Of a stretch of 64,000 bases of DNA, positions 1-64,000 are shown in pieces. Where the stretch lies: the NCBI RefSeq assembly GCF_002117105.1, contig NZ_CP019343.1:3720001-3784000 (forward strand), in the 5' to 3' direction. The notes under the pieces were generated by a model that saw nothing but the letters and a program-made list of their open reading frames with translations, did not search any database and was not told where the DNA came from. The position numbers and the translations under genes are program-made. Within the stretch, counting starts at the first letter, position 1. Each line of letters begins with the position of its first letter. Source of the DNA: Oceanicoccus sagamiensis. GTDB taxonomy: Bacteria > Pseudomonadota > Gammaproteobacteria > Pseudomonadales > Dasaniaceae.

Positions 1-402
1 ACCAATGAGCAGTTCTCTGATGTGTTTTGTGAGTTCTCTCGGGTTGATGAGCGCTTAATGGGTAAAGACTATCGTTACGGCTTTGCGGCTTCCAGTAATC
101 ATGATTGGGATGATGCCCACGGTTATAACTGTACGGGTCGTTACGATTTTGTTACCGGTGAAACCAAATTATGGGATTACGGTCCTGAAGCCAATGCGGG
201 TGAGCCTGTTTATGTGCCAAACCCGGATAGTGATAAAGAAGAAGATGGCTGGGTAATGTGCTTTGTGTTTAACCCGGATGAAGGTGCATTTCTGTCGATT
301 CTTAATGCAGGTACCTTTGATCAGGCTGCCAAAGTATTTATTCCAACCCGTGTACCCAATGGCTTCCATGCCAACTGGATGCAGAATCTGACGTTAAGCT
401 AA
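1..402 (+). CDS. Carotenoid oxygenase family protein, C-terminal part (5' end outside window)
   Basis: This is the last 133 codons of a carotenoid-cleavage-oxygenase (RPE65/lignostilbene dioxygenase) family enzyme, open in frame from base 1 to a TAA at 400-402. It carries the family's terminal block with the motif PNGFHANWM, whose His is the fourth iron ligand. It also has the acidic AGEPVYVPNPDSDKEEDG stretch shared almost word for word with the CCOs at 430-1863 and 61741-63150. The next CCO gene starts 27 bases downstream, so the two form a tandem pair. The N-terminal propeller blades and the other three His ligands lie upstream of the window, so substrate cannot be judged. Confidence 0.9.
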   Translation, partial: TNEQFSDVFCEFSRVDERLMGKDYRYGFAASSNHDWDDAHGYNCTGRYDFVTGETKLWDYGPEANAGEPVYVPNPDSDKEEDGWVMCFVFNPDEGAFLSILNAGTFDQAAKVFIPTRVPNGFHANWMQNLTLS

Positions 403-429
403 GCACGTTTAGAGTTTGGGAGCATTATA

Positions 430-1863
430 ATGACAACACGCCCTGAAATAGATGTAAGCAAATACCCTTATTTGCAAAACAACTATGCACCTGTGTTAGA
501 AGAATATTCCTTTGATGAAGGTGAGGGCGGTTTGCGTGTTGAGGGTGAAATACCTGAAGCACTGGTCGGCGCATTTATGCGTAATGGTCCCAATATTGCC
601 TGGCAGCCCAATCACTATGTTTATCCTGCCGATGGCGATGGTATGGTTCACGCTGTTTATTTTAAAGATGGTCGTGTTCACTATCGCAATCGCTGGGTAC
701 GTACTGAAGGCTTTAAGGTTGAAGAAAAATTAGGCCGTTCTTGCTATGGCAGTGTTGGCAAAATTTATATGCCTGACGAAGAAACTCTGGCGGCGGGTGG
801 CCCACCCAGCCCGCTAAAAAATCTGGCAAATACCAATATTGTTTATCACGGCGATAAATTAATGGCGCTGTGGGAAGTGGGTAATGCCTACGAATTAAAT
901 AGTGACCTTAGTACCGTGGGTGAGTGGGATTATGATGGCGCGATCAAACCCGGTGATGGTTTAACCGCGCACCCCAAAATTTGTGGGCGCACCGGTCAGT
1001 TGGTGACTTGTACGCAGCGCTGGGATGCACCGTTTTATACCTTGCGCATTATGGATAAAAGCGGCAAACAGATTTTAGAAAAGCCGATTGATATGCCTGA
1101 CCGTGCCGTAATGCACGATCTGCAAATTTGCGGTGATTATGTGGTTATCTTTTACCCTCCGGCTTTTACCAATTTGGAAGCGGGTATGACCGGTGGTGAT
1201 CCCTTTATCTGGAACGGGGATGACAATACGCGTATCTGCGCTATCCCCCGTGATGGCGGCGAGCCAATCTGGTTTGAGAAGTCGACCTTCTTTAGCTGGC
1301 ATTTTACCAATGGTTTCCAAAGTGGCGACAAGCTGTATGTCGATTATGTGTGGATGGCGACACCGCCTTTCGGTCTTGACCCTAACAGTGGGCGCGAGAG
1401 TCAGTTGCGCAACATGCACCGCATGACATTGAATCTTAAAACCGGCGAAGTCACGGATGAAAAATTAGGCCCCACCTATTGTGAGTTTGGGCGTGCCGAC
1501 GATCGGCTTTGTGGTTTGCAGTATCAGTATGGTTTTGCAGCGGCGTCAGATGCGGAAAGTTTTGAAGGCCCTAACCACGGTTATAACGGCGTCATTCGCT
1601 ACAACATGGATAACGGCGATTCACAGTTTTGGGATTATGGCGAAGGTACCAGTGCCGGTGAGCCTGTACATGTCCCCAACCCCAATAGCGAAAAAGAAGA
1701 AGATGGCTTTTTAATGGCCTATGTCACTCACCCTGAAGAAGGTTCATTTATTTCGATTATGAGTGCGGGTGATTTACAGCGTGGCCCATTGGCCAAAGTA
1801 TTTATACCTTCCCGTGTACCGAATGGCTTTCACGCCAATTGGATGCAAGGATTAACACTTTAA
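430..1863 (+). CDS. Carotenoid oxygenase (RPE65 / lignostilbene dioxygenase family)
   Basis: This is a 477-residue non-haem iron(II) dioxygenase of the CCO superfamily, expected to cleave a conjugated C=C bond to two carbonyl products in the cytoplasm. The four iron-binding His are visible: H181 (TAHPK), H229 (MHDLQ), H291 (SWHFTNGF) and H468 (NGFHANWM). There is no signal peptide. Length is normal for bacterial CCOs and isoeugenol or lignostilbene oxygenases. The ATG follows a GGGAG ribosome site. It lies 27 bases after another CCO and 57 bases before a 2-oxoacid dehydrogenase operon. It is close to the CCO at 61741-63150 (shared YPYLQ start, LVGAFMRNG, DGDGM, VHYRNRWV). The family is secure; substrate (carotenoid, apocarotenoid or stilbene) is unknown. 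Confidence 0.93.
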   Translation: MTTRPEIDVSKYPYLQNNYAPVLEEYSFDEGEGGLRVEGEIPEALVGAFMRNGPNIAWQPNHYVYPADGDGMVHAVYFKDGRVHYRNRWVRTEGFKVEEKLGRSCYGSVGKIYMPDEETLAAGGPPSPLKNLANTNIVYHGDKLMALWEVGNAYELNSDLSTVGEWDYDGAIKPGDGLTAHPKICGRTGQLVTCTQRWDAPFYTLRIMDKSGKQILEKPIDMPDRAVMHDLQICGDYVVIFYPPAFTNLEAGMTGGDPFIWNGDDNTRICAIPRDGGEPIWFEKSTFFSWHFTNGFQSGDKLYVDYVWMATPPFGLDPNSGRESQLRNMHRMTLNLKTGEVTDEKLGPTYCEFGRADDRLCGLQYQYGFAAASDAESFEGPNHGYNGVIRYNMDNGDSQFWDYGEGTSAGEPVHVPNPNSEKEEDGFLMAYVTHPEEGSFISIMSAGDLQRGPLAKVFIPSRVPNGFHANWMQGLTL

Positions 1864-1920
1864 AACCCTGATTAAAAACAAACACATTCAAACAGTTTAT
1901 AACAATATAAGAGGCGACAA

Positions 1921-2892
1921 ATGTCTTTAGATAAAAAACAATTCCTAGACGCGTACCGCACCATGCGCACCATACGTGATTTTGAATATCGCGTTAGTGA
2001 CGAGTTCGGTAAAGGTAATATTCCCGGGTTCTTACACCTGTATGCAGGTCAGGAAGCGATTGCCTCTGGCATGTGCGCCCACCTAACCGATGATGATTAC
2101 ATTATGAGTACTCACCGTGGCCATGGCCACTGTATCGCCAAAGGCGGTGATGTGGGTGAAATGATGAAAGAAATTATGGGTAAAGAGGGCGGTAGCTGTG
2201 CCGGTAAAGGCGGCTCTATGCATATTGCTGCGATTGAAAAAGGCATGTTGGGCGCTAATGCGATTGTTGGTGGTGGTCCACCACTTATCGTTGGTGCAGC
2301 ACTGGCCAACAAAACCTTAGGTACAGACCGCGTTGCGGTTTCTTTTACCGGTGACGGTGGCTCTAACCAGGGTACAACCTTTGAAGCGATGAACCTCGCG
2401 GTTGTTTTAAAATTACCTGCGATCTTTATGTTTGAGAATAACGGTTACGGTGAAGGTACTGCGGCTGATTACTCGGTAGGTTCAAAAGATATCGCCGGTC
2501 GTGCAGCTGCTTTTGGTATGCCTGCGCTTAAGGTTGATGGCGCTGATATCTTTGCCGTTTACGATGCTTGTAAAGAAGCCGTTGAACATTGTCGTGCTGG
2601 TAAAGGCCCAATCACGGTTGAAGCTAGCATTACGCGTTTCCGTGGTCACTTTGAAGGTGATGCGCAGGCTTACCGTGAAAAAGGTGAAGTTAAGCGTCTT
2701 ATGGAAGATATGGATTGCTTAAAGATTGCCCGTGCCAATGCGATCAAGAAAAAATTAGCAACCAAGGCACAGCTCGACAAAATCGATAAAGAAGTTGCTG
2801 AGTATATTGCCGAATCAGCGGAAGCTGGCTTAGCTGCGCCGCAGCCAAGTGTTTCTGAATTAATGACCGATATTTATAGCTCTGAGTATTAA
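1921..2892 (+). CDS. Thiamine-diphosphate-dependent dehydrogenase E1 alpha subunit (acetoin/pyruvate type)
   Basis: This 323-residue protein is the alpha subunit of a heterotetrameric E1, which decarboxylates or cleaves a 2-oxo compound on thiamine diphosphate and passes the acyl group to E2 lipoamide. The ThDP/Mg motif starts at GDGGSNQG (144-151) and ends at ENNGYG (172-177). The substrate-side HRGHGH (65-70) and the phosphorylation-loop-like RFRGHFEGDAQ near residues 240-250 are as in acetoin dehydrogenase AcoA. It starts an E1alpha-E1beta-E2-E3 set in the usual order. The similarity is nearest to AcoA by eye, but no acoR or acoX lies nearby, so the true substrate may be a ketol or 2-oxo acid from this pathway. 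Confidence 0.9.
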   Translation: MSLDKKQFLDAYRTMRTIRDFEYRVSDEFGKGNIPGFLHLYAGQEAIASGMCAHLTDDDYIMSTHRGHGHCIAKGGDVGEMMKEIMGKEGGSCAGKGGSMHIAAIEKGMLGANAIVGGGPPLIVGAALANKTLGTDRVAVSFTGDGGSNQGTTFEAMNLAVVLKLPAIFMFENNGYGEGTAADYSVGSKDIAGRAAAFGMPALKVDGADIFAVYDACKEAVEHCRAGKGPITVEASITRFRGHFEGDAQAYREKGEVKRLMEDMDCLKIARANAIKKKLATKAQLDKIDKEVAEYIAESAEAGLAAPQPSVSELMTDIYSSEY

Positions 2893-2944
2893 AACTCCTG
2901 GAATTTAACAAGCTAGTTGCTAAAAAAAATTAGAGAGAAGAAAA

Positions 2945-3955
2945 ATGCCAATCAAAACGTATAGACAAGCCATTAACGAAGCAATGGCAATGGAAATGAG
3001 ACGCGACTCCACCGTTATCGTAATCGGTGAAGATGTTGCCGGTGGTGCAGGTTGTAGTGGTGACCGTGATGCATACGGTGGTGTTATGGGTGTTACCAAG
3101 GGTTTATTCCCTGAATTTGGTGAAGCCCGTGTTATTGATACACCAATTACTGAGTCAGCGATTATGGGTGCTGCTGCGGGTTCTGCCCAGGCAGGATTAC
3201 GTCCTATTGCCGAATTGATGTTTATGGATTTTCTGGGTGTATGTTTCGATCAGATTTATAACCAGGCGGCTAAATTCCGTTATATGTTCGGTGGTAAAGC
3301 TGAATGTCCCATGGTTGTTCGTACCATGGCCGGCGCCGGTCTGCGTGGTGGTGCACAGCACTCCCAAAACTTAACCCAGATGGTCACCATGGTGCCGGGT
3401 CTTAAGGTTGTATGTCCTACTAATGCTTATGATGCCAAAGGCTTATTGATTCAGGCGATCCGCGACAACGATTGCGTTATCTTTGTTGAAGATAAGTTCT
3501 TATACGAAACCAGCTGTGAAGTACCTGATGAGGACTACACCATTCCTTTTGGTGAAGCTAACTTCTTGCGTGAAGGTTCGGATGTCACCATCGTTGGTAT
3601 TTCTAACACGGTTAATAAGGCGGTTGCAGTGGCCGACCGTTTGGCTGCTGAAGGTATCAGCTGTGATGTTATCGATCCTCGTACTACTTCACCACTAGAT
3701 GAAGATGCGATTATTGAATCGGTTGAAACCACAGGTCGCTTGGTTGTAGTTGACGAAATGACGCCTCGCTGTGGTCTGGCTGCTGACATTTCCAGTATCG
3801 TTGCTGAAAAAGCGTTTGGTGCTTTACGCGCTCCTATTAAGAAAGTCACAGCCGTTCACTCCCCAATTCCTTTTGCACCTGATCTTGAAGATGCGTGGAT
3901 GCCACAGGAAGCGGATATCGAAGCAGCCGTTCGCGAAGTGATGGGGTACAAATAA
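2945..3955 (+). CDS. Thiamine-diphosphate-dependent dehydrogenase E1 beta subunit (acetoin/pyruvate type)
   Basis: This 336-residue beta subunit pairs with the alpha subunit encoded 52 bases upstream. It has the transketolase pyrimidine-binding fold in the first half, with the IGEDVAGGAG segment near residue 27 and the conserved TPITESAIMGAAAGSA stretch that positions the ThDP aminopyrimidine. The transketolase C-terminal domain follows from about residue 205 (EGSDVTIVGIS). Length is typical of AcoB/PdhB. The start is preceded by an AGAGAAG ribosome site. Its TAA shares one base with the ATG of the E2 gene (TAATG), so translation is likely coupled and the subunits made in balance. Confidence 0.92.
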   Translation: MPIKTYRQAINEAMAMEMRRDSTVIVIGEDVAGGAGCSGDRDAYGGVMGVTKGLFPEFGEARVIDTPITESAIMGAAAGSAQAGLRPIAELMFMDFLGVCFDQIYNQAAKFRYMFGGKAECPMVVRTMAGAGLRGGAQHSQNLTQMVTMVPGLKVVCPTNAYDAKGLLIQAIRDNDCVIFVEDKFLYETSCEVPDEDYTIPFGEANFLREGSDVTIVGISNTVNKAVAVADRLAAEGISCDVIDPRTTSPLDEDAIIESVETTGRLVVVDEMTPRCGLAADISSIVAEKAFGALRAPIKKVTAVHSPIPFAPDLEDAWMPQEADIEAAVREVMGYK

Positions 3956-5427
3956 TGAGTAAATTACATGCCTTGACCGTCCCCAAGTGGGGCATGTCGA
4001 TGGAAGAAGGTGATATTACCGAATGGCGTGTAGCTGTTGGTGACACCATTTCTGTTGGCGATGAATATGTCGATATTGAAACTTCAAAGATTGTTAATAC
4101 TGCCGAGTCTCCTTGTGCGGGTACTGTAGTTCGTATTATTGCCCAACCTGGTGAGACGCATCAGGTAGGTCAGTTAATGGGTGTTGTTGCGGAAGGCGAG
4201 ACAACCGAAGACGAAATCGACGCCTTTGTTGCGGCCTTTGTTCCTGATGCTGGTGGTTCAGCCTTGGCCAAAGCCTCTGTCACTGATGGTTCTGCTGGCG
4301 ATGCGCCTGCACCAGCGGCGGCACCAGCAGCTGCAGCACCAGCGGCTCCGGCACCAGCGGCTGCGCCTAAAAGTGGTTTATCGGAAGGTCCAGACGACTC
4401 TGATGTTAAAGCCTCTGCGGTGGCCCGTCGTATTGCTAAAGCGAATAACGTTAACCTGCATAATGTGACAGCTACCGGTCGTAACGGCCGTGTTTCCAAG
4501 CAGGATGTTGAAAAAGCAGCGGGCATTCGTGTGATGGCCGCGCCATTACGTTCAGCGGGTCCTGCATCAACCAGCAGCGCTCCTGTGCGTTCATCAGCGG
4601 ACGACTCTCGCATTGCGGCAACGCCAGTTGCGCGTCGTTTAGCGAAAAAATTAAATATCAACTTGAATGACGTGACACCAACGGGTACCCGTGGTCGTGT
4701 TAGCAAAGAGGATATTGAAAAAGCGGCGATTGCCTTAACCGGCGTGGCTGACTTTAGCGAAGAAAAACTGAACGGTATGCGTAAAACTATCGCAGCCCGC
4801 TTAAGCGAATCCAAGCAGACCATTCCTCATTACCGCGTTAGTGTTGATATTGAAATCGACAGCTTATTACAGCAGCGCAAGTATATGAATGATGCTTTGG
4901 GTCATAGCTTGTCGGTTAATGATTTTGTAATTAAAGGTTGTGCCAGCGCTTTGGTGCAAGTGCCAGATGTTAATGTTCAGTTTACTGGCGACACCATTCG
5001 TCATTTTGAGCAGGTTGATATCTCTATGGCGGTAGCGATTGATGGTGGTTTGATTACACCTGTGATTCGCAATGTGGCTAATAAAGGTTTGCCACAAATC
5101 GCGGCTGAAGCGAAAGATCTGGCCACCCGTGCACAGAACGGCACCTTGGGTGTTGATGAGTTCCAGGGCGGCACCTTCTCGGTTTCCAATCTGGGTATGT
5201 TTGGTGTTGATCAATTTGATGCCATCATCAACTTACCACAAGCTGCCATCCTTGCGATTGCTGCGGGTAAGAAAAAGCCAGTGGTTCGCGGCGATAGCAT
5301 TGTACCGGCAACGGTGATGCGGGTGTCTTTGTCCAGTGATCACCGTGCGATTGACGGTGCCGTTGCGGCGAAGTTCTTACAGGCGTTAAAAGGATTTTTA
5401 GAAAATCCTGCCTCCATGTTGCTATAA
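3955..5427 (+). CDS. Dihydrolipoamide acyltransferase E2 with two tandem subunit-binding domains
   Basis: This 490-residue E2 core protein moves the acyl group from E1 to CoA. Its order is: lipoyl domain (about 1-80, lipoyl lysine K45 in IETSKIVN); an Ala/Pro-rich linker (about 115-140); a first peripheral-subunit-binding domain (about 151-188); a short linker; a second (about 219-257); and the catalytic acyltransferase domain (about 265-490) with DHRAIDG at 462-468 (H463, D467). I chose ATG 3955, which overlaps the E1 beta stop, because the lipoyl domain starts right there; a start upstream would lie inside E1 beta. Two binding domains are unusual, as most bacterial E2s have one. Confidence 0.92.
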   Translation: MSKLHALTVPKWGMSMEEGDITEWRVAVGDTISVGDEYVDIETSKIVNTAESPCAGTVVRIIAQPGETHQVGQLMGVVAEGETTEDEIDAFVAAFVPDAGGSALAKASVTDGSAGDAPAPAAAPAAAAPAAPAPAAAPKSGLSEGPDDSDVKASAVARRIAKANNVNLHNVTATGRNGRVSKQDVEKAAGIRVMAAPLRSAGPASTSSAPVRSSADDSRIAATPVARRLAKKLNINLNDVTPTGTRGRVSKEDIEKAAIALTGVADFSEEKLNGMRKTIAARLSESKQTIPHYRVSVDIEIDSLLQQRKYMNDALGHSLSVNDFVIKGCASALVQVPDVNVQFTGDTIRHFEQVDISMAVAIDGGLITPVIRNVANKGLPQIAAEAKDLATRAQNGTLGVDEFQGGTFSVSNLGMFGVDQFDAIINLPQAAILAIAAGKKKPVVRGDSIVPATVMRVSLSSDHRAIDGAVAAKFLQALKGFLENPASMLL

Positions 5428-5439
5428 GAGAAGCCTTAC

Positions 5440-6855
5440 GTGACAGCAAATACAGAAGTACAGCAGTTTGATCTGGTTGTGGTGGGTGCGGGCCCTGGCG
5501 GTTATGTAGCCGCCATCCGCGCTGCACAGTTGGGAATGAACACTGCCATTATTGAAAAACAGCATATGGGTGGGGTCTGTCTTAATTGGGGCTGTATCCC
5601 GACGAAAAGCCTGCTGAAAAGTGCTGAGGTTTTCGACAGTATGCAGCATGCCGAAGATTACGGACTTAGCGTTAAAACCGCAGGTTTTGATATTAAAAAA
5701 ATCGTCCAGCGCAGTCGTGATATTGCCGAGCGTTTAAGTGGCGGCATTAGTTTTTTGATGAAGAAAAACAAAGTGACCGTCATTGATGGCTTTGCCAGCT
5801 TAACGGCTCCAGGTGAGCTGGATGTTAGTGTTGATGGTAATAGCGTTGCTACGGTTAAAGCGCCACATATTATTTTTGCTACGGGAGCCAGCCCTAGGGT
5901 TATTCCGGGTATGGAGCCTGATGGCAAAGTGATGTGGACGGCCAAAGAAGCGATGACGCCAACCACCTTACCCAAATCTTTATTGGTAGTGGGTTCTGGT
6001 GCTATCGGTATTGAGTTTGCGAGCTTCTATCGCAGCTTTGGCACTGAAGTCACAGTGATTGAAATGTTAGATCGTATTCTGCCTCAGGAAGATGCCGACA
6101 TCTCCAAAGCGGCCCAGCGCGCCTTTAAAAAGCGTGGTATGAAATTCTTTACCGGTGCCAAGGTTGACGGCATTGATGTCAAGAAAACCAAAGCCAATGC
6201 TAAATGGACCGATAAAAACGGCAATGAGCAAAGCGAAAGCTTTGATCGTGTGATTTTGGCGGTGGGTGTTTCTGCAAATACTGAAGGTTTAGGTTTGGTA
6301 GAGCAGGGCGTACAGCTCGATCGTGGACAGGTTGTGGTGAACGAATGGTCTGAAACAGCGGTTCCCGGTGTGTATGCCATCGGTGATATGACCAAACCAC
6401 CTCTGCTGGCTCACAAAGCCAGCCATGAAGCCGTGATCTGTGTTGAAAAAATCGCAGGCCATGATGATGTCGAACCACTGAATGCAATGTCTGTTCCTGG
6501 TTGTACCTACAGCTCACCGCAGGTGGCTAGTGTAGGCATGACTGAGCAACAAGCCAAAGATGAAGGTATCGATATTCGTGTCGGTAAATTTGACCTTTCT
6601 GCTTTGGGTAAGGCGCAGGCCATGGGTAAAACCGATGGTTTTGTTAAAACGGTGTTTGATAAGGAAACCGGTGAGTTACTGGGGGCGCATATGATGGGTG
6701 CCGAAGTGACTGAATTAATCCAGGGTTATGTGATTGCACAAAAACTGGAAACCACCGAAGAAGAATTGATGCATACCGTGTTTCCACACCCGACCATGTC
6801 GGAAGCGATGCATGAATCCGTACTGGATGCTTTTGATAAAGTGATCCATAGCTAA
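5440..6855 (+). CDS. lpd: Dihydrolipoyl dehydrogenase (E3)
   Basis: This 471-residue FAD flavoprotein reoxidises dihydrolipoamide on E2 and reduces NAD+. It shows the N-terminal FAD motif GAGPGG (near 16-21), the redox disulfide in GGVCLNWGCIPTK (C47 and C52), the NAD motif VGSGAIGIEFAS near 180-190, the second FAD motif YAIGDM, and the catalytic FPHPTMSE near the C-terminus. It starts with GTG at 5440, 12 bases after the E2 stop, behind an AAGAGAAG ribosome site. As the last of four genes it completes a dedicated 2-oxoacid dehydrogenase complex, so this pathway need not borrow the housekeeping E3. Confidence 0.95.
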   Translation: MTANTEVQQFDLVVVGAGPGGYVAAIRAAQLGMNTAIIEKQHMGGVCLNWGCIPTKSLLKSAEVFDSMQHAEDYGLSVKTAGFDIKKIVQRSRDIAERLSGGISFLMKKNKVTVIDGFASLTAPGELDVSVDGNSVATVKAPHIIFATGASPRVIPGMEPDGKVMWTAKEAMTPTTLPKSLLVVGSGAIGIEFASFYRSFGTEVTVIEMLDRILPQEDADISKAAQRAFKKRGMKFFTGAKVDGIDVKKTKANAKWTDKNGNEQSESFDRVILAVGVSANTEGLGLVEQGVQLDRGQVVVNEWSETAVPGVYAIGDMTKPPLLAHKASHEAVICVEKIAGHDDVEPLNAMSVPGCTYSSPQVASVGMTEQQAKDEGIDIRVGKFDLSALGKAQAMGKTDGFVKTVFDKETGELLGAHMMGAEVTELIQGYVIAQKLETTEEELMHTVFPHPTMSEAMHESVLDAFDKVIHS

Positions 6856-6882
6856 AATAGCTGATTTTAAAGAGAGAGACCC

Positions 6883-7305
6883 ATGAGTACTCAATTACCT
6901 ATTGCTGAAGGCCTGTTTACCTGGCCTTCAGAAAATCCAGCGCTGCTGGGTAGCCGTTGTCAGTCCTGTGGTATTGCTGATTTCCCGGTAAAGAAAAGCT
7001 GTATGGCTTGCGGTAGCGAAGATGTAACAACAGAAGAGCTACCTCGCCGTGGCAAATTATGGACCTGGACGATTCAGGGATTTATGCCCAAGCGTCCTTA
7101 TAAGTCTGATGAAACGATGGAAACCTTCCGTCCCTATGGTGTTGGCTATGTTGAGTTACCCGGTGCTATCTGTGTTGAAAGCCGCCTGGTAGAAAATACC
7201 CCCGAGCAATTAAAAATTGGTATGGAGATGGAGTTGGTAGTAGATACCTTCCGTCACGATGAAGATGGCAACGAAGTTGTTAGCTTCGCGTTTAAAGCCG
7301 TTTAG
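6883..7305 (+). CDS. OB-fold / zinc-ribbon DUF35 protein, partner of the next thiolase-fold gene
   Basis: This 140-residue DUF35-type protein has a zinc ribbon with two CxxC knuckles (C26/C29 and C40/C43) followed by an acyl-CoA-associated OB fold. Such proteins are encoded beside thiolase-fold proteins and form complexes with them, as in the steroid side-chain retro-aldolase Ltp2-ChsH2(DUF35). The thiolase-fold gene starts 82 bases downstream, after an intervening hairpin repeat. I infer that the two proteins act together on an acyl-CoA. DUF35 proteins have no known activity alone, so the substrate cannot be read from this gene. Confidence 0.88.
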   Translation: MSTQLPIAEGLFTWPSENPALLGSRCQSCGIADFPVKKSCMACGSEDVTTEELPRRGKLWTWTIQGFMPKRPYKSDETMETFRPYGVGYVELPGAICVESRLVENTPEQLKIGMEMELVVDTFRHDEDGNEVVSFAFKAV

Positions 7306-7313
7306 TAAATAGC

Positions 7314-7363
7314 GTCATTCTCGCGAAGGCGGGAATCTAGTTTCCTGCTTTCGCGGGAATGAC
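7314..7363 (+). repeat. REP-like palindromic hairpin between the DUF35 and thiolase genes
   Basis: Two 22-base arms (7314-7335 and 7342-7363) surround a six-base loop. The left arm begins GTCATTCTCGCGAAGGCGGG. The arms differ at three positions, and all three become G-U wobble pairs if the plus strand is transcribed, so the mRNA can form a full 22-pair stem. The outer GTCATTC...GAATGAC form is common among dispersed proteobacterial intergenic palindromes. I saw only this copy in the window. It may stabilise or partly terminate the operon message. Confidence 0.75.
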
Positions 7364-7387
7364 AGTAGAAAAAAAGAGAGATTTTTG

Positions 7388-8530
7388 ATGGACGTAGCAA
7401 TTGTTGGTATTGGTATCCACCCCTTTGGCCGTACCCCAGAGCGTACAGGTTTGCAGCAGGGTGCCTATGCAGCCCGCCTTGCCCTTAAAGACGCGGGCGT
7501 TGAGTGGAAAGATATGCAGTTCGGTTTTGGTGGTAGCGCCAGTGCCGGTAGTGCAGATGCATTAGTTAACGAATTAGGTTTAACCGGTCTGCCCTTTATT
7601 AATGTGGCCAATGGCTGTGCAACCGGTGGTAGTTCGCTGCTGTCAGCCTATAACGCGATTAAATCAGGCGAGTACGATATCGGTTTGGTTTCTGGTTTCG
7701 ATAAGCACGATCGCGGTGCCTTTAATGCTGACCCTAAAGAGCTGGGTATCGGCGAATGGTATGGCGAAACCGGCATGATGATGACAACACAGTTCTTTGC
7801 GATGAAAATTCAGCGCTATATGGATATGTATAACATCAGCAAAGACACCTTGGCCAAGGTGGCAGAAAAAGCTTTTATCAATGGCTCGAAGAACCCTAAT
7901 GCCTGGCGTCGTGATCCTATTGCCCTGGAAGAAATTGCCAATGCCTTAATGATTAGTGATCCGCTTACCAAATATATGTTTTGTGCTCCCGGTGAAGGTG
8001 GTGTAGGCCTGGTGCTATGTCGTGCGGACAAAGCTAAACAGTACAATGATAATCCTATCTACCTTAAAGGCGCTGCTTTCCGTTCACGACGTTATGGTTC
8101 TTTCGAGGTGTTTGCGCCTTCTCAGGCATTAGAGCAGGTGGATGGCCCAACAGTTGATGCCTCTAAAGCGGCTTTTGAAATGGCCGGCGTAGGTCCTAAA
8201 GATATTGATGTGTTGCAGTTACAAGATACCGAGTCCGGTGCCGAAATAATGCATATGGCCGAAAACGGTTTCTGTGAGCACGGTGAACAAGAACAATTAA
8301 TTAACTCCGGTGCCACTCAGATTAACGGTTCAATGCCGATTAATACCGATGGCGGTTGTTTAGCCAATGGTGAGCCCATTGGTGCCACCGGTTTGCGTCA
8401 GGTCTATGAGACCTGTTTACAGCTTCGCCATCAGGCTGGTGATCATCAGGTGCCGAATGAGCCGCAATTGGGTTATACCCATGTTTATGGCGCACCAGGT
8501 ATTAGTGCGGTCACTGTGTTGCAGCGCTAA
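7388..8530 (+). CDS. Thiolase-fold protein, probably DUF35-associated retro-aldolase rather than thiolase
   Basis: This 380-residue protein is of the SCP2-thiolase / acetyl-CoA acetyltransferase-like superfamily. A Cys sits at the nucleophile position (C77 in ANGCATGG). The usual catalytic His positions are altered: the HDCF-type motif reads QDTE (279-282), and the GHPxGATG motif reads GEPIGATG (328-335). Together with the upstream DUF35 gene this resembles Ltp2-type aldolases that cleave beta-hydroxyacyl-CoA thioesters, though that role is inferred. I chose ATG 7388 over TTG 7385 because it is the standard codon and follows an AGAGAG ribosome site. A degradative chain-shortening step releasing a ketone or aldehyde is the most likely job. 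Confidence 0.85.
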   Translation: MDVAIVGIGIHPFGRTPERTGLQQGAYAARLALKDAGVEWKDMQFGFGGSASAGSADALVNELGLTGLPFINVANGCATGGSSLLSAYNAIKSGEYDIGLVSGFDKHDRGAFNADPKELGIGEWYGETGMMMTTQFFAMKIQRYMDMYNISKDTLAKVAEKAFINGSKNPNAWRRDPIALEEIANALMISDPLTKYMFCAPGEGGVGLVLCRADKAKQYNDNPIYLKGAAFRSRRYGSFEVFAPSQALEQVDGPTVDASKAAFEMAGVGPKDIDVLQLQDTESGAEIMHMAENGFCEHGEQEQLINSGATQINGSMPINTDGGCLANGEPIGATGLRQVYETCLQLRHQAGDHQVPNEPQLGYTHVYGAPGISAVTVLQR

Positions 8531-8554
8531 GAGAATTAGAAGAGGTTTAAGCCC

Positions 8555-9937
8555 ATGAACAAGAAAGTAGAACTAACCGCCGAGCAAATCGCTGCTCGAG
8601 ATCCTGCTGAATCGTTTCAAGATTTATTGGATAAAGAAAAGGTAGAGGTGCCTGCGGCACTTCGCGATAGTACTGAGACCTATCTGGGTTCTGAGGACTT
8701 GCCGATAGAGCGTTATACCTCTCGCGAATTTTTCGATTTAGAAGTTGAAAAAATGTGGCGTAAAACCTGGCAGATTGCCTGCCGTGAAAATCGCTTAAAA
8801 GAAAGCGGTGATTACTACGTTTACGATATTGTTAATGATTCTATTCTGTTGACTCGCACCGAGTCCGGTGAAATTAAAGGTTATTACAATTCCTGTTTGC
8901 ACCGGGGTCGCGCATTAAAGCGTGGTTCTGGTAATTCCGATAACCTGCGCTGTCCTTATCACGGCTGGGCGTGGAATCTGGATGGCGAGTTTGATGGCGC
9001 ACCTTGTCAATGGGATTTTCCTCACGTTAAAGATGAAGACAATAAATTACCCGAAGTAAAAATAGCTACCTGGGGTGGTTGGGTCTTTATCAATATGGAT
9101 GATAACTGCGAGTCACTTGAAGACTATATGGATGTGCTGCCCGAGCATATGAACCAGTGGAGACACGAGCAGCGTTTTGTCTCTATGCATATTGAAAAGG
9201 TGATTTCCTGTAACTGGAAAGTAGCACTTGAAGCGTTTATCGAGTCTTACCATGCTATTGCTACCCATCCTCAGCTAATGCCTTTCCAGGCTATTGATAA
9301 TTCTCAGTATGATGTCTGGGGCGATAATGTAAGTCGTACTATTACTGCTTACGGTGTGCCCAATCCAACACATGCTGATCTTTATACTGAGCAAGAATCT
9401 TTAGATGCGATGATGGGCTTGATTGGTGTTGAGGATCGACCGCAGCTACCTGAAGGTATGACTGCCCGTGAAATGTATGCACAAATGAATCTACCCGTTG
9501 CCAATGAGCAGGCCGGTGAAGATTTCAGTGAAAGAGCCACCATGTCTGAAATGATGGATTCTACGCTATATATGTTATTCCCTAACTTTGCCCCTTGGGC
9601 TGGCCACGGCACAGTGATTACTTATCGTCATCGACCGAATGGTGATGATCATGAAAGCTGTATTATGGAAATCTTTCTGCTGACTCGTTTCCCTGATGGT
9701 GCAGAATCACCACCGGATGCCCCGGTTACCCGTCTGACTGCCGAACAGCGTTTTAGTGATGCAGCTGATGTCATGGGTGAAGGCTTTGCCAATGTCTTTA
9801 ATCAGGATGATGCGAACTTGCCGCAAGTTCAGAAGGGCTTAAAAGCGTCTAAGAAAGGTAAGGTGAGTCTGGCTAATTATCAGGAAGTGCGTATTCGCCA
9901 ATTCCACCAGACCTTAGATAAATACCTAAACGTATAA
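8555..9937 (+). CDS. Rieske non-haem iron oxygenase, alpha subunit
   Basis: This 460-residue aromatic-ring-hydroxylating-type oxygenase has a Rieske [2Fe-2S] site in CLHRG...CPYHGW (C114, H116, C133, H136) and a catalytic mononuclear iron site in ESYHAIATH (E230, H233, H238). The ligand spacing is canonical. It is clearly a paralogue of the enzyme at 60336-61739, sharing FQDLLDKE/YQDLLDKE, the YLGSE block, SQYDVWGD and the C-terminal YQEVRIR.FHQTLDKY. No beta subunit, ferredoxin or reductase gene is beside it, so it is either a homo-oligomer or uses distant redox partners. It sits 24 bases after the thiolase-fold gene and 19 bases before an SDR. Confidence 0.93.
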   Translation: MNKKVELTAEQIAARDPAESFQDLLDKEKVEVPAALRDSTETYLGSEDLPIERYTSREFFDLEVEKMWRKTWQIACRENRLKESGDYYVYDIVNDSILLTRTESGEIKGYYNSCLHRGRALKRGSGNSDNLRCPYHGWAWNLDGEFDGAPCQWDFPHVKDEDNKLPEVKIATWGGWVFINMDDNCESLEDYMDVLPEHMNQWRHEQRFVSMHIEKVISCNWKVALEAFIESYHAIATHPQLMPFQAIDNSQYDVWGDNVSRTITAYGVPNPTHADLYTEQESLDAMMGLIGVEDRPQLPEGMTAREMYAQMNLPVANEQAGEDFSERATMSEMMDSTLYMLFPNFAPWAGHGTVITYRHRPNGDDHESCIMEIFLLTRFPDGAESPPDAPVTRLTAEQRFSDAADVMGEGFANVFNQDDANLPQVQKGLKASKKGKVSLANYQEVRIRQFHQTLDKYLNV

Positions 9938-9956
9938 TTAATCACTGGACACTGTT

Positions 9957-10733
9957 ATGAACGAATTATTAGAGCCTTTTTCCCTTGAAGGTAAAGTCGC
10001 CATGGTTACCGGAGCCTCCAGTGGCTTTGGTGAGCATTTTGCGCAAGTGTTAGCAAAAGCGGGTGCCAAAGTGGTATTGGGTGCGCGTCGCACTGAAAAA
10101 TTAAAAGCAGTGACTGATGCAATCAATGCCGATGGTGGTCAGGCCGTCGCAGTCACTATGGATGTGACAGACAGTGCCAGTATTGCCGCAGCCTTTGATG
10201 AGGCAGAAAAAGCCTTTGGTCTGATTACCATTATCGTCAATAACGCCGGTATCACCATTCCAAAACTGTTATTGGATTTAACTGATGATGACTGGAATAA
10301 CGTAGTTGACACCAATCTAACAGGTGTTGCTTTCGTTAGTCGCGAAGCTGGCAAGCGTTTGGTTGCCGCTAAAACCGCTGGCAGCATTATTAATATCGCT
10401 TCTATTACTGCCGAGCGTTTGCAAAAAGCCCTAACCAGTTATGCAGCTGCTAAAGCGGGTGTCGTGCAATTGACTAAAGTGACTGCATTAGAGTTTGCGC
10501 GCCATAATATCCGTGTTAATGCCATCTCTCCTGGCTACTTCAGTACACCGTTGAATAGCGAGTGGTTTAAAACCCCTGATGGCCAAGCCCTTATTCAACG
10601 CGTACCTACGAGACGTATCGGGGATATGAAGGAGTTGAATGGTCCGTTATTGTTGCTTGCCTCCGATGCAAGTTCTCTTATGACCGGTTCCAATATTACT
10701 GTCGATGGCGGTCACGTCCTGTCTGAACTATAA
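9957..10733 (+). CDS. Short-chain dehydrogenase/reductase (SDR)
   Basis: This is a classical 258-residue SDR with the cofactor motif TGASSGFG (about 18-25), the NNAG motif, and the catalytic pair Y162/K166 (YAAAK). It ends with the usual DGGHVLSEL-type tail. It probably interconverts an alcohol and a ketone, perhaps a hydroxyacyl-CoA or a dihydrodiol formed by the preceding Rieske oxygenase, whose stop lies 19 bases upstream. The basic residues in the ARRTEK segment after strand 2 suggest NADP(H). It is a plain member of a large family, so the substrate is not predictable. Confidence 0.9.
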   Translation: MNELLEPFSLEGKVAMVTGASSGFGEHFAQVLAKAGAKVVLGARRTEKLKAVTDAINADGGQAVAVTMDVTDSASIAAAFDEAEKAFGLITIIVNNAGITIPKLLLDLTDDDWNNVVDTNLTGVAFVSREAGKRLVAAKTAGSIINIASITAERLQKALTSYAAAKAGVVQLTKVTALEFARHNIRVNAISPGYFSTPLNSEWFKTPDGQALIQRVPTRRIGDMKELNGPLLLLASDASSLMTGSNITVDGGHVLSEL

Positions 10734-10756
10734 GTTTTTTTTGAGGTTATAAACCG

Positions 10757-12379
10757 ATGCAAAACCCTTTAACGCAGGAGCGTATCGATCGCGATGGCCA
10801 CCTGTGGTCCAACCTGACTATTTCTGAAGCTGCTTGGCAAAAAGCTGAAGCCAGTCCCGATGATGTTGCCATTTATTTAGAAGATGAACCTGCTATTACT
10901 TATGGTTCTGTGGCAGAAGAAGCTCGTCGTCTGATTACCGGTTTACGTAAACTGGGTATGGAAGAGGGCGACACGATTAGCTTTCAACTGCCTAACTGGC
11001 GAGAGTCGGTGATTGTTGATATTGCAGCTTCTGCGATGGGTTTGTTAGTTAATCCGGTGATCCCTATTTATCGTGACCGTGAATTGCGATTTATTTTAAA
11101 AGATGCCAATACCAAATTGATTTATATTCCGGAGCAAATTCGTAGTCTTGAATTCCCTTCGATGATTGCCTCCCTCAAACCAGAGCTGCCTAATCTTGCG
11201 CATGTCGTTACTGTTCGTGCGGAAGGTGACCATGAGGGGATGCTGCGCTTTGAAGATCTGATGGATAATGAGCCGGTTGATCTGGCGACATTGCCAAAAG
11301 TTGATCCAAATTCGATAAAAACCATTCTCTATACGTCGGGTACCACCGGTAATCCCAAGGCGGTATTGCATAGCCATAACACCTTGGCGCGTATTATTCA
11401 GAACTCAGTGGATTGCTGGGGTATGGATGAGAATGACGTTATGATTATGCCTTCACCGGTTACCCATGTTACCGGTTACGGTTCCGGTATGGTGTTACCG
11501 TTTATATCCCCGGTTAAATCTGCCTTGATGCCGCGTTGGGATGCAGATGCAGCGGTTGATTATATCGAGCGTGTGGGTGGTACCGCCAGTGTGGGTGCAA
11601 CACCGTTCTTAGTGGAGTTGTTAGCTGCTGCCAAACGTAAAAATACCCGTTTACCGACCATGCGTTTATTTGCCTGCGGTGGTGCTGCCGTGCCGCCACA
11701 ATTAATTCATCAGTGCTACGAAGAATTAGAAAATTGCCGTGCTTTCCGGGTTTACGGTAGTACTGAGTGCCCGGTTATCACCCAGGGTTTTGTGAAAGCG
11801 GGTGAGCAGGAACTGGCTGCCGAAACCGACGGTATGATTTACGCCTACGATGTCAAAATTCTCGATGATGATGGCAACGAGTTGCCCAGAGGTGTTGATG
11901 GCGAAATCGCAGCTCGCGGTGCCGGTATGATGCTGGGCTATGGTATTGCTGAACAGAATGCCTCGGGACATGATGCCGATGGTTATTTCCTGACAGGCGA
12001 TATTGGTGTGCGTACTGAAGATGACGCCATCCTGATCACCGATCGTAAAAAAGATATTATTATTCGTGGTGGTGAAAATCTTTCCGCTAAAGAAATTGAA
12101 GATGTGTTACATGATCACCCTATGATAAAAGAAGCCGCGGTAGTGGCTATGCCGCATGAGCGTTTGGGTGAGGGTGTTTGTGCCTATCTAATTTTGGAGC
12201 AGGCAGAAGCCTCACTGGAGCTAAGTGAAGTTGCTGCGTTTGCGGATAGTGCTTCTTTAGCCAAACAAAAGATCCCGCAGCATATTCAAGTTGTTGCTGA
12301 CCTGCCTCGTACCGCCAGTGGCAAGGTACGCAAAGATGTTTTACGCAAAGAGATTAAAGCGATTATTGAACAAGCCTAA
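10757..12379 (+). CDS. Acyl-CoA synthetase (class I adenylate-forming, AMP-binding)
   Basis: This 540-residue ligase should activate a carboxylic acid through acyl-AMP to acyl-CoA. The P-loop YTSGTTGNPK is at 192-201. Later come the YGSTE block, the LTGDIG hinge region, RKKDIIIRGGEN, and the C-terminal PRTASGKVRK with the catalytic lysine. Length and motifs match fatty or aromatic acyl-CoA synthetases. It lies 23 bases after an SDR and 9 bases before an MDR reductase, followed by thiolase and FadB genes. It is therefore the likely entry point of the released acid into CoA-dependent degradation. Specificity is unknown. Confidence 0.92.
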   Translation: MQNPLTQERIDRDGHLWSNLTISEAAWQKAEASPDDVAIYLEDEPAITYGSVAEEARRLITGLRKLGMEEGDTISFQLPNWRESVIVDIAASAMGLLVNPVIPIYRDRELRFILKDANTKLIYIPEQIRSLEFPSMIASLKPELPNLAHVVTVRAEGDHEGMLRFEDLMDNEPVDLATLPKVDPNSIKTILYTSGTTGNPKAVLHSHNTLARIIQNSVDCWGMDENDVMIMPSPVTHVTGYGSGMVLPFISPVKSALMPRWDADAAVDYIERVGGTASVGATPFLVELLAAAKRKNTRLPTMRLFACGGAAVPPQLIHQCYEELENCRAFRVYGSTECPVITQGFVKAGEQELAAETDGMIYAYDVKILDDDGNELPRGVDGEIAARGAGMMLGYGIAEQNASGHDADGYFLTGDIGVRTEDDAILITDRKKDIIIRGGENLSAKEIEDVLHDHPMIKEAAVVAMPHERLGEGVCAYLILEQAEASLELSEVAAFADSASLAKQKIPQHIQVVADLPRTASGKVRKDVLRKEIKAIIEQA

Positions 12380-12388
12380 GAGGCGCCT

Positions 12389-13384
12389 ATGAATCGTCAG
12401 TTTTTACTGAATGCCCATCCCGTCGGTGATATCAAACTCACCGATTTAAAATATCACGAGAGCCCAATGCCGGTGATGGGGGAAGGTGAGATTTTAGTAA
12501 AAATGGAATATCTGGCGGTTGAGCCTGCCATGCGTGGTTGGATGGCGGGGCGCTCTGATTATACCGAGCCGCTTAAAGTCGGTGACTTGATGCGAGGCTT
12601 TGGTGCCGGTGAAGTGATTGAGTCGGCCAATAGCCTGTATCAGGTAGGTTGCCGAGTGAGTGGCTTATTGGGTATGCAGGAATATGCGGTCACCAATGGT
12701 GAAAATTTTCCTATCGGTATTATTGATGAGGCGATTGATACTGCTTCACATTTAGGCGTGTTAGGTGTTACCGGCCTAACTGCTTACTGCGGCCTAAAAG
12801 CTATCGGTCAACCCAAGGTAGGAGAGACCGTATTGGTTTCTGCTGCTGCGGGTGCCACCGGTTCTGTAGTTGGTCAGTTGGCCAAATTACAGGGTTGCCG
12901 TGTTATTGGCCTGGCCGGTTCCGCTAAAAAGTGTGAGTGGCTAACAGGTGAATTAGGTTTTGATGCGGCGATTAACTACAAAACCGATAATGTTGCCGAG
13001 AGTATCCAGCAGCATTGCCCAGGGGGTATTGATATCTATTGGGATAATGTGGGCGGCGCCATACTGGATTTAGCCCTCGAGCAGTTGGCTGTCGGTGCTC
13101 GTATTGTCGTTTGTGGTGGTATCTCACGGTATAACGTGAGCGGTGAAGTCCCCGGCCCTAAAAACTATTTTAATATTGTGTTTAATAATGCATTAATGAA
13201 AGGTTTTGTCGTTTCCCATTATGCCCATTTATTTCCAGAGGCAATTGCGGAGCTAAAGAAATATTTACTCAGCGGTGAGTTAAAGCACCATGAGGATATT
13301 GTAGAAGGTTTTGAGCAGGCGCCGGTGGCGCTACAGCGATTGTTTAATGGCGATAATGTCGGTAAGCAGTTGGTTAAGGTATAA
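12389..13384 (+). CDS. Zinc-independent medium-chain (MDR) NADPH oxidoreductase
   Basis: This 331-residue protein resembles the leukotriene B4 12-hydroxydehydrogenase / curcumin reductase / 2-alkenal reductase group, which reduces alpha,beta-unsaturated ketones or aldehydes with NADPH. The nucleotide site is VSAAAGATGSVVGQLAK near residues 150-166. The Cys/His zinc ligands of alcohol dehydrogenases are absent from the N-terminal domain. It starts 9 bases after the acyl-CoA synthetase. In this context it could saturate an enone such as an ionone-like product; this is an inference from family chemistry and not seen in the sequence. Confidence 0.88.
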   Translation: MNRQFLLNAHPVGDIKLTDLKYHESPMPVMGEGEILVKMEYLAVEPAMRGWMAGRSDYTEPLKVGDLMRGFGAGEVIESANSLYQVGCRVSGLLGMQEYAVTNGENFPIGIIDEAIDTASHLGVLGVTGLTAYCGLKAIGQPKVGETVLVSAAAGATGSVVGQLAKLQGCRVIGLAGSAKKCEWLTGELGFDAAINYKTDNVAESIQQHCPGGIDIYWDNVGGAILDLALEQLAVGARIVVCGGISRYNVSGEVPGPKNYFNIVFNNALMKGFVVSHYAHLFPEAIAELKKYLLSGELKHHEDIVEGFEQAPVALQRLFNGDNVGKQLVKV

Positions 13385-13414
13385 GGTTTAGATTTAAGTT
13401 TTTGGAGAGTAAGT

Positions 13415-14623
13415 ATGCCCATAGAAGCATTTGTCTACGATGCAATCCGTACCCCAAGGGGTAAAGGTAAAGTTGGTGGTGGTTTAAATGAAGTAACCCC
13501 AATTAATTTAGTCGTTGGCTTATTGGAAGAGTTAAAAAAACGTAATGACCTTGATACCACGCAGGTCGATGACGTGGTGTTAGGTTGTGTGACGCCAACA
13601 GGCGAGCAGGGTGCCGTTATGCCCAAGCTGGCTTTGTTGGCTTCAAGCTGGGATGAGAAAGTCTCTGGTCAGCAGATTAACCGCTTTTGTGGTTCCGGTC
13701 TGGAAACTGTTAACCTGGCTGCTATGAAGGTGGCTTCAGGCTGGGAAGACTTAGTCGTTGCCGGTGGTTATGAGTCTATGTCTCGTGTCACTATGGGTAG
13801 CGATGGTGGCGCCTGGGTGCAAGATACCGACACCAACGCCAAACTGAATTTTGTACCTCAAGGAATTAGTGCTGATCTGATCGCAACCATCGACGGTTAT
13901 TCCCGTGAAGATGTTGATGCTTATGCTGTTCGTTCACATCAGCGCGCCGCCCATGCCCGTGATAATGGTTATTTTGATAACCAGATTATTCCTGTGCGCG
14001 GCCTTAATGGTGAAATTATTCTGGATCACGATCAACTGATTCGTCCTACCGCTACTGTTGAGTCTTTAGGGCAGTTAACGGCTGTGTTCAAAGATATGGG
14101 CGAGCAGGCCTATGATGCGGTGGCTAAATTACGCTATCCCGAACTTGAGTTTGTTAACCATGTGCATACCGCTGGCAACTCTTCCGGTATTGTGGATGGT
14201 GCGTCACTGGTCTTAATTGGTAGCGAAGCCAAAGGTAAAGAGCTGGGTCTAAAACCCCGTGCTCGTATCGTCGCAACGGCTATCACCAGTAATGAACCTA
14301 CGATTATGCTCACAGCACCGTCAGAAGCTGCGGAAAAAGTGCTAAAGAAAGCCGGTATGACCACCGACGATATTGATATTTTTGAACTTAACGAAGCCTT
14401 TGCGTCTGTTGTTATGCGCTTCCAAACCCGTCTTAATATTTCTGATGACAGAATCAATGTTAACGGTGGCGCGATTGCTATGGGCCATCCGTTGGGTGCT
14501 ACTGGCGGTATGATTCTGGGTACCGTGGTTGAAGAGCTGGAGCGTCGTCAATTAAAGCGTGGTCTGGTCACATTGTGTATCGGTGGCGGTATGGGTATTG
14601 CCACGATTATTGAACGCGTTTAA
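13415..14623 (+). CDS. Thiolase (acetyl-CoA acetyltransferase / 3-ketoacyl-CoA thiolase)
   Basis: This 402-residue enzyme cleaves 3-ketoacyl-CoA with CoA. Unlike the thiolase-fold gene at 7388, it has a complete active site: nucleophile C92 in [18 protein letters not shown], the GHPLGATGG motif with its catalytic His, and the C-terminal CIGGGMG containing the second Cys. It is followed 39 bases later by a FadB-type gene, so the two form a normal beta-oxidation pair in FadA-FadB order. It probably handles the final chain-shortening steps of this island's substrate. Confidence 0.93.
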
Positions 14624-14662
14624 CTATCGGCATTAGCAAAGAATAGAGATAAGGGTAAAACA

Positions 14663-16804
14663 ATGAGTCATGTAACAATCAGTAAAGATGCCGATAATAT
14701 TGTCACGATTTTACTGGACGATCCTGAGCGTCCGGTCAATGTGATGAATGCGGGCTATATCGAAGGTATGGAAAAAGCCGCCAATGCTATTGAAGCGGAT
14801 ATCGACACTGTTGCCGGTGTGATTATCGCTTCGGCTAAAAGTACTTTCTTCGCCGGTGGCGACCTCGATGAAATTCTGGCATTAACCCAGGACAATGCTG
14901 CGGCCTATGGTGAAAAAGGTCTGCGTATTAAAGCCAGTTTAAGAAAGCTGGAAACTTTGGGTAAGCCTGTTGTGGCTGCCATTAATGGTGCTGCCCTGGG
15001 CGGTGGTTATGAAATTTGTTTGGCCGCGCATCATCGCGTAGCAATCGATGACCGTGCAGTGACTATCGGTTTGCCGGAAGTGACTTTAGGTTTATTGCCT
15101 GGTGCTGGCGGCATTGTTCGTACCGTGCGTATGCTGGGTTTAAAAGCGGCATTGCCAGTCTTAAGTCAAGGGCGCAACTATAATGCGCAAGCTGCATTAA
15201 AAGCGGGTTTGATTGATGATATTGCCAGCGATGCTGACGATATGATCGCCAAGGCTAAAGCCTGGATTCAAGCCAACCCTGAATCATCACAGCCCTGGGA
15301 TGTTAAGCGCTTTCAGTTCCCCGGTGGCAATGTGGACAGCCGAGCTATTCTGAGTTTGATCCCGATGGCCGGTGCTGAGTTGTTAGGCCGCCGCAAAGGT
15401 TTATATCCTGCTGAGTCCGCTATTCTAAATTGCGCCATTGAAAGTATGCGTATTGATTTTGACGGTGCCAGCCGTGTTGAAAGCCGTTATTTAGCCAATC
15501 TTGCGGTCACGCCTGAAGCTAAAAATATGATGACCTATTTTTTCCAGATGCAAAAAATTCGCGGCGGTTCTGCGCGCCCTGATGGTTTTGATAAAAGCAA
15601 AGTCTCGAAGGTAGGTATTTTGGGGGCCGGTATGATGGGTGCCGGTATTGCTTACTGTGCAGCTGCTGCCGGCATTGATGTTGTGCTTAAAGATGTGAGT
15701 AAAGAACAGGCGGAAAAAGGCAAAGCTTATAGTGCAACAGTGTTGGATGGTTTGATTGCCAAGGGCCGTTCAAGCGACGCTAAAAAAACTGACATTCTTG
15801 CTCGCATAAATGCCACTGATAATATGGCGGACCTTAAAGGTTGTGAGTTAGTCGTTGAGGCTGTATTTGAAAAGCAGGCGCTAAAAGAAACCGTTACTCA
15901 AGAAGCTGAAGCGCAATTAGCAGAAGGGGTGGTCTTTGCGACTAACACATCTACGTTGCCTATTACGGGTTTGGCTGCAGCATCTCGTAATGCTGCAAAC
16001 TATATTGGCCTGCATTTCTTCTCTCCTGTCGATAAGATGGCTTTGGTAGAAATTATCTGTGGCAAAGACACCAGCGATGCGACCTTGGCTAAAGGTTATG
16101 ACTTTGTTAAACAGATTCGTAAAATACCGATTGTGGTCAATGATAGTCGTTGCTTCTATACCTCACGTTGCTACGAAGTGTATCAGGATGAAGCTGCCTG
16201 GTTATTAAGTGACGGTGTTAGCCCGGTGCTGATGGAAAACCTGGCGGTGCAGGTTGGTCTTCCGGTGGGGCCGCTAGCGGCTAACGATGAAGTTGCCCAG
16301 CGTCTTATTCTAGAAATTAAAAACTCCGTTAAAGCCGGTGTTGAAGCGCAAGGCAATAGCTATCCTGTAGATAAGCCTCCTTACCAGTGGATGAAAAAAA
16401 TGGTTGAGGAATTAGGCCGTCTCGGTAAGGCCAGTGGTGCGGGTTACTATGACTACCCTGAAGGTGAGAAAAAACGTATTTGGCCTGAGCTGCAAGCTTT
16501 ACAACCTGCTGCTACTCAGGATATTACTCATCAGGATATTAAAGATCGCTTAATGTTCTGCCAGTCGGTTGAGGCTGTACGCTGTCTTGAAGAGAAGGTA
16601 TTACGCTCGGTAGAAGATTGTAATATTGGCTCTATTCTTGGGCTGGGCTTTCCTGTTTATACCGGTGGCCAATTGCAGTATATCAATAGCTATGGTGTAC
16701 AGGCTTTTGCTGATCGTGCTCAAGAGCTGGCTGATAAATTTGGTGAGCGCTTTGCCCCTCCAGCGTTATTGCTGGAAATGGCCGCCGCTAATAAAACGTT
16801 TTAG
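14663..16804 (+). CDS. Bifunctional enoyl-CoA hydratase / 3-hydroxyacyl-CoA dehydrogenase (FadB/FadJ type)
   Basis: This 713-residue multifunctional beta-oxidation protein has an N-terminal crotonase domain (about 1-190) with the oxyanion-hole segment AGGDLDEI, GAALGGGYE, and the catalytic Glu region GLPEVTLGLLPGAGG. The middle holds a Rossmann NAD-binding domain beginning at VGILGAGMMGAGIAY (about 315). The dehydrogenase continues through HFFSPVDKMALVEII and a C-terminal helical domain. It hydrates enoyl-CoA and oxidises the hydroxyacyl-CoA that the upstream thiolase cleaves. Length is in the usual 700-730 range. No acyl-CoA dehydrogenase gene is in the window, so the first oxidation step must be encoded elsewhere or be unnecessary. 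Confidence 0.93.
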   Translation: MSHVTISKDADNIVTILLDDPERPVNVMNAGYIEGMEKAANAIEADIDTVAGVIIASAKSTFFAGGDLDEILALTQDNAAAYGEKGLRIKASLRKLETLGKPVVAAINGAALGGGYEICLAAHHRVAIDDRAVTIGLPEVTLGLLPGAGGIVRTVRMLGLKAALPVLSQGRNYNAQAALKAGLIDDIASDADDMIAKAKAWIQANPESSQPWDVKRFQFPGGNVDSRAILSLIPMAGAELLGRRKGLYPAESAILNCAIESMRIDFDGASRVESRYLANLAVTPEAKNMMTYFFQMQKIRGGSARPDGFDKSKVSKVGILGAGMMGAGIAYCAAAAGIDVVLKDVSKEQAEKGKAYSATVLDGLIAKGRSSDAKKTDILARINATDNMADLKGCELVVEAVFEKQALKETVTQEAEAQLAEGVVFATNTSTLPITGLAAASRNAANYIGLHFFSPVDKMALVEIICGKDTSDATLAKGYDFVKQIRKIPIVVNDSRCFYTSRCYEVYQDEAAWLLSDGVSPVLMENLAVQVGLPVGPLAANDEVAQRLILEIKNSVKAGVEAQGNSYPVDKPPYQWMKKMVEELGRLGKASGAGYYDYPEGEKKRIWPELQALQPAATQDITHQDIKDRLMFCQSVEAVRCLEEKVLRSVEDCNIGSILGLGFPVYTGGQLQYINSYGVQAFADRAQELADKFGERFAPPALLLEMAAANKTF

Positions 16805-16813
16805 GGTTGATCT

Positions 16814-17956
16814 ATGGGCCCGTTGGCTGGACTAAAAGTAATCGAATTAATGGGCCTGGGCCCTGCGCCATTTTGCAGTATGTTGCTGGCAGATATGGGG
16901 GCGGAAGTTATTTTGGTGGAACGCAAAGCGGGCGATGCCAAGCCGGTTGAAGTGACTCGCCGAAATCGTCGCTCTATTGCTCTCAACCTAAAACAGCAGC
17001 AGGGTATTGATACGCTGCTGGCTTTAGTCGATAAAGCGGATGTGTTAATTGAAGGTTTCCGTCCCGGTGTGACTGAGCGTTTAGGTATTGGTCCGGAGGT
17101 TTGTTTAGAACGAAACCCCGGTTTGATTTACGGTCGTATGACCGGTTGGGGTCAAGAGGGCCCAATGGCCAGTGCAGCGGGTCATGATATTAACTATATC
17201 TCGTTAACCGGTGCGCTGCATGCGATTGGCCGCAAAGGCGATGCGCCGGTGCCGCCGTTAAACCTGGTGGGTGACTATGGTGGCGGCAGTATGTATTTGG
17301 CCTTTGGTATTCTGTCTGCTTTATATGAGCGGCAGCAAAGTGGCAAAGGGCAGGTAATCGATGCTGCTATGGTGGATGGTGCAGCATCCTTAATGACCTT
17401 GTTTCATGACTTGCGGGAAATGGGTTCATTTACCGCAGAGCGGGGTGCTCATTTTTTAAATACCGGTGCGCCTCATTATGAAGTGTATGAAACCAAGACC
17501 GATGCGACGGTTGATAAGCAGTATATTTCTGTAGGGCCCTTGGAGCCGCAGTTCTATGATCTATTGATTGATACGTTGGGGCTGAACCGGGAAGATTTTT
17601 ATCCGCAAGCAGATGAAAGTCAGTGGCCCCGCAGAAAAGAAATTTTAGCCGCTGTGTTTCTGACGCGCAGCCGTCAAGAGTGGTGTGATTTGCTAGAGGG
17701 TAGCGATGCCTGTTTTTCCCCGGTACTCTCAATGTGGGAGGCGCCAGAGCATCATCATATGAAAGCTCGCGGCACCTTTATTGATATTGAAGGTGTTCAA
17801 CAACCGGCGCCAGCGCCACGTTTTAGTCGTTCGCAACCGGCAGTGCCAGTACCACCCCGACGTCCGGGCGAAGACTCTGTGCAGGTACTACAGGATTATG
17901 GTTTTGATGCAGAGGCGATTGAGCAGTTGCTGGCCTCCGGTGCGGTGATGCAATAA
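16814..17956 (+). CDS. Alpha-methylacyl-CoA racemase-like CaiB/BaiF (class III) family enzyme
   Basis: This 380-residue protein is of the CaiB/BaiF family. Its start, GPLAGLKVIEL followed by GPAPFCSMLLADMGAEV, and its GRMTGWGQEGP block are characteristic of alpha-methylacyl-CoA racemase. The racemase acid-base pair positions appear as H124 (AGHDINY) and D154 (VGDYGGG). It starts 9 bases after the fadB-like gene. Such racemases invert the 2-methyl centre so that branched acyl-CoAs can enter beta-oxidation, which points to an isoprenoid or steroid-like side chain. A CoA-transferase function is possible, but the His-Asp pair favours racemase. Confidence 0.87.
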   Translation: MGPLAGLKVIELMGLGPAPFCSMLLADMGAEVILVERKAGDAKPVEVTRRNRRSIALNLKQQQGIDTLLALVDKADVLIEGFRPGVTERLGIGPEVCLERNPGLIYGRMTGWGQEGPMASAAGHDINYISLTGALHAIGRKGDAPVPPLNLVGDYGGGSMYLAFGILSALYERQQSGKGQVIDAAMVDGAASLMTLFHDLREMGSFTAERGAHFLNTGAPHYEVYETKTDATVDKQYISVGPLEPQFYDLLIDTLGLNREDFYPQADESQWPRRKEILAAVFLTRSRQEWCDLLEGSDACFSPVLSMWEAPEHHHMKARGTFIDIEGVQQPAPAPRFSRSQPAVPVPPRRPGEDSVQVLQDYGFDAEAIEQLLASGAVMQ

Positions 17957-17975
17957 TTAGAATAAGGCAAAGACT

Positions 17976-18905
17976 ATGAGTTTTTCATTTGATTCTACCT
18001 GTGATGATGTTGTTAGTGGTGTAGACCTTAGCGGTAAAACCGCGGTGGTTACCGGCGCCTATGGTGGCCTTGGTAAAGAAACTGTTAGAGCGCTAGCCAG
18101 CAAAGGCGCCAAGGTGATTGCTGTGGGCCGAAACCAGCAGCGCCTTGATGAAACCGTTAGCGAGTTAACAGCCTTAACAGCTAACGAGAATATCAGCGCT
18201 GTGGTTATGGATCTAGCTGATCTAAGCAGCGTTAAATCAGCTTCTGAAACCATTGTAGGTTTATGTCCACAGATTGATATACTGATCAACAATGCCGGTA
18301 TTATGGCTTGTCCTCTGGATAGAACTGCGCAGGGTCTGGAAATGCAAATCGGTGTTAATCATGTATCGCATTTCCTGATGACCTCGCTGCTATTGCCAGC
18401 ATTAAAAGCCGCAGCATCTGCTCGGGTTATTGCTTTGTCCTCCGTTGCCCATAAGTTTAGCGATGTGATGTATGACGATTTAAACTGGGATAAAACCGAG
18501 TATGATCGTATGAAGGCTTACGGCTCTGCCAAATCAGCCAATGCGGTCTTTGCGGTTGAATTTAATCGTTTATACGGTGCTGAGGGTATTACCGCCAATG
18601 CGGTTCATCCCGGCCTGATTCTTACTGAGTTGGGCAGGCATTTTACCGCTGAAGACTCTGCGGCAATGAGCTCCGAAGGTATGCAGTTAAAAACTATTGA
18701 GCAAGGTGCGGCCACTTCAGTTTGGGCGGCGACCAGCCCGGAGCTGGAAGGCAAGGGCGGTCTCTATCTGGAGGATTGCCAAATTGGCGAAGCCCTTGGC
18801 CATACGAATCCTTTGGTGGGTTACTGTGATTATATTATGGATGCTGAGGCCGGAAAAAACCTGTGGCAGCAAACGGAACAGTTGATAGACGGGCTATCCT
18901 TTTAA
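17976..18905 (+). CDS. SDR of the retinol dehydrogenase-like group
   Basis: This 309-residue SDR is longer than the classical form and resembles retinol dehydrogenase / WW-domain oxidoreductase-type proteins. It has TGAYGGLG (cofactor), NNAGIMACP, and the catalytic Y182/K186 (YGSAK). It is a close relative of the SDR at 20444-21367; both share a start like DLSGKTAVVTGA, ILINNAGIM and a C-terminal GAATSV.A.SPE block. It starts 19 bases after the racemase gene. Enzymes of this type often handle hydrophobic alcohols or aldehydes, which would suit apocarotenal-like products, but that is only a family-level hint. Confidence 0.88.
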   Translation: MSFSFDSTCDDVVSGVDLSGKTAVVTGAYGGLGKETVRALASKGAKVIAVGRNQQRLDETVSELTALTANENISAVVMDLADLSSVKSASETIVGLCPQIDILINNAGIMACPLDRTAQGLEMQIGVNHVSHFLMTSLLLPALKAAASARVIALSSVAHKFSDVMYDDLNWDKTEYDRMKAYGSAKSANAVFAVEFNRLYGAEGITANAVHPGLILTELGRHFTAEDSAAMSSEGMQLKTIEQGAATSVWAATSPELEGKGGLYLEDCQIGEALGHTNPLVGYCDYIMDAEAGKNLWQQTEQLIDGLSF

Positions 18906-18955
18906 ATACAGCAAGTTTAACAATGATTATAAAATAACGAGTCTGGAGAATAAGC

Positions 18956-20386
18956 ATGAAACGTAGAGATTTTTTGCAATATACCGGTTTAGGTGCAATG
19001 GGCGTGGCAACGACTTCTGTGATAACAGGTTGCTCTGAGGAGCCCGTCACCAAGTTTTGGCAGCAGGGTAACTATCGTCCGGTTTCTGACGAAGTTACAG
19101 AAACTACGCTAAAAGTTGAAGGCACTATTCCGCCAGAATTAAGCGGCCTGTATGTTCGTAACGGTACTAACGAGTCCACTGGTATTGCGCCACATTTCTT
19201 TGGTGGTGACGGTATGCTGCACGGTATCCGCCTTGAGAACGGTAAAGCCAAGTGGTATCGCAATCGCTATGTGGACACCCCTGTTTACCGTAAAGAGACA
19301 GGCGGGTTTAGTGCTCCAAAACCGGAAGACACCACTTCTGCGGTTTCTGTGCTCTACCACGGCGACAAATTAATGTCTTTGGGTGAGTTTGGTTACCCCT
19401 ATGAGATTGACCCCGCTGACTTATCCACTAAGGGGCCGTTTAACTATGAAGGGCAGCTGCCCGGTAATATGACGGCGCACCCAAGAATTGATCCGGTTAC
19501 CGGTGAGTTATTGTTCTTTGGTTATGATGTGACAGCACCTTATTTGACCTATATGCGCGCTGACAAGGCGGGCAATATGTTGCAGGTAGAGCCGATTGAA
19601 ATGTCCGGCGCCAGCATGATTCACGATTTTGCTGTCACTGATAATTATGTGGTGTTTATGGATATGCCGGTACGTTTTTCATGGCTGTCTGTTGCCATGG
19701 GTGAAGGCCTGCCGTTTAAATGGGATGACTCCCATATGACGCGCTTTGGTGTTATGCCTCGCACCGGTACCAATGCCGATGTTAAATGGTTTGATATTCC
19801 CGCCTGTTTTGTTTTCCATATTATGAACTCCTTTGAGCAGGGCGATGAAGTGATGGTCGATGCTGCTCGCTATGATAATCTTTGGGTGAAAAACTCCCAT
19901 GATTTCTTCCACCCGGCGCATCTGTCACGTTTCTCGATGAATATGAAAACCGGTCAGGCCTCGGTGCAACGTATCTATGAAGGTGCGATGGAATTCCCAC
20001 AGGTTAACCGTTCATTGTGGACCAAGCCTTATCGCTATGGTTATAGCCTGGTGGTCGATGAAAAATATGATACACCTGAATTAATTAATCAGGCTTCCAG
20101 CGGTATCAGAAAATATGATTTGCAAACCGGAGAGGCGGATAGTTGGTTACCTGGCCCTGATTTGCTACCCGGTGAAGCTGTGTTTATCCCCGCTAATGAG
20201 AATGGTGGCGGTGAAGATGAAGGCTATCTCTGTAGCTATGTCTATGACAAAAATACTGAGAAGAGTGCTTTCTGTATCTTTGATGCCACTAAGGTGTCCG
20301 CTGGACCGATTGCCAAAGTACAGCTACCTGTTCGGGTCCCGGTAGGCTTCCACGGTGTATGGGTACCCGATTCAGCAATGGCTTAA
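18956..20386 (+). CDS. Tat-exported lipoprotein carotenoid oxygenase family enzyme
   Basis: This 476-residue CCO family member has an export signal. R3-R4 in MKRRDFLQYTG form a twin-arginine motif, a short hydrophobic stretch follows, and ITGC (23-26) is a lipobox with C26 as the lipidated residue. The four iron His are present: H175 (TAHPR), H223 (MIHDF), H288 (FVFHIM) and H466 (GFHGVW). It should fold with iron in the cytoplasm and then be anchored at the periplasmic or outer-membrane face. By eye its blocks look more like isoeugenol/lignostilbene oxygenases than the two cytoplasmic CCOs here do. It lies between two related SDR genes. Confidence 0.9.
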   Translation: MKRRDFLQYTGLGAMGVATTSVITGCSEEPVTKFWQQGNYRPVSDEVTETTLKVEGTIPPELSGLYVRNGTNESTGIAPHFFGGDGMLHGIRLENGKAKWYRNRYVDTPVYRKETGGFSAPKPEDTTSAVSVLYHGDKLMSLGEFGYPYEIDPADLSTKGPFNYEGQLPGNMTAHPRIDPVTGELLFFGYDVTAPYLTYMRADKAGNMLQVEPIEMSGASMIHDFAVTDNYVVFMDMPVRFSWLSVAMGEGLPFKWDDSHMTRFGVMPRTGTNADVKWFDIPACFVFHIMNSFEQGDEVMVDAARYDNLWVKNSHDFFHPAHLSRFSMNMKTGQASVQRIYEGAMEFPQVNRSLWTKPYRYGYSLVVDEKYDTPELINQASSGIRKYDLQTGEADSWLPGPDLLPGEAVFIPANENGGGEDEGYLCSYVYDKNTEKSAFCIFDATKVSAGPIAKVQLPVRVPVGFHGVWVPDSAMA

Positions 20387-20393
20387 CAGATTG

Positions 20394-20411
20394 GCCCCGA
20401 TTAAACGGGGC
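20394..20411 (+). terminator. Weak GC-rich hairpin after the Tat CCO gene
   Basis: A six-pair stem (GCCCCG 20394-20399 with CGGGGC 20406-20411) with loop ATTAAA sits just after the CCO stop. It is not followed by a convincing T-run, so it is more likely a processing or attenuation point than a full terminator. Confidence 0.35.
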
Positions 20412-20443
20412 TGATAATAAGAATAACAAGCAGGGGGTTATCT

Positions 20444-21367
20444 ATGGGCGGCTTTAACCGTTGGTCTACCGCTGAGAAAGTCAGTGAGGGCATTGATTTA
20501 AAGGGCAAGACTGCCTTGGTAACAGGGGCTAATACGGGGCTGGGTTTAGAAACCACTCGGGTATTAGCCTTGCGCGGCGCTAAAGTCATTATGGCCTGCC
20601 GTGACCAGCAAAAAGCTGAAGCTGCGCGGGACAAAATTGTCGCTGAAAGCGCGGGTAATATACAGCCTGAACAGTTGTTAAACCTCCCACTTGATATGAA
20701 TGCTCTGGCTAGTGTGCGGGCATCTGCGGAAGAGTTTTTAAGCTGGGATATGCCGCTGGATATACTGATCAATAATGCCGGTATTATGATCCCCATGGAG
20801 CGCCGTACCGAGGATGGTTTTGAAGCCCATCTGGGTATTAATCATTTAGCCCACTTTCTGTTTACTCGTTTAATTATTGATGCCTTAAAGCGTGCCGGTC
20901 AGGCCAGGGTGGTCGTTGTTGCCTCGGGCGCTATGGGTATGGCGACGCAAACTGCCGAGCTTAATGATATCAATTGGGAAGAGAGAAAGTTTAGCGGTAT
21001 GCGTTCTTACGGCGATTCCAAGCTGATGAACTTATTATTTGCTAAAGAACTCAACAAACGCTTTAACCAAGATGGCATTGTTGCCAATGCTTTGCACCCC
21101 GGTGTTATTGCCACGGAGCTGGCCCGCGATCAAAGTTTACCCTTTATGATTCTGGGACTTGTGGCCATCCCCTTTATGAAATCCAAGGGGCAGGGCGCCG
21201 CCACCAGTGTTTATCTGGCTACCTCACCGGATTATGCCAGCAAAGGTGGCTTGTATTTTTCCAGTTGTCAGGAAGCACGCCCCGAATACAAATTAGCATC
21301 TGACGAAGCTTTGTGTACTGCCGTTTGGGAGCGCAGTGAAGCTTTAACAGGTTTAGATAATAGATAA
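20444..21367 (+). CDS. SDR of the retinol dehydrogenase-like group
   Basis: This 307-residue SDR has the cofactor motif TGANTGLG, the NNAGIMIP segment, and catalytic Y189/K193 (YGDSK). It is a paralogue of the SDR at 17976-18905, and the pair brackets the Tat-lipoprotein CCO. Its start is ATG 20444, downstream of the hairpin that follows the CCO gene. The C-terminal GLYFSSCQEARP resembles the GLYLEDCQIGEA tail of its paralogue. Likely role: oxidation or reduction of a lipophilic alcohol or aldehyde. Cofactor preference may be NADP(H), given the Arg in ACRDQQK after strand 2. Confidence 0.88.
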   Translation: MGGFNRWSTAEKVSEGIDLKGKTALVTGANTGLGLETTRVLALRGAKVIMACRDQQKAEAARDKIVAESAGNIQPEQLLNLPLDMNALASVRASAEEFLSWDMPLDILINNAGIMIPMERRTEDGFEAHLGINHLAHFLFTRLIIDALKRAGQARVVVVASGAMGMATQTAELNDINWEERKFSGMRSYGDSKLMNLLFAKELNKRFNQDGIVANALHPGVIATELARDQSLPFMILGLVAIPFMKSKGQGAATSVYLATSPDYASKGGLYFSSCQEARPEYKLASDEALCTAVWERSEALTGLDNR

Positions 21368-21386
21368 AAGATCACAGGAATTTATT

Positions 21387-22148
21387 ATGGGAACATTAGA
21401 CGGAAAGACCGCAGTCGTATTGGGTGCCTCAGGGCAAAGTAATTTTGGTACAGCCATTGCAAAACGCCTGGCGGCTGAAGGAGCCAATGTTGTGGTTGCT
21501 GCAAGGCGCAAAGAGCCGCTGGCTGAATTGGCCAAAGAGATAAACGGTTTGGCAGTGGCCTGTGATCTAACTGACGAAGCGCAGCTTGAAAACCTATTTA
21601 GCAGCGCCATGGAAAAATATGGACGGGTCGATATGGCCGTCAATTCAGCGGGTGTCCATGCCGCCGGTACCATTGCAGAATTAACCGCCGATATGATTCG
21701 CCCAACGCTGGAAGTCAGCTTTATTGGCGCCTTGTTGTTCTTTAAGCATGCTGCCGCAGTTATGGATAAGGGCGGGTCGGTGGTTACCGTCTCTTCATTA
21801 ACAGCCCGTATACCAGGGCCAGGTCTGGCTGCTTATTCCGGTGCCCGCGCTGGTATCGACTATGCCATTAAAGTGGCCGCCGTGGAATATCAGGAAAAGA
21901 AAATCCGTTTTAACTCTATTGCCGCCGGTATGATTCAAACCGATATGACGGATATGTTTTTTGCGATGCCGTCGGTGGTTCAGGCGCATTTGGATGAAAC
22001 CCCTTGTGGCCGTATGGGTACCGTAGATGATATGGCGGAAGCTGCGCTCTATCTGGCTGATGATTCACGCTCGGGTTATATCAATGGCCAGGTGCTGGAC
22101 CTTTCCGGTGGTCAGCAGATGGGTCATCTGCCGCGTTTTGATCTCTAA
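21387..22148 (+). CDS. SDR family protein with Arg in place of the catalytic Lys
   Basis: This 253-residue SDR fold has GASGQSNFG (13-21) as cofactor loop, NSAGV in place of NNAG, and S136-S137 near the catalytic Ser position. The usual YxxxK reads YSGAR, with Y150 and R154 in place of Lys. That Lys normally lowers the Tyr pKa and binds the nicotinamide ribose, so activity may be altered or lost, or the protein may do a different reaction. It lies 19 bases after another SDR and 11 before the MFS transporter, so it is co-transcribed with this island. Confidence 0.85.
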   Translation: MGTLDGKTAVVLGASGQSNFGTAIAKRLAAEGANVVVAARRKEPLAELAKEINGLAVACDLTDEAQLENLFSSAMEKYGRVDMAVNSAGVHAAGTIAELTADMIRPTLEVSFIGALLFFKHAAAVMDKGGSVVTVSSLTARIPGPGLAAYSGARAGIDYAIKVAAVEYQEKKIRFNSIAAGMIQTDMTDMFFAMPSVVQAHLDETPCGRMGTVDDMAEAALYLADDSRSGYINGQVLDLSGGQQMGHLPRFDL

Positions 22149-22159
22149 GGAAGCCGCTT

Positions 22160-23467
22160 ATGGATCAGTCAGCGACACCCCCTGAACAAGAAACCCCTTA
22201 TAGTCAGGCTTCGTCCCGTTACTATATGCTGGGTGTGCTGACCTTGATCTATGCGGTTAATTTTATTGACCGTCAATTGCTGGCTATTTTGCAAGAACCG
22301 ATTAAAGCCGAATTGGGTTTATCGGATGGCCAGCTGGGTTTGTTGACCGGCTTTGCCTTTGCAGTATTTTATGTCACAGCCGGTATCCCCATTGCCAGTC
22401 TTGCCGATAAAGCCAACCGTAGAAATATTATTGCCAATGTCGTTGCGCTGTGGAGTGTGATGACCGCCGCCTGCGGTCTGGCACAAAATTATTGGCAGTT
22501 ATTGGCTGCCCGTATTGGGGTTGGCGTTGGTGAGGCCGGTTGCAGTCCACCAGCACATTCCATGTTGTCCGATGTATTCCCCCCTTCATTTAGAGCGACA
22601 GCCTTGTCGATTTACTCCTCAGGGATTAATGTTGGTATCTTATTTGGTTTTTTATTAGGCGGTTGGCTCAATGAATTTTTTGGCTGGCGGGTCGCTTTTA
22701 TTGTTGTTGGTTTGCCGGGTGTATTAATTGCTCTGTTAGTAAAGTTTTCAATCGCGGAACCTATTCGAGGCTTTTCTGAAGATAGGCAGGCGGCAGCCAA
22801 GGCCAAACCCAGTAAATTAAACGATGTGCTAAAACTAATTTGGTCGCGTCCCAGTTTGCGTCACTTGATGTTTGCCGGCTCCTTATCTGCGTTTAGTGGT
22901 TATAGCGTTACTAGTTGGATTGCCTCATATATTTTAAGAAATTATGAGATGGGTACCGGTGAGCTCGGTACATGGCTGGCGTTGACGATTGGCGTCTTTG
23001 GTGCAATCGGTACGCTATGCTCCGGGGTGATTGCTGACCGTTTGGGGCGGCGTGATCAGCGCTGGTATATGTGGTTGCCTGCCATTGCTTCGCTATTAGC
23101 TGCGCCGTTTTTTGCGTTGACCATGATGGCCTCTTCGGCGCAGGCTACGCTATTAATTAATATTGTCCCGATGATGTTATCCACAGTGTATGTGGGTAGT
23201 TGCGTCGCGATGATTCACGGTATGTTAAATATTAATATGCGCGCCACGGGGTCAGCGGTCTTTTATTTTATTCTGAATATTATTGGCCTGGGTTTAGGGC
23301 CTTATTCCGTTGGTCTGCTCAGTGATTATCTGCAGATTGATTACGGCGTTGATGGGCTGCGCTATGCCATGATGATTTTAATCTGCTCGGCCTGGCTGTG
23401 GTCTACGGTACATTATTATTGGGCATCAAAAACGCTAAAACAGGACCTGGCCAGAGTACCAGATTAA
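22160..23467 (+). CDS. MFS transporter, spinster-like
   Basis: This 435-residue polytopic membrane protein has about twelve hydrophobic segments. The first begins YYMLGVLTLIYAVNFIDRQ, where the membrane-embedded FIDRQ motif is typical of spinster-type MFS carriers. The MFS signature loop between helices 2 and 3 reads SLADKANRRN, and GVGVGEAGCSPPAHS marks helices 4-5. It probably moves an organic acid or a lipophilic degradation substrate across the inner membrane. Its position inside the catabolic operon suggests uptake or efflux of a pathway compound. Confidence 0.9.
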   Translation: MDQSATPPEQETPYSQASSRYYMLGVLTLIYAVNFIDRQLLAILQEPIKAELGLSDGQLGLLTGFAFAVFYVTAGIPIASLADKANRRNIIANVVALWSVMTAACGLAQNYWQLLAARIGVGVGEAGCSPPAHSMLSDVFPPSFRATALSIYSSGINVGILFGFLLGGWLNEFFGWRVAFIVVGLPGVLIALLVKFSIAEPIRGFSEDRQAAAKAKPSKLNDVLKLIWSRPSLRHLMFAGSLSAFSGYSVTSWIASYILRNYEMGTGELGTWLALTIGVFGAIGTLCSGVIADRLGRRDQRWYMWLPAIASLLAAPFFALTMMASSAQATLLINIVPMMLSTVYVGSCVAMIHGMLNINMRATGSAVFYFILNIIGLGLGPYSVGLLSDYLQIDYGVDGLRYAMMILICSAWLWSTVHYYWASKTLKQDLARVPD

Positions 23468-23490
23468 TGGCTTGTTATAAGGGGTAGCTT

Positions 23491-23844
23491 ATGAGTGCAG
23501 TGCGTATTTTATATTTACTATTAACCGTAGCGGGTTTAGTGATGCCCTGGTATTTCAATCTGCAATTTATGGCGCAGTATGGTGATGGCTTTAATCTCGA
23601 TCAATTTATTGCCGATAGCAGTTTAAATGCCGCGTCCAAGTCTTTGGGTTGGGATTTGATGGTAGCTTGCATTGCTGGCCTATGCTGGATGTTTTTTGAG
23701 TCGAGAAGACTGGGGCTGCGTTTTTTCTGGGTTTATATTGTACTGACCTTTGGTGTGGCTTTTGCTTTTGCCTTCCCTTTATTTTTATTTGTCCGCCAGG
23801 GCAAGCTTGAAAGCATAGAACAAACAACTAACAGTTTATCTTAA
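23491..23844 (+). CDS. Small membrane protein, DUF2834-like
   Basis: This 117-residue protein has three evident hydrophobic helices: near 3-20, near 50-70 (DLMVACIAGLCWMFF), and near 77-102 (FFWVYIVLTFGVAFAFAFPLFLF split by charged ends). The pattern fits DUF2834 family membrane proteins, whose role is not known. It lies 23 bases after the MFS gene and 13 before a PNPOx-like gene. Co-occurrence with the transporter hints at a membrane-associated part in this pathway; I assign no function. Confidence 0.75.
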   Translation: MSAVRILYLLLTVAGLVMPWYFNLQFMAQYGDGFNLDQFIADSSLNAASKSLGWDLMVACIAGLCWMFFESRRLGLRFFWVYIVLTFGVAFAFAFPLFLFVRQGKLESIEQTTNSLS

Positions 23845-23857
23845 TAGAGGTTTTAGA

Positions 23858-24376
23858 ATGTCTGACGAAAAAATGAAAGGTTATGAAGATGTAACCCTGT
23901 ATACCTTAACCCCTGAGCGCGAGCAGGAGTTACTGGACAAGCAGATCGAGTGTAACTTTGTCTGGACCAACAAGGCGGGGCATGGCCTTGGCGTTATTAT
24001 GAATTATATCGCCAAAGATGGTTCTATCTGGGTGACGGCTACCAGTCAGCGCGCTCGTATTAAAGCCCTAAAACGTGATCCACGGGCTTCTGTTGTTATC
24101 TCCAGTATGGGTACAGATATGGGCCCCGGTAAAACTATTACCTATATGGGCAAGGTCACTATCCACGAAGACCAGGAAACCAAAGATTGGTTCTATCCTG
24201 CTATGGCGGATATTATTTCTCCTTATCCGGCACCTACCCATGAAGCTGCTATGGAGCATTTGGACACCCCATTGCGTGTCGTTCTGGAACTGGTGCCTGA
24301 AAAAGCGATTAAGTTTGATGGTGATGCCTTATCCAGCACGTCCTATGATGGCAAGGTACCAGGTCAGGAAAAGTAA
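23858..24376 (+). CDS. Pyridoxamine 5'-phosphate oxidase-like flavin-binding protein
   Basis: This 172-residue protein has the split beta-barrel fold of the PNPOx-like family. Features include the segment DGSIWVTATSQRARIKALKRDPRASVV (split here into IWVTATSQRAR and ALKRDPRASVV), where Arg/Lys residues typically contact FMN or F420 phosphate. These proteins reduce or oxidise small organics with flavin or deazaflavin, or bind haem. A second PNPOx-like gene is at 55100-55549 in the other catabolic region. The substrate is unknown. Confidence 0.8.
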   Translation: MSDEKMKGYEDVTLYTLTPEREQELLDKQIECNFVWTNKAGHGLGVIMNYIAKDGSIWVTATSQRARIKALKRDPRASVVISSMGTDMGPGKTITYMGKVTIHEDQETKDWFYPAMADIISPYPAPTHEAAMEHLDTPLRVVLELVPEKAIKFDGDALSSTSYDGKVPGQEK

Positions 24377-24383
24377 CATTTTT

Positions 24384-24420
24384 TTGCTCCCGCCCATAGC
24401 GTGTAAAAAAGCGGGGGCAA
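24384..24420 (+). other. Intergenic hairpin between the PNPOx-like and VOC genes
   Basis: A ten-pair stem (TTGCTCCCGC 24384-24393 with GCGGGGGCAA 24411-24420, one wobble) has a 17-base A-rich loop. It lacks a T-run on either side, so I do not call it a terminator. It may shape expression of the distal genes. Confidence 0.45.
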
Positions 24421-24438
24421 CTCTCTTGAGGCTAAATA

Positions 24439-24810
24439 ATGATTTCTTATGTCACAGTAGGCACCAATGATTTTGCGCGTGCCGAAGGTTTTTTTAATGA
24501 GCTCTTAGTCGAGTTAAATGTGGCTCAGTCCATGAAAACTGATCGCATGATTTTTTGGGCTGATGAATCGCAAGGTGTAGGCTTTTCTGTGGTCAAGCCA
24601 CTCGATGGTGAGCCTGCAACCGTTGGCAATGGGGTAATGATTGCGCTATCCGCCAAAGATAAAGACCAGGTGGACCGCGCCTATCATAAGGCTCTGTCAT
24701 TAGGCGGTACCGATGAGGGTGAGCCCGGTATTCGCGGTCTTGGTTTTTATGTGGCGTATTTCAGGGATTTGGATGGTAATAAATTTAATATTTTCTGTGC
24801 CAAGCCTTAA
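24439..24810 (+). CDS. VOC superfamily (glyoxalase/extradiol dioxygenase-like) protein
   Basis: This 123-residue single-unit vicinal-oxygen-chelate protein has paired beta-alpha-beta-beta-beta modules, starting MISYVTVGTNDFARAEGFF and ending YFRDLDGNKFNIFC. Members bind a divalent metal between modules and act as glyoxalases, isomerases, epimerases or resistance proteins. The DLDGNKF end contributes the last strand; the typical C-terminal E.G.K metal residue is not obvious, so it may not be a classical glyoxalase I. Its TAA overlaps the ATG of the PQQ dehydrogenase gene by one base, implying coupled translation. Confidence 0.8.
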   Translation: MISYVTVGTNDFARAEGFFNELLVELNVAQSMKTDRMIFWADESQGVGFSVVKPLDGEPATVGNGVMIALSAKDKDQVDRAYHKALSLGGTDEGEPGIRGLGFYVAYFRDLDGNKFNIFCAKP

Positions 24811-26903
24811 TGTTGCGTTTACTGTCAGTTGTCTGCCTTTTATTTTCGGCTTTCTCTTATAGCGAGATTAATAATCAAGCCATCGCCAACCCTGATCAGG
24901 ATGGCGGTTGGTATTCCTATGGCCGCACCTATAGCGAACAACGTTTTAGCCCTGAGCGTGCCATTAATGACCAGACTGTCAGCAAGCTGTCGCTGGATTG
25001 GTCTCTAGAACTTCCCTCAATGAAATCTTTAAATGCCACTCCCTTAGTGGTGGATGGCGTGATGTATTTTTCTGGCACGCATTCAGTCGTGATTGCTGTC
25101 AATGCGTTAACCGGTGCTGAGCTGTGGCGCTATGACCCCAAAAGTCTGGCAGCCTTGCAGCAAAACCGCCGTCAGGAAACTATGATGTCCTGGGGGACCA
25201 GTAGGGGTATTGCCTTTTGGAAGGGGCGTGTTTTTGTTGGTACGGCCGATGGTCGCTTGATTGCTATTGATGCTAAAACGGGTGTGCCGGTCTGGGTGGT
25301 ACAAACCACAGCCATTGATGGGCCTTTAGGCATTACCGGTGCCCCGAGAGTATTTAATGATACGGTAATTATTGGTAATGGCGGCTCTGAATTTGGTCCG
25401 GTCCGTGGTTATGTCACCGCCTACGATACCGAAACCGGTAAGCAGCGCTGGCGGTTTTATAGTGTACCCGGCAACCCCGCCGATGGTTTTGAAAATAAAG
25501 CCATGGCCATGGCCGCCAAAACCTGGAAAGGCGAGTGGTGGAAGCACGGTGGTGGCGGTACGGTTTGGAATGCCATTACCTATGACCCGGAGTATAACCG
25601 TGTTTATTTAGGCACCGGCAACGGCGCTCCCTGGAATCAAAAAATCCGCAGTCCCGGTGGTGGCGATAATTTATTTCTTTGCGCTATCGTCGCTTTGGAT
25701 GCCGATACCGGTGAATATATCTGGCATTATCAAACCAACCCCGGTGAAACCTGGGATTATAATTCGGCTATGGACATTATGCTGGCGGATCTGGAGTTAG
25801 ACCAGCAGCAGCGCAAGGTGATTATGCATGCACCTAAAAATGGATTTTTTTATGTTATCGATCGTGACAATGGCAAGGTTATTTCCGCAGAAAAATTTAG
25901 CAAAGTCACTTGGGCTGAACGTATCGATCTTACAACAGGGCGGCCGGTTGAAGACCCAAGTGCCCGCTATATGAGCGAACCGGCACTGGTATGGCCCAGC
26001 GGTTACGGTGCCCATAATTGGCATGCTATGTCCTATAGCCCGAACACCGGTCTGGTGTATATTCCTACTCAGGAAATCCCCAGCTTGTTTGATGATAGCG
26101 AGTTGGATTTAGAGCAATGGCAGAGCAGCATGTTCCGCTGGAGTGTGGGCACCAATAAAGTCACCGAGGATTTTCCCGCTGATATCGGCAGTAGCTCGCT
26201 ACTGGCCTGGGACCCTGTCAAACAACAAAAAGCGTGGGAAAAACCTTTGCCCGGCGCCTGGAATGGCGGCACATTGGCGACTGCGGGTAATCTGGTTTTC
26301 CAGGGTACGGCGGCGGGGCACTTAGTTGCCTATCGCGCAGACAGCGGCAAAGAACTATGGCGTTTTCCTGTGGGTGTCGGTATCTCAGCGCCACCGATCA
26401 GTTATTCGATTAACGGTAAGCAATATATCTCGGTGCTCGCCGGTTGGGGTGGCGCAACCTATTTTGGTCTAAGTTTATTTGCCCAGCATGGCTGGGAATA
26501 CGGCGTACATACGCGCCGTTTATTAACTTTTTCTTTGCAGGGCAGTGCCACGCTGCCGCCTTTTGCGGCGCCGCTAACGGCCTTGCAATATGTGGACAAT
26601 CCCAAGCAAGTCATTGATGAGAAAAAAGCAGCAAGGGGTAAGTCTGCTTTTGCAGAAACCTGCTTTTATTGCCACGGCTATGGCATGGTTGCTGGAGGCG
26701 GCGCACCGGATTTACGGGCATCGACAATGGCCGCGAATAAAGCCTTATTTCAACAAATCGTCAAGGGGGGGTTATTACAGCAGCGGGGCATGCCAGCCTT
26801 TAGCGGTTTTAGTGATCAGCGTATAGATGATTTATATGAATATATTCGCTGGCGCGCGCGGGAGTCGGCTAACGCTAGCCGCGCTGTTCAACCGCAACCG
26901 TAA
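24810..26903 (+). CDS. Periplasmic PQQ-dependent dehydrogenase fused to cytochrome c (quinohaemoprotein type)
   Basis: This 697-residue protein has an N-terminal signal peptide (about 1-20) and an eight-bladed PQQ beta-propeller (about 30-580) with repeated tryptophan-docking motifs such as AVNALTGAELWRY and ALDADTGEYIWHY. A C-terminal cytochrome c domain carries CFYCH (C618, C621, H622) and a probable Met ligand in QRGMPAF. It should oxidise an alcohol or aldehyde in the periplasm and pass electrons through haem to the respiratory chain. The adjacent Cys-Cys pair that type I/II alcohol dehydrogenases use over PQQ is missing; that region reads MMSWGTSRG. Its end overlaps the convergent gene by 29 bases. 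Confidence 0.9.
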   Translation: MLRLLSVVCLLFSAFSYSEINNQAIANPDQDGGWYSYGRTYSEQRFSPERAINDQTVSKLSLDWSLELPSMKSLNATPLVVDGVMYFSGTHSVVIAVNALTGAELWRYDPKSLAALQQNRRQETMMSWGTSRGIAFWKGRVFVGTADGRLIAIDAKTGVPVWVVQTTAIDGPLGITGAPRVFNDTVIIGNGGSEFGPVRGYVTAYDTETGKQRWRFYSVPGNPADGFENKAMAMAAKTWKGEWWKHGGGGTVWNAITYDPEYNRVYLGTGNGAPWNQKIRSPGGGDNLFLCAIVALDADTGEYIWHYQTNPGETWDYNSAMDIMLADLELDQQQRKVIMHAPKNGFFYVIDRDNGKVISAEKFSKVTWAERIDLTTGRPVEDPSARYMSEPALVWPSGYGAHNWHAMSYSPNTGLVYIPTQEIPSLFDDSELDLEQWQSSMFRWSVGTNKVTEDFPADIGSSSLLAWDPVKQQKAWEKPLPGAWNGGTLATAGNLVFQGTAAGHLVAYRADSGKELWRFPVGVGISAPPISYSINGKQYISVLAGWGGATYFGLSLFAQHGWEYGVHTRRLLTFSLQGSATLPPFAAPLTALQYVDNPKQVIDEKKAARGKSAFAETCFYCHGYGMVAGGGAPDLRASTMAANKALFQQIVKGGLLQQRGMPAFSGFSDQRIDDLYEYIRWRARESANASRAVQPQP

Positions 26904-27291
26904 TGGTTTTAAATAGCCACTGCCCCTCAACACGGATCAGCTTATCTTCGTAACGGCCAATAATGGTATGCATAGCGCCGGTATCCGTGGCGGTATAGGT
27001 CATCATAAAACGCCAGTTGGCGGTGGCATGGTCACCACTGACAGTAATGTTGGGGTTGCTAATCATATGGGCTGAGCGGGTAATACCCCCGGCGTCTCTA
27101 ATACTGAACATATACTCGGCAATCGCTTGTTTGCCAATAACAGCGTCCTGATCAAGGCGATGCCAACTGCCTTGTTCCATAAATAATGCGGCGACCTGGT
27201 CACCGTCGTGGTCATTATCACAGGCATCGCAGTAGCGCGCTTTCAGTTGCGCAATGGCGTTGCTATCTATAAGGCTTTGCAATGTGTCCAT
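26875..27291 (-). CDS. NTF2-like (SnoaL-type) protein
   Basis: This 138-residue protein has the cone-shaped NTF2-like fold pattern: N-terminal helices (LIDSNAIAQLKARYCDACDNDHDGD), then QVAALFMEQGSWHR and several strands ending in WLFKTITVAVE. Family members include SnoaL cyclases, ketosteroid isomerase and ring-hydroxylating dioxygenase beta subunits. It is on the strand opposite to region A and overlaps the end of the PQQ dehydrogenase gene tail to tail. It is followed upstream, 3 bases away, by the SpoU-type methyltransferase stop. Its function is not predictable from what I see. Confidence 0.8.
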   Translation of the reverse strand: MDTLQSLIDSNAIAQLKARYCDACDNDHDGDQVAALFMEQGSWHRLDQDAVIGKQAIAEYMFSIRDAGGITRSAHMISNPNITVSGDHATANWRFMMTYTATDTGAMHTIIGRYEDKLIRVEGQWLFKTITVAVEQRG

Positions 27292-27294
27292 GGA

Positions 27295-28074
27295 TTATTC
27301 CGGCTGGGGTTTGACAAAGGCGATCAGTGCCGCAGTAACCGCGACATTTAAAGATTCAACACCATTATTCATGGGGATTGCCAGTTGTTGATCAGACAAT
27401 TGGCTGACAGCTTGTGACACGCCATCGGTTTCATTACCCAGGACATAAATAATAGACTGCTCACACTGGTAGTCGAACAGCGAGTCTTTGGCATGGGAGG
27501 ATAGGGTGCAGATTGTCGCCTGTTGTTGTTGAAATTGTTCCAGAGCTTGTTGCAAGGTCTCGCAGTGGATTAATGTTGCTTTAAATACTGTGCCAACACT
27601 GGCTTTGATCACCAGAGGTGATAATGCGGCGCAGCCTTTACGCGGGATAATGATGCCATCGATATGGCCGGCACTGGCTGAACGGATAATCATGCCCAGG
27701 TTTTGGGGGTTGGTGATGGAATCCAGTGCCAGTAATCGATAGGGCGTGTTGGTTTGCTGTTGCTGGATAAATTCGCTAACAGATTGGTGCTGGTCTAGCT
27801 GGATATCCGCTGCGACGCCCTGATCCTGTTTGCTATTGCGAGAAATTCTGGAGAGAGCCTGACGGTTATGCCATTGCACTTCAATGCCGCGTTGCTCCGC
27901 TAGCGAATTGATCTGTTCGATAATTCCGCCTGACTTGTTGCTGTCTGCCAGATGCAGTTTATAGATATTAATACTGTGGTCTTGCAGCGCTTCCAATACC
28001 GGTTTGCGACCATAAATGGTGAGCAGGTTGTCATAAAAAGCGCGTTTCTTTTTATATTCAGGGGAGTCTGTCAT
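27295..28074 (-). CDS. SpoU/TrmH family RNA 2'-O-ribose methyltransferase
   Basis: This 259-residue SPOUT-class methyltransferase has an N-terminal substrate-binding domain (IYGRKPVLEALQDH) and a C-terminal knot with the three SpoU motifs: NPQNLGMIIRSA, YVLGNETDGVS, and IPMNNGVESLNVAVTAAL. It methylates a ribose in rRNA or tRNA with SAM. It resembles RlmB-type proteins in layout but is not close enough for me to assign the site. I chose ATG 28074; the alternative start at 28086 is a TTG without a better ribosome site. It has no evident link to the catabolic genes. Confidence 0.88.
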   Translation of the reverse strand: MTDSPEYKKKRAFYDNLLTIYGRKPVLEALQDHSINIYKLHLADSNKSGGIIEQINSLAEQRGIEVQWHNRQALSRISRNSKQDQGVAADIQLDQHQSVSEFIQQQQTNTPYRLLALDSITNPQNLGMIIRSASAGHIDGIIIPRKGCAALSPLVIKASVGTVFKATLIHCETLQQALEQFQQQQATICTLSSHAKDSLFDYQCEQSIIYVLGNETDGVSQAVSQLSDQQLAIPMNNGVESLNVAVTAALIAFVKPQPE

Positions 28075-28150
28075 GGTGCTGGCCAAGGTGTATGTTAACC
28101 CTATGATAACAGCCCATGGCAGATGGATTAAGTCTGTGTTAAAAAAACTC

Positions 28151-29056
28151 TCAACCTGGCAGGGCTTGCAGAAATTCTTGTGTTGCCAGGCTAACCCGCT
28201 GTGATGCCCGTTTTAATTGACCGGCAATGGAGTCAATGTCCATCCCGCTAAGTGTGTCATTGGCATTAGCGGTAAACACCAATTCCGGTTCATGGCCGCA
28301 GCCAAATACAGGTACGGAAATAGTGCCAATATCGTAGTTAATATCTGGATCAATTTTATCGAGGTGGTACTGTTCTTGACAAAGTGCCTGCTGGAAATCC
28401 AGGTTATATTGCTTAATCGCTTGCTGTGAGCTTTTGTTGATGCTGTCCAGGCTCTGGCTCCAGGTGGATTCTGTGTCGGTTTTCAGGGTGACCTCATAGC
28501 CGCGTTTATGAATGGATATGACGGTTATCCTAATTTGTTGGTCGAGTGTTTCCTCGTAGCAACCTTGCGACTCATGAGCTTGTTCAATCCATTGCTGTAA
28601 CTGATTACTGGCAGACCAAGCGATAAAGCAAGCCCCCAGTGGTGCAATATTGGGCAGGCGAAGACCTGTTTGTGCAGGCGGTGACAGAGGCAGCCTGTGT
28701 TGGGCGTGGACCAGAGTAACCAGGTTTGAGCTTGACCTGGCTATCGCAGAGCAGTCCATACTGAGTTCTTTGCTGAGAAGTTCCAATTCCTCTCTGGCAA
28801 AGGATAGCGACGGGTATTGAGAAAAGGCAGCATGACCCGCTGCGGCCATGGAGGGGCCCAGACGATAAGCCTTTGTCTTGCAGTCCTGATGCAGAAAACC
28901 ATGGCTTTTCATGGTCGATAATATGGCGTGGCAGGTCGCTTTATTTAATTTAAGGCGCCGAGTCATATCAGAGAGGCCAAAGGTTTGCTGAGGGTTTGCC
29001 ATCAATAGATCAATAATTGCCAAGGCCCTTGCGGTTGGCTTAGAGAATAGTGCCAT
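28151..29056 (-). CDS. IclR family transcriptional regulator
   Basis: This 301-residue regulator has an N-terminal winged helix-turn-helix (about 8-70: ALAIIDLLMANPQQTFGLSD, then RRLKLNKATCHAILSTMKSHGFL) and a C-terminal effector-binding GAF-like domain. IclR proteins often control catabolic operons for aromatic or small organic acids. It is the only classical one-component regulator in the window. It lies 1.2 kb from the end of the region A island and immediately beside two thioesterase genes. I infer that it could control those genes or the island, but no shared operator was proven. Two palindromes lie upstream of its start. Confidence 0.88.
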   Translation of the reverse strand: MALFSKPTARALAIIDLLMANPQQTFGLSDMTRRLKLNKATCHAILSTMKSHGFLHQDCKTKAYRLGPSMAAAGHAAFSQYPSLSFAREELELLSKELSMDCSAIARSSSNLVTLVHAQHRLPLSPPAQTGLRLPNIAPLGACFIAWSASNQLQQWIEQAHESQGCYEETLDQQIRITVISIHKRGYEVTLKTDTESTWSQSLDSINKSSQQAIKQYNLDFQQALCQEQYHLDKIDPDINYDIGTISVPVFGCGHEPELVFTANANDTLSGMDIDSIAGQLKRASQRVSLATQEFLQALPG

Positions 29057-29104
29057 ATATGTGTCCTTTTAAGGTTAATTCTAATGGCGATTGCGCCGTT
29101 TAGA

Positions 29105-29132
29105 TTCCTAAGGTTATTCTTACACTTAGGAA
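29105..29132 (-). promoter_or_regulatory. Inverted repeat upstream of the IclR gene
   Basis: Perfect eight-base arms TTCCTAAG (29105-29112) and CTTAGGAA (29125-29132) are separated by 12 bases, about 50-75 bases upstream of the IclR start. This could be an operator for the regulator or a weak hairpin at the end of the thioesterase message. Confidence 0.4.
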
Positions 29133-29164
29133 GATAAATTAAAAGGGTGGGATTAAAATAAATG

Positions 29165-29176
29165 GTACGATCGTAC
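29165..29176 (-). promoter_or_regulatory. Perfect 12-bp palindrome, candidate IclR-type operator
   Basis: GTACGATCGTAC is a perfect palindrome about 110 bases upstream of the IclR start and three bases past the thioesterase stop. Size and symmetry suit an IclR-family half-site pair. No second copy was noticed near region A, so target genes remain open. Confidence 0.4.
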
Positions 29177-29179
29177 AGC

Positions 29180-29617
29180 TTATGTGAGCAGGAAGTGGGC
29201 TCGGGCGGTGGCAATAGGTTTATCCTCCTGAGATTGCCAGGCTGTGATAGCCACATTGGCAATTTTTCTGCCCTGCCTGACTACGGTGCAGCGAGCAAAG
29301 CTGTCGCAGTGGCGGCCTGGGCTGAGGTAATCAATTGAGAAATCCACCACTTTAGGAATGGTGAATTGTTTGGAAAACATCATCACATAGAGTGCGCCGG
29401 AGGTTTCCATAAACCCTCCCAGTACGCCGCCGTGAATGGCGGGCAAGGTTGGGTTACCGAGGTTGTCGTCTTTCTGAGGTAACTTAAAAATAAAGTCTTC
29501 ACCAATGGCCAGGCCTTCGATGCCAATCAGGGTAGCGTAAGGAATATTGGCGATTAAGGCCGCCATATCTTTCTTGGCTATAGTCTCTGCCAGTTGTTGT
29601 TGCAGGGTTTCAGTCAT
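29180..29617 (-). CDS. PaaI-type hotdog-fold thioesterase
   Basis: This 145-residue hotdog-fold acyl-CoA thioesterase has the PaaI-like motif LPAIHGGVLGGFMETSG, in which the HGG segment and the following acidic helix residue form the active site. It likely hydrolyses an aryl- or medium-chain acyl-CoA and salvages CoA during catabolism. It overlaps the end of the next upstream thioesterase gene (29610-30107) by 8 bases, so the pair are translationally coupled and could form a heteromeric or paired enzyme. The IclR gene lies downstream in the same direction. Confidence 0.87.
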   Translation of the reverse strand: MTETLQQQLAETIAKKDMAALIANIPYATLIGIEGLAIGEDFIFKLPQKDDNLGNPTLPAIHGGVLGGFMETSGALYVMMFSKQFTIPKVVDFSIDYLSPGRHCDSFARCTVVRQGRKIANVAITAWQSQEDKPIATARAHFLLT

Positions 29618-30107
29618 TGAGGTTCTCTATCGAGTGCTGCACCATATCGGTATCAGCGACGTCTTTGGGTAATAGCATAAAGGTAGCAACGCAGTGGGCA
29701 ATCGGTTGGTGTTCATCGTCCTGATAAGCAATACCTTTTGAGAAAACCACATTTTTAGTAATGCGATACACTTCGGCGCGTCCATAGATATCCAGATTAG
29801 GCTTGGCGGCCGACATATAATCAATGCGTAAATCCAGGGTGGGGGAGATACGGAACTCACCGAGAGCAATAGGTACTGACATACCGCAGGTGGTATCGAG
29901 TAAGGTGGTTAGCGCGCCGCCATGGATAACCCCGGTAGCTGGGTTGCCAACAATTTTTTTGGAATAGGGCAGCTTTGACGTCAGTTGTTTGCCCTCAACG
30001 CTATCGATGGTAATGCCCAGCACCTTGCAGTGCCTGATGGCGTCAAAAATCATTTGCATGACTTCGACTGTAAAGGGGGTTTTATCTGCCGTCATTGCCG
30101 TAGTCAC
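29610..30107 (-). CDS. PaaI-type hotdog-fold thioesterase
   Basis: This 165-residue hotdog thioesterase has the motif NPATGVIHGGALTTLLDTTCG, where the HGG loop and the Asp of LLDT match the catalytic region of PaaI-type enzymes. Its neighbour at 29180-29617 is a related but diverged copy that overlaps it by 8 bases. The start shown is GTG 30107; ATG 30095 is an alternative, and neither has a strong ribosome site. Both proteins probably hydrolyse hydroxyphenylacetyl- or similar acyl-CoA thioesters, though the substrate cannot be told from sequence. Confidence 0.85.
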   Translation of the reverse strand: MTTAMTADKTPFTVEVMQMIFDAIRHCKVLGITIDSVEGKQLTSKLPYSKKIVGNPATGVIHGGALTTLLDTTCGMSVPIALGEFRISPTLDLRIDYMSAAKPNLDIYGRAEVYRITKNVVFSKGIAYQDDEHQPIAHCVATFMLLPKDVADTDMVQHSIENLND

Positions 30108-30129
30108 AGTGGTTAAGTTGTCGGAGAGT

Positions 30130-30834
30130 TTAGGGAAGGATCAGTTTAAAACAGCCGCCACCGGTTTCACTGTTAGATAATTCTATCGCGCCTGTGCGGC
30201 CTTTGCAGTGATGAATGGAGGCAATTTGCTGTGAGAAAAACAAACCAAGGTTGGTGCTGCCGCTATTAAAGTCAATGCTGCGATTATCGTTGCTGATATG
30301 GTCGATAATGCCCTGTGGGTAGCCGCTGCCATTATCAAGAATGCTAATGGTTAAATACTGGTTGTTCTGCTCGACGGACAGGGTGATCGAGTCTTGGGTG
30401 TATTTGGCGCAATTCACCAGAATATTATTAATCACTCCGGCAATCAGGTTCTCATCAAAATAGCCGGTCATGTTCTCATCGCAATCAATGCTTACCTTGA
30501 TATTGTTCACATCAAATAACAGCTGTTGGCTTTCTACTTGTTCTTCCAGAAAGTCAGCTATAAACACTTCCTGTAAATTAAGTGAGAGCTGTTCGTTTTG
30601 CAGACGATAAAGTCCCAACAAATAAATCAAGGCATTGTTGATACGAGAAGCTTCGCCGCGCAATATACTGTAGCTTCTACGGTGTTCCGGCCGCTCTTCA
30701 GTTGTTATATCAATGACCTCATCTAATGAGGTTAGCAGCATGCTTAAGGAGTTTTTGATGTCATGGACGGAGGACGCAAGTAGCATCGAAAAGTCGACGT
30801 TGTTTTCTTCGTTGTGCTCTGGCTTATTCGTCAT
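30130..30834 (-). CDS. Cytoplasmic sensor histidine kinase
   Basis: This 234-residue kinase has no membrane segment and no input domain before the dimerisation helix. Phospho-acceptor H24 lies in VHDIKNSLSMLL. The ATP-binding domain follows, with the N-box-like NNILVNCAKY, the G1 box DNGSGYP and the G2 region TNLGLFFSQQIA. It is followed upstream, about 74 bases away, by a REC-TPR response regulator gene in the same direction, so the two form a likely two-component pair. The short size suggests that it senses through partner proteins. Confidence 0.88.
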   Translation of the reverse strand: MTNKPEHNEENNVDFSMLLASSVHDIKNSLSMLLTSLDEVIDITTEERPEHRRSYSILRGEASRINNALIYLLGLYRLQNEQLSLNLQEVFIADFLEEQVESQQLLFDVNNIKVSIDCDENMTGYFDENLIAGVINNILVNCAKYTQDSITLSVEQNNQYLTISILDNGSGYPQGIIDHISNDNRSIDFNSGSTNLGLFFSQQIASIHHCKGRTGAIELSNSETGGGCFKLILP

Positions 30835-30847
30835 TTAATAGAGCTCT

Positions 30848-30913
30848 TGTAGGGTGGATTGTAATCCACCGGTTTTCAGTAGCAGCTTCTGGTGGAATAT
30901 AATCCACACTACA
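30848..30913. repeat. Inverted repeat element spanning the end of the REC-TPR gene
   Basis: Two 23-base arms (30848-30870 and 30891-30913) with three mismatches flank a 20-base centre. The left arm itself contains the palindrome GGTGGATTGTAATCCACC. The right arm supplies the TAG stop codon of the response regulator gene at 30909-30911. This looks like a small dispersed palindromic element of the GGTGGATT...AATCCACC kind. I saw no other copy in the window. Confidence 0.65.
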
Positions 30914-32552
30914 GGGATTTTTTGAGTTTGACTAAATGATCGCATAGCACTTTATAGCGCTCATACATCGGATTGTCTTCGCCAATATGTGCCAGTTTTT
31001 CTTTGGCCGAGCTACAGTGTTGTACCTGTGCTGCGGTGGCACCTTTGGCGGACATTTCGCGCACCAGTGCCAGCATCAGGTTGAGGTTAAGGCCAATATT
31101 ATTGGGGTAGTGTTTTAGGGCCTGACTAAAGAGTTGAATCGCCTTCGAGTATTCTTTGCTGGCAAATAACTCTTTACCTTCCTGATTAAGCTGTACGGCT
31201 TTTTGTTTACCCAGTTTACTGAGTGGCTCGTCAGACAGTCGGTCAATCGCTTCTGAAATATCCGGGTTGTCTTCATGTTTTTCGGCCAGATCTTTCAGTA
31301 TTTCTTTGGCTTTATCATGGTCCCCTACGGTTTTATAGGTTTGCGCCATATCAAGCATCAGTTGGGCAGACTTATTACTGGCCGCAGCCATTTTATCTTT
31401 GATGGTGGCCATTTTTTCTTGTGACTTGTCTTCGTGACCGGCACTGGCATAGACATTGGCTTGAATAATATCGGCCTGTAAGTCGACATTTTCATGGTCT
31501 TTGTATTTGCGCTTAACACTGCGCATGACTTCTTCGACTTCCTTCACCTTGCCTTTGGCAGCTTCGGGGTTGTCGCTGATTTCTGAATTCATACAGCGTG
31601 CTAATTTAAAGTGGTGTTCGGGGGTCTCGTAGACTGAGTTATTACCCAGACGAATTACTTTTTTACGTGACTTTTCGGCGCGCTCCCAGTCGTGGTTGTC
31701 TTCACTGAGTTCGGCCAGTTTTTCCTGTCGCATAATGGCATTTGGGGAGACATCAATGGCGCGCTCCAGAATGCGTTGGGCTTCTTCAATATCACCCTGG
31801 CGGGTTTTGATATCTGCCAGACAGTCATAGATTTCAAGGCATAAGCAGCCGTCGTCTGCCAGTTTGGTAAATAGCTCTTCAGCTTGATCAAGGTCGTTAA
31901 GCGCCATTAGGGATTTCCCCAGGCCTATTTGCGCCCATTCCAATTCCCGCTCTTCCAGAATATCTTCGTAGACTTTTTTGGCCTGTGAGAACTTATGCTT
32001 TTTATAAAAGCAGCTACTCATAATCCGCAGGCAGCGCTGCTCGTATTTGTCGTGCATATCAATACGCTGCTGACACAGCTCTATCGCCCGGTCGTAGTCG
32101 AGCAGGTCCATCGCATTATTGATTTCGTAGAGAGACTCTTTTTCCAGCACCATTCTATCGAGGCGTTTGCCTAATACACCCTGGGTAAAGGGCTTGGTAA
32201 GGTAGTCATCAGGTTGGTATTCCAGTGCGCCAAAGACCATATCTTTGGTGGTCTCGGCGGTAATCATCATATAGATGGTGGTGTTTTTTAGCAGGTTCTT
32301 AAAGCGCAGCTCTTCGAGAATCTGTTGGCCGTTCTTGTTATCTCCTAGATTATAATCAGCGAGGATAATGTCATAGGGCTTTTCTTCACACTTAAGAATA
32401 GCTTCCTCACCGTTGGAGGCAGTATCACAGGAAATCACCCCAAAGTTATCCAGCATACGGCGAATGGAGCCGCGCATATCCGGGAAGTCATCAATAACCA
32501 GAGCGGTCTTTTGTCGGTAAATTTTGATAACATCAATTTTTGTTATAGCCAT
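30909..32552 (-). CDS. Response regulator with REC domain and TPR repeats
   Basis: This 547-residue protein has an N-terminal receiver domain (about 13-135) with acidic pocket D21/D22, phospho-acceptor D66 (LADYNLG), MMITAET and the conserved Lys of YLTKPF. After that come several tetratricopeptide-like helical repeats (about 150-520), such as AQIGLGKSLMALNDLDQAEELF and KELFASKEYSKAIQLFSQAL. There is no DNA-binding or enzymatic output, so it probably works by protein-protein contacts. The adjacent short histidine kinase is its likely partner. Its stop codon lies inside an inverted repeat. Confidence 0.9.
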   Translation of the reverse strand: MAITKIDVIKIYRQKTALVIDDFPDMRGSIRRMLDNFGVISCDTASNGEEAILKCEEKPYDIILADYNLGDNKNGQQILEELRFKNLLKNTTIYMMITAETTKDMVFGALEYQPDDYLTKPFTQGVLGKRLDRMVLEKESLYEINNAMDLLDYDRAIELCQQRIDMHDKYEQRCLRIMSSCFYKKHKFSQAKKVYEDILEERELEWAQIGLGKSLMALNDLDQAEELFTKLADDGCLCLEIYDCLADIKTRQGDIEEAQRILERAIDVSPNAIMRQEKLAELSEDNHDWERAEKSRKKVIRLGNNSVYETPEHHFKLARCMNSEISDNPEAAKGKVKEVEEVMRSVKRKYKDHENVDLQADIIQANVYASAGHEDKSQEKMATIKDKMAAASNKSAQLMLDMAQTYKTVGDHDKAKEILKDLAEKHEDNPDISEAIDRLSDEPLSKLGKQKAVQLNQEGKELFASKEYSKAIQLFSQALKHYPNNIGLNLNLMLALVREMSAKGATAAQVQHCSSAKEKLAHIGEDNPMYERYKVLCDHLVKLKKSL

Positions 32553-32714
32553 AGGTCACTGCTTGTTGTTTTATTGGGCGCTCTGCTGGCCCTGAATTCA
32601 TTATTTTGCTGGTAAAAGCATCGTTATATCAGTGATCAAGTATAGAAGAGTTTGGCCTTTTTGCAGAAGAATGGTCAGTTTTACAATAAGTTACCGTCGA
32701 TAAGTGGAGAATAT

Positions 32715-33278
32715 GTGAAGAAGCGATCAAATAGTGAAGTGGTTGCGGCTGAGTGGCGCAAAATTGCCTTTGCCACCGCCATGGTGAGCCGGATGACGGG
32801 TAACTATCGTTTGTTTTGCGAGTTAACTGAAGCTGGTGATAGTGCGGCCTTTGTTAATATAGTCAATCTTGTCTGGGAGTTTGCAGCCGGGCAAAACCAA
32901 CGCATTGACTTCCAGAAGCAGCAGGAAAAGCTGGAGTTAATTACCCCGGACCCGGCAGCCTTTGATATGTATGGAGTTTGGCCGGCACTGGATGCGGCGG
33001 TGGCCTTGGCGGCTTTGCTCAGTGCCTGCGAGCGCTGGGACGAGTCTGAGCTGGATGCCATAGTGACTCTATCGATGTCTACCATTGACAATTATCTACA
33101 GGCTGTCGAGGCCACGGAAGGGGAGGCACACCCTCTGGTATTGGCTGAGCAGGCTTGCATTGAGCAGCTAAATGCCGTGATTGCGCAGGGGGGGAATCTC
33201 AGCCGGCCCCAGCTTATTGGTGCGTTAAAAGCAGCCGTTAAGGATTTTGAGGTGACTAATATCGGTTTGGAAGCATAA
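32715..33278 (+). CDS. YjaG-like DUF416 family protein
   Basis: This 187-residue protein matches the E. coli YjaG / DUF416 family in layout, with the family segments NYRLFCELTEAGD, IVNLVWEFAAG and FDMYGVWPALDAAVAL. Its function is unknown. I start at GTG 32715, where a GGAG ribosome site sits about 7 bases upstream; an upstream TTG (32652) would add 21 residues that do not look like the family. It stands alone on the plus strand between the REC-TPR gene and amtB. Confidence 0.85.
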   Translation: MKKRSNSEVVAAEWRKIAFATAMVSRMTGNYRLFCELTEAGDSAAFVNIVNLVWEFAAGQNQRIDFQKQQEKLELITPDPAAFDMYGVWPALDAAVALAALLSACERWDESELDAIVTLSMSTIDNYLQAVEATEGEAHPLVLAEQACIEQLNAVIAQGGNLSRPQLIGALKAAVKDFEVTNIGLEA

Positions 33279-33311
33279 GCGATTGCGTCTTAAGTCCTAA
33301 GGTCTTTATAA

Positions 33312-33328
33312 TGCACGGCTATGGTGCT
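33312..33328 (+). promoter_or_regulatory. Candidate NtrC binding site upstream of amtB
   Basis: TGCACG-GCTAT-GGTGCT matches the NtrC consensus TGCACC-N5-GGTGCA at 10 of 12 fixed positions. It lies about 47 bases before the predicted transcription start, closer than usual enhancer sites. The nearby sigma-54 element strengthens the call. Confidence 0.5.
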
Positions 33329-33340
33329 TTATGGTTTTTC

Positions 33341-33356
33341 GGGCAGGCAGGTTGCT
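33341..33356 (+). promoter_or_regulatory. Candidate sigma-54 (-24/-12) promoter of amtB
   Basis: GGGCAGGCAGGTTGCT fits TGGCACG-N4-TTGCW with the GG and GC pairs at the required spacing and an intact TTGCT half. It is about 114 bases before the amtB ATG. Ammonium transporter genes are commonly under nitrogen control in proteobacteria. Confidence 0.5.
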
Positions 33357-33469
33357 TGTTTTGGCTGGCTATCAAAGCTAATTTTTTACATTAAAAGAAT
33401 AATATAAGTCATTGATTTTTAAATAACTAACAATATTTAATCTTTGTGCTTCATACCTAGGGGGAACAT

Positions 33470-34765
33470 ATGCGTTTTGTCTCATCACGTCTGGCGGTGT
33501 TGTTAACTGCTTTTTTAGCATCCGGGCTTACACTCGCCGATGATGGTTTGAGTGGGGCTAATACAGCCTGGATACTCACATCTACAGCGCTGGTGCTGTT
33601 TATGACCTTGCCTGGCCTGGCGTTGTTCTATGGCGGTCTGGTTCGCTCTAAGAACGTTTTAAGCATCTTAATGCAGTGCTTTGCTATTGCCTGTATTGCG
33701 TCGATTTTATGGTTTGTGGTGGGTTATGCCATCGCCTTTGGTGAAGGTGGCGACTATATCGGTAGCCTGGACAAGATGTTCCTCGCTGGTGTGATGGAGA
33801 GTTCCTTAAGCGGTGACCTGCCTGAAACCGTCTTTGTGATGTTCCAGATGACCTTTGCCGTTATTACCCCTGCACTGATTATTGGTGGTTTTGCCGAGCG
33901 AATGAAGTTTTCCGCGGTGATGATCTTCTCTGCGCTTTGGTTATTGGTGGTCTATGCACCGGTAACACACTGGGTATGGGGCGGCGGCTGGTTAGGCCAG
34001 ATGGGCCTGCTGGATTTTGCTGGCGGTACCGTGGTGCATATCACGGCAGGTGTTGCGGCGCTGGTTGCAGCGCTGGTGCTGGGCAACCGCAGAGGCTTTG
34101 GCGAGACGGCTATGCCACCACATAATATGACCATGACAATTACCGGTGCCGGTATGCTGTGGGTAGGTTGGTTTGGTTTTAACGCAGGTAGCGCTCTGGC
34201 TGCTAATGGCGATGCAGGTATGGCCATGCTGGTAACGCATCTTTCTGCGGCCACCGGTGCGTTTACCTGGTTATGTATTGAGTGGATCAAGTACGGCAAG
34301 CCCAGTGCGCTGGGTGCGGTAACCGGTATGGTTGCGGGTCTGGGTACCATTACCCCGGCTTCCGGTTTTGTAGGCCCAGCTGGCGCTATTGTGATTGGTT
34401 TTAGCGCGGGTATTGTTTGTTTCTATGCCACCCTGACCATCAAGCAGAAGTGGAAAATCGATGATTCTCTGGATGTTTTCCCGGTGCACGGTGTTGGTGG
34501 TATTCTGGGTACGTTTATGGCCGGTATCTTTGCCAGCTCTGAGTTGGGTATCTTTAGCGGACAGGGTTTGGCTGAGGGTGTTAGCATTGCCCAGCAGCTG
34601 GGTGTTCAGCTTACCGGTATTGGCGCCACCTTTGTTTATACGGCAATAGTGACTTATATCCTGCTTAAAGTAGTGGGTGCTATGGTCGGTTTGCGGGTCT
34701 CTGAAGATGAAGAGACCGAGGGTCTTGATGTGGTCTCTCACAATGAGCGTGGTTATGACCTTTAA
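33470..34765 (+). CDS. amtB: Ammonium transporter AmtB
   Basis: This 431-residue ammonium channel has an N-terminal signal-like segment (about 1-23, ending LTLADDG) and eleven further hydrophobic helices. Family blocks include PGLALFYGGLVRSKN, the pore-lining FQMTFAVITPALIIGG, GGTVVHITAG with the first pore His, WFGFNAGSALAANG, and VHGVGGILGTFMAGIF with the second. It follows a GGGGGA ribosome site. No glnK/glnB gene is adjacent, unlike the common glnK-amtB arrangement. The upstream region has sigma-54 and NtrC-like sites, and a strong terminator follows. Confidence 0.96.
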   Translation: MRFVSSRLAVLLTAFLASGLTLADDGLSGANTAWILTSTALVLFMTLPGLALFYGGLVRSKNVLSILMQCFAIACIASILWFVVGYAIAFGEGGDYIGSLDKMFLAGVMESSLSGDLPETVFVMFQMTFAVITPALIIGGFAERMKFSAVMIFSALWLLVVYAPVTHWVWGGGWLGQMGLLDFAGGTVVHITAGVAALVAALVLGNRRGFGETAMPPHNMTMTITGAGMLWVGWFGFNAGSALAANGDAGMAMLVTHLSAATGAFTWLCIEWIKYGKPSALGAVTGMVAGLGTITPASGFVGPAGAIVIGFSAGIVCFYATLTIKQKWKIDDSLDVFPVHGVGGILGTFMAGIFASSELGIFSGQGLAEGVSIAQQLGVQLTGIGATFVYTAIVTYILLKVVGAMVGLRVSEDEETEGLDVVSHNERGYDL

Positions 34766-34782
34766 GCGCTAATTGCTATCGC

Positions 34783-34810
34783 AAAAGCCCAGCTTAGTCT
34801 GGGCTTTTTT
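34783..34810 (+). terminator. Rho-independent terminator of amtB
   Basis: Stem AAAAGCCCAG (34783-34792) pairs with CTGGGCTTTT (34799-34808) around a six-base loop and ends in a run of Ts. It sits 18 bases past the amtB stop. Confidence 0.88.
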
Positions 34811-34939
34811 GTGCCCGATCGATCAGTGATTAACTGACTAAAAATGTCATGCCAGGGGCTTAAGTTTTGGCCCTTTCTGCCGATACAGGGCTTAATTGAT
34901 TATGTGTTTCAATGGCAGCGCTTTAAAGCAGGTCCCGCT

Positions 34940-36124
34940 ATGAATATTCCAGCTTTGCTCAACTCCTCTCTCTCCGGTTTACTCTTTCCACCCATGCCCG
35001 CTGGTAAAGCCGCAGCTACTGATGACAAGCTGCCGGCAGGGTCGTTACAGAACGATGTGATTGCGCTCTCAGCTACCGGTCAGGGCTTACTAAACAGTGA
35101 GCAGCAGGCAAAAAAAGTTGCACCAGCCTATCAGTTGGTTGCCGTTAATGAACGGCCGACACCGCAACAAAGTGCTGATGTCATCTTGGGTTTTATGACC
35201 GATCGGCTACAAGCTATGGCCGATGAAGGTGCTGAGCCCGCCTTATTGGAGAGTGCCTTTCAGCAGGCCGCTAAAGGCTTCCAGCAGGGGCTGGCAGAGG
35301 CTAAGGATATTCTCCAGGGTTTGCAGGCCATGGATCAAGACATCGCTGCGGGTATTGATACCACGGAGCAGTTGGTGAGCGATGGTCTGGAGCAGCTAAA
35401 GCAGCAACTATTGGGTAGTGATGCAAGCCCTAAAGAGACACCCGCTGAAGTGATTTCCACGAGCCGTAAGGTAGTTGCGGCTTATCGTGAGCAAAGCACT
35501 ATTAGCAGTAGTCGCTATAGTCAATCTGGTATTGATGGCTCTTCATCGCTGCGAGGCACAGCGGCGGCTTATGCGGATAGCTATCGCCGCAATGACTCCG
35601 TTGAGCTGAGCCTGAAAACTCAGGATGGTGATCTGGTGACACTGAGTTTTAGTTCTGCGCTGGCATCCGATAGCTCTGCTGCGGCTGTTGGGCGGGGCGG
35701 GCAGGCCGCTTTAGCCTACGAGCGTAATAGCAGCTTCTCTTCCAGCTTTAATCTGTCAGTACAAGGCGAATTGGATGCGGGTGAAAGGAAGGCCTTAAAT
35801 GGGCTATTGGAGCAGGTCTCGGCCTTATCGGATGAGTTTTTTAATGGTGACTTCGACAGAGCCTTTGCGATGGCAATGGATTTTGAGATGGATAGCAGTG
35901 AGTTTTCAGCGATGTCGCTGGATATTGGCCGTAGCACCAGTGCTGCCATGGTTGAGAGCTATACGGCAAGTGTTGGTGCCGATGCTGCCGTTGCCGGTTT
36001 AACTGGGTTGTCAGACAATGTCGAGCAGTTGCTGGCAATGCTGGAGAATGCCAGTAATTTTGCTGACCCTAAGCTATTGCTAATGGATTTAATCGCCAAT
36101 GAAATGGCCCAGCAGTTACTGTAA
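34940..36124 (+). CDS. DUF5610-like domain protein of unknown function
   Basis: This 394-residue soluble protein has an N-terminal region (about 70-150) that looks like DUF5610: ADVILGFMTDRLQAM, LESAFQQAAKGFQQGLAEAKD, and a helix ending GLEQLKQQLLG. A second region (about 230-390) has strands such as SVELSLKTQDGDLVTLSFS and an amphipathic helical segment. It is Ser/Ala/Gln-rich with no signal peptide or transmembrane helix. I start at ATG 34940 because the sequence upstream of it reads like noncoding DNA. The function is unknown, and I infer none from the neighbours. Confidence 0.75.
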   Translation: MNIPALLNSSLSGLLFPPMPAGKAAATDDKLPAGSLQNDVIALSATGQGLLNSEQQAKKVAPAYQLVAVNERPTPQQSADVILGFMTDRLQAMADEGAEPALLESAFQQAAKGFQQGLAEAKDILQGLQAMDQDIAAGIDTTEQLVSDGLEQLKQQLLGSDASPKETPAEVISTSRKVVAAYREQSTISSSRYSQSGIDGSSSLRGTAAAYADSYRRNDSVELSLKTQDGDLVTLSFSSALASDSSAAAVGRGGQAALAYERNSSFSSSFNLSVQGELDAGERKALNGLLEQVSALSDEFFNGDFDRAFAMAMDFEMDSSEFSAMSLDIGRSTSAAMVESYTASVGADAAVAGLTGLSDNVEQLLAMLENASNFADPKLLLMDLIANEMAQQLL

Positions 36125-36154
36125 AATACGCGCTTTTATTACTATGTCTTGTTT

Positions 36155-36388
36155 ATGAAAGAACTGATTTTATACAGTACCGTTGGCTGTCATCTCTGTG
36201 AGCTGGCGCTGGAACTGATAGAGCCCTTGCTAGATGCCCAGACCGTTATTGTCGAAGTGGATATCAGTGATGCAGACGAATTGATGGAGCGCTACGGTAT
36301 CCGTATCCCTGTGGTAGCCCGCGCTGATAATGGCGCTGAAATCGGTTGGCCCTTTGATCAGCAACAGTTTCTGGCGTTTCTTGCCTAA
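36155..36388 (+). CDS. Glutaredoxin-like (DUF836) protein
   Basis: This 77-residue thioredoxin-fold protein of the glutaredoxin-like DUF836 type starts KELILYSTVGCHLCELALELI, with the CHLC redox motif, and has a cis-Pro-like RIPVVARAD turn. It may act in thiol-disulfide exchange. ATG 36155 is preferred over the in-frame TTG at 36149. Its last four bases overlap the convergent tatD gene end. Confidence 0.8.
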   Translation: MKELILYSTVGCHLCELALELIEPLLDAQTVIVEVDISDADELMERYGIRIPVVARADNGAEIGWPFDQQQFLAFLA

Positions 36389-37188
36389 TCGTTTAAAGCA
36401 AAAAAACGGATCGCATTGTTGCTGGTAGCCTGGGCAATCTGCTCCAGGCTTTCCCTGCGGTGCCTGCTGATTTCCTGTAGCACATAGGGCAGGGTGCAGG
36501 GTTCATTGCGGCGACTGGAGGCCAGCTTGGGTTTGGGTTTTACTCTGGGTATAAGATAGGGGGCATCCGTCTCGATCATCAGCCGATTTAACGGGATATC
36601 TCCCACAAAGTTATGCAGATGGTGGCCCCGCCGCTCATCGCAAATCCAGCCGGTAATGCCGATATAAAGGTCTAAATCCAGATAGCGAAAAGCTTCGCGT
36701 TTATCCCCGGTAAAGCAATGAATCACTGCGGCTGGGATTTGATCCCGATAGCTGGCAATAATTTCCCATTGCTCTTTATGGGCATCGCGCTCATGCAAAA
36801 ACAGAGGTAGCTGCTGCTCAATGGCTATTTCAATCTGTTGCTCAAAGGCCGCTATCTGCTGCTCTTTACTGGAAAACATACGGTTAAAATCCAGCCCGCA
36901 TTCCCCGATCGCTTTGACGCTGGGATGTTGGCTAAGGGCCAGAATATCGGGCCGGGAGCTACTGCTAAAGTCCTTGGCATCGTGGGGATGGATACCGGCG
37001 GTGGCATAGAGCAGGCCGGGGTATTGCTCTGCCAGTTGGGTTGCTTCAGCGCTGCTTTTGACGCAGGTGCCAGTGATGACGATATGCTGAACCCCCTGTT
37101 CCGAGGCCCGTTGCAGCACCTCCTCCAGATCGTCTCTAAAGGCCTTGTTGGTGAGGTTGGCGCCAATATCTATCAACGGTAATTGCAT
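36385..37188 (-). CDS. tatD: TatD family metal-dependent deoxyribonuclease
   Basis: This 267-residue TIM-barrel hydrolase is very like E. coli TatD proper. It opens LPLIDIGANLTNKAF, the TatD form that lacks the HxH of other family members, then has TAGIHPHDA, IGECGLDFNRMFS, VIHCFTGDKRE, GITGWICDERRG and LMIETDAPYLIPR. These contain the metal-binding His, Glu and Asp residues. It likely works as a 3'-5' exonuclease/hydrolase. No tatABC genes are beside it, although the window encodes a Tat substrate at 18956. It overlaps the glutaredoxin-like gene by four bases. Confidence 0.93.
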   Translation of the reverse strand: MQLPLIDIGANLTNKAFRDDLEEVLQRASEQGVQHIVITGTCVKSSAEATQLAEQYPGLLYATAGIHPHDAKDFSSSSRPDILALSQHPSVKAIGECGLDFNRMFSSKEQQIAAFEQQIEIAIEQQLPLFLHERDAHKEQWEIIASYRDQIPAAVIHCFTGDKREAFRYLDLDLYIGITGWICDERRGHHLHNFVGDIPLNRLMIETDAPYLIPRVKPKPKLASSRRNEPCTLPYVLQEISRHRRESLEQIAQATSNNAIRFFALND

Positions 37189-37444
37189 AAATTGTCCGGC
37201 TCAGTGGTGGCTATCGGGGCGCCAAGCTTATAGCGATTCAAGGTTTTGTGCCAGAGGCCGCTGTATTAAGCTAAGCCTTTGTTTATTATTGCTTTAATGC
37301 TCTGTTAATAGCGATGTATGTTTCTATTTATAAGCTACACTTAGTCAGATAGATGGCGTATACGTTTGATAAGAGGCAGGGTTGGCCTCTTTAGTGAGTG
37401 CCATGCTCTACGGAAGCATTCTAATTATCGATAGAGTTGTTTGT

Positions 37445-38377
37445 ATGGCCAGTATTCTTGATAGTGTCGATCAGCGTACCAAGCTGGTAGGTCAAAACCG
37501 TTTAGAGTTGTTGACCTTCCGTCTGCGTGGTTCCCAGCTGTTTGCTATTAATGTCTTTAAAGTGCAGGAAGTGCAGCAGCTGCCCAAGCTGAATATACTG
37601 CCCCAGAGTGACCCGGTCGTTGTCGGTGTAACCACGGTGCGCGGCTCCACTATTCCGGTGATCGATCTTAGCAGTGCCATTGGTCGCTCTCCTATCAGTC
37701 AGGATGAAAGTGCCAATATTATTGTCACGGAATATAACCGCTCTGTGCAGGCCTTTTTGGTGGGCGGTGTTGATCGCATTGTTAACCTTAACTGGGAAGA
37801 TATTTTACCGCCACCGGCCGCCTCAGGTCGCAGCCACTTTTTAACCGCTATTACCCGGCTGGAAGAAAAGATTGTTGAAATTATTGATGTTGAAAAGGTC
37901 CTGTCACAGGTGGTGCCTTTTGAATCCAATATCTCGGAAGATTTACTGGACAGTACGCTCTATGAGCATGCGCAGAATATGGAAGTGCTATTGGTTGATG
38001 ATTCTAATGTTGCCATCGAGCAAGCTAAAGGTGCACTGCAACAGCTAGGGCTAAAAGTGATTGTTGAAACCGATGGTATGAAAGCCTGGAACCGTTTGAA
38101 ATCCTGGCGTGATGAAGGCCTCGATGTACCAAACAAGTTATTGATGGTGATTACCGATGCCGAGATGCCAGAAATGGACGGCTATCGTCTAACCACAGAA
38201 ATTCGCAAAGACCCCGCCTTAAAAGATTTATTTGTTGTGCTGCATACCTCACTCAGCGGCAGCTTTAATAAAGCCATGGTCGAGAAGGTGGGCTGTGATG
38301 GTTTTCTGTCCAAGTTTCAGCCTGAGGCACTGGCAGAAGTGGTTCAAAACCGTATTCGTGATCGCATCAACTCCTAA
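37445..38377 (+). CDS. cheV: CheV: CheW-like domain fused to a receiver domain
   Basis: This 310-residue chemotaxis coupling protein has a CheW-like domain (about 20-165; LLTFRLRGSQLFAINVFKVQEV, RGSTIPVIDLS) and a receiver domain (about 180-305) with LLVDDSN, phospho-acceptor Asp in VITDAEMPEMDGY, and the LSGSFN and FLSKFQ segments. It links chemoreceptors to CheA and helps adaptation. ATG 37445 was chosen because the N-terminus MASILDSVDQRT matches CheV starts. No other chemotaxis genes are in the window, so the rest of the system lies elsewhere. Confidence 0.92.
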   Translation: MASILDSVDQRTKLVGQNRLELLTFRLRGSQLFAINVFKVQEVQQLPKLNILPQSDPVVVGVTTVRGSTIPVIDLSSAIGRSPISQDESANIIVTEYNRSVQAFLVGGVDRIVNLNWEDILPPPAASGRSHFLTAITRLEEKIVEIIDVEKVLSQVVPFESNISEDLLDSTLYEHAQNMEVLLVDDSNVAIEQAKGALQQLGLKVIVETDGMKAWNRLKSWRDEGLDVPNKLLMVITDAEMPEMDGYRLTTEIRKDPALKDLFVVLHTSLSGSFNKAMVEKVGCDGFLSKFQPEALAEVVQNRIRDRINS

Positions 38378-38389
38378 GCGTTATTCTTT

Positions 38390-39172
38390 ATGCAAGTAAG
38401 CTCGCTGGCTATTTACCCGGTTAAATCGATGGCGGGTATTGCCCTGTCTACTATGTCGATTGCCAGTTTGGGGCCGGCATGGGATCGCCGCTGGATGGTG
38501 GTTGATGACAGTGGTCAGTTTCTAACGCAGCGGCAATTAGCCAAAATGTGTTTGATCTCCGCCACAGTGGATGCTGGGCAGTTAACGCTGTCTTGTGAGG
38601 GGCAGACTGCGATAACCGTTGAACATACTCCCGTTAGGCAACGCTCGGTGGTGGTGTGGGCTGATACGGTTGAGGCAGAAGATTGTGGCGATAAAGTAGC
38701 TGATTGGTTGTCCATGGTTTTGCAGTGTTCTTGTCGGCTGGTTTTTATGCCAGAACATACTCAACGTTGGGTAGATACTGATTTCGCCAAGCAGCAAGAG
38801 ACTGTCAGTTTTGCCGATGGCTTCCCCTTTTTATTAATGTCAGCAGCCTCCCTGGAAAGTTTTAATCAGCACCTTGATCAGCCGGTTAGCAGTTACCGCT
38901 TTCGGCCCAATATTGTTGTGTCAGGTTGTGAGGCTTTTGCTGAAGATGGCTGGCAGCGGATTCGTATTGGGGAGATTGAATTTTCTGTCGTTAAACCCTG
39001 TTCACGCTGCGTCATTCCCTCTATTGACCCGGCTACCGGGCTTAAGCAGGTTGAGGTTTCTAAAGCGCTGGCAAGCCATCGTCGCCGGGATGGTGCAGTC
39101 TATTTTGGGCAGAATTTATTGCATCGTGGCCATGGTGAGATTGGTGTCGGGGATTCGGTTGAGGCGTTGTAG
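38390..39172 (+). CDS. MOSC domain protein (YcbX-like)
   Basis: This 260-residue protein has an N-terminal beta-barrel MOSC_N domain (VSSLAIYPVKSMAGIAL, then GPAWDRRWMVVDDSG) and a C-terminal MOSC domain with the conserved Cys in VVKPCSRCVIPSIDP, the residue that would bind molybdenum cofactor. YcbX-type proteins reduce N-hydroxylated compounds using Moco. It starts 12 bases after cheV and ends 9 bases before the convergent slt gene. Confidence 0.87.
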   Translation: MQVSSLAIYPVKSMAGIALSTMSIASLGPAWDRRWMVVDDSGQFLTQRQLAKMCLISATVDAGQLTLSCEGQTAITVEHTPVRQRSVVVWADTVEAEDCGDKVADWLSMVLQCSCRLVFMPEHTQRWVDTDFAKQQETVSFADGFPFLLMSAASLESFNQHLDQPVSSYRFRPNIVVSGCEAFAEDGWQRIRIGEIEFSVVKPCSRCVIPSIDPATGLKQVEVSKALASHRRRDGAVYFGQNLLHRGHGEIGVGDSVEAL

Positions 39173-39181
39173 CTTATCGGC

Positions 39182-41164
39182 TTAGCCAGATTTCTTAACC
39201 ACGATAAACAATTCCTGCTCGGCAATCAGTGGCGACTCTATGCCTAACCTGTGTCCATAAATAACAGAAAACGCTAACACATTCTGCACATAGTTGCGGG
39301 TTTCATGGAAGGGTAGTGTCTCTATCCAGATATCGTGGGGCAACGTTTCAGTCTGGTTTTTAAGCCATTTTCTAACGCGGTGGGGGCCAGCATTATACGC
39401 TGCCGTGGCTAAGATTCTATTGCCTTCAAAGTCATCCAGTAAATGTTTTAAATAATTACTGCCCAGAGTGATATTGTGTTCTGCGCGAAATAAATCCGTT
39501 TTTCTGTGCGGTACACCGATACGTTTGGCCACCTGTTTGGCGGTGGCAGGCCGCAGTTGCATTAACCCTCGGGCGCCGGCAGAAGAATAGGCGTCATGGG
39601 CAAAGGCGCTTTCCTGTCGTGCTATGGCATAGAGCCACTCGGGATTAATGGTAGTGAGTTTAGCCGAGTCGATCATATTGTTCTGATAGGCCAGCGGGAA
39701 ACGAACCGATAAGTCATTCCAGTGATTGGCTTTGATAGTGGTATTGATCGCTTGCTGATGCCAGCCCCATTGGTGGGCGATATTGGTGGCGGCCAGCAGC
39801 TGGTCCTGGTCGAAGGTCTGGGTAGCGGCATACCACTCTCGCCGAGCTGAGATCAATTCGCCCATTTGGTAAAACTGTTGCGCGCGAATGACTTCAGGGG
39901 CTTGATCTACCGGAAGTTGTAACGGACCAGACGGTAAGTCGCTATGATTAAAACCATAACGTTGTTGGATTAAGTCGGCGGCTAAAAAGCCATAGTAATT
40001 TCTCTCACCGGCTAACTGTTGCAGGATAAATTGACTGGCTTCATGATGCTTGTCTTGTAGTTGCCAGGTACGTGCCTGCCAGTATCGCCAGCGAGAGCTG
40101 GCACGAAGGTCTTCAGGCAGTAAGGTAATCCAGTGGTCGGCCTGGCTCCATTGCTGTTGTCTCAGGGCAATGCGAATACGCCATTCCATTAAATAGCTAT
40201 CTTCGGCATTGGGGTCGTGAGTAATCAGCCATTGCAGGGCATTGTCTTTACCAGAAGCGATAACTTGTCGAGCAATCTTATCTCGAATCGCGCTGTGCTG
40301 CTCAGCTGAAAAGTCTACGCTGCCACGATAATCAATCCAAAGGTCAGTGGCAAGGTGGCGATCTCTGGGGGCCAATCGTTTAAGGCCGTGGTAAATAATA
40401 TCCGTGTTATAGGGATTGGCCGGTTTAAAGTCGCTGGTCTTTTTTAGGCGAGTAGGAGAGCGATGAACGCTGATCAGTCGTCTTGTATAGGGTTTCAGTT
40501 CCGGGGACGCCCGCTTTGACAGATAGCGTGCCAATAGGGTGTTGTTATTGGCCAGTGCCAGATTAATCCGTTGCCAGGTGAGGGCGTCGGTGTTTAAACC
40601 GGCTTGCTGCCAGCGTTTAAAGACCGGGTCGCAGGCGTCGGGCTGCGATTTGCCGCTGACCCAAATGGCGGCGGTTTGGTTAAGTGCCAGTTGCTGGTGG
40701 CCGGTTTGATGCATAGCTTCGATATGCCAGCACTTCAATTCATTGTTGCTGACCTTGTGATCAAAATAACGAATATATTCCGGCCATTGTTTTTTCTGCG
40801 CCAGGGTTTTGAGCCAGCTTTTACGCAGCTGCTTGCCGCTAACGCTATTGCCGTGGTCAGTCAGGAACTGGTCTACTTCCTGATAGGGCAGTTTACGTAA
40901 ATCCCGTTTTAGTTGGGCTTGTAATAAATAGGGGTATAGCGGGTAGTCGGCCAGCGCTTTCAGACCTTTATCGGTACGGGTTTTATGACCTTTTTTAATT
41001 GCAGCCAGCGTTTGTTTGAATAATTGTTGTTGTGCTTGCTGATCCTGGGAGGACGAATTGGGTGAGCTGGCAAACAGAGTGGGCTTAAAGCCGAGTAGCA
41101 GAAGCAGGGTGATCATAGGGATCAACCCTTGGCTTATGGCTATCGGTGCTCTGGCTGCTGTCAT
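39182..41164 (-). CDS. slt: Soluble lytic murein transglycosylase
   Basis: This 660-residue periplasmic enzyme cleaves peptidoglycan glycan strands to form 1,6-anhydromuropeptides. It has a signal-peptide-like hydrophobic N-terminus (ISQGLIPMITLLLLLGFKPTLFASS), a long alpha-superhelical U and L domain, and a C-terminal SLT lysozyme-like domain. Catalytic E518 lies in AIARQESAFAHDAYS, followed by GARGLMQLRPATAKQVA. Length and order match Slt70. It is divergent from the ABC-F gene, with 417 bases between them. Confidence 0.93.
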   Translation of the reverse strand: MTAARAPIAISQGLIPMITLLLLLGFKPTLFASSPNSSSQDQQAQQQLFKQTLAAIKKGHKTRTDKGLKALADYPLYPYLLQAQLKRDLRKLPYQEVDQFLTDHGNSVSGKQLRKSWLKTLAQKKQWPEYIRYFDHKVSNNELKCWHIEAMHQTGHQQLALNQTAAIWVSGKSQPDACDPVFKRWQQAGLNTDALTWQRINLALANNNTLLARYLSKRASPELKPYTRRLISVHRSPTRLKKTSDFKPANPYNTDIIYHGLKRLAPRDRHLATDLWIDYRGSVDFSAEQHSAIRDKIARQVIASGKDNALQWLITHDPNAEDSYLMEWRIRIALRQQQWSQADHWITLLPEDLRASSRWRYWQARTWQLQDKHHEASQFILQQLAGERNYYGFLAADLIQQRYGFNHSDLPSGPLQLPVDQAPEVIRAQQFYQMGELISARREWYAATQTFDQDQLLAATNIAHQWGWHQQAINTTIKANHWNDLSVRFPLAYQNNMIDSAKLTTINPEWLYAIARQESAFAHDAYSSAGARGLMQLRPATAKQVAKRIGVPHRKTDLFRAEHNITLGSNYLKHLLDDFEGNRILATAAYNAGPHRVRKWLKNQTETLPHDIWIETLPFHETRNYVQNVLAFSVIYGHRLGIESPLIAEQELFIVVKKSG

Positions 41165-41581
41165 GGTGTCGAGTCTATCATAGTCAAAGGATACTGTTAT
41201 CCGGCTTTGTACACTACCGCCATTTGTCCATACAGTGATAAACTGCGCGGCTTTATAACAACGGCTCCTGATTAAGTATAGCCAGCTATTAGCTTTCCCG
41301 TTAATCCAAATAGTAACCTACTGAGTGGCTGCGTTGGACAGCAGTGAGCTTAATCAGTTCTGTATAAATAATAAGCGGTTGTTAGTTTATTGTAGTCCCT
41401 TTGCTGGCGTGAAGCAGTGCTTGTAGTGATAACTGGCTCACAGTTCTTTGCAGCCATTTTTTTTAAGCCCTTGTCTGGTTATATGGCTGGCCATTGTATA
41501 CAGCAATCGATGCTAAGGGGGCGACTAACGTATTAATCCTGTGGCGTTGTGCAGCGCTACAGATCGACAGGAAATTATTCA
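41165..41581. other. 417-bp gap between slt and the ABC-F gene
   Basis: This stretch separates two divergent genes and should hold both promoters. I see no tRNA, coding sequence, strong hairpin or SOS-type box in it. It is AT-rich in parts (for example TGTATAAATAATAAG near 41360), which is compatible with promoter elements, but I could not fix a -35/-10 pair with confidence. Confidence 0.5.
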
Positions 41582-43483
41582 ATGCCGTTACTACGTGTTA
41601 ATGACCTCGGTTTGGCCTACGGTCATCATGTGTTATTGGAAGAGGCCAATGTCCAGCTATTTAAGGGTGACCGTATCTGTCTGGTTGGGCGCAATGGTGC
41701 CGGTAAATCTACCCTGATGAAATTGGTTGAAGGGGTGATCAAGCCCGATAGTGGCAGTATCTGGAAGCGACCCTCAGTGCGTATATCAAGGCTTGAGCAG
41801 GAACTGCCAAAGGCTGATAGCCAAACCGTTATGCAAGTCGTGTCCTCCGGTTTGCAAGAGATTGGCGATCTGATCACCGAATATGACCAGCTGATCAGTC
41901 AGCAACTGGACGATGCTGGCTTAAAAAAACTGGAGCAGCTACAGCACCAGATAGAGGCGAAAGACGGCTGGAGTTACCAGCAGCGCATTGACGAGGTGTT
42001 AAGCCGCTTGGCTTTGCCTGCAGATAAGGTAATGTCAACGCTATCCGGGGGTTGGCGACGGCGGGTAGCCCTGGCCAAAGTACTGGTTACGGCGCCGGAC
42101 TTGCTGCTACTTGATGAGCCAACCAACCATCTGGATATTGAAACTATTGAGTGGCTGGAAAAGCAGTTACTGGATTTTAAAGGGGCAGTGTTATTTATTA
42201 CTCACGATAGGGCTCTGGTTCGTCGTTTGGCCACCAAGATTATTGAGCTTGACCGTGGCCACCTGCGTTTGTATCAGTGTGGTTATGATAACTATTTGGA
42301 AGAGCGCGCCCACTTATTGGCTGTTGAAGAGCAGCAAAACGCGCTATTTGACAAGAAGCTGGCCCAGGAAGAGGTTTGGATAAGGCAGGGTATCAAAGCC
42401 CGTAGAACCCGTAATGAGGGCCGTGTCAGGGCACTCAAAAAACTTAGGGAAGAGCGTTCACAGCGCCGCAATGTTCAGGGCTCTGCCAAAATCGCCGTAG
42501 AGGCCGCCAGTAAATCCGGTAAGTTAGTGGCCGAGGCCAACCAGATTAGTCATGAGTTTGATGGCAATATACTGATCAAAGATTTGAGTTTTAATATTAT
42601 CCGCGGCGATAAAATTGGTTTGCTTGGCCCGAACGGGGTGGGTAAAACCACGTTGTTAAAAATTATTTTGGGCGAGTTGGCGCCAAGCAGTGGTACCGTA
42701 AAACTGGGTAGCAAGCTGGATGTGGCTTACTACGATCAGATGCGAGATCAGCTCGACGATGAAAAAACCATTGTTGATATTGTGGGTCAGGGTCGTGAAA
42801 GTATTGAGATTAATGGTAAATCCAGGCATATCCTTAGCTACCTGTCAGACTTTTTGTTTTCACCAGAGCGGTCCAGAACCCCTTTAAAAGCACTCTCCGG
42901 TGGCGAGCGTAACCGGGTTCAGCTGGCGGTATTATTTAGTATGCCGGCGAATATTTTAGTATTGGATGAGCCAACCAATGACCTGGATGTTGAGACATTG
43001 GAGTTATTAGAGGCGGTTTTGGTGGAGTTTGAAGGCACTATGCTGCTGGTTAGCCACGACCGGGACTTTATGGACAATGTGGTCACTGGCACGCTGGCCT
43101 TTGAGGGCAATGGCATTGTGCGTGAGTATGTGGGTGGCTATCAGGATTGGTTGCGTCAGGGGGGCCGCTTTGCAACGGTTGAGACCACTGCCAATAAGCC
43201 TGCGGAGTTTATTGAGACTCAGACTGAAACAGTGAACGAAGCAACGGTGGTGAAAAAAACCGCTAAAAAGCTAAGTTATAAAGACCAGCGTGAACTGGAA
43301 TTATTGCCGGCAAAAATTGAGGGTCTTGAGCAGCAGCAAGAACAGCTAAGCGCAGAGACGACGGCGGCGGATTTTTACCAGCAGGAGCACAGTGTGGTAA
43401 CGGCAAAGCTTGAAGAGCTGGCCTCGGTCACTACAAGCCTGGAAAGCTGTTACGATCGCTGGGTAGAGCTGTCCGAGGACTAG
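41582..43483 (+). CDS. uup: ABC-F family ATPase (Uup-like)
   Basis: This 633-residue protein has two ABC ATPase domains and no membrane part. The first has Walker A GRNGAGKST, signature LSGGWRRR and Walker B LLLLDEPTNHLD. The second has GPNGVGKTT, LSGGERNR and LVLDEPTNDLD. A linker (about 250-320) lies between, and a coiled-coil C-terminus of Uup type (about 560-633, rich in Gln/Glu, ending CYDRWVELSE). ABC-F proteins act on ribosomes or in DNA integrity. I start at ATG 41582 after an AGGAAA ribosome site rather than at the upstream in-frame alternative. Confidence 0.9.
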   Translation: MPLLRVNDLGLAYGHHVLLEEANVQLFKGDRICLVGRNGAGKSTLMKLVEGVIKPDSGSIWKRPSVRISRLEQELPKADSQTVMQVVSSGLQEIGDLITEYDQLISQQLDDAGLKKLEQLQHQIEAKDGWSYQQRIDEVLSRLALPADKVMSTLSGGWRRRVALAKVLVTAPDLLLLDEPTNHLDIETIEWLEKQLLDFKGAVLFITHDRALVRRLATKIIELDRGHLRLYQCGYDNYLEERAHLLAVEEQQNALFDKKLAQEEVWIRQGIKARRTRNEGRVRALKKLREERSQRRNVQGSAKIAVEAASKSGKLVAEANQISHEFDGNILIKDLSFNIIRGDKIGLLGPNGVGKTTLLKIILGELAPSSGTVKLGSKLDVAYYDQMRDQLDDEKTIVDIVGQGRESIEINGKSRHILSYLSDFLFSPERSRTPLKALSGGERNRVQLAVLFSMPANILVLDEPTNDLDVETLELLEAVLVEFEGTMLLVSHDRDFMDNVVTGTLAFEGNGIVREYVGGYQDWLRQGGRFATVETTANKPAEFIETQTETVNEATVVKKTAKKLSYKDQRELELLPAKIEGLEQQQEQLSAETTAADFYQQEHSVVTAKLEELASVTTSLESCYDRWVELSED

Positions 43484-43485
43484 CG

Positions 43486-43923
43486 CTATTTGTCGCCGAC
43501 ACGCACCGCCAATACATCACAGGTAGCGCCGTGTAAAACGCCGTTGGCGGTAGAACCTAATAACAGGGCAATACCGTGGCGGCCGTGACTGCCAAGTACC
43601 ACCAGATCGGCATTAAGCTCTTCTGCTAATGAATGAATTTCATTTTCGGCCCGGCCAATAATAATATGCTGGTTATCGGCTGCTACGGCGTATTGACTGG
43701 CAAATTCAGCCATTTGAGCTTCGGCCTGTTTTTGGATTTCATCCTGAATACCGGAAAAATCCATCGGGATATCGCCGCCATAGGCAAAGCTCAGTGGCTC
43801 GATAACGTGAATCATATGCAGCACAGCATTTTCAGCGCTGGCAATGGTGCTGGCTTTGGCAGCTACTTGCTCACCTTCATCGGATAAGTCAGTAGCGAGT
43901 AGGATGGTTTGATAGTTGCTCAT
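43486..43923 (-). CDS. Universal stress protein (UspA family)
   Basis: This 145-residue USP domain starts YQTILLATDLSDEGEQV and ends with the ATP-binding type loop VLGSHGRHGIALLLGSTANGVL, which matches the G-x2-G-x9-G-S pattern of ATP-binding USPs. It probably helps survival under stress. It follows an AAGGAG ribosome site. It is convergent with the ABC-F gene, with only two bases between their stops. Confidence 0.9.
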   Translation of the reverse strand: MSNYQTILLATDLSDEGEQVAAKASTIASAENAVLHMIHVIEPLSFAYGGDIPMDFSGIQDEIQKQAEAQMAEFASQYAVAADNQHIIIGRAENEIHSLAEELNADLVVLGSHGRHGIALLLGSTANGVLHGATCDVLAVRVGDK

Positions 43924-44045
43924 GGCCGGCTCCTTGATCGGTTGTGCAGTGAGGTTGTAGCCTAATTAACGTATAAATTGTGTCTTAAGTCTACTGATAC
44001 AGGTCAATTAATTGTTGCTGGCTGCTTAGTGGAAGGAGAGAAAGA

Positions 44046-44537
44046 TTGAGTTATCTAGTGATTGCGCTGGTTGTGGTAATGGTGATTTCACCCATTTTCT
44101 GGATTATGCCCAGCCCAAAACAAAAGCGTCAAATGCAGCTGCGCCAGCGGGCCATGAGTGTGGGCTTTCTGGTTAAGTTGGCGGATATGCCACAAACTCA
44201 TCGCGCCCAGGTTCGCAAGGAAAAGCCGGAACAGGGGGTTGTTTATCGCTTACCCTGGGAGGTAAAAAGAAAACACCCTGAAGGTGTTGATTGTTTATTG
44301 ATGCGCAATCCCTCAGAAGAGGCTGGGCCAGCTTTAACGGGCTTTGCAGAGCAACTACAACAGCAAATGCGGGCCTGTCTGGATGATCTTCCTGACTCCG
44401 TGCAGGCATTGGAATACGCCCAGCCAGGCTTTGCTATCTACTGGCGAGAGCAGGGCAATGCTGAACTGATTGATAGCCTGTACCAGCGCTTAAGCCAGTT
44501 GCGTAAACAGGTGTTAAAGCTGGAATCGAGCATTTAA
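44046..44537 (+). CDS. Membrane-anchored protein of unknown function
   Basis: This 163-residue protein has one N-terminal transmembrane helix (about 3-21, YLVIALVVVMVISPIFWIM) and a basic soluble domain with a charged C-terminal helix (ELIDSLYQRLSQLRKQVLKLESS). It starts with TTG 44046, supported by a GGAGAG ribosome site a few bases upstream. I do not recognise the family. It sits before the DUF1653-topA block and may be part of that conserved neighbourhood. Confidence 0.7.
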   Translation: MSYLVIALVVVMVISPIFWIMPSPKQKRQMQLRQRAMSVGFLVKLADMPQTHRAQVRKEKPEQGVVYRLPWEVKRKHPEGVDCLLMRNPSEEAGPALTGFAEQLQQQMRACLDDLPDSVQALEYAQPGFAIYWREQGNAELIDSLYQRLSQLRKQVLKLESSI

Positions 44538-44604
44538 CACTTTTGACCTTATTTTTTATCGTTTCTATATATAGAAGCAGTATTTTCTACCACAGGATAT
44601 CCCT

Positions 44605-44820
44605 ATGACTGAACTCGCAAATGGCCTATACCGCCACTATAAAGGCAATGATTATCAGGTAATCGGAGTGGCTGGTCACACTGAGACAGAAGAGCGCCTG
44701 GTGGTCTATAAAGCCCTGTATGGCGACATGGGTTTATGGGTCAGGCCGCTTAGTATGTTTATTGAACAGGTCGAGGTGGATGGTGTGCTCAAGCCCCGAT
44801 TTGAGTTTATTCACGAATAA
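44605..44820 (+). CDS. DUF1653 family small protein
   Basis: This 71-residue protein has the DUF1653 pattern: GLYRHYKGNDYQVIG, a middle VVYKALYG, and GLWVRPLSMFIEQVEVDG. It is a small beta-rich fold, function unknown. The gene lies upstream of topA, as I recall for its Pseudomonas counterpart. The TAA is followed by a T-rich stretch at 44821-44827. Confidence 0.85.
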   Translation: MTELANGLYRHYKGNDYQVIGVAGHTETEERLVVYKALYGDMGLWVRPLSMFIEQVEVDGVLKPRFEFIHE

Positions 44821-44976
44821 TTTTTTTTGGGGCTTGATTTGGCAATCGCTTTAAAACCACTCTGGAACAAAAACTTCAGCATAATCCACGGCTTAGCGCC
44901 TATTTTCAAATGCGGATTGAGCAATAAAATAGCCTGCCAAGACAGTTGCCCCACAATAAAAATTAACATCATTCGC

Positions 44977-45005
44977 TTGACCCAGCCTTTAACAGGTCTT
45001 ATATA
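44977..45005 (+). promoter_or_regulatory. Sigma-70 promoter of topA
   Basis: TTGACC (44977-44982) and TATATA (45000-45005) are separated by exactly 17 bases, about 55 bases before the topA ATG. This is the best -35/-10 pair I found in the gap. Confidence 0.6.
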
Positions 45006-45059
45006 TGTCGCCTCGTAGCCATCTCTGGCACGTCTTGTTAGTTATTACAGAAGGGTAAT

Positions 45060-47711
45060 ATGGGAAAATCATTGGTCATAGTCGAGTCTCCAGCGAAAGC
45101 TAAGACGATCAATAAGTATCTGGGTAAAGATTACATCGTTAAGTCCAGTGTTGGTCATATTAGAGATTTGCCTACCTCGGGTAGTAAAAAGGTCGACCCT
45201 AAAGAGCGTGCCAAAGCGGCTGCCAAGACGCGTAAAATGGCGCCTGAAAAGAAGGCTGCCTATAAAAAGAAAAAAAGCCGTGAGCAACTGATTGCCCGTA
45301 TGGGTATCGATCCGGCAAAAAACTGGGAAGCCAATTACGAAATACTCCCTGCCAAAGAAAAAGTCGTCACCGAACTACAGAAGCTGGCGGAAGAAGCCGA
45401 TACCATCTATCTCGCAACGGATTTGGACCGTGAGGGAGAAGCCATTGCCTGGCATTTGCAGCAGGCTATTGGTGGCGATGAAAGCCGTTACCGCCGTGTC
45501 GTCTTTAATGAAATTACCAAAAAAGCGATCACCGAAGCCTTTGAAATACCAGGGGAACTGGATACTCATCGCGTTAATGCCCAGCAAGCCCGTCGCTTTT
45601 TGGACCGGGTAGTGGGCTATATGGTGTCACCATTGCTGTGGGCCAAGATTGCCCGTGGTATTTCTGCTGGTCGGGTACAGTCAGTAGCCACCCGTCTTAT
45701 TGTTGAGCGTGAGCAAGAAATTCGCGCCTTTATTCCGGAAGAGTTCTGGCAGGTGTTTGCCGATACGACGGTAGACGGCGCTGCACTGCGGCTTGAAGTG
45801 AAAAAGCAAAACGATAAAAACTTTCGCCCCGCCAATGAAGAGCAAACCAATGCGGTACTGGCTTCTTTAAAAGAGCAGGCTTTTATTGTTAGCAAGCGAG
45901 AAGATAAACCGACCAAGTCCAAGCCCTCGGCGCCCTTTATTACCTCGACCTTGCAGCAGTCTGCCAGCACTCGTTTGGGCTTTGGCGTTAAGAAAACCAT
46001 GATGATGGCCCAACGACTTTATGAAGCGGGTTATATCACCTATATGCGGACGGATTCGACCAATCTAAGTGCGGATGCGGTGGCAGCCTGTCGCGACTTT
46101 ATCGGCTCTAATCACGGTAAAAAATATTTACCGGAAGCGCCCATTAGCTACTCCAGCAAAGAAGGTGCACAGGAAGCCCACGAAGCGATCAGACCTTCCG
46201 ATGTGAATGTTAAGCCCACGCAGTTACAGAAAATGGAGCGCGATGCCGAGCGCTTATATGAACTGATTTGGCGTCAGTTTGTCGCCTGCCAAATGGTCCC
46301 TGCTGAATTTACCAGTAGCAGTATTGTGGTAACCGCTGGCGACTTTGAACTGCGTACGCGGGGCAGGGTCATGCGCTTTGATGGTTTTATGAAAGTCTTG
46401 CCGCCTACCTCGAAAAAAGATGATGATGTTATCTTGCCAGACGTTAAAGTAAACGATGAATTAACGCTGGAAAAACTCGATCCCAGTCAGCATTTTACCA
46501 AGCCAACACCGCGTTACGGTGAAGCCAGCCTGGTTAAAGAATTGGAAAAACGCGGTATTGGTCGTCCATCTACCTATGCATCGATTATTTCAACGATTCA
46601 GGATCGCGGCTATGTTCGTGTTGAAAATCGGCGTTTTTATGCGGAAAAAATGGGTGATGTCGTTACCGAGCGTTTGGTAGAAAGTTTTTCCGACCTATTG
46701 GATTATAACTTTACCGCCAAGATGGAGGAGCAGCTGGATGAAGTGGCTGACGGCGATCTGGATTGGAAAGTGCTGCTAAATAACTTCTATACGGAGTTTG
46801 GTAAGCAGTTAGAAATTGCCGAGTCTGAAGAGGGCGGCATGCGCAATAATGACCCGACTGAAACGGATATCGATTGTCCCCAGTGCGGTCGCCATATGCA
46901 AATTCGTACCGCCAGTACCGGTGTGTTTTTGGGTTGCTCAGGTTACGCCTTGCCGCCTAAAGAGCGTTGTAAAAGCACGATCAATCTGGTTTCTGGTGAT
47001 GAAGTCGTTAGTGTTGATGATGACGATGAAGGCGAGTCCAGGTTACTGCTTAATAAACACCGCTGTAAAATCTGTAATACAGCGATGGATAGTTATTTGA
47101 TCGATGAGCAACGTAAGCTGCATGTCTGTGGCAATAATCCGGATTGCTCAGGTTTTGAGGTGGAGCAGGGTAGCTTTAAGATTAAAGGCTACGAAGGTCC
47201 AGTACTGGATTGTGATAAATGCGGCGCAGAAATGCAGCTTAAGTCGGGTCGGTTTGGTAAGTATTTTGGCTGTACCAGCGAAGACTGTAAAAACACTCGT
47301 AAGTTATTAAGAAACGGCGAAGCTGCGCCACCAAAGATGGATCCGGTGCCGATGCCGGAGTTGCAATGTGTGAAAGTGGACGATCATTATGTGTTGCGTG
47401 ATGGTGCTTCAGGTATGTTTTTGGCGGCGAGTAACTTCCCTAAAAATCGTGAAACCCGGGCGCCCTTAGTCGAAGAAATTCTGCCGCATAAAAAAGAAAT
47501 TGATCCCAAGTATAAGCACTTATTTAAAGCGCCGACTGAAGATCCCGATGGCAATAAAACCATTATTCGCTATAGCCGTAAAACCAAAGAACAGTATGTA
47601 CAGACTGAGATTGATGGCAAACCCTCAGGTTGGAAAGCGTTTTACGAAGGCGGTAAGTGGATTGTCCAGGAGGGCAAAACCAAGAGCAAGAAGAAGGCCA
47701 AGGCGAGCTAG
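45060..47711 (+). CDS. topA: DNA topoisomerase I
   Basis: This 883-residue type IA topoisomerase relaxes negative supercoils. It has the TOPRIM domain at the start ([14 protein letters not shown] with E9; [13 protein letters not shown] near 120) and catalytic Y328 in [10 protein letters not shown]. Three C-terminal four-Cys zinc ribbons follow, starting [18 protein letters not shown] and CDKCGAEMQ, and then a basic tail ending [11 protein letters not shown]. Length is normal for gammaproteobacteria. The DUF6586 gene starts four bases later. Confidence 0.97.
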
Positions 47712-47714
47712 ACC

Positions 47715-48218
47715 ATGGCCAATGCCCAGCGACCAGTCGTCAACCAGCGGCTGTATTTTTGTAAGCTCCATCTTGATTGGCTGGCGCAACAGCTAGCCAA
47801 TCAGGATATCCCCAAGTCTGTGTTAGAGCAGTCTCTGGGAGAATCGATACTGTTCCACTTAATCAATAGTTACCAAGCGTATCTGGCTGAAATAGCCATT
47901 GCCTATAACCTTCCCCCCGCTGACTTTATCAATGCTGATACGCTGATTGAGGCTTTGAAGCAGGGTGGTTTTTATTCGGCAGAAGCGAATGAATTACGAG
48001 AACTGGAGCTTGCTGACAGTTGGTTAAGTCGATTAATACGGGAATATCAGGCCGTTGGACCCATATATCGGGCCGGTAAAAGCTCAAATAATAGCCAAAT
48101 AGTTGCCTTTTCTAGCCAGGATAATAGCGGCACAATGGATTTAGACGTGCTTAAACAGTGCTGGCAGCAGCTCAGTGGAGTGATTGAAAACCAGCGCGCC
48201 AGGCTTGAAGAGTGGTGA
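47715..48218 (+). CDS. DUF6586-like conserved protein next to topA
   Basis: This 167-residue, mostly helical soluble protein (LYFCKLHLDWLAQQLANQ, ILFHLINSYQAYLAEIAIAY) appears related to the DUF6586 protein encoded beside topA in Pseudomonas. It starts three bases after the topA stop, so it is probably in the topA message. Function unknown. Confidence 0.8.
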   Translation: MANAQRPVVNQRLYFCKLHLDWLAQQLANQDIPKSVLEQSLGESILFHLINSYQAYLAEIAIAYNLPPADFINADTLIEALKQGGFYSAEANELRELELADSWLSRLIREYQAVGPIYRAGKSSNNSQIVAFSSQDNSGTMDLDVLKQCWQQLSGVIENQRARLEEW

Positions 48219-48373
48219 TTTCGTCCCCGACAGTGTTGATTGGGGCCATTGTTTCCCCCTTCTGTTAAGTTTCATTAAAACCGGGCTGTTGCCTTTCACA
48301 GCCTATGCTGTGCTGTTAGAATAGCGCCCCCCTAAACATCGCTGATGTTTAACATTGTTGCAGGATTGTTGTT

Positions 48374-48649
48374 GTGTCGTCACCGTTTTTAGAAATTGTA
48401 CAGCTAGCCGATGGGCAAATTGTACTAAAGCGCTCCGATGAAGAGAGTGCTCCACTGGTTGAAATTCGTTTTTCTGAAGAGTCCAAAGACTATATTGGCG
48501 ATGCGGGTATTGATATTGCCAAGGCCATGATTCAGGCGGGCATACAGGCTGCGGCTCATATTAATGAAGCTAATATCACTCAAGATGAGCTGGAAGATGA
48601 AGGCGGTGAGATGGTGTTCGGTGAAAGTGAAGAGCATACTCTGCACTAA
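48374..48649 (+). CDS. Small acidic conserved protein between topA and lexA
   Basis: This 91-residue acidic protein (SSPFLEIVQLADGQIVLKRS, ending GEMVFGESEEHTLH) starts with GTG 48374 after an AGGA ribosome site. I recall a similar small protein encoded between topA and lexA in Pseudomonas. There is no signal peptide or membrane segment. Function unknown. Confidence 0.8.
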   Translation: MSSPFLEIVQLADGQIVLKRSDEESAPLVEIRFSEESKDYIGDAGIDIAKAMIQAGIQAAAHINEANITQDELEDEGGEMVFGESEEHTLH

Positions 48650-48692
48650 TTAAGCGTGGTTCGTTTTTGTTGCTGTTGCTTTTTGCCAGAGC

Positions 48693-48740
48693 TTTTACAC
48701 GTAGTTTTTCATGTAGTTTTTCATGTGGTTTTTACACGTA
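48693..48740. repeat. Four imperfect 12-bp tandem repeats
   Basis: Units TTTTACACGTAG, TTTTTCATGTAG, TTTTTCATGTGG and TTTTTACACGTA follow each other without gaps, with a partial fifth copy (ACACGTAG) after. They lie between the small acidic protein gene and the end of lexA. Confidence 0.8.
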
Positions 48741-48776
48741 ACACGTAGTGGTTACAAACTGTCTATCTTCTCTTCA

Positions 48777-48805
48777 CCCTTATTCCTGTCAAGCTGGAAT
48801 AAGGG
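48777..48805. terminator. Hairpin between convergent transcripts, past the lexA stop
   Basis: Perfect ten-base arms CCCTTATTCC and GGAATAAGGG surround a nine-base loop, 23 bases past the lexA stop. There is no T-run on either strand, so it is a weak or factor-dependent bidirectional terminator at best. Confidence 0.45.
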
Positions 48806-48827
48806 TTATAGTCATCTGAGGCGTCAA

Positions 48828-49442
48828 TTACTGCCGTCTAACCACGCCGACACTTAATCCCTCAATTTCAAAATCTTGATAGCGCATATCGACTTCGATC
48901 GGCTGATAGTCCTGGTTTTCAGGCAATAGCTGCACTTGATGTTTGCTGCGAGTTTTCTTTAAACGCTTTACCGTGACTTCATCATCAATACGGGCGACAA
49001 CAATTTCACCGTTCTGTACATCTTTGGTTTGGTGTACCGCCAGTAAATCGCCATCAAAAATACCGATATCAATCATACTGTCACCGCGCACACGAAGAAA
49101 ATAATCTGCCTGTGGGCTAAAGAATGAGGGGGGCATTTCACAGTAGTCTTCAATATGTTCCTGGGCGGTAATCGGGCTACCTGCTGCCACCTGGCCGACA
49201 ATAGGGATACCACTTTCGCCTTCAGCTTCAGGGATACGTATACCTCGGGAGGCGCCGGCAATCATCTCAATAGCCCCTTTACGGGCCAATGCTTTTAGGT
49301 GTTCTTCAGCGGCGTTGGCGGATTTAAAGCCCAGTTCACGGGCTATATCGGCGCGGGTAGGGGGAAAACCGGTATCATCAATATGACTTTTGATAACAGC
49401 GAGCACTTCGCTTTGTCGTTGTGTCAGTTTGGTGATGGTCAT
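48828..49442 (-). CDS. lexA: LexA repressor
   Basis: This 204-residue SOS repressor has an N-terminal winged helix domain (about 1-70; [34 protein letters not shown]) and a C-terminal S24 self-cleavage domain. The cleavage site is A87-G88 (VAAGS), with catalytic S122 (GDSMIDIG) and K159 (VKRLKK). RecA-stimulated cleavage derepresses DNA repair genes. Two LexA boxes lie upstream, so it is autoregulated. No sulA gene is beside it, whereas one sits there in Pseudomonas as I recall. Confidence 0.97.
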
Positions 49443-49547
49443 GGTGCTTTTCCTTTTCGATGACTGCCTTGCAATAAGTTAATCCATGCTCAATGCAGTC
49501 TCGTCTGTCATGCAGAGTCGTCTGTAGAGCGTTGGATAAACATGAGT

Positions 49548-49563
49548 CTGTTTTTATATACAG
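49548..49563 (-). promoter_or_regulatory. LexA (SOS) box 1
   Basis: CTGTTTTTATATACAG is a perfect CTGT-N8-ACAG SOS box, about 105-120 bases upstream of the lexA start. It is downstream of the -10 element in the direction of lexA transcription. Confidence 0.9.
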
Positions 49564-49565
49564 TT

Positions 49566-49581
49566 CTGTGATTATATACAG
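49566..49581 (-). promoter_or_regulatory. LexA (SOS) box 2 overlapping the lexA -10 element
   Basis: CTGTGATTATATACAG is a second perfect CTGT-N8-ACAG box, 18 bases (centre to centre) from box 1. Read on the minus strand it contains TATAAT, so bound LexA would cover the -10 of its own promoter. Confidence 0.9.
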
Positions 49582-49598
49582 TAAGTCTGATCCTGCAA
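49571..49598 (-). promoter_or_regulatory. Promoter of lexA
   Basis: On the minus strand, TTGCAG (49598-49593) and TATAAT (49576-49571) are spaced by 16 bases. The -10 lies inside SOS box 2, as expected for an autorepressed gene. Confidence 0.6.
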
Positions 49599-49721
49599 GC
49601 TTTTATAGTCATTCTTTTGCCACAGGCGTTTTAATTGATGGCATTATGGTGTGAAATAGTCAGTTCAATAATGGGCAGGTCGTCAGGACCGCCAGCATAA
49701 TGATAACAACGAGGATTTAAC

Positions 49722-50489
49722 GTGGACTTACAACTCGCAGGAAAAAAAGCCATTGTTTCAGGAGCCAGTCGGGGAATTGGGCGGGCTATCGTAGAAAAGC
49801 TGGTCTCTGAAGGTGTCAGTGTCGCCTTTTTTGCCCGTGGCGCAGAAGGTGTTAATGATTTGGTGGAGAGTCTGGCAGGTCAGGGTACCGTTTATGGTGA
49901 TACGGTGGATGCCGCCGATTATGATGCAGTCTGTGATTGGGTTAAGCGCTCTGCTGAACAACTGGGTGGTATTGATATCGTCATCAGTAATACCAGCGCT
50001 TCTTCCAGTCTGGAATTTACCCCGGAAGCCTGGCGTAATAATTTTAATATCGATATGTTAAGTGCTGTTGCTCTGACGGAGACGGCACACCCTTATCTTG
50101 AGCAATCCTCCGCAGCCGCTATTTTACAAATAGCGACCATTACTGCCTTTGAACATCACGATGTGCCAGTCTGCCCCAGTTATGGTGCGATGAAGGCCGC
50201 CACGATTAACCATGCTGCCCAATTAGCACAAACCTGGGGCAAGCAGGGAATTCGCTCTAATTCCGTGTCACCGGGCCCTATTTTTGTTGAGGGTGGCGCC
50301 TGGGATGGTATTAAAGAACATTTCTTTGAATTGTATGAGCGTGACCGTTTAGATCACCCTTCAGAGCGCTTAGGCACGGCGGAAGAGGTGGCCAATGTAT
50401 CGGTGTTTGTCTGTAGCCCAGCCGCCAGTTGGGTCAATGGTGCCAACCTGGTAGTGGACGGTGGTTTTACCAAAAGCGTGGGTTTTTAA
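49722..50489 (+). CDS. Short-chain dehydrogenase/reductase
   Basis: This 255-residue classical SDR has SGASRGIGRAI as cofactor motif and catalytic Y154/K158 (YGAMK); NNAG is replaced by SNTS. It starts with GTG 49722, supported by a GAGG ribosome site. It is divergent from lexA, with the SOS boxes in the shared gap about 140-175 bases upstream. It is convergent with the Rieske gene that ends seven bases later. It probably acts on a hydroxylated catabolic intermediate. Confidence 0.88.
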   Translation: MDLQLAGKKAIVSGASRGIGRAIVEKLVSEGVSVAFFARGAEGVNDLVESLAGQGTVYGDTVDAADYDAVCDWVKRSAEQLGGIDIVISNTSASSSLEFTPEAWRNNFNIDMLSAVALTETAHPYLEQSSAAAILQIATITAFEHHDVPVCPSYGAMKAATINHAAQLAQTWGKQGIRSNSVSPGPIFVEGGAWDGIKEHFFELYERDRLDHPSERLGTAEEVANVSVFVCSPAASWVNGANLVVDGGFTKSVGF

Positions 50490-50495
50490 GCGTAC

Positions 50496-51824
50496 TTATT
50501 CGGGAGTATCGGCCAGATACTCATCAATTAAATTATGAAAGTGCCTGACGCGAATTTCTTGTTCGCCCAGGTACATTCCTTTAAACCCTTCCGACTGAAC
50601 CCCCAGCTGCACTTCGGGTACGTTGTCGGCATCCTGTTGCAGGATAAATGACGCCACTTCCACCGCGGGGTCCAGCATATCCACATATTGCACCTTGTGA
50701 TCATAATACTGGTGTTCACACTGTTCCGGTGCCTGTCCCTCGGGGAAGTGGGCCATCATTATCAGGTCGTAATAGCATTTATTGGGATCGGTTTCATGGG
50801 GGCGATAGCGAAAGGTGTTTATTCCTTCGGGAAAAATATTCATCGCCGCACTGGGAAAATAAAAATAGTGAAAGACATCTGATAGCTGTTCGTCAGTCAT
50901 CTCATTATAGGGTAGGTGAGGTACGCTGCCTTCGGCCTGTTGCTGGCGATTCAGTTTTTGTTTTTCAAGACGGGCACCTTTGGCGGGGCCGTTATAAGTT
51001 GCCGGGTCCAGCCCAAAATATTTCATATAAGCCTGCATGCGCTCAGAAATTTCCATGGTCTCGCGGTGGGGTCTGCTCGGCGCACCGTATTCATTGATCA
51101 TACGGCTGTGTTTACCCAGCAGTTCTAATTTGGCATCACAATTGGACCAGGTCATCATTTCAGGGTGGATGCCCCGAAAATGATAGCTCTCGTTAAAGGC
51201 ATCAACGGCTATCTTCCAGTTGCAGTCCCAGAGAAAGGTGGCGTTGACATAGGCGCGCATATCTTGCATACGGTAAGGGGCGATATGGTCCGGTAGCACC
51301 CCTAAAAAATCCAGTAGCGGTCCAGCTTTGCCATCGATATTAAACCAGAGCCAGCCCCCCCAGCTGTCTACCCGAATTTCTGTGAGGCCGAGTTCTTCTT
51401 TGGGTATGCCGTCTTTAAATTGTGGGAATGTATCGGCATCGGGCACGCCTTTAATGCTGCCATCAATATTCCATGACCAGGCATGGAAGGCGCACTTAAA
51501 AAAGCGCGCTTTACCATTGCGCTCACCACAGACCAGGCGATTGCCCCGGTGTTGGCAAACATTAAAATAAGCACGGATTGTTTGCTTTTCGTCCAGAACA
51601 AAAATAAAGGATTCTTTACCCAGTGTATGAATAACATAGTCGCCCACCGCCTTAAGCTCTTCAACTCTGGGGCCCATATTCCAGACCCTGCGCCAAAGGT
51701 GGCTCCACTCTTTTTGCATAAATTCCGTGGAGTGAAAGCGCTCACCGGAAAAGCGTTTATCACCGATATCCGGTTGTGGGGTATCTCTGTCGATGCTGGG
51801 TGTGCGGTAGTCTTTATTAGGCAT
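50496..51824 (-). CDS. Rieske non-haem iron oxygenase, alpha subunit
   Basis: This 442-residue oxygenase has Rieske ligands C90, H92, C111 and H114 (CQHRG...CAFHAW; note Ala where many have Gly-Tyr) and the catalytic iron site ESYHFRGIH (E212, H215, H220). I start at ATG 51824, after an AAGAGA ribosome site; the 29 extra residues of the longer frame are basic and not family-like. It is less related to the 8555 and 60336 enzymes than those two are to each other. No beta subunit or reductase is nearby. Its start lies 22 bases from the end of a diguanylate cyclase gene in the same direction. Confidence 0.92.
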   Translation of the reverse strand: MPNKDYRTPSIDRDTPQPDIGDKRFSGERFHSTEFMQKEWSHLWRRVWNMGPRVEELKAVGDYVIHTLGKESFIFVLDEKQTIRAYFNVCQHRGNRLVCGERNGKARFFKCAFHAWSWNIDGSIKGVPDADTFPQFKDGIPKEELGLTEIRVDSWGGWLWFNIDGKAGPLLDFLGVLPDHIAPYRMQDMRAYVNATFLWDCNWKIAVDAFNESYHFRGIHPEMMTWSNCDAKLELLGKHSRMINEYGAPSRPHRETMEISERMQAYMKYFGLDPATYNGPAKGARLEKQKLNRQQQAEGSVPHLPYNEMTDEQLSDVFHYFYFPSAAMNIFPEGINTFRYRPHETDPNKCYYDLIMMAHFPEGQAPEQCEHQYYDHKVQYVDMLDPAVEVASFILQQDADNVPEVQLGVQSEGFKGMYLGEQEIRVRHFHNLIDEYLADTPE

Positions 51825-51846
51825 TCTCTTGCTACTCAATCCGAGG

Positions 51847-53019
51847 TTATGACAAGGCTGATTCTTCCTCTTTATAAGCCTGCTTGACCGTATACATATC
51901 TGAATCCGCATGCTGCATCAGTTCATCAAAATCAGTGCCATGATCAGGCACCAGCGCGACCCCAATGCTTGAGCCAACCACCAATGGATTGCCGTCGATA
52001 ACAATGGCTTGATTCATGGTGTCGGTCAGTTTTTTCATTAGCCGCTCAATGGGTTCGTTGTTAATGGCATGGAATACAATGCCAAACTCATCACCGCCAA
52101 GGCGGGCTACGGTATCAGAGGATCTCACCGCAGACTTTAACTGCCTGGCTTTTTGAATGAGTACTTCATCCCCAGCCTGGTGGCCAAAATTATCATTCAC
52201 TTCTTTAAAGTCATTGAGGTCTATATAAACAATCGCCGCCTTAATATGCTCTTCCACGGCAACATCAATGGCTGAGTTGGCGCGCCGAAAAAACAGTTTT
52301 CTGTTGGCCAGGCCGGTGAGCGGGTCATGCTCTGCCTGATAGGCGTAATGGCTGCGTTCTTTGGCCAGTCGCTCACTTAAGTTTTTATAGTTGACCTGAT
52401 AGGCATTAATACAGACGGCTACCAATAATGCGGCGCCCACCCAGCCGGTTAAGCGAGCCTGGTTTAACATCTCTGGCGGGTAAATTTGCGGCAGCGGTGC
52501 CTTTAAGGGGTGGACCCACCAGATTAATAAAAACAGCAGCAGAATAATCAACGACCAGGCTACGCCGGAGCGTTGCCCGCAAATTAAAAAGGCCAGCGCA
52601 GGAATAAATAAAACAGTGGGTAGGTGTGGCGAACCCCAGGAAAGTCCGGTAATTGTTATGGTGCCAATCAAGCTTAAAAAGGTTGCAAAACAATAGGCGT
52701 TACCCAGAAAGATAATCGACGAGTTTAGCAGCTTGCAGATTAAAATCGCGGTTGTATAGGCTACTACGCTAAGGCCAAAACTCATGGTGACAAAGGTTTC
52801 TTTGTCCGGTGTGACAAACGAGTAGTAATAGAGATGTGAGGCGATAATGGAGCTATAGCTGATAAAAAATATCAAAATCATGATCATGGCCCGCTCGTAA
52901 TTATTCTCTAATTCGACGTGGCCGGTGACGGGGTTTTGCTTGATAGAATTAGGGATAAACCAGTCGGCTATACGACGGGGTTTGGACATGGGAGGTGTTG
53001 GCTCAGCCTGTGTTTTCAT
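51847..53019 (-). CDS. Membrane diguanylate cyclase (GGDEF)
   Basis: This 390-residue protein has an N-terminal membrane region with about six hydrophobic helices (near 45-205), then a GGDEF domain. The active site is RLGGDEFG, and an allosteric I-site RSSD lies exactly five residues before GGDEF, so product feedback is expected. It also has DPLTGLANR and VYIDLNDFKEVND. It makes cyclic di-GMP, and the membrane part probably senses an external signal. It lies directly upstream of the Rieske gene in the same orientation. Confidence 0.93.
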   Translation of the reverse strand: MKTQAEPTPPMSKPRRIADWFIPNSIKQNPVTGHVELENNYERAMIMILIFFISYSSIIASHLYYYSFVTPDKETFVTMSFGLSVVAYTTAILICKLLNSSIIFLGNAYCFATFLSLIGTITITGLSWGSPHLPTVLFIPALAFLICGQRSGVAWSLIILLLFLLIWWVHPLKAPLPQIYPPEMLNQARLTGWVGAALLVAVCINAYQVNYKNLSERLAKERSHYAYQAEHDPLTGLANRKLFFRRANSAIDVAVEEHIKAAIVYIDLNDFKEVNDNFGHQAGDEVLIQKARQLKSAVRSSDTVARLGGDEFGIVFHAINNEPIERLMKKLTDTMNQAIVIDGNPLVVGSSIGVALVPDHGTDFDELMQHADSDMYTVKQAYKEEESALS

Positions 53020-53159
53020 GATCTTTTGTGGTTATTGTTATTAGTTTTAGGTTAAGTCTTTAGATTAACCCTTTTAGTTTAATCCCTTGAATTAACCATA
53101 GCATATTCCTATCTAAATAGGATGTGACAATCATCAATCCGCTAGCAGCAGCGGTTGAA

Positions 53160-53573
53160 TTATTCACTGTCAGTAGCAAAGGTGAGGGGGATAATCCCCT
53201 GATGAAGATACGAGACGATATCCGCATCATCATGGGACTTCACTTTAAGCAGCTGCTTTTGTCCTGGTTTTGCCATCTCGCCATCAAGCCCTATTTGAAA
53301 GCAGGAGGTATGATCTGGCCACTGCTCACAATACTCAGCCTTGTCATTGATAAACCATTTGGCCTTATGCGGCGTTTTTTCACCCTTAACCGCTACCATA
53401 ACGGTGCCATCGGTATTGAGGGTTTGAATAAATTGCAGCTCGTTATAGCTGCCGACCAGAGAGTTACCGCTAAGTAATTGCTGCAGTGCTTTGGGGTCGG
53501 TGTAGAACTCGGCATTGGCCATTTTTGCCATCAATAAAGTCAGTACGGCCAAGCTAAAAGTCGTTTTGTTCAT
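53160..53573 (-). CDS. Secreted or periplasmic small protein of unknown function
   Basis: This 137-residue protein has a clear signal peptide (NKTTFSLAVLTLLMAKMANA, cleavage likely after ANA near residue 21). The mature part has two Cys (CEQWPDHTSC) likely to form a disulfide, and strands such as GTVMVAVKGEKTPHKAKWFI. An AAGGA ribosome site precedes ATG 53573. The overall plan (short, periplasmic, WF and C-x8-C) is of a beta-rich domain. I do not recognise a family. The plus-strand frame here is antisense and has no support. Confidence 0.75.
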   Translation of the reverse strand: MNKTTFSLAVLTLLMAKMANAEFYTDPKALQQLLSGNSLVGSYNELQFIQTLNTDGTVMVAVKGEKTPHKAKWFINDKAEYCEQWPDHTSCFQIGLDGEMAKPGQKQLLKVKSHDDADIVSYLHQGIIPLTFATDSE

Positions 53574-53738
53574 TGGGCGTTCCTTATTTATTGTAATAAG
53601 CCTTGATATAGCTCTAGTGTAGAGAGTTTATTGGTCAAATAAAACATGTAGTACGGTTTGTTTTGCTGCCATGGGGTAGTAATATGACTTTATGATAAAA
53701 AGGCAGCCGATAAAAACACGGCAAAGCAGGATAGCTAT

Positions 53739-54977
53739 ATGGACCCACAGCACACCGCGTTGATCAAGCAGCAGATTGCCGAGGCCTATGAGCGCCAGGG
53801 CGCTCCTGAGGGCTTCCCGGCGATGCCGGATATTCCCGTTAGTCGTTATATCAGCGATGAATTCTGGCAAGCCGAACAGCAGCAGCTATGGCCAAAAACC
53901 TGGTTATTTGCCGGCCATAAAGATGAACTGCCCAATATTGGCAGCAGCAAGCTGTGGCAGGATGCCGGGGTACCCGTGGTGATCGTTAAAGATGAACAGC
54001 AACGTTACCGCGCCTTTTACAATACCTGCCAGCATCGGGCTGGTCCGCTGGTGGTAGAGGAATACGCTGAGCAACAGCGCCTGCGCTGTGGCTACCATGG
54101 CTGGACCTATAATTTTGATGGCGATTTAATCGGTGTACCTGACCGCCGAGACTTTATTGACCTCGATCTTGAGTGTAATAAATTGCTTGAGTTGCGTTGT
54201 GAAAGCTGGGGTGGTTGCCTATTTGTTAACCGGGACCCGGATGCGATAAGTCTGGATAAATTTCTTATGGCGGTTAAGCCAGAGTTAGAACAGTTTGCTT
54301 TCGATCAACTGCAATTGGTGGATAAACACAGTATCGATATCGCTGCCAACTGGAAAGCCTGTACCGACTCGTTTATGGAAACCTATCATCTGCGGCATAT
54401 TCACCCTCACACGGTGGATACCATACTGGACCATAAAGGCACGGTGATCTCACTGCTGGAGCAGGGTCATAATAAAATGTATACCCCTAACCGTATGGGC
54501 TTTATTCCACCGCAGGCCGGTTTTGATGATATCCCCACGGTAGAAGAATTGCCCCGTATGACCAATCTGGCTTATAGCCTTTTCCCTAATGTTGTTATTC
54601 CGTTAGATGCCGGCGGCTTTCCGATATTGGTGTTCTGGCCAGTGGATAAAGCCAATACCCGAATGGATATTTGGTGGTTTGCACCGGTTACTGACGCCAA
54701 TAAGGGCAAGCAGGTGTGGCGTGACCAGCAGCAGTATCTGTCTCAGCAGTGGCTGGAAAAACTCGCTATTTTTGATGTGGTCTTGGGAGAGGATGTACAG
54801 TTTTTACCCAGCCAGCAACAGTCTATGGAAACCGGTGCCATCCAGGGTATGACCTTATCCTATCTGGAGCGGCGTATTTATCACCGCCATGAAAGTATTG
54901 ATCAGATTATTGGCTCAGAGCGTATACCTGAGGGTATGGCGGTGGCGCCGGTATTGCAGAACCAGATCGAAGCATAA
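53739..54977 (+). CDS. Rieske non-haem iron oxygenase, alpha subunit
   Basis: This 412-residue oxygenase has Rieske ligands C97, H99, C117 and H120 (CQHRAG...CGYHGW) and the catalytic iron site ETYHLRHIH (E214, H217, H222). It is shorter than the other three complete Rieske enzymes here, mainly at the N-terminus, and clearly belongs to a different branch. An AGGA ribosome site precedes the ATG. It stands alone on the plus strand before the PNPOx-like gene, with no electron-transfer partner beside it. Substrate unknown. Confidence 0.92.
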   Translation: MDPQHTALIKQQIAEAYERQGAPEGFPAMPDIPVSRYISDEFWQAEQQQLWPKTWLFAGHKDELPNIGSSKLWQDAGVPVVIVKDEQQRYRAFYNTCQHRAGPLVVEEYAEQQRLRCGYHGWTYNFDGDLIGVPDRRDFIDLDLECNKLLELRCESWGGCLFVNRDPDAISLDKFLMAVKPELEQFAFDQLQLVDKHSIDIAANWKACTDSFMETYHLRHIHPHTVDTILDHKGTVISLLEQGHNKMYTPNRMGFIPPQAGFDDIPTVEELPRMTNLAYSLFPNVVIPLDAGGFPILVFWPVDKANTRMDIWWFAPVTDANKGKQVWRDQQQYLSQQWLEKLAIFDVVLGEDVQFLPSQQQSMETGAIQGMTLSYLERRIYHRHESIDQIIGSERIPEGMAVAPVLQNQIEA

Positions 54978-55099
54978 AAATCAGGCCCGCTAATACTAAA
55001 GGCTGTGTTAACCGCCAGTGACACAGGACACACTAAGCTACGCAATGCCTTGCTGTCGGAAGCGACAACAATAGGGCTATCGTATTGCAGGAGAGAATA

Positions 55100-55549
55100 A
55101 TGACAACAGTGATTGAGAGTGAAAAAGACGCCTTTTTTGAAGATGTTAATGCCGCCGCTAAAAAAGCGATATGGTCGGCATTGGCTACGGTCAAAGACGG
55201 CGAGCCCCGCGTTAGAATGGTTCACCCCACCTGGGAAGGGGATGTGCTTTGGTTTGCCACTGGCCCTGAGACAGCTAAGGCCAAGCAAATTGCCCAGCAG
55301 CCGATGATTGATATTCAGTTTCAGGTGGCTCCGCCAGAGTTTGTGCATTTAATGGCACGAGGCAAGGCGACTATTTATTCTGATCAGGAGACCAAAAACC
55401 ATGCCTGGGAAGTGATTGATTATGATCTGGCCCAATTTTGGTCGGATGGTCCGACCTCGCCGGAGTTTGTTGCGATTAAGTTGGTGCCGGACCGGGTCGA
55501 ATTGTCTGAAATGTTTGGCACGGTCAATAAGCGTGTCTGGACTCGCTAG
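55100..55549 (+). CDS. Pyridoxamine 5'-phosphate oxidase-like flavin-binding protein
   Basis: This 149-residue PNPOx-like split-barrel protein (AIWSALATVKDGEPRVRMVHP, DVLWFATGPETAKAKQI) probably binds FMN or F420 and carries out a redox or accessory step. It starts at ATG 55100 after a strong GGAGAG ribosome site; an upstream in-frame TTG is not needed. Its end overlaps the likely GTG start of the broken GH10 gene by 17 bases, so the two were probably cotranslated. Confidence 0.85.
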   Translation: MTTVIESEKDAFFEDVNAAAKKAIWSALATVKDGEPRVRMVHPTWEGDVLWFATGPETAKAKQIAQQPMIDIQFQVAPPEFVHLMARGKATIYSDQETKNHAWEVIDYDLAQFWSDGPTSPEFVAIKLVPDRVELSEMFGTVNKRVWTR

Positions 55550-56612
55550 CCAGCGTTGCTTATTCCTGCTGGTAGCTGCGTTACTGACTGCTTGTGCTGC
55601 TGAATCAACGCCAGTAGCAATGACCGCAGCCAGCCAGAAGCCCTTAAAAACTATTGCCAATGAGACCGGATTAAGAATCGGCACTGCGGTGTAGGCGTTT
55701 CATCTGGATGATGCGGCTTTTGTTGCCCGGCTGTTGCGAGAGTTTAGTAGTGTCACCCCGGAAAGTTCGCAAAAGTGGGATGTGATTCATCCTGAGGCTG
55801 GTCGCTGGCAATTTGCGGATTCTGATCGAGTAGTAGATTTTGCCGTGAGCCATCAGTTAGCCATCCGGGGCCATACATTGGTATGGGGCAGGGCAAGTGT
55901 CCCGGACTATATCGAGCAGGCTGCGGATGCTAAGCAGTTGCGCGATTATATGGCCGACCATATAAGCACATTAGTTAGTCGCTATCAGGGTAAGATTGAG
56001 CGCTGGGATGTGGTGAATGAACCGCTGGCGATTCGCGGTGGCGACTATGCCGATTATATTTTTAATCGCCTGCTGGGTACTGACTATATTGAACAGGCTT
56101 TTTATCTTGCCCATCAGGCAGACCCGGCTGCCAAGCTCTATATTAACGAGTGGTATGATGAAAATGATGAAGAAAAATTTCAGGCCTATTATCACTTAGT
56201 GCAACAATTATTGGATAAGGGCGTGCCGCTGCATGGTGTGGGTATACAGGCGCATTATAATTTTCACGACCCGGCACCGGAAAAACTACAGCGGCAAATT
56301 CAACAGTTTGCAGCACTGGGTGTTGAGGTTGAACTGACTGAATTGGATATCGCCAAATTTCCCTGGCTGGATAATCGCTTGCAGGATCAGGGTATTGAAT
56401 ATTACCAGGCGGCAAAGGCCTGTACCGCGGTTGCCGCCTGTAGCGGGATTACGGTGTGGGGTTTTACAGATCGTTATAACTGGATTAAGGATTGGTTAAA
56501 TCTGCCAGGATTTACCCCCTTGTTAATGGATCAAACATTACAGCCCAAGCCCGCTTATTATGGTGTACAACAAGCGTTGCTTGAGCGCCAACCAACAGCC
56601 AACCCTTTTTAG
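55533..56612 (+). pseudogene. GH10 family glycoside hydrolase lipoprotein, interrupted by an in-frame amber codon
   Basis: From GTG 55533 the frame encodes a lipoprotein signal (LFLLVAALLTAC, lipobox LTAC) and then a GH10 (beta-1,4-xylanase) domain, but TAG at 55692-55694 (codon 54) interrupts it. After the stop the same frame continues without further break to 56612. The family sequence runs on across the gap: RIGTAV before, and FHLDDAAFVARLLREFSSVTPES after. Catalytic acid/base E163 (NEPL) and nucleophile E270 (TELDI) are intact. Two substrate-site positions are changed: the Asn of the usual TPEN is Ser (TPES), and the His after LVW is Gly. A sequencing error, one recent mutation or readthrough could explain the stop. 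Restart at TTG 55734 would lose the signal peptide. Confidence 0.85.
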
Positions 56613-56627
56613 TGCAGGAATAAAACT

Positions 56628-57467
56628 ATGAGCAATTTAACCGATAAAGTCGCCTTGATTACGGGCGCTGCAAGACACCGCGGGTTGGGCCGTGCCATTG
56701 CCCATCGGCTGGCAGCCGATGGTGCCAGCATTGTTGTTTGTGGCCGCCAGCGGGCACCAGAGCATTTGCCAGCCAATGAGCAGGAGATAGGCTGGAACGG
56801 TATCGATTCACTGGCCGCAGAACTGCGGGAGCAGGGACATAAAGCGCAGGCGATTGTCTGTGATGTGACCGATAAGGACCAGGTGGTGTCGATGATCGAG
56901 CAGATCAAAGCCGAGTTTGGCCGTCTGGATATTATTGTTAACAATGCGGGAGATGCCAGCAATGCAGGTTCATCACCAATTTTTGAAACCTCGGAAGAGG
57001 TCTGGAATAACACGATTGATGTCAATATTAATGGCGTGTTCCTGATCAGTAAATACGGTGGTCGCTTTATGCTGGAGTGTGGCCATGGCGGTAGTATTGT
57101 GATGATTGCCTCCTTGGCGGGCAGGGTAGGTTTGGCGGATTATGGCGCCTACTGTGCCTCAAAGTTTGGGGTGATTGGGTTTACCCAGCAGTTGGCGCTG
57201 GAGTTAGCTAAAACCGGTATTCGGGTTAATTGCGTAAGCCCCGGTTCCCACTCTACCGATATGATGGATGGCACCATTGGTCGGGCCAGCGAAAAACATC
57301 AATTGCCAGACGGTGCTTTTAAACAAGCTATCGAAGACTTTATCCCTATGGGACGGATGGGCGCGCCTTCGGAATTAGCCGGCGTCGTCGCCTTTTTGTG
57401 CTCCGATGATTCCAGCTTTATTACCGGCCAGACCATTAACTCCGATGGCGGTTCACGCCTTGATTAA
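56628..57467 (+). CDS. Short-chain dehydrogenase/reductase
   Basis: This 279-residue classical SDR has TGAARHRGLG as an extended cofactor loop, NNAGDASN, and catalytic Y175/K179 (YCASK). It ends with ITGQTINSDGGS, a typical SDR C-terminus. It starts 16 bases after the GH10 frame and is followed 15 bases later by an acyl-CoA synthetase gene. It may oxidise a hydroxylated intermediate of the catabolic route, but the enzyme family is too broad for a substrate call. Confidence 0.9.
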   Translation: MSNLTDKVALITGAARHRGLGRAIAHRLAADGASIVVCGRQRAPEHLPANEQEIGWNGIDSLAAELREQGHKAQAIVCDVTDKDQVVSMIEQIKAEFGRLDIIVNNAGDASNAGSSPIFETSEEVWNNTIDVNINGVFLISKYGGRFMLECGHGGSIVMIASLAGRVGLADYGAYCASKFGVIGFTQQLALELAKTGIRVNCVSPGSHSTDMMDGTIGRASEKHQLPDGAFKQAIEDFIPMGRMGAPSELAGVVAFLCSDDSSFITGQTINSDGGSRLD

Positions 57468-57482
57468 TAAGTTGTAACGATT

Positions 57483-59027
57483 ATGCGTATTGATAAAACC
57501 GTTCAGTATCATGCGGCACAGCGTCCTGATAGTCTTGCTCTGGTGCAGGATGATCTGCAGCTAACCTACGGCGAACTGGATCAGCGGGCCATTAAAGTGG
57601 CCAACGGCTTAAGCGCTATCGGCATGGTGAAAAATGACCGTGTGGTAATCGTGGGTGAAAACTCTATCGAGCATGTTGTGTTGATTTTAGCCGCGGCAAA
57701 AATTGGCGCTGTCGCTGTTACATTGAATTATCGCCTGGCCGTCCCTGAAATGCGCTTTGTGTTGGAGGATGCCCAGGCAAAAGTGGTTTTAACCACCGAT
57801 CAGATATTTGTCGAAACGGTTGTCAGCGCTAGTGAGGGTTTGCCCATACAGCACTTTAGTGTTATCGATGAATTGCCGGATCAGTGGCTGCCCTGGACTT
57901 TATGGTGGCAGCAGCAATCACTGGATACTATTGAGCCGGTCAGTGAGATTGATGATGCATTTTTACAACTGTATACCAGTGGTACAACCGGAAAACCGAA
58001 AGGGGTTGTACTGTCCCATCGCAATATAGTTGATGTGGGTATGTCCGGTATTATCGCTGCGGAAAATCGCCCCAGTATTGGTGATACCGAATTAATTATG
58101 GCGCCGCTATTCCATATTGGCGCCATAGCCCCGTTATTTTATTCCCTGTTAATTGCGGTTACCGTGGTGATTCATCGCAATTTTAATCCCCTTGCTGTGG
58201 TCGACACCATTGAGAACTACCGTTTAAAAAGTTTATTTATGGTGCCAGCGATGATTCAGGCGATTATCTCCGCGGTGCCCAATGTCAGGGAGCGAGACTA
58301 TAGCAGCTTGAAGCGGATTAATTATGGCGCTTCACCGATTGGTGAGGGCTTGTTAAAAGATGCGCTGGAGATATTTAATTGTGATTTTCAGCAATCCTAC
58401 GGCATGACTGAAACGGCGGGCGCTATTTGCCAATTAACTGTTGCCGACCATAAAAGAGCACTGAATGGCCGCTTGGATTTATTAAAATCCTGTGGTCGGC
58501 CCAATGCGGCATCAGAGGTGAAAGTGGTTGATGATTCTGGACATCCGCTACCGGCTAACGAATTGGGTGAGCTGATGGTAAAAAGCTCAACCGTCATGAT
58601 TGGCTATTGGAATCAGCCAGAACAAACAGCTCAGGCGATTAATGCGGGTTGGCTCTATACCGGTGATATTGGCTACTATGACGAAGAAGGCTATGTCTTT
58701 TTAAAAGATAGAAAAAAAGATATGGTCATTACCGGGGGCGAGAATGTCTACCCCAACGAAGTGGAAAGAGTGTTGTTGCAGCACCCGGTGGTGAGTGATG
58801 TGGCGGTGATTGGTGTGCCTGACGAGAAATATGGTGAGTCTTTGCTGGCTTTTATTGTGCCTAACGCCGAAGGCGCGCCTATTGATGAGCTGAGCCTGAT
58901 TGAGTTCTGTCGAGAACATTTGGCCGGTTATAAAATTCCACGGCAGTATGTCGCTCTCGACACGCTGCCGCGCAACCCATCCGGTAAAGTATTAAAAACC
59001 GTATTGCGCGAACCCTATTGGCCTTAG
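57483..59027 (+). CDS. Acyl-CoA synthetase (class I adenylate-forming)
   Basis: This 514-residue ligase has the P-loop YTSGTTGKPKG (164-174), YGMTE, the LYTGDIGYYDEEGY hinge block, KDRKKDMVITGGENVYP and the C-terminal PRNPSGKVLK with the catalytic lysine. It converts a carboxylic acid to its CoA ester and is a different branch from the 540-residue ligase at 10757, so two distinct acids or steps are likely. It ends 28 bases from the convergent P450 gene. Specificity unknown. Confidence 0.92.
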   Translation: MRIDKTVQYHAAQRPDSLALVQDDLQLTYGELDQRAIKVANGLSAIGMVKNDRVVIVGENSIEHVVLILAAAKIGAVAVTLNYRLAVPEMRFVLEDAQAKVVLTTDQIFVETVVSASEGLPIQHFSVIDELPDQWLPWTLWWQQQSLDTIEPVSEIDDAFLQLYTSGTTGKPKGVVLSHRNIVDVGMSGIIAAENRPSIGDTELIMAPLFHIGAIAPLFYSLLIAVTVVIHRNFNPLAVVDTIENYRLKSLFMVPAMIQAIISAVPNVRERDYSSLKRINYGASPIGEGLLKDALEIFNCDFQQSYGMTETAGAICQLTVADHKRALNGRLDLLKSCGRPNAASEVKVVDDSGHPLPANELGELMVKSSTVMIGYWNQPEQTAQAINAGWLYTGDIGYYDEEGYVFLKDRKKDMVITGGENVYPNEVERVLLQHPVVSDVAVIGVPDEKYGESLLAFIVPNAEGAPIDELSLIEFCREHLAGYKIPRQYVALDTLPRNPSGKVLKTVLREPYWP

Positions 59028-59054
59028 GGTGGTGTAAGCCACCCCGTTATAGCG

Positions 59055-60335
59055 TTACTTTTTCTTAAAGCTTAAGTAGAGCCCCTTTCTACCTCGCAGG
59101 ACAATATTGGGCCAAAAATTCAGGTCTGATTTTTCCTCTACAATTTCAAAGTCTTTGAGTCGTTCAAATAAGGCGGTAAAGGCAATGACCATTTCTTTTC
59201 TGGCCAGCATGGCGCCCGGGCAAAAATGAATGCCTTGCCCAAAGGCAATATGGTCACTGGCATTGCTGCGCTCAATATCAATATCTGTGGGGTTTTCAAA
59301 TACTGCACGATCATGGTTGGCGGCATGGTAGCGCAGCATCACGAGTGACTCTTTAGGGATTTTAACGCCGTGCAGTTCTGTGTCCTCTGTGACCACACGC
59401 CAAAGTCCGGCGCTAGGTGATTCCATTCGTAAAATTTCTTCTACCGCATTGGCTATCTTGCCGGGGTCGGCTTGTATAGCTTGCATTTGCTGCGGATTAT
59501 TGATCAGGCTAACCATACCGCTGGTGATAGCCGACGTGGTGGTTTCATTACCTGCGACCATTAACTGTTGTAGCAAATTCTGCAATTCTTCCATGCTGAG
59601 TTTGCGCTGTTCTCCGGTTTCAGCATCATTGATCACGGTATTGACCAGATCGGTAATCATATCGTCTTTAGGTTCTTCACTGCGCTTTTTGATCATATCC
59701 GCAAAGTAAAACTGAAAAGCGACAATGTTTTCAGCATCTTCTATCTGCTCTTCAGGTGTGGCCAGTTGGCTTAGGCGACGGGCAAAGGAATCGGACCATT
59801 CTTTAAATTCCTTGAGGTCTTTGCGGGGCACACCTAACTGGTCCGCAATCACATATACCGGTAGCGGGGTGGTAAACTCCTTAACAAAGTCACATTCGCC
59901 TTTTTCAATGAAACCATCGATCAGTTCATGGACGATTTTTTCCATATACTCGGCCATAGTATTAACCCGTTTTAGGTTAAAGACTTTATTGACCAGTGTG
60001 CGGTAGGTTTTATGTTTTGGCGGATCCGCAGTAACCAGGGTGTCTACTGGCTGCCAGGCACGATTATAAATCTCAGTGACCTCCGGGGCAGGCTCTGGCC
60101 CCTTTAATAAATGGTTAAAATTGTTGGAGAAGGTTTTCGTGTCTTTGCTAATCTTTTTAATATCGGCGTGACGACTCACCATATAAATATTGGTATCCGG
60201 TAAATGGTAGACCGGCGCTTGCTCCTGCAAGGTTTCATAAAATTCATAGGGGCAGTTTAATGTCTCCTGATCGAAAAAATTAAAATCCATCGGGCACTTG
60301 CCTGTTGCAGCGGTTTTTTTGGCGGTATTATCCAT
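59055..60335 (-). CDS. Cytochrome P450
   Basis: This 426-residue soluble bacterial P450 has I-helix AGNETT (261-266), ExxR E300/R303 and haem-ligand C372 in FGQGIHFCPG. It should insert oxygen from O2 into a C-H or C=C bond, using electrons from a ferredoxin system that is not encoded nearby. It begins directly after the Rieske gene stop (no intervening base), with its GGAG ribosome site inside the Rieske coding end, so the two are translationally coupled. It is the last gene of the CCO-Rieske-P450 operon. Confidence 0.95.
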   Translation of the reverse strand: MDNTAKKTAATGKCPMDFNFFDQETLNCPYEFYETLQEQAPVYHLPDTNIYMVSRHADIKKISKDTKTFSNNFNHLLKGPEPAPEVTEIYNRAWQPVDTLVTADPPKHKTYRTLVNKVFNLKRVNTMAEYMEKIVHELIDGFIEKGECDFVKEFTTPLPVYVIADQLGVPRKDLKEFKEWSDSFARRLSQLATPEEQIEDAENIVAFQFYFADMIKKRSEEPKDDMITDLVNTVINDAETGEQRKLSMEELQNLLQQLMVAGNETTTSAITSGMVSLINNPQQMQAIQADPGKIANAVEEILRMESPSAGLWRVVTEDTELHGVKIPKESLVMLRYHAANHDRAVFENPTDIDIERSNASDHIAFGQGIHFCPGAMLARKEMVIAFTALFERLKDFEIVEEKSDLNFWPNIVLRGRKGLYLSFKKK

Positions 60336-61739
60336 TTATAGTTCTCCACTGATATATTTGTCTAAGGTTTGATGGAAGTGACGAATACGGACTTCCTGAT
60401 AATTTGCCAGCACTAGCTCACCGGATTTTACATTTTTCATGCCTTTTTGAATCTTGGGCATATTCTGCAAATCCTGATCAAAGATAGTGCCAAGGCTTTC
60501 GCCCAGTTCCGGAGCCTGGGAAAATAATTCATCGTCGCCGAGCCGTCTAACGGGTGTGTCCTTGGGTCTTTCTGCGCCAGTGGCTAATTGGCAGATCACA
60601 ATAATTTCCATAATGGCCGTTTGATGGTCATCACCATTGGGGCGAAAACGGTAAGTAATATTGGGGTGAAAACCGGCCCATGGCGCAAAGTTGGGGAAGA
60701 TGGAATATAAAATGGAATCCATTCGTTCACTGTTGGTGGCAAAGCTATCCAGAGGCTGATCGTGATTGCTGCTAAATTCATCGGCATTTAATTGCGCAAT
60801 ATATTCTCTGGCGGTTTTACCGTCTGGCACCAGCGCATTATTCGGTCTGGCGACCATGGCAGAAACACCCAGCATATTATCCACCACATCCTGATCCGTC
60901 AGGCCTTCAAGGTGAAAACTGGGTACGCCCAGTGCGGTAATAGTGCGGCTGATATGGTCACCCCAAACATCATATTGAGAGTCGGCATCATCCGTATAGG
61001 GCAGGATTTGCGGATGGGTTGCCACGGCGTGATAGGACTCAATAAAGGCTTCCCAGCCCACCTTCCAGTTACAGGGGATGACTTTTTCTACATGAATCAT
61101 TTTATAGCCGTTCTCAGGCTTCCAGCGTTCAAAGTGTGAGGGCAGCACACCGAGATACTCTTGCAATGACGGGGCATTCTTATCCATATTAATAAAGACC
61201 CAGCCACCCCAGGTGTCTACCAGTACGTCCGTCAGGCCAAATGTATCTTTATCAATATGGTGAAAGTCCCAGGCACAGGGAGCACCTTTAAAACCACCAT
61301 CGAGATTCCAGGTAAAAGCGTGGTAAGGGCAGCGCAATTCTTTATAGTTGCCACTTTCATCAATTAGCTGGCGGCCACGGTGCAGACAGGCATTATTAAA
61401 GGCTTTTAATTCGCCCTGTTCAGTGCGGCTAATAAGAATCGACATATCGACAATATCGTAGACAAAGGTATCACCGGGCTCGCTGATTTCCGTTACCCGG
61501 CAGACGGATTGCCATGTGCGTTTCCAGACATGCTCCACTTCCTGTTCATGAAATTCCCGTGACAAATAACGTTCAACGGACAGGTTTTCTGAGCCTAGAT
61601 AAGGGTTGGTATTATCCCTAAGGCTATCTGGTACCGGGTTAAGCTCTTTATCTAATAAGTCCTGATACGAGGGGCCGGGTGATCGTGGGCCAATCGTATT
61701 ATCTATTTTTACATCCAGTTTAGCCGTCATAGTCTTCAC
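60336..61739 (-). CDS. Rieske non-haem iron oxygenase, alpha subunit
   Basis: This 467-residue oxygenase has Rieske ligands C118, H120, C137 and H140 (CLHRG...CPYHAF) and catalytic iron site ESYHAVATH (E234, H237, H242). It is a close paralogue of the enzyme at 8555, with shared YLGSE, SQYDVWGD and YQEVRIRHFHQTLDKY blocks. It sits one base after the CCO stop and directly before the P450 in transcription order. No beta subunit, ferredoxin or reductase gene is near. It likely acts on the CCO product or on the same substrate. Confidence 0.94.
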   Translation of the reverse strand: MKTMTAKLDVKIDNTIGPRSPGPSYQDLLDKELNPVPDSLRDNTNPYLGSENLSVERYLSREFHEQEVEHVWKRTWQSVCRVTEISEPGDTFVYDIVDMSILISRTEQGELKAFNNACLHRGRQLIDESGNYKELRCPYHAFTWNLDGGFKGAPCAWDFHHIDKDTFGLTDVLVDTWGGWVFINMDKNAPSLQEYLGVLPSHFERWKPENGYKMIHVEKVIPCNWKVGWEAFIESYHAVATHPQILPYTDDADSQYDVWGDHISRTITALGVPSFHLEGLTDQDVVDNMLGVSAMVARPNNALVPDGKTAREYIAQLNADEFSSNHDQPLDSFATNSERMDSILYSIFPNFAPWAGFHPNITYRFRPNGDDHQTAIMEIIVICQLATGAERPKDTPVRRLGDDELFSQAPELGESLGTIFDQDLQNMPKIQKGMKNVKSGELVLANYQEVRIRHFHQTLDKYISGEL

Positions 61740-61740
61740 C

Positions 61741-63150
61741 TTAGCCGTTAAGAGTTAAGCCCTGCATCCACCCCGTATGGAACCCGTTAGGGACTCGTCC
61801 GGGAATATGGATTTTGGCAATAGGTCCATCGCCTACGCAGCCAGCTTTTAGTACCGAGACAAAAGGGTCTTCTCCCGGGTTATAAACAAAGCACATCACA
61901 TAGCCATCTTCTTCTTTATCGCTGTCGGGGTTAGGGACATAGAAGGGCTCACCGGCATTGGCGTCATGGCCATATTCCCAGAGTTGGGTTTGGCCTGTTT
62001 CCATATCAAATTGCACGGTACAGTTATAACCGTGGGCATCAGTCCATTCCCGGTTGGATGCGGTAGCAAAACCATACTGGTAATGCAGGCCACAGCGGCG
62101 ATCATCCGCTTTGGAAAACTCGCAGTAAATAGCGCTCAGTTTAGTATCAGTCACGGCTTTAGTATGAAGATCCAGCGTCATACGGTGCATATTGCGAGTC
62201 TGTTTTTCGAGGCCGCTATCAAGGGCTTTGGCGAAGGGGATTTGTTGTAGCCAGATATAATCCACGATTAATTGGCCATCTTCTTCATAGCCATTACAGA
62301 AGTGCCAGCTGAAAAAGGCGGGGGTTTCAAATTCAATTATGTCACTGCCGTCCCGTTTAATTGCGATCACTTTAGCGGGCTTATCAGCGTCCCAGCGGAA
62401 GGGGTCTTTACCCGCCATCGCATCCTCCGGGCTGTGGTAGCCAGGGGGGTAAAAGATCACTACCCAGTCACCACAAATTTGTAAGTCATGAATAATGGTT
62501 TTTTCTGCCATCGGAACCGGGATGGCTTTGCTGGGTACGCCGTCGCGATCAAAAATTTGCAGCGTAAAATAATCGCCATCGGTACGCTGGGTACAGGAAA
62601 TCAACTCGCCGGTCACAGGGCAGATTTTCGGGTGTGCCGACAAGGCATCACCGGGCCGCAGATAACCCTCGTAGTCATACAGTTCAACCGTTTCAAGGCC
62701 GGCTGACATCAGGTGAGGGAAGCCGCCTTCCCATAATGAGTAGAGCTTGCCGCCGTGCATAATCACGGAGGTGTTGGAGGTATTTTTCAGTGGGCTGGGT
62801 TCGCCGCCTGCATCCAGTACATCCTGGGGGACGGGTACCAGTTTGCCGGGGCTGCCGTAGATAGTGCGGTCAAATTCACGTTCGGTTTTTAAATGATTGG
62901 TTTGCACCCAGCGGTTGCGGTAGTGCACTTTGCCTTTATTAAAGTAGAGGCTGTGGATCATACCGTCACCATCAAGAGGGTAGACATAGTGAATCGGTTC
63001 ATAGGCAGTATTGGCACCGTTACGCATAAAGGCACCCACCAGGTTCTCAGGCACTGTGCCTTCTACGGTAAGCTCGGTGTCATTAAAATCGCGCTCTTCG
63101 TCAATGGGGGCATAATTGCCCTGTAGGTAGGGGAAGCGGCTTAGATCCAT
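61741..63150 (-). CDS. Carotenoid oxygenase (RPE65 / lignostilbene dioxygenase family)
   Basis: This is a 469-residue cytoplasmic CCO with four iron His: H173 (SAHPK), H221 (IIHDL), H283 (SWHFCNGY) and H458 (NGFHTGW). It is highly similar in blocks to the CCO at 430-1863 (LVGAFMRNG, DGDGM, VHYRNRWV) and also to the fragment at 1-402, with which it shares DAHGYNCT and EPFYVPNPDSDKEEDG-like stretches. It is the first gene of the tight CCO-Rieske-P450 operon. No signal peptide. Substrate is unknown. Confidence 0.93.
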   Translation of the reverse strand: MDLSRFPYLQGNYAPIDEERDFNDTELTVEGTVPENLVGAFMRNGANTAYEPIHYVYPLDGDGMIHSLYFNKGKVHYRNRWVQTNHLKTEREFDRTIYGSPGKLVPVPQDVLDAGGEPSPLKNTSNTSVIMHGGKLYSLWEGGFPHLMSAGLETVELYDYEGYLRPGDALSAHPKICPVTGELISCTQRTDGDYFTLQIFDRDGVPSKAIPVPMAEKTIIHDLQICGDWVVIFYPPGYHSPEDAMAGKDPFRWDADKPAKVIAIKRDGSDIIEFETPAFFSWHFCNGYEEDGQLIVDYIWLQQIPFAKALDSGLEKQTRNMHRMTLDLHTKAVTDTKLSAIYCEFSKADDRRCGLHYQYGFATASNREWTDAHGYNCTVQFDMETGQTQLWEYGHDANAGEPFYVPNPDSDKEEDGYVMCFVYNPGEDPFVSVLKAGCVGDGPIAKIHIPGRVPNGFHTGWMQGLTLNG

Positions 63151-63277
63151 AGTTAACTCCAGTGGTCTTGTGTTGTTATTTATCGCTTGCTGTTGATGGT
63201 TTTTGTATGACTGTAGTTGGATCCTAGCAATGCGGAAAAATAAAAGACAGGACTGACTGTTTTTAAATAAAGGTTAG

Positions 63278-63291
63278 CTGATATAGATCAA
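63278..63291 (-). promoter_or_regulatory. FNR/Anr-like site upstream of the CCO operon
   Basis: On the minus strand the sequence TTGATCTATATCAG matches TTGAT-N4-ATCAA at nine of ten fixed positions. It lies about 130-140 bases upstream of the CCO start. Oxygen-dependent control would suit an operon of three oxygenases, but one site with a mismatch is weak evidence. Confidence 0.35.
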
Positions 63292-63420
63292 TTTTTACTG
63301 GATTTAGCAGGCTGGCGCAGGTGAGAGCCTGATTGTCGGTAGCCAAAACTATGGGAGTTTTGGCGAAAAGGGTACTTTAACTATCTTTCTTAAGTTCTTG
63401 TTTGTATTGGGGATTTATAA

Positions 63421-63458
63421 TAAAAAACGGCTTCGAACTCATAGTCCGAAGCCGTTTT
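63421..63458 (-). terminator. Rho-independent terminator of the partial Rieske gene
   Basis: Perfect twelve-base arms AAAACGGCTTCG (63424-63435) and CGAAGCCGTTTT (63447-63458) surround an 11-base loop. On the minus strand the stem is followed by a T-run (63427-63422). It sits just past the stop of the Rieske gene at 63483. Confidence 0.85.
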
Positions 63459-63482
63459 AGGTGCAGCGCACTGTGGAGCTGT

Positions 63483-64000
63483 TTAGCCTAATAAGTCGTG
63501 TAACTGGCGATGCATATTTTGTACGCCGGGCTCATTTCTCCCGATAATTACATTGCGGTCAATACCGGATTGCAGGCCACGGTGGACTTTGTCTACCAGG
63601 CCATAATCTTCCGCTACAGCCACATCATTGATCATTTGAAAGTAGTCTTCAAAGCCTTTGCGCTCTTCATCAGACTTGGGCTCATGGGGGATAAACATGC
63701 TGTGGTAAACCACTGACTTACCCGGGCTGATAGGGTAAACGCGCCAGGTCTGGAAATGATCGTTGACTACAAAGATAACGGTATTAGGGAAAATATAATT
63801 GACATAAGAAGTATATTCGCGAGGCTCCCATTTATCTTCAGGGACTTCTTTCAGTTCATTGATTTGTAAAGACGGTGAGCCCATTGAGTGGTTGCGGCCA
63901 TACTGCACGTAGTTGGCGGTATTGCTATAGGCCATCTGGGCAATACTTTCAGGGTGTAAAAATTCAAAGTGATAATACTCGTGGAAGGTATCCATATTTA
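63483..64000 (-). CDS. Rieske non-haem iron oxygenase, C-terminal part (5' end outside window)
   Basis: The C-terminal catalytic domain of a Rieske oxygenase has iron-site residues in HEYYHFEFLH (Glu, His, His with normal ESYH-x4-H-like spacing) near its visible start. The Rieske [2Fe-2S] domain lies past the right edge. It continues through a helical C-terminus ending NMHRQLHDLLG. Its sequence differs from the other Rieske enzymes in the window, so it is a further branch. The terminator downstream (63421-63458) ends this transcript before the CCO operon. Confidence 0.9.
   Translation of the reverse strand, partial: NMDTFHEYYHFEFLHPESIAQMAYSNTANYVQYGRNHSMGSPSLQINELKEVPEDKWEPREYTSYVNYIFPNTVIFVVNDHFQTWRVYPISPGKSVVYHSMFIPHEPKSDEERKGFEDYFQMINDVAVAEDYGLVDKVHRGLQSGIDRNVIIGRNEPGVQNMHRQLHDLLG

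Follow-up and report, generated by a model that had tools for sequence, protein, structure and literature searches.

The gene under study occupies positions 18956..20386 (+) of the window (the whole stretch of 64,000 nucleotides that was analysed) and encodes a 476-aa protein, described here as a putative Tat-lipoprotein carotenoid cleavage oxygenase (CCO) on the basis of its RPE65 match, a comparison of N-termini and an AF2 model. The start codon is an ATG with GGAG upstream. The Pfam RPE65 profile (PF03055) matched residues 40-471 with 419.9 bits (cut-off 27) over the entire domain (profile positions 1-469 of 469), which places the protein in the CCO/RPE65 superfamily.

The CCO gene belongs to a long co-directional run, in which gaps of 11 to 62 bp separate the genes from 16814 to 24810, followed by a one-base overlap. 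An SDR oxidoreductase gene (17976..18905, +) lies upstream, at a distance of 50 bp. Downstream are two further SDR oxidoreductase genes (20444..21367 and 21387..22148, both +), a gene for an MFS transporter (22160..23467, +; PF07690, 167.5 bits), which is the third gene after the CCO with intervening gaps of 57, 19 and 11 bp, a gene for a DUF2834 membrane protein (23491..23844, +) and one for a PPOX-class protein (PNPOx_N; 23858..24376, +). A glyoxalase-like protein is encoded between the latter and a PQQ-dependent alcohol dehydrogenase with a C-terminal cytochrome c domain (24810..26903, +; TIGR03075, 563 bits for a cut-off of 480; PF13442). The dehydrogenase is probably periplasmic since its N-terminus, judged by eye, is hydrophobic and Sec-like. 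Several other quinoproteins are encoded in this genome, so that the PQQ neighbour may be there by chance. A GC-rich hairpin (GCCCCG-ATTAAA-CGGGGC, 20394-20411), devoid of a T run, was noticed between the CCO stop codon and the next gene.

The other end of the same run is formed by a CCO paralog lacking an export signal (430..1863, +) and by co-directional catabolic genes (1921..17956, +), seven of them assigned by Pfam and the rest named by eye. They include an E1/E2/E3 dehydrogenase complex, a ChsH2-type OB protein, a thiolase-like protein, a Rieske oxygenase and an SDR, as well as an AMP ligase (CoA ligase), a reductase, a thiolase, a FadB-like protein and a CoA-transferase of family III, a gene set which would suit the breakdown of branched chains. 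The genome, a single contig which is 100% complete, encodes 12 CCOs, 8 of which lie within about 125 kb (3.695-3.820 Mb, window included). The same region contains a TonB receptor (L018) and, by eye, several Rieske oxygenases, SDRs and CoA ligases; in part by eye, it has the appearance of a large catabolic island. CCO genes are close to similar Rieske oxygenases (by eye) at three places, window 430-9937, window 60336-63150 and L019 1956-7297; in the tree described below, the first two places have related CCOs and those of the third fall into another clade. On L019, two similar proteins of the maleate isomerase / Asp-Glu racemase type (16902-17744 and 19008-19829, by eye) flank a FAD-binding monooxygenase-like protein (PF01494), near the CCO L012.

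An ortholog of the CCO with 80% identity is present in a congener (G007) and one with 50% in a genome of another family (G162). Orthologs at 80% or above were recovered in 2/10 genomes of the family and 3/195 of the order, the own genome being counted, and the distribution of the gene is patchy. In the congener, the order of genes is SDR (two ORFs), an extra 139-aa ORF, CCO, two SDRs (72% and 79% identical to their counterparts), MFS (two ORFs), DUF2834 and PPOX (87% identical). No match to the PQQ dehydrogenase was found within the 120 kb of the congener that were read. On L052 of the same genome, the MFS, Rieske and SDR orthologs each appear as two overlapping ORFs, which may reflect sequencing errors or decay.

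Public records provided 14 further loci with CCO orthologs, of which 10 carry the names Halioglobus, Haliea, Halieaceae or Ca. Litorirhabdus, all Halieaceae; the ortholog of one locus (L049) is split into short frames. The neighbours of the CCO at these loci differ from those in this genus, and hence no partner gene is common to all loci. The first-pass annotation had proposed that the cleavage products are taken up by the adjacent MFS transporter. This proposal gains from the retention of the transporter gene in one congener and loses from the flanks of the 14 public orthologs (unequal, at most about 8 kb per side), where no ORF matching this transporter was found at E 1e-15; gene order thus gives at best a weak hint that products could be released to this transporter. 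Other features of the public loci hint at the envelope. In Litorirhabdus (L046), a TonB-dependent receptor is encoded directly upstream of the CCO and a quinoprotein before the receptor. An ORF with a lipobox pattern is the immediate neighbour of the CCO in 5/14 loci (L036, L038, L039, L044, L048) and the second neighbour in a sixth (L041), by a lax pattern matched by 18/145 flanking ORFs, some of them doubtful, with L043 and L049 unread. These neighbours include a beta-lactamase-like protein (L048) and a pectinacetylesterase-like protein, third from the gene (L041). Two of the 14 loci also contain a second CCO downstream of the Tat-lipoprotein CCO (L038 10424-11869 and L049 9418-10848), whose nearest paralog in the own genome is L004 (38-39%).

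Metal site, fold and likely substrate class

The four iron-ligand histidines of the family correspond to His175 (19478..19480, +), His223, His288 and His466 of the query and are present in 118/118 aligned CCOs. The first second-shell glutamate, Glu144 (19385..19387, +), is preceded by Gly143 and the two others are Glu346 and Glu407; these three residues and Gly143 are found in 12/12 ortholog-labelled sequences of the alignment. The query has the full metal site of the superfamily, for which a paper on lignostilbene dioxygenases (PMC8191317) gives four His as iron ligands and three acidic residues in the second shell. From its domain and metal-site residues, the gene product is predicted to be a CCO-family dioxygenase with nonheme iron that cleaves alkenes.

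The AF2 model (mean pLDDT 79.2, pTM 0.83) matched structures of the CCO family, with its seven-bladed propeller, at TM-scores by query length of 0.76-0.83 among the matches listed. Foldseek retrieved plant CCD1 (E 4.7e-39), and VIA-align gave Z values of 43.7 for LsdA, 43.1 for NOV1, 42.2 for VP14, 41.1 for ACO and 39.0 for CCD1. The fold search was uninformative as a guide to the substrate, carotenoid and stilbene enzymes being nearly tied. By sequence, the best PDB match was a carotenoid 9,10-dioxygenase (284 bits), VP14 scoring 217 and the lignostilbene dioxygenase LsdA 212. The closest enzyme of known structure, by sequence as well as by Foldseek E-value, is Osmanthus CCD1 (PDB 9m3e, 9m6z, 7vud), whose four His align with those of the query; unlike the query, it is a plant enzyme with another N-terminus and an Asp at the position of Glu346.

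The closest curated family by profile score is that of the 8'-apo-carotenoid 13,14-cleaving dioxygenases (NF052295), with the same metal-site His, on which the query scored 361.7 bits and its distant ortholog L030 361 bits against a cut-off of 675. Two proteins from the same phylum, L031 and L033, pass this cut-off; they are 38-39% identical to the query and, in contrast to it, have no export signal. A FastTree tree was built from 118 CCOs and 447 columns, the N-terminus being excluded. In this tree, the query, L031 and L033 fall into one clade with a support of 0.962, in which the inner joining branch has only 0.405. Two orthologs, L038 and L047, duplicate L114 and L030 and were kept under the latter names, so that the ortholog label stands on 12 sequences of a clade of 14; L246 (below the score filter) and the ortholog of the congener are outside the tree.

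On these grounds, we lean slightly towards a carotenoid or apocarotenoid as the substrate, which we judge likelier than a stilbene, without certainty. An enzyme at the same envelope location acting on a lignin- or stilbene-type aromatic alkene appears unlikely, although several observations would agree with it: LsdA, NOV1 and LSD4 have the fold of the query and VIA-align Z values (about 42-44) at or slightly above those of carotenoid enzymes, and a Rieske oxygenase and an E1-type dehydrogenase are encoded in the same gene run. For lignin-derived aromatics, a TonB receptor and an MFS transporter also figure in the reference list of a review (PMC12997858). However, the query reached only 247.8 bits on the lignostilbene-alpha,beta-dioxygenase equivalog (NF053778), for a cut-off of 800, and both sequence and tree lean to apocarotenoid enzymes. 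According to the available part of the LSD paper, Lys134 of LSD4 binds the stilbene phenol by contacting its 4-hydroxyl and is followed by Glu135 (PMC8191317). Read as the column before the first second-shell Glu, the position of this lysine is taken by Gly143 in the query and by Gly in 12/12 labelled orthologs, Lys being present in 8/118 CCOs. No signal, cytoplasm or localization terms were found in that part of the same paper.

The N-terminal signal

The protein begins with MKRRDFLQYTGLGAMGVATTSVITGC, with two arginines at positions 3-4 and a lipobox Cys at 26. The first-pass annotation had read an RRDFLQ motif and a lipobox Cys in this gene; both are present and its coordinates are exact. 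Residues 1-25 (18956..19030, +) constitute the predicted signal peptide, with a KRRDFLQ Tat motif and an uncharged h-region, and the codon of Cys26, the predicted lipidation site, is at 19031..19033 (+).

The N-termini of 16 orthologous sequences were compared (own, congener and 14 public loci, with that of the split L049 included, and L047 being identical to L030, the copy from G162). Arg3, Arg4, Gly25 and Cys26 are invariant in 16/16, whereas the stretch between the arginine pair and Gly-Cys differs in all 16 and contains zero charged residues. The mean pairwise identity is 0.85 for the n-region, 0.55 for the h-region, 1.0 for positions -1/+1, 0.51 for the linker and 0.81 for the start of the domain. 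Invariant ends around a variable uncharged core are the pattern of a signal peptide under selection. Some of the sequences are near one another (L036/L037, L042/L045), so that they do not amount to 16 independent events. The next in-frame ATG, M15, was rejected as an alternative start: position 15 is without Met in 12/16 sequences, which makes the M1 start well supported. In the AF2 model, residues 1-35 have a pLDDT below 50.

As a local control, simplified Tat and lipobox patterns were applied to 209 tiled ORFs from the surrounding 244 kb. The CCO was the only ORF to match both; one other matched the Tat pattern without lipobox, and the lipobox pattern was found in three, this CCO included. 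A chance combination of RR and Cys is ruled out by this control (1/209) together with the conservation in 16/16. The host encodes TatC (232 bits). The query is the only one of the 12 CCOs of its genome to pass both patterns. The other 11 passed neither, and in 9 of them the enzyme domain is at or close to the start. A hydrophobic N-terminal stretch was seen in the paralogs L010 and L012 and in a CCO paralog of the congener (G007 L055 15014-16642), which may represent a further way of membrane attachment.

Export and lipid anchoring, as proposed in the first-pass annotation, are therefore well supported as predictions by the conservation in 16/16, the control on 209 ORFs and the presence of TatC. 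The CCO is likely to be a lipid-anchored envelope protein, and it is likely to reach the envelope by the Tat route. In the 16 sequences, the residue at position +2 is S, G, A or T and never D, and by the +2 rule an outer-membrane location would be favoured.

Lipoprotein signals commonly have K or R at their start, and the query could be a Sec-exported lipoprotein, equally anchored in the envelope and independent of Tat, in which the arginine pair is incidental. We consider this improbable, as the whole RR-x-F-L motif is kept in 16/16 sequences, the distant L047 (about 50% identity) included, next to a variable h-region, and many other CCOs have Tat-type signals (see below). Even less probable is an uncleaved membrane anchor with the enzyme facing the cytoplasm: the N-terminal hydrophobic stretches of L010 and L012 offer a precedent for it among the paralogs, but the h-region of the query is short and Gly/Ala-rich, and the Gly-Cys lipobox lies at the right distance and is invariant in 16/16.

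Export among CCOs

To estimate how common export is in this family, CCO match rows were collected by searching the phylum (396 genomes) and the order (195 genomes), with only part of the candidates scored in CCO-rich genomes. N-termini were examined for 157/192 rows outside the own genome (90/104 and 67/88, counted by hand); the 35 rows left out comprise partial matches, weak long forms and unfetched stretches, the ortholog of the congener among them. A Tat pattern without lipobox was found in 33/157, two of which (L129 and L213) look spurious, and Tat and lipobox patterns together in 1/157, L171, an ortholog of the query. The assumption of the first-pass annotation that bacterial CCOs are mostly cytoplasmic is right for the majority only: with 33/157 matching a Tat pattern (two doubtful), exported CCOs can hardly be called rare. 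The query stands out by its combination of Tat signal and lipobox.

The Tat-pattern CCOs without lipobox (among them L156, L162, L164, L165, L167, L168, L190-L199, L201-L209, L223 and L225-L228) come from many proteobacterial genomes and mainly have lower Pfam scores. In the tree, the Tat-lipoprotein CCOs constitute a single clade (14 tips, support 1.0) embedded in CCOs without a signal. The tree contains 20 of the 33 Tat-pattern matches without lipobox, the other 13 being outside; 18/20 form one clade (support 1.0), which a split with a support of 0.991 separates from the Tat-lipoproteins. The two remaining sequences are L242 (= L222), which stands apart, and L119 (= L213, doubtful), which is placed among unsignalled CCOs. 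L245 and L248 bear no label in the tree though their N-termini matched the Tat pattern (as L226 and L165). The members of the clade of 18 share the superfamily and an N-terminal Tat pattern with the query, but they are far from it in the tree, score about 245-350 bits on the Pfam profile versus 420 for the query, and their signals end in signal peptidase I-like sites (by eye). Since Tat-lipoproteins and Tat-only CCOs occupy separate clades, export was probably gained more than once; it would have arisen at least twice, the lipid-anchored form probably being a separate gain.

L222 (= L242; G952:C24), a distant CCO, combines a Tat motif with a Cys (GLGPMGC); it fails the lipobox pattern because of a Pro at -3 and may be an independent Tat lipoprotein.

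A search of the open-access literature, with listings judged by title and start of the abstract and with subscription papers and preprints outside its scope, returned no description of an exported bacterial CCO. The query, a predicted CCO-family Tat cargo of which we found no described case in that literature, appears as a member of the family in an unusual place, with a likely location and a predicted function.

Source of the substrate and proposed pathway

No phytoene/squalene synthase (PF00494) was found in the host genomes carrying the CCO gene (0/4), the same profile being positive in 7/14 known genomes used as control. Of 20 matches to the CrtI family in the own genome, none reaches the cut-off. 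A carotenoid substrate, if such it is, would thus come from outside the cell, which fits an enzyme sited outside the inner membrane. A role on the cell's own carotenoids, or in making retinal for rhodopsin, is the least probable of the readings: a microbial rhodopsin in one ortholog-bearing genome (G965, 1/4) would speak for it, but for the own complete genome an endogenous carotenoid is rejected in view of the missing synthase and of CrtI matches that all fall below the cut-off, and retinal supply is rejected as no rhodopsin was found there.

Returning to an exported enzyme which probably breaks up carotenoid-like molecules not made by the host itself, the following scheme can be proposed. 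The CCO would fold and take up its iron in the cytoplasm before being exported by Tat; after lipidation on Cys26 it would, by the +2 rule, be directed to the outer membrane, where it would face the periplasm. At this site, it would split a double bond of a lipophilic polyene of external origin, a carotenoid or apocarotenoid being the most likely. The resulting smaller aldehydes might be oxidized in the periplasm by the PQQ dehydrogenase of the own genome and, after uptake, the products might enter cytoplasmic steps catalyzed by SDRs, Rieske oxygenases and CCOs, and the beta-oxidation of branched chains. We give even odds to the core of this scheme, in which a Tat-exported, lipid-anchored CCO splits an outside polyene whose products go to periplasmic and then cytoplasmic breakdown. 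The outer-membrane location, the substrate and all the downstream steps are deduced, and the oxidation by PQQ, the import by MFS and the feeding of the island by the products are speculative. A broader reading remains tentative and somewhat doubtful: a dedicated clade of CCOs would begin the breakdown of scavenged carotenoids outside the cytoplasm, by means of Tat and an outer-membrane anchor, and would pass the products to a quinoprotein and to a CCO-Rieske-beta-oxidation island, export having been gained at least twice in the family and once in lipid-anchored form.

Carotenoids are abundant and insoluble and, to our knowledge, little is known about their catabolism in bacteria. Attached on the periplasmic side, an enzyme of this kind would overcome the problem of access to such insoluble molecules. 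The CCO family would also offer a testable case of a cytoplasmic enzyme that was moved to the envelope more than once.

In G965, the rhodopsin gene is located at G965:C6:20618-21262 (L253), with a CCO about 13 kb away. Of 10 CCO candidates in this genome, 7 were scored, and it gave no match to phytoene/squalene synthase; its retinal might come from scavenged carotenoids.
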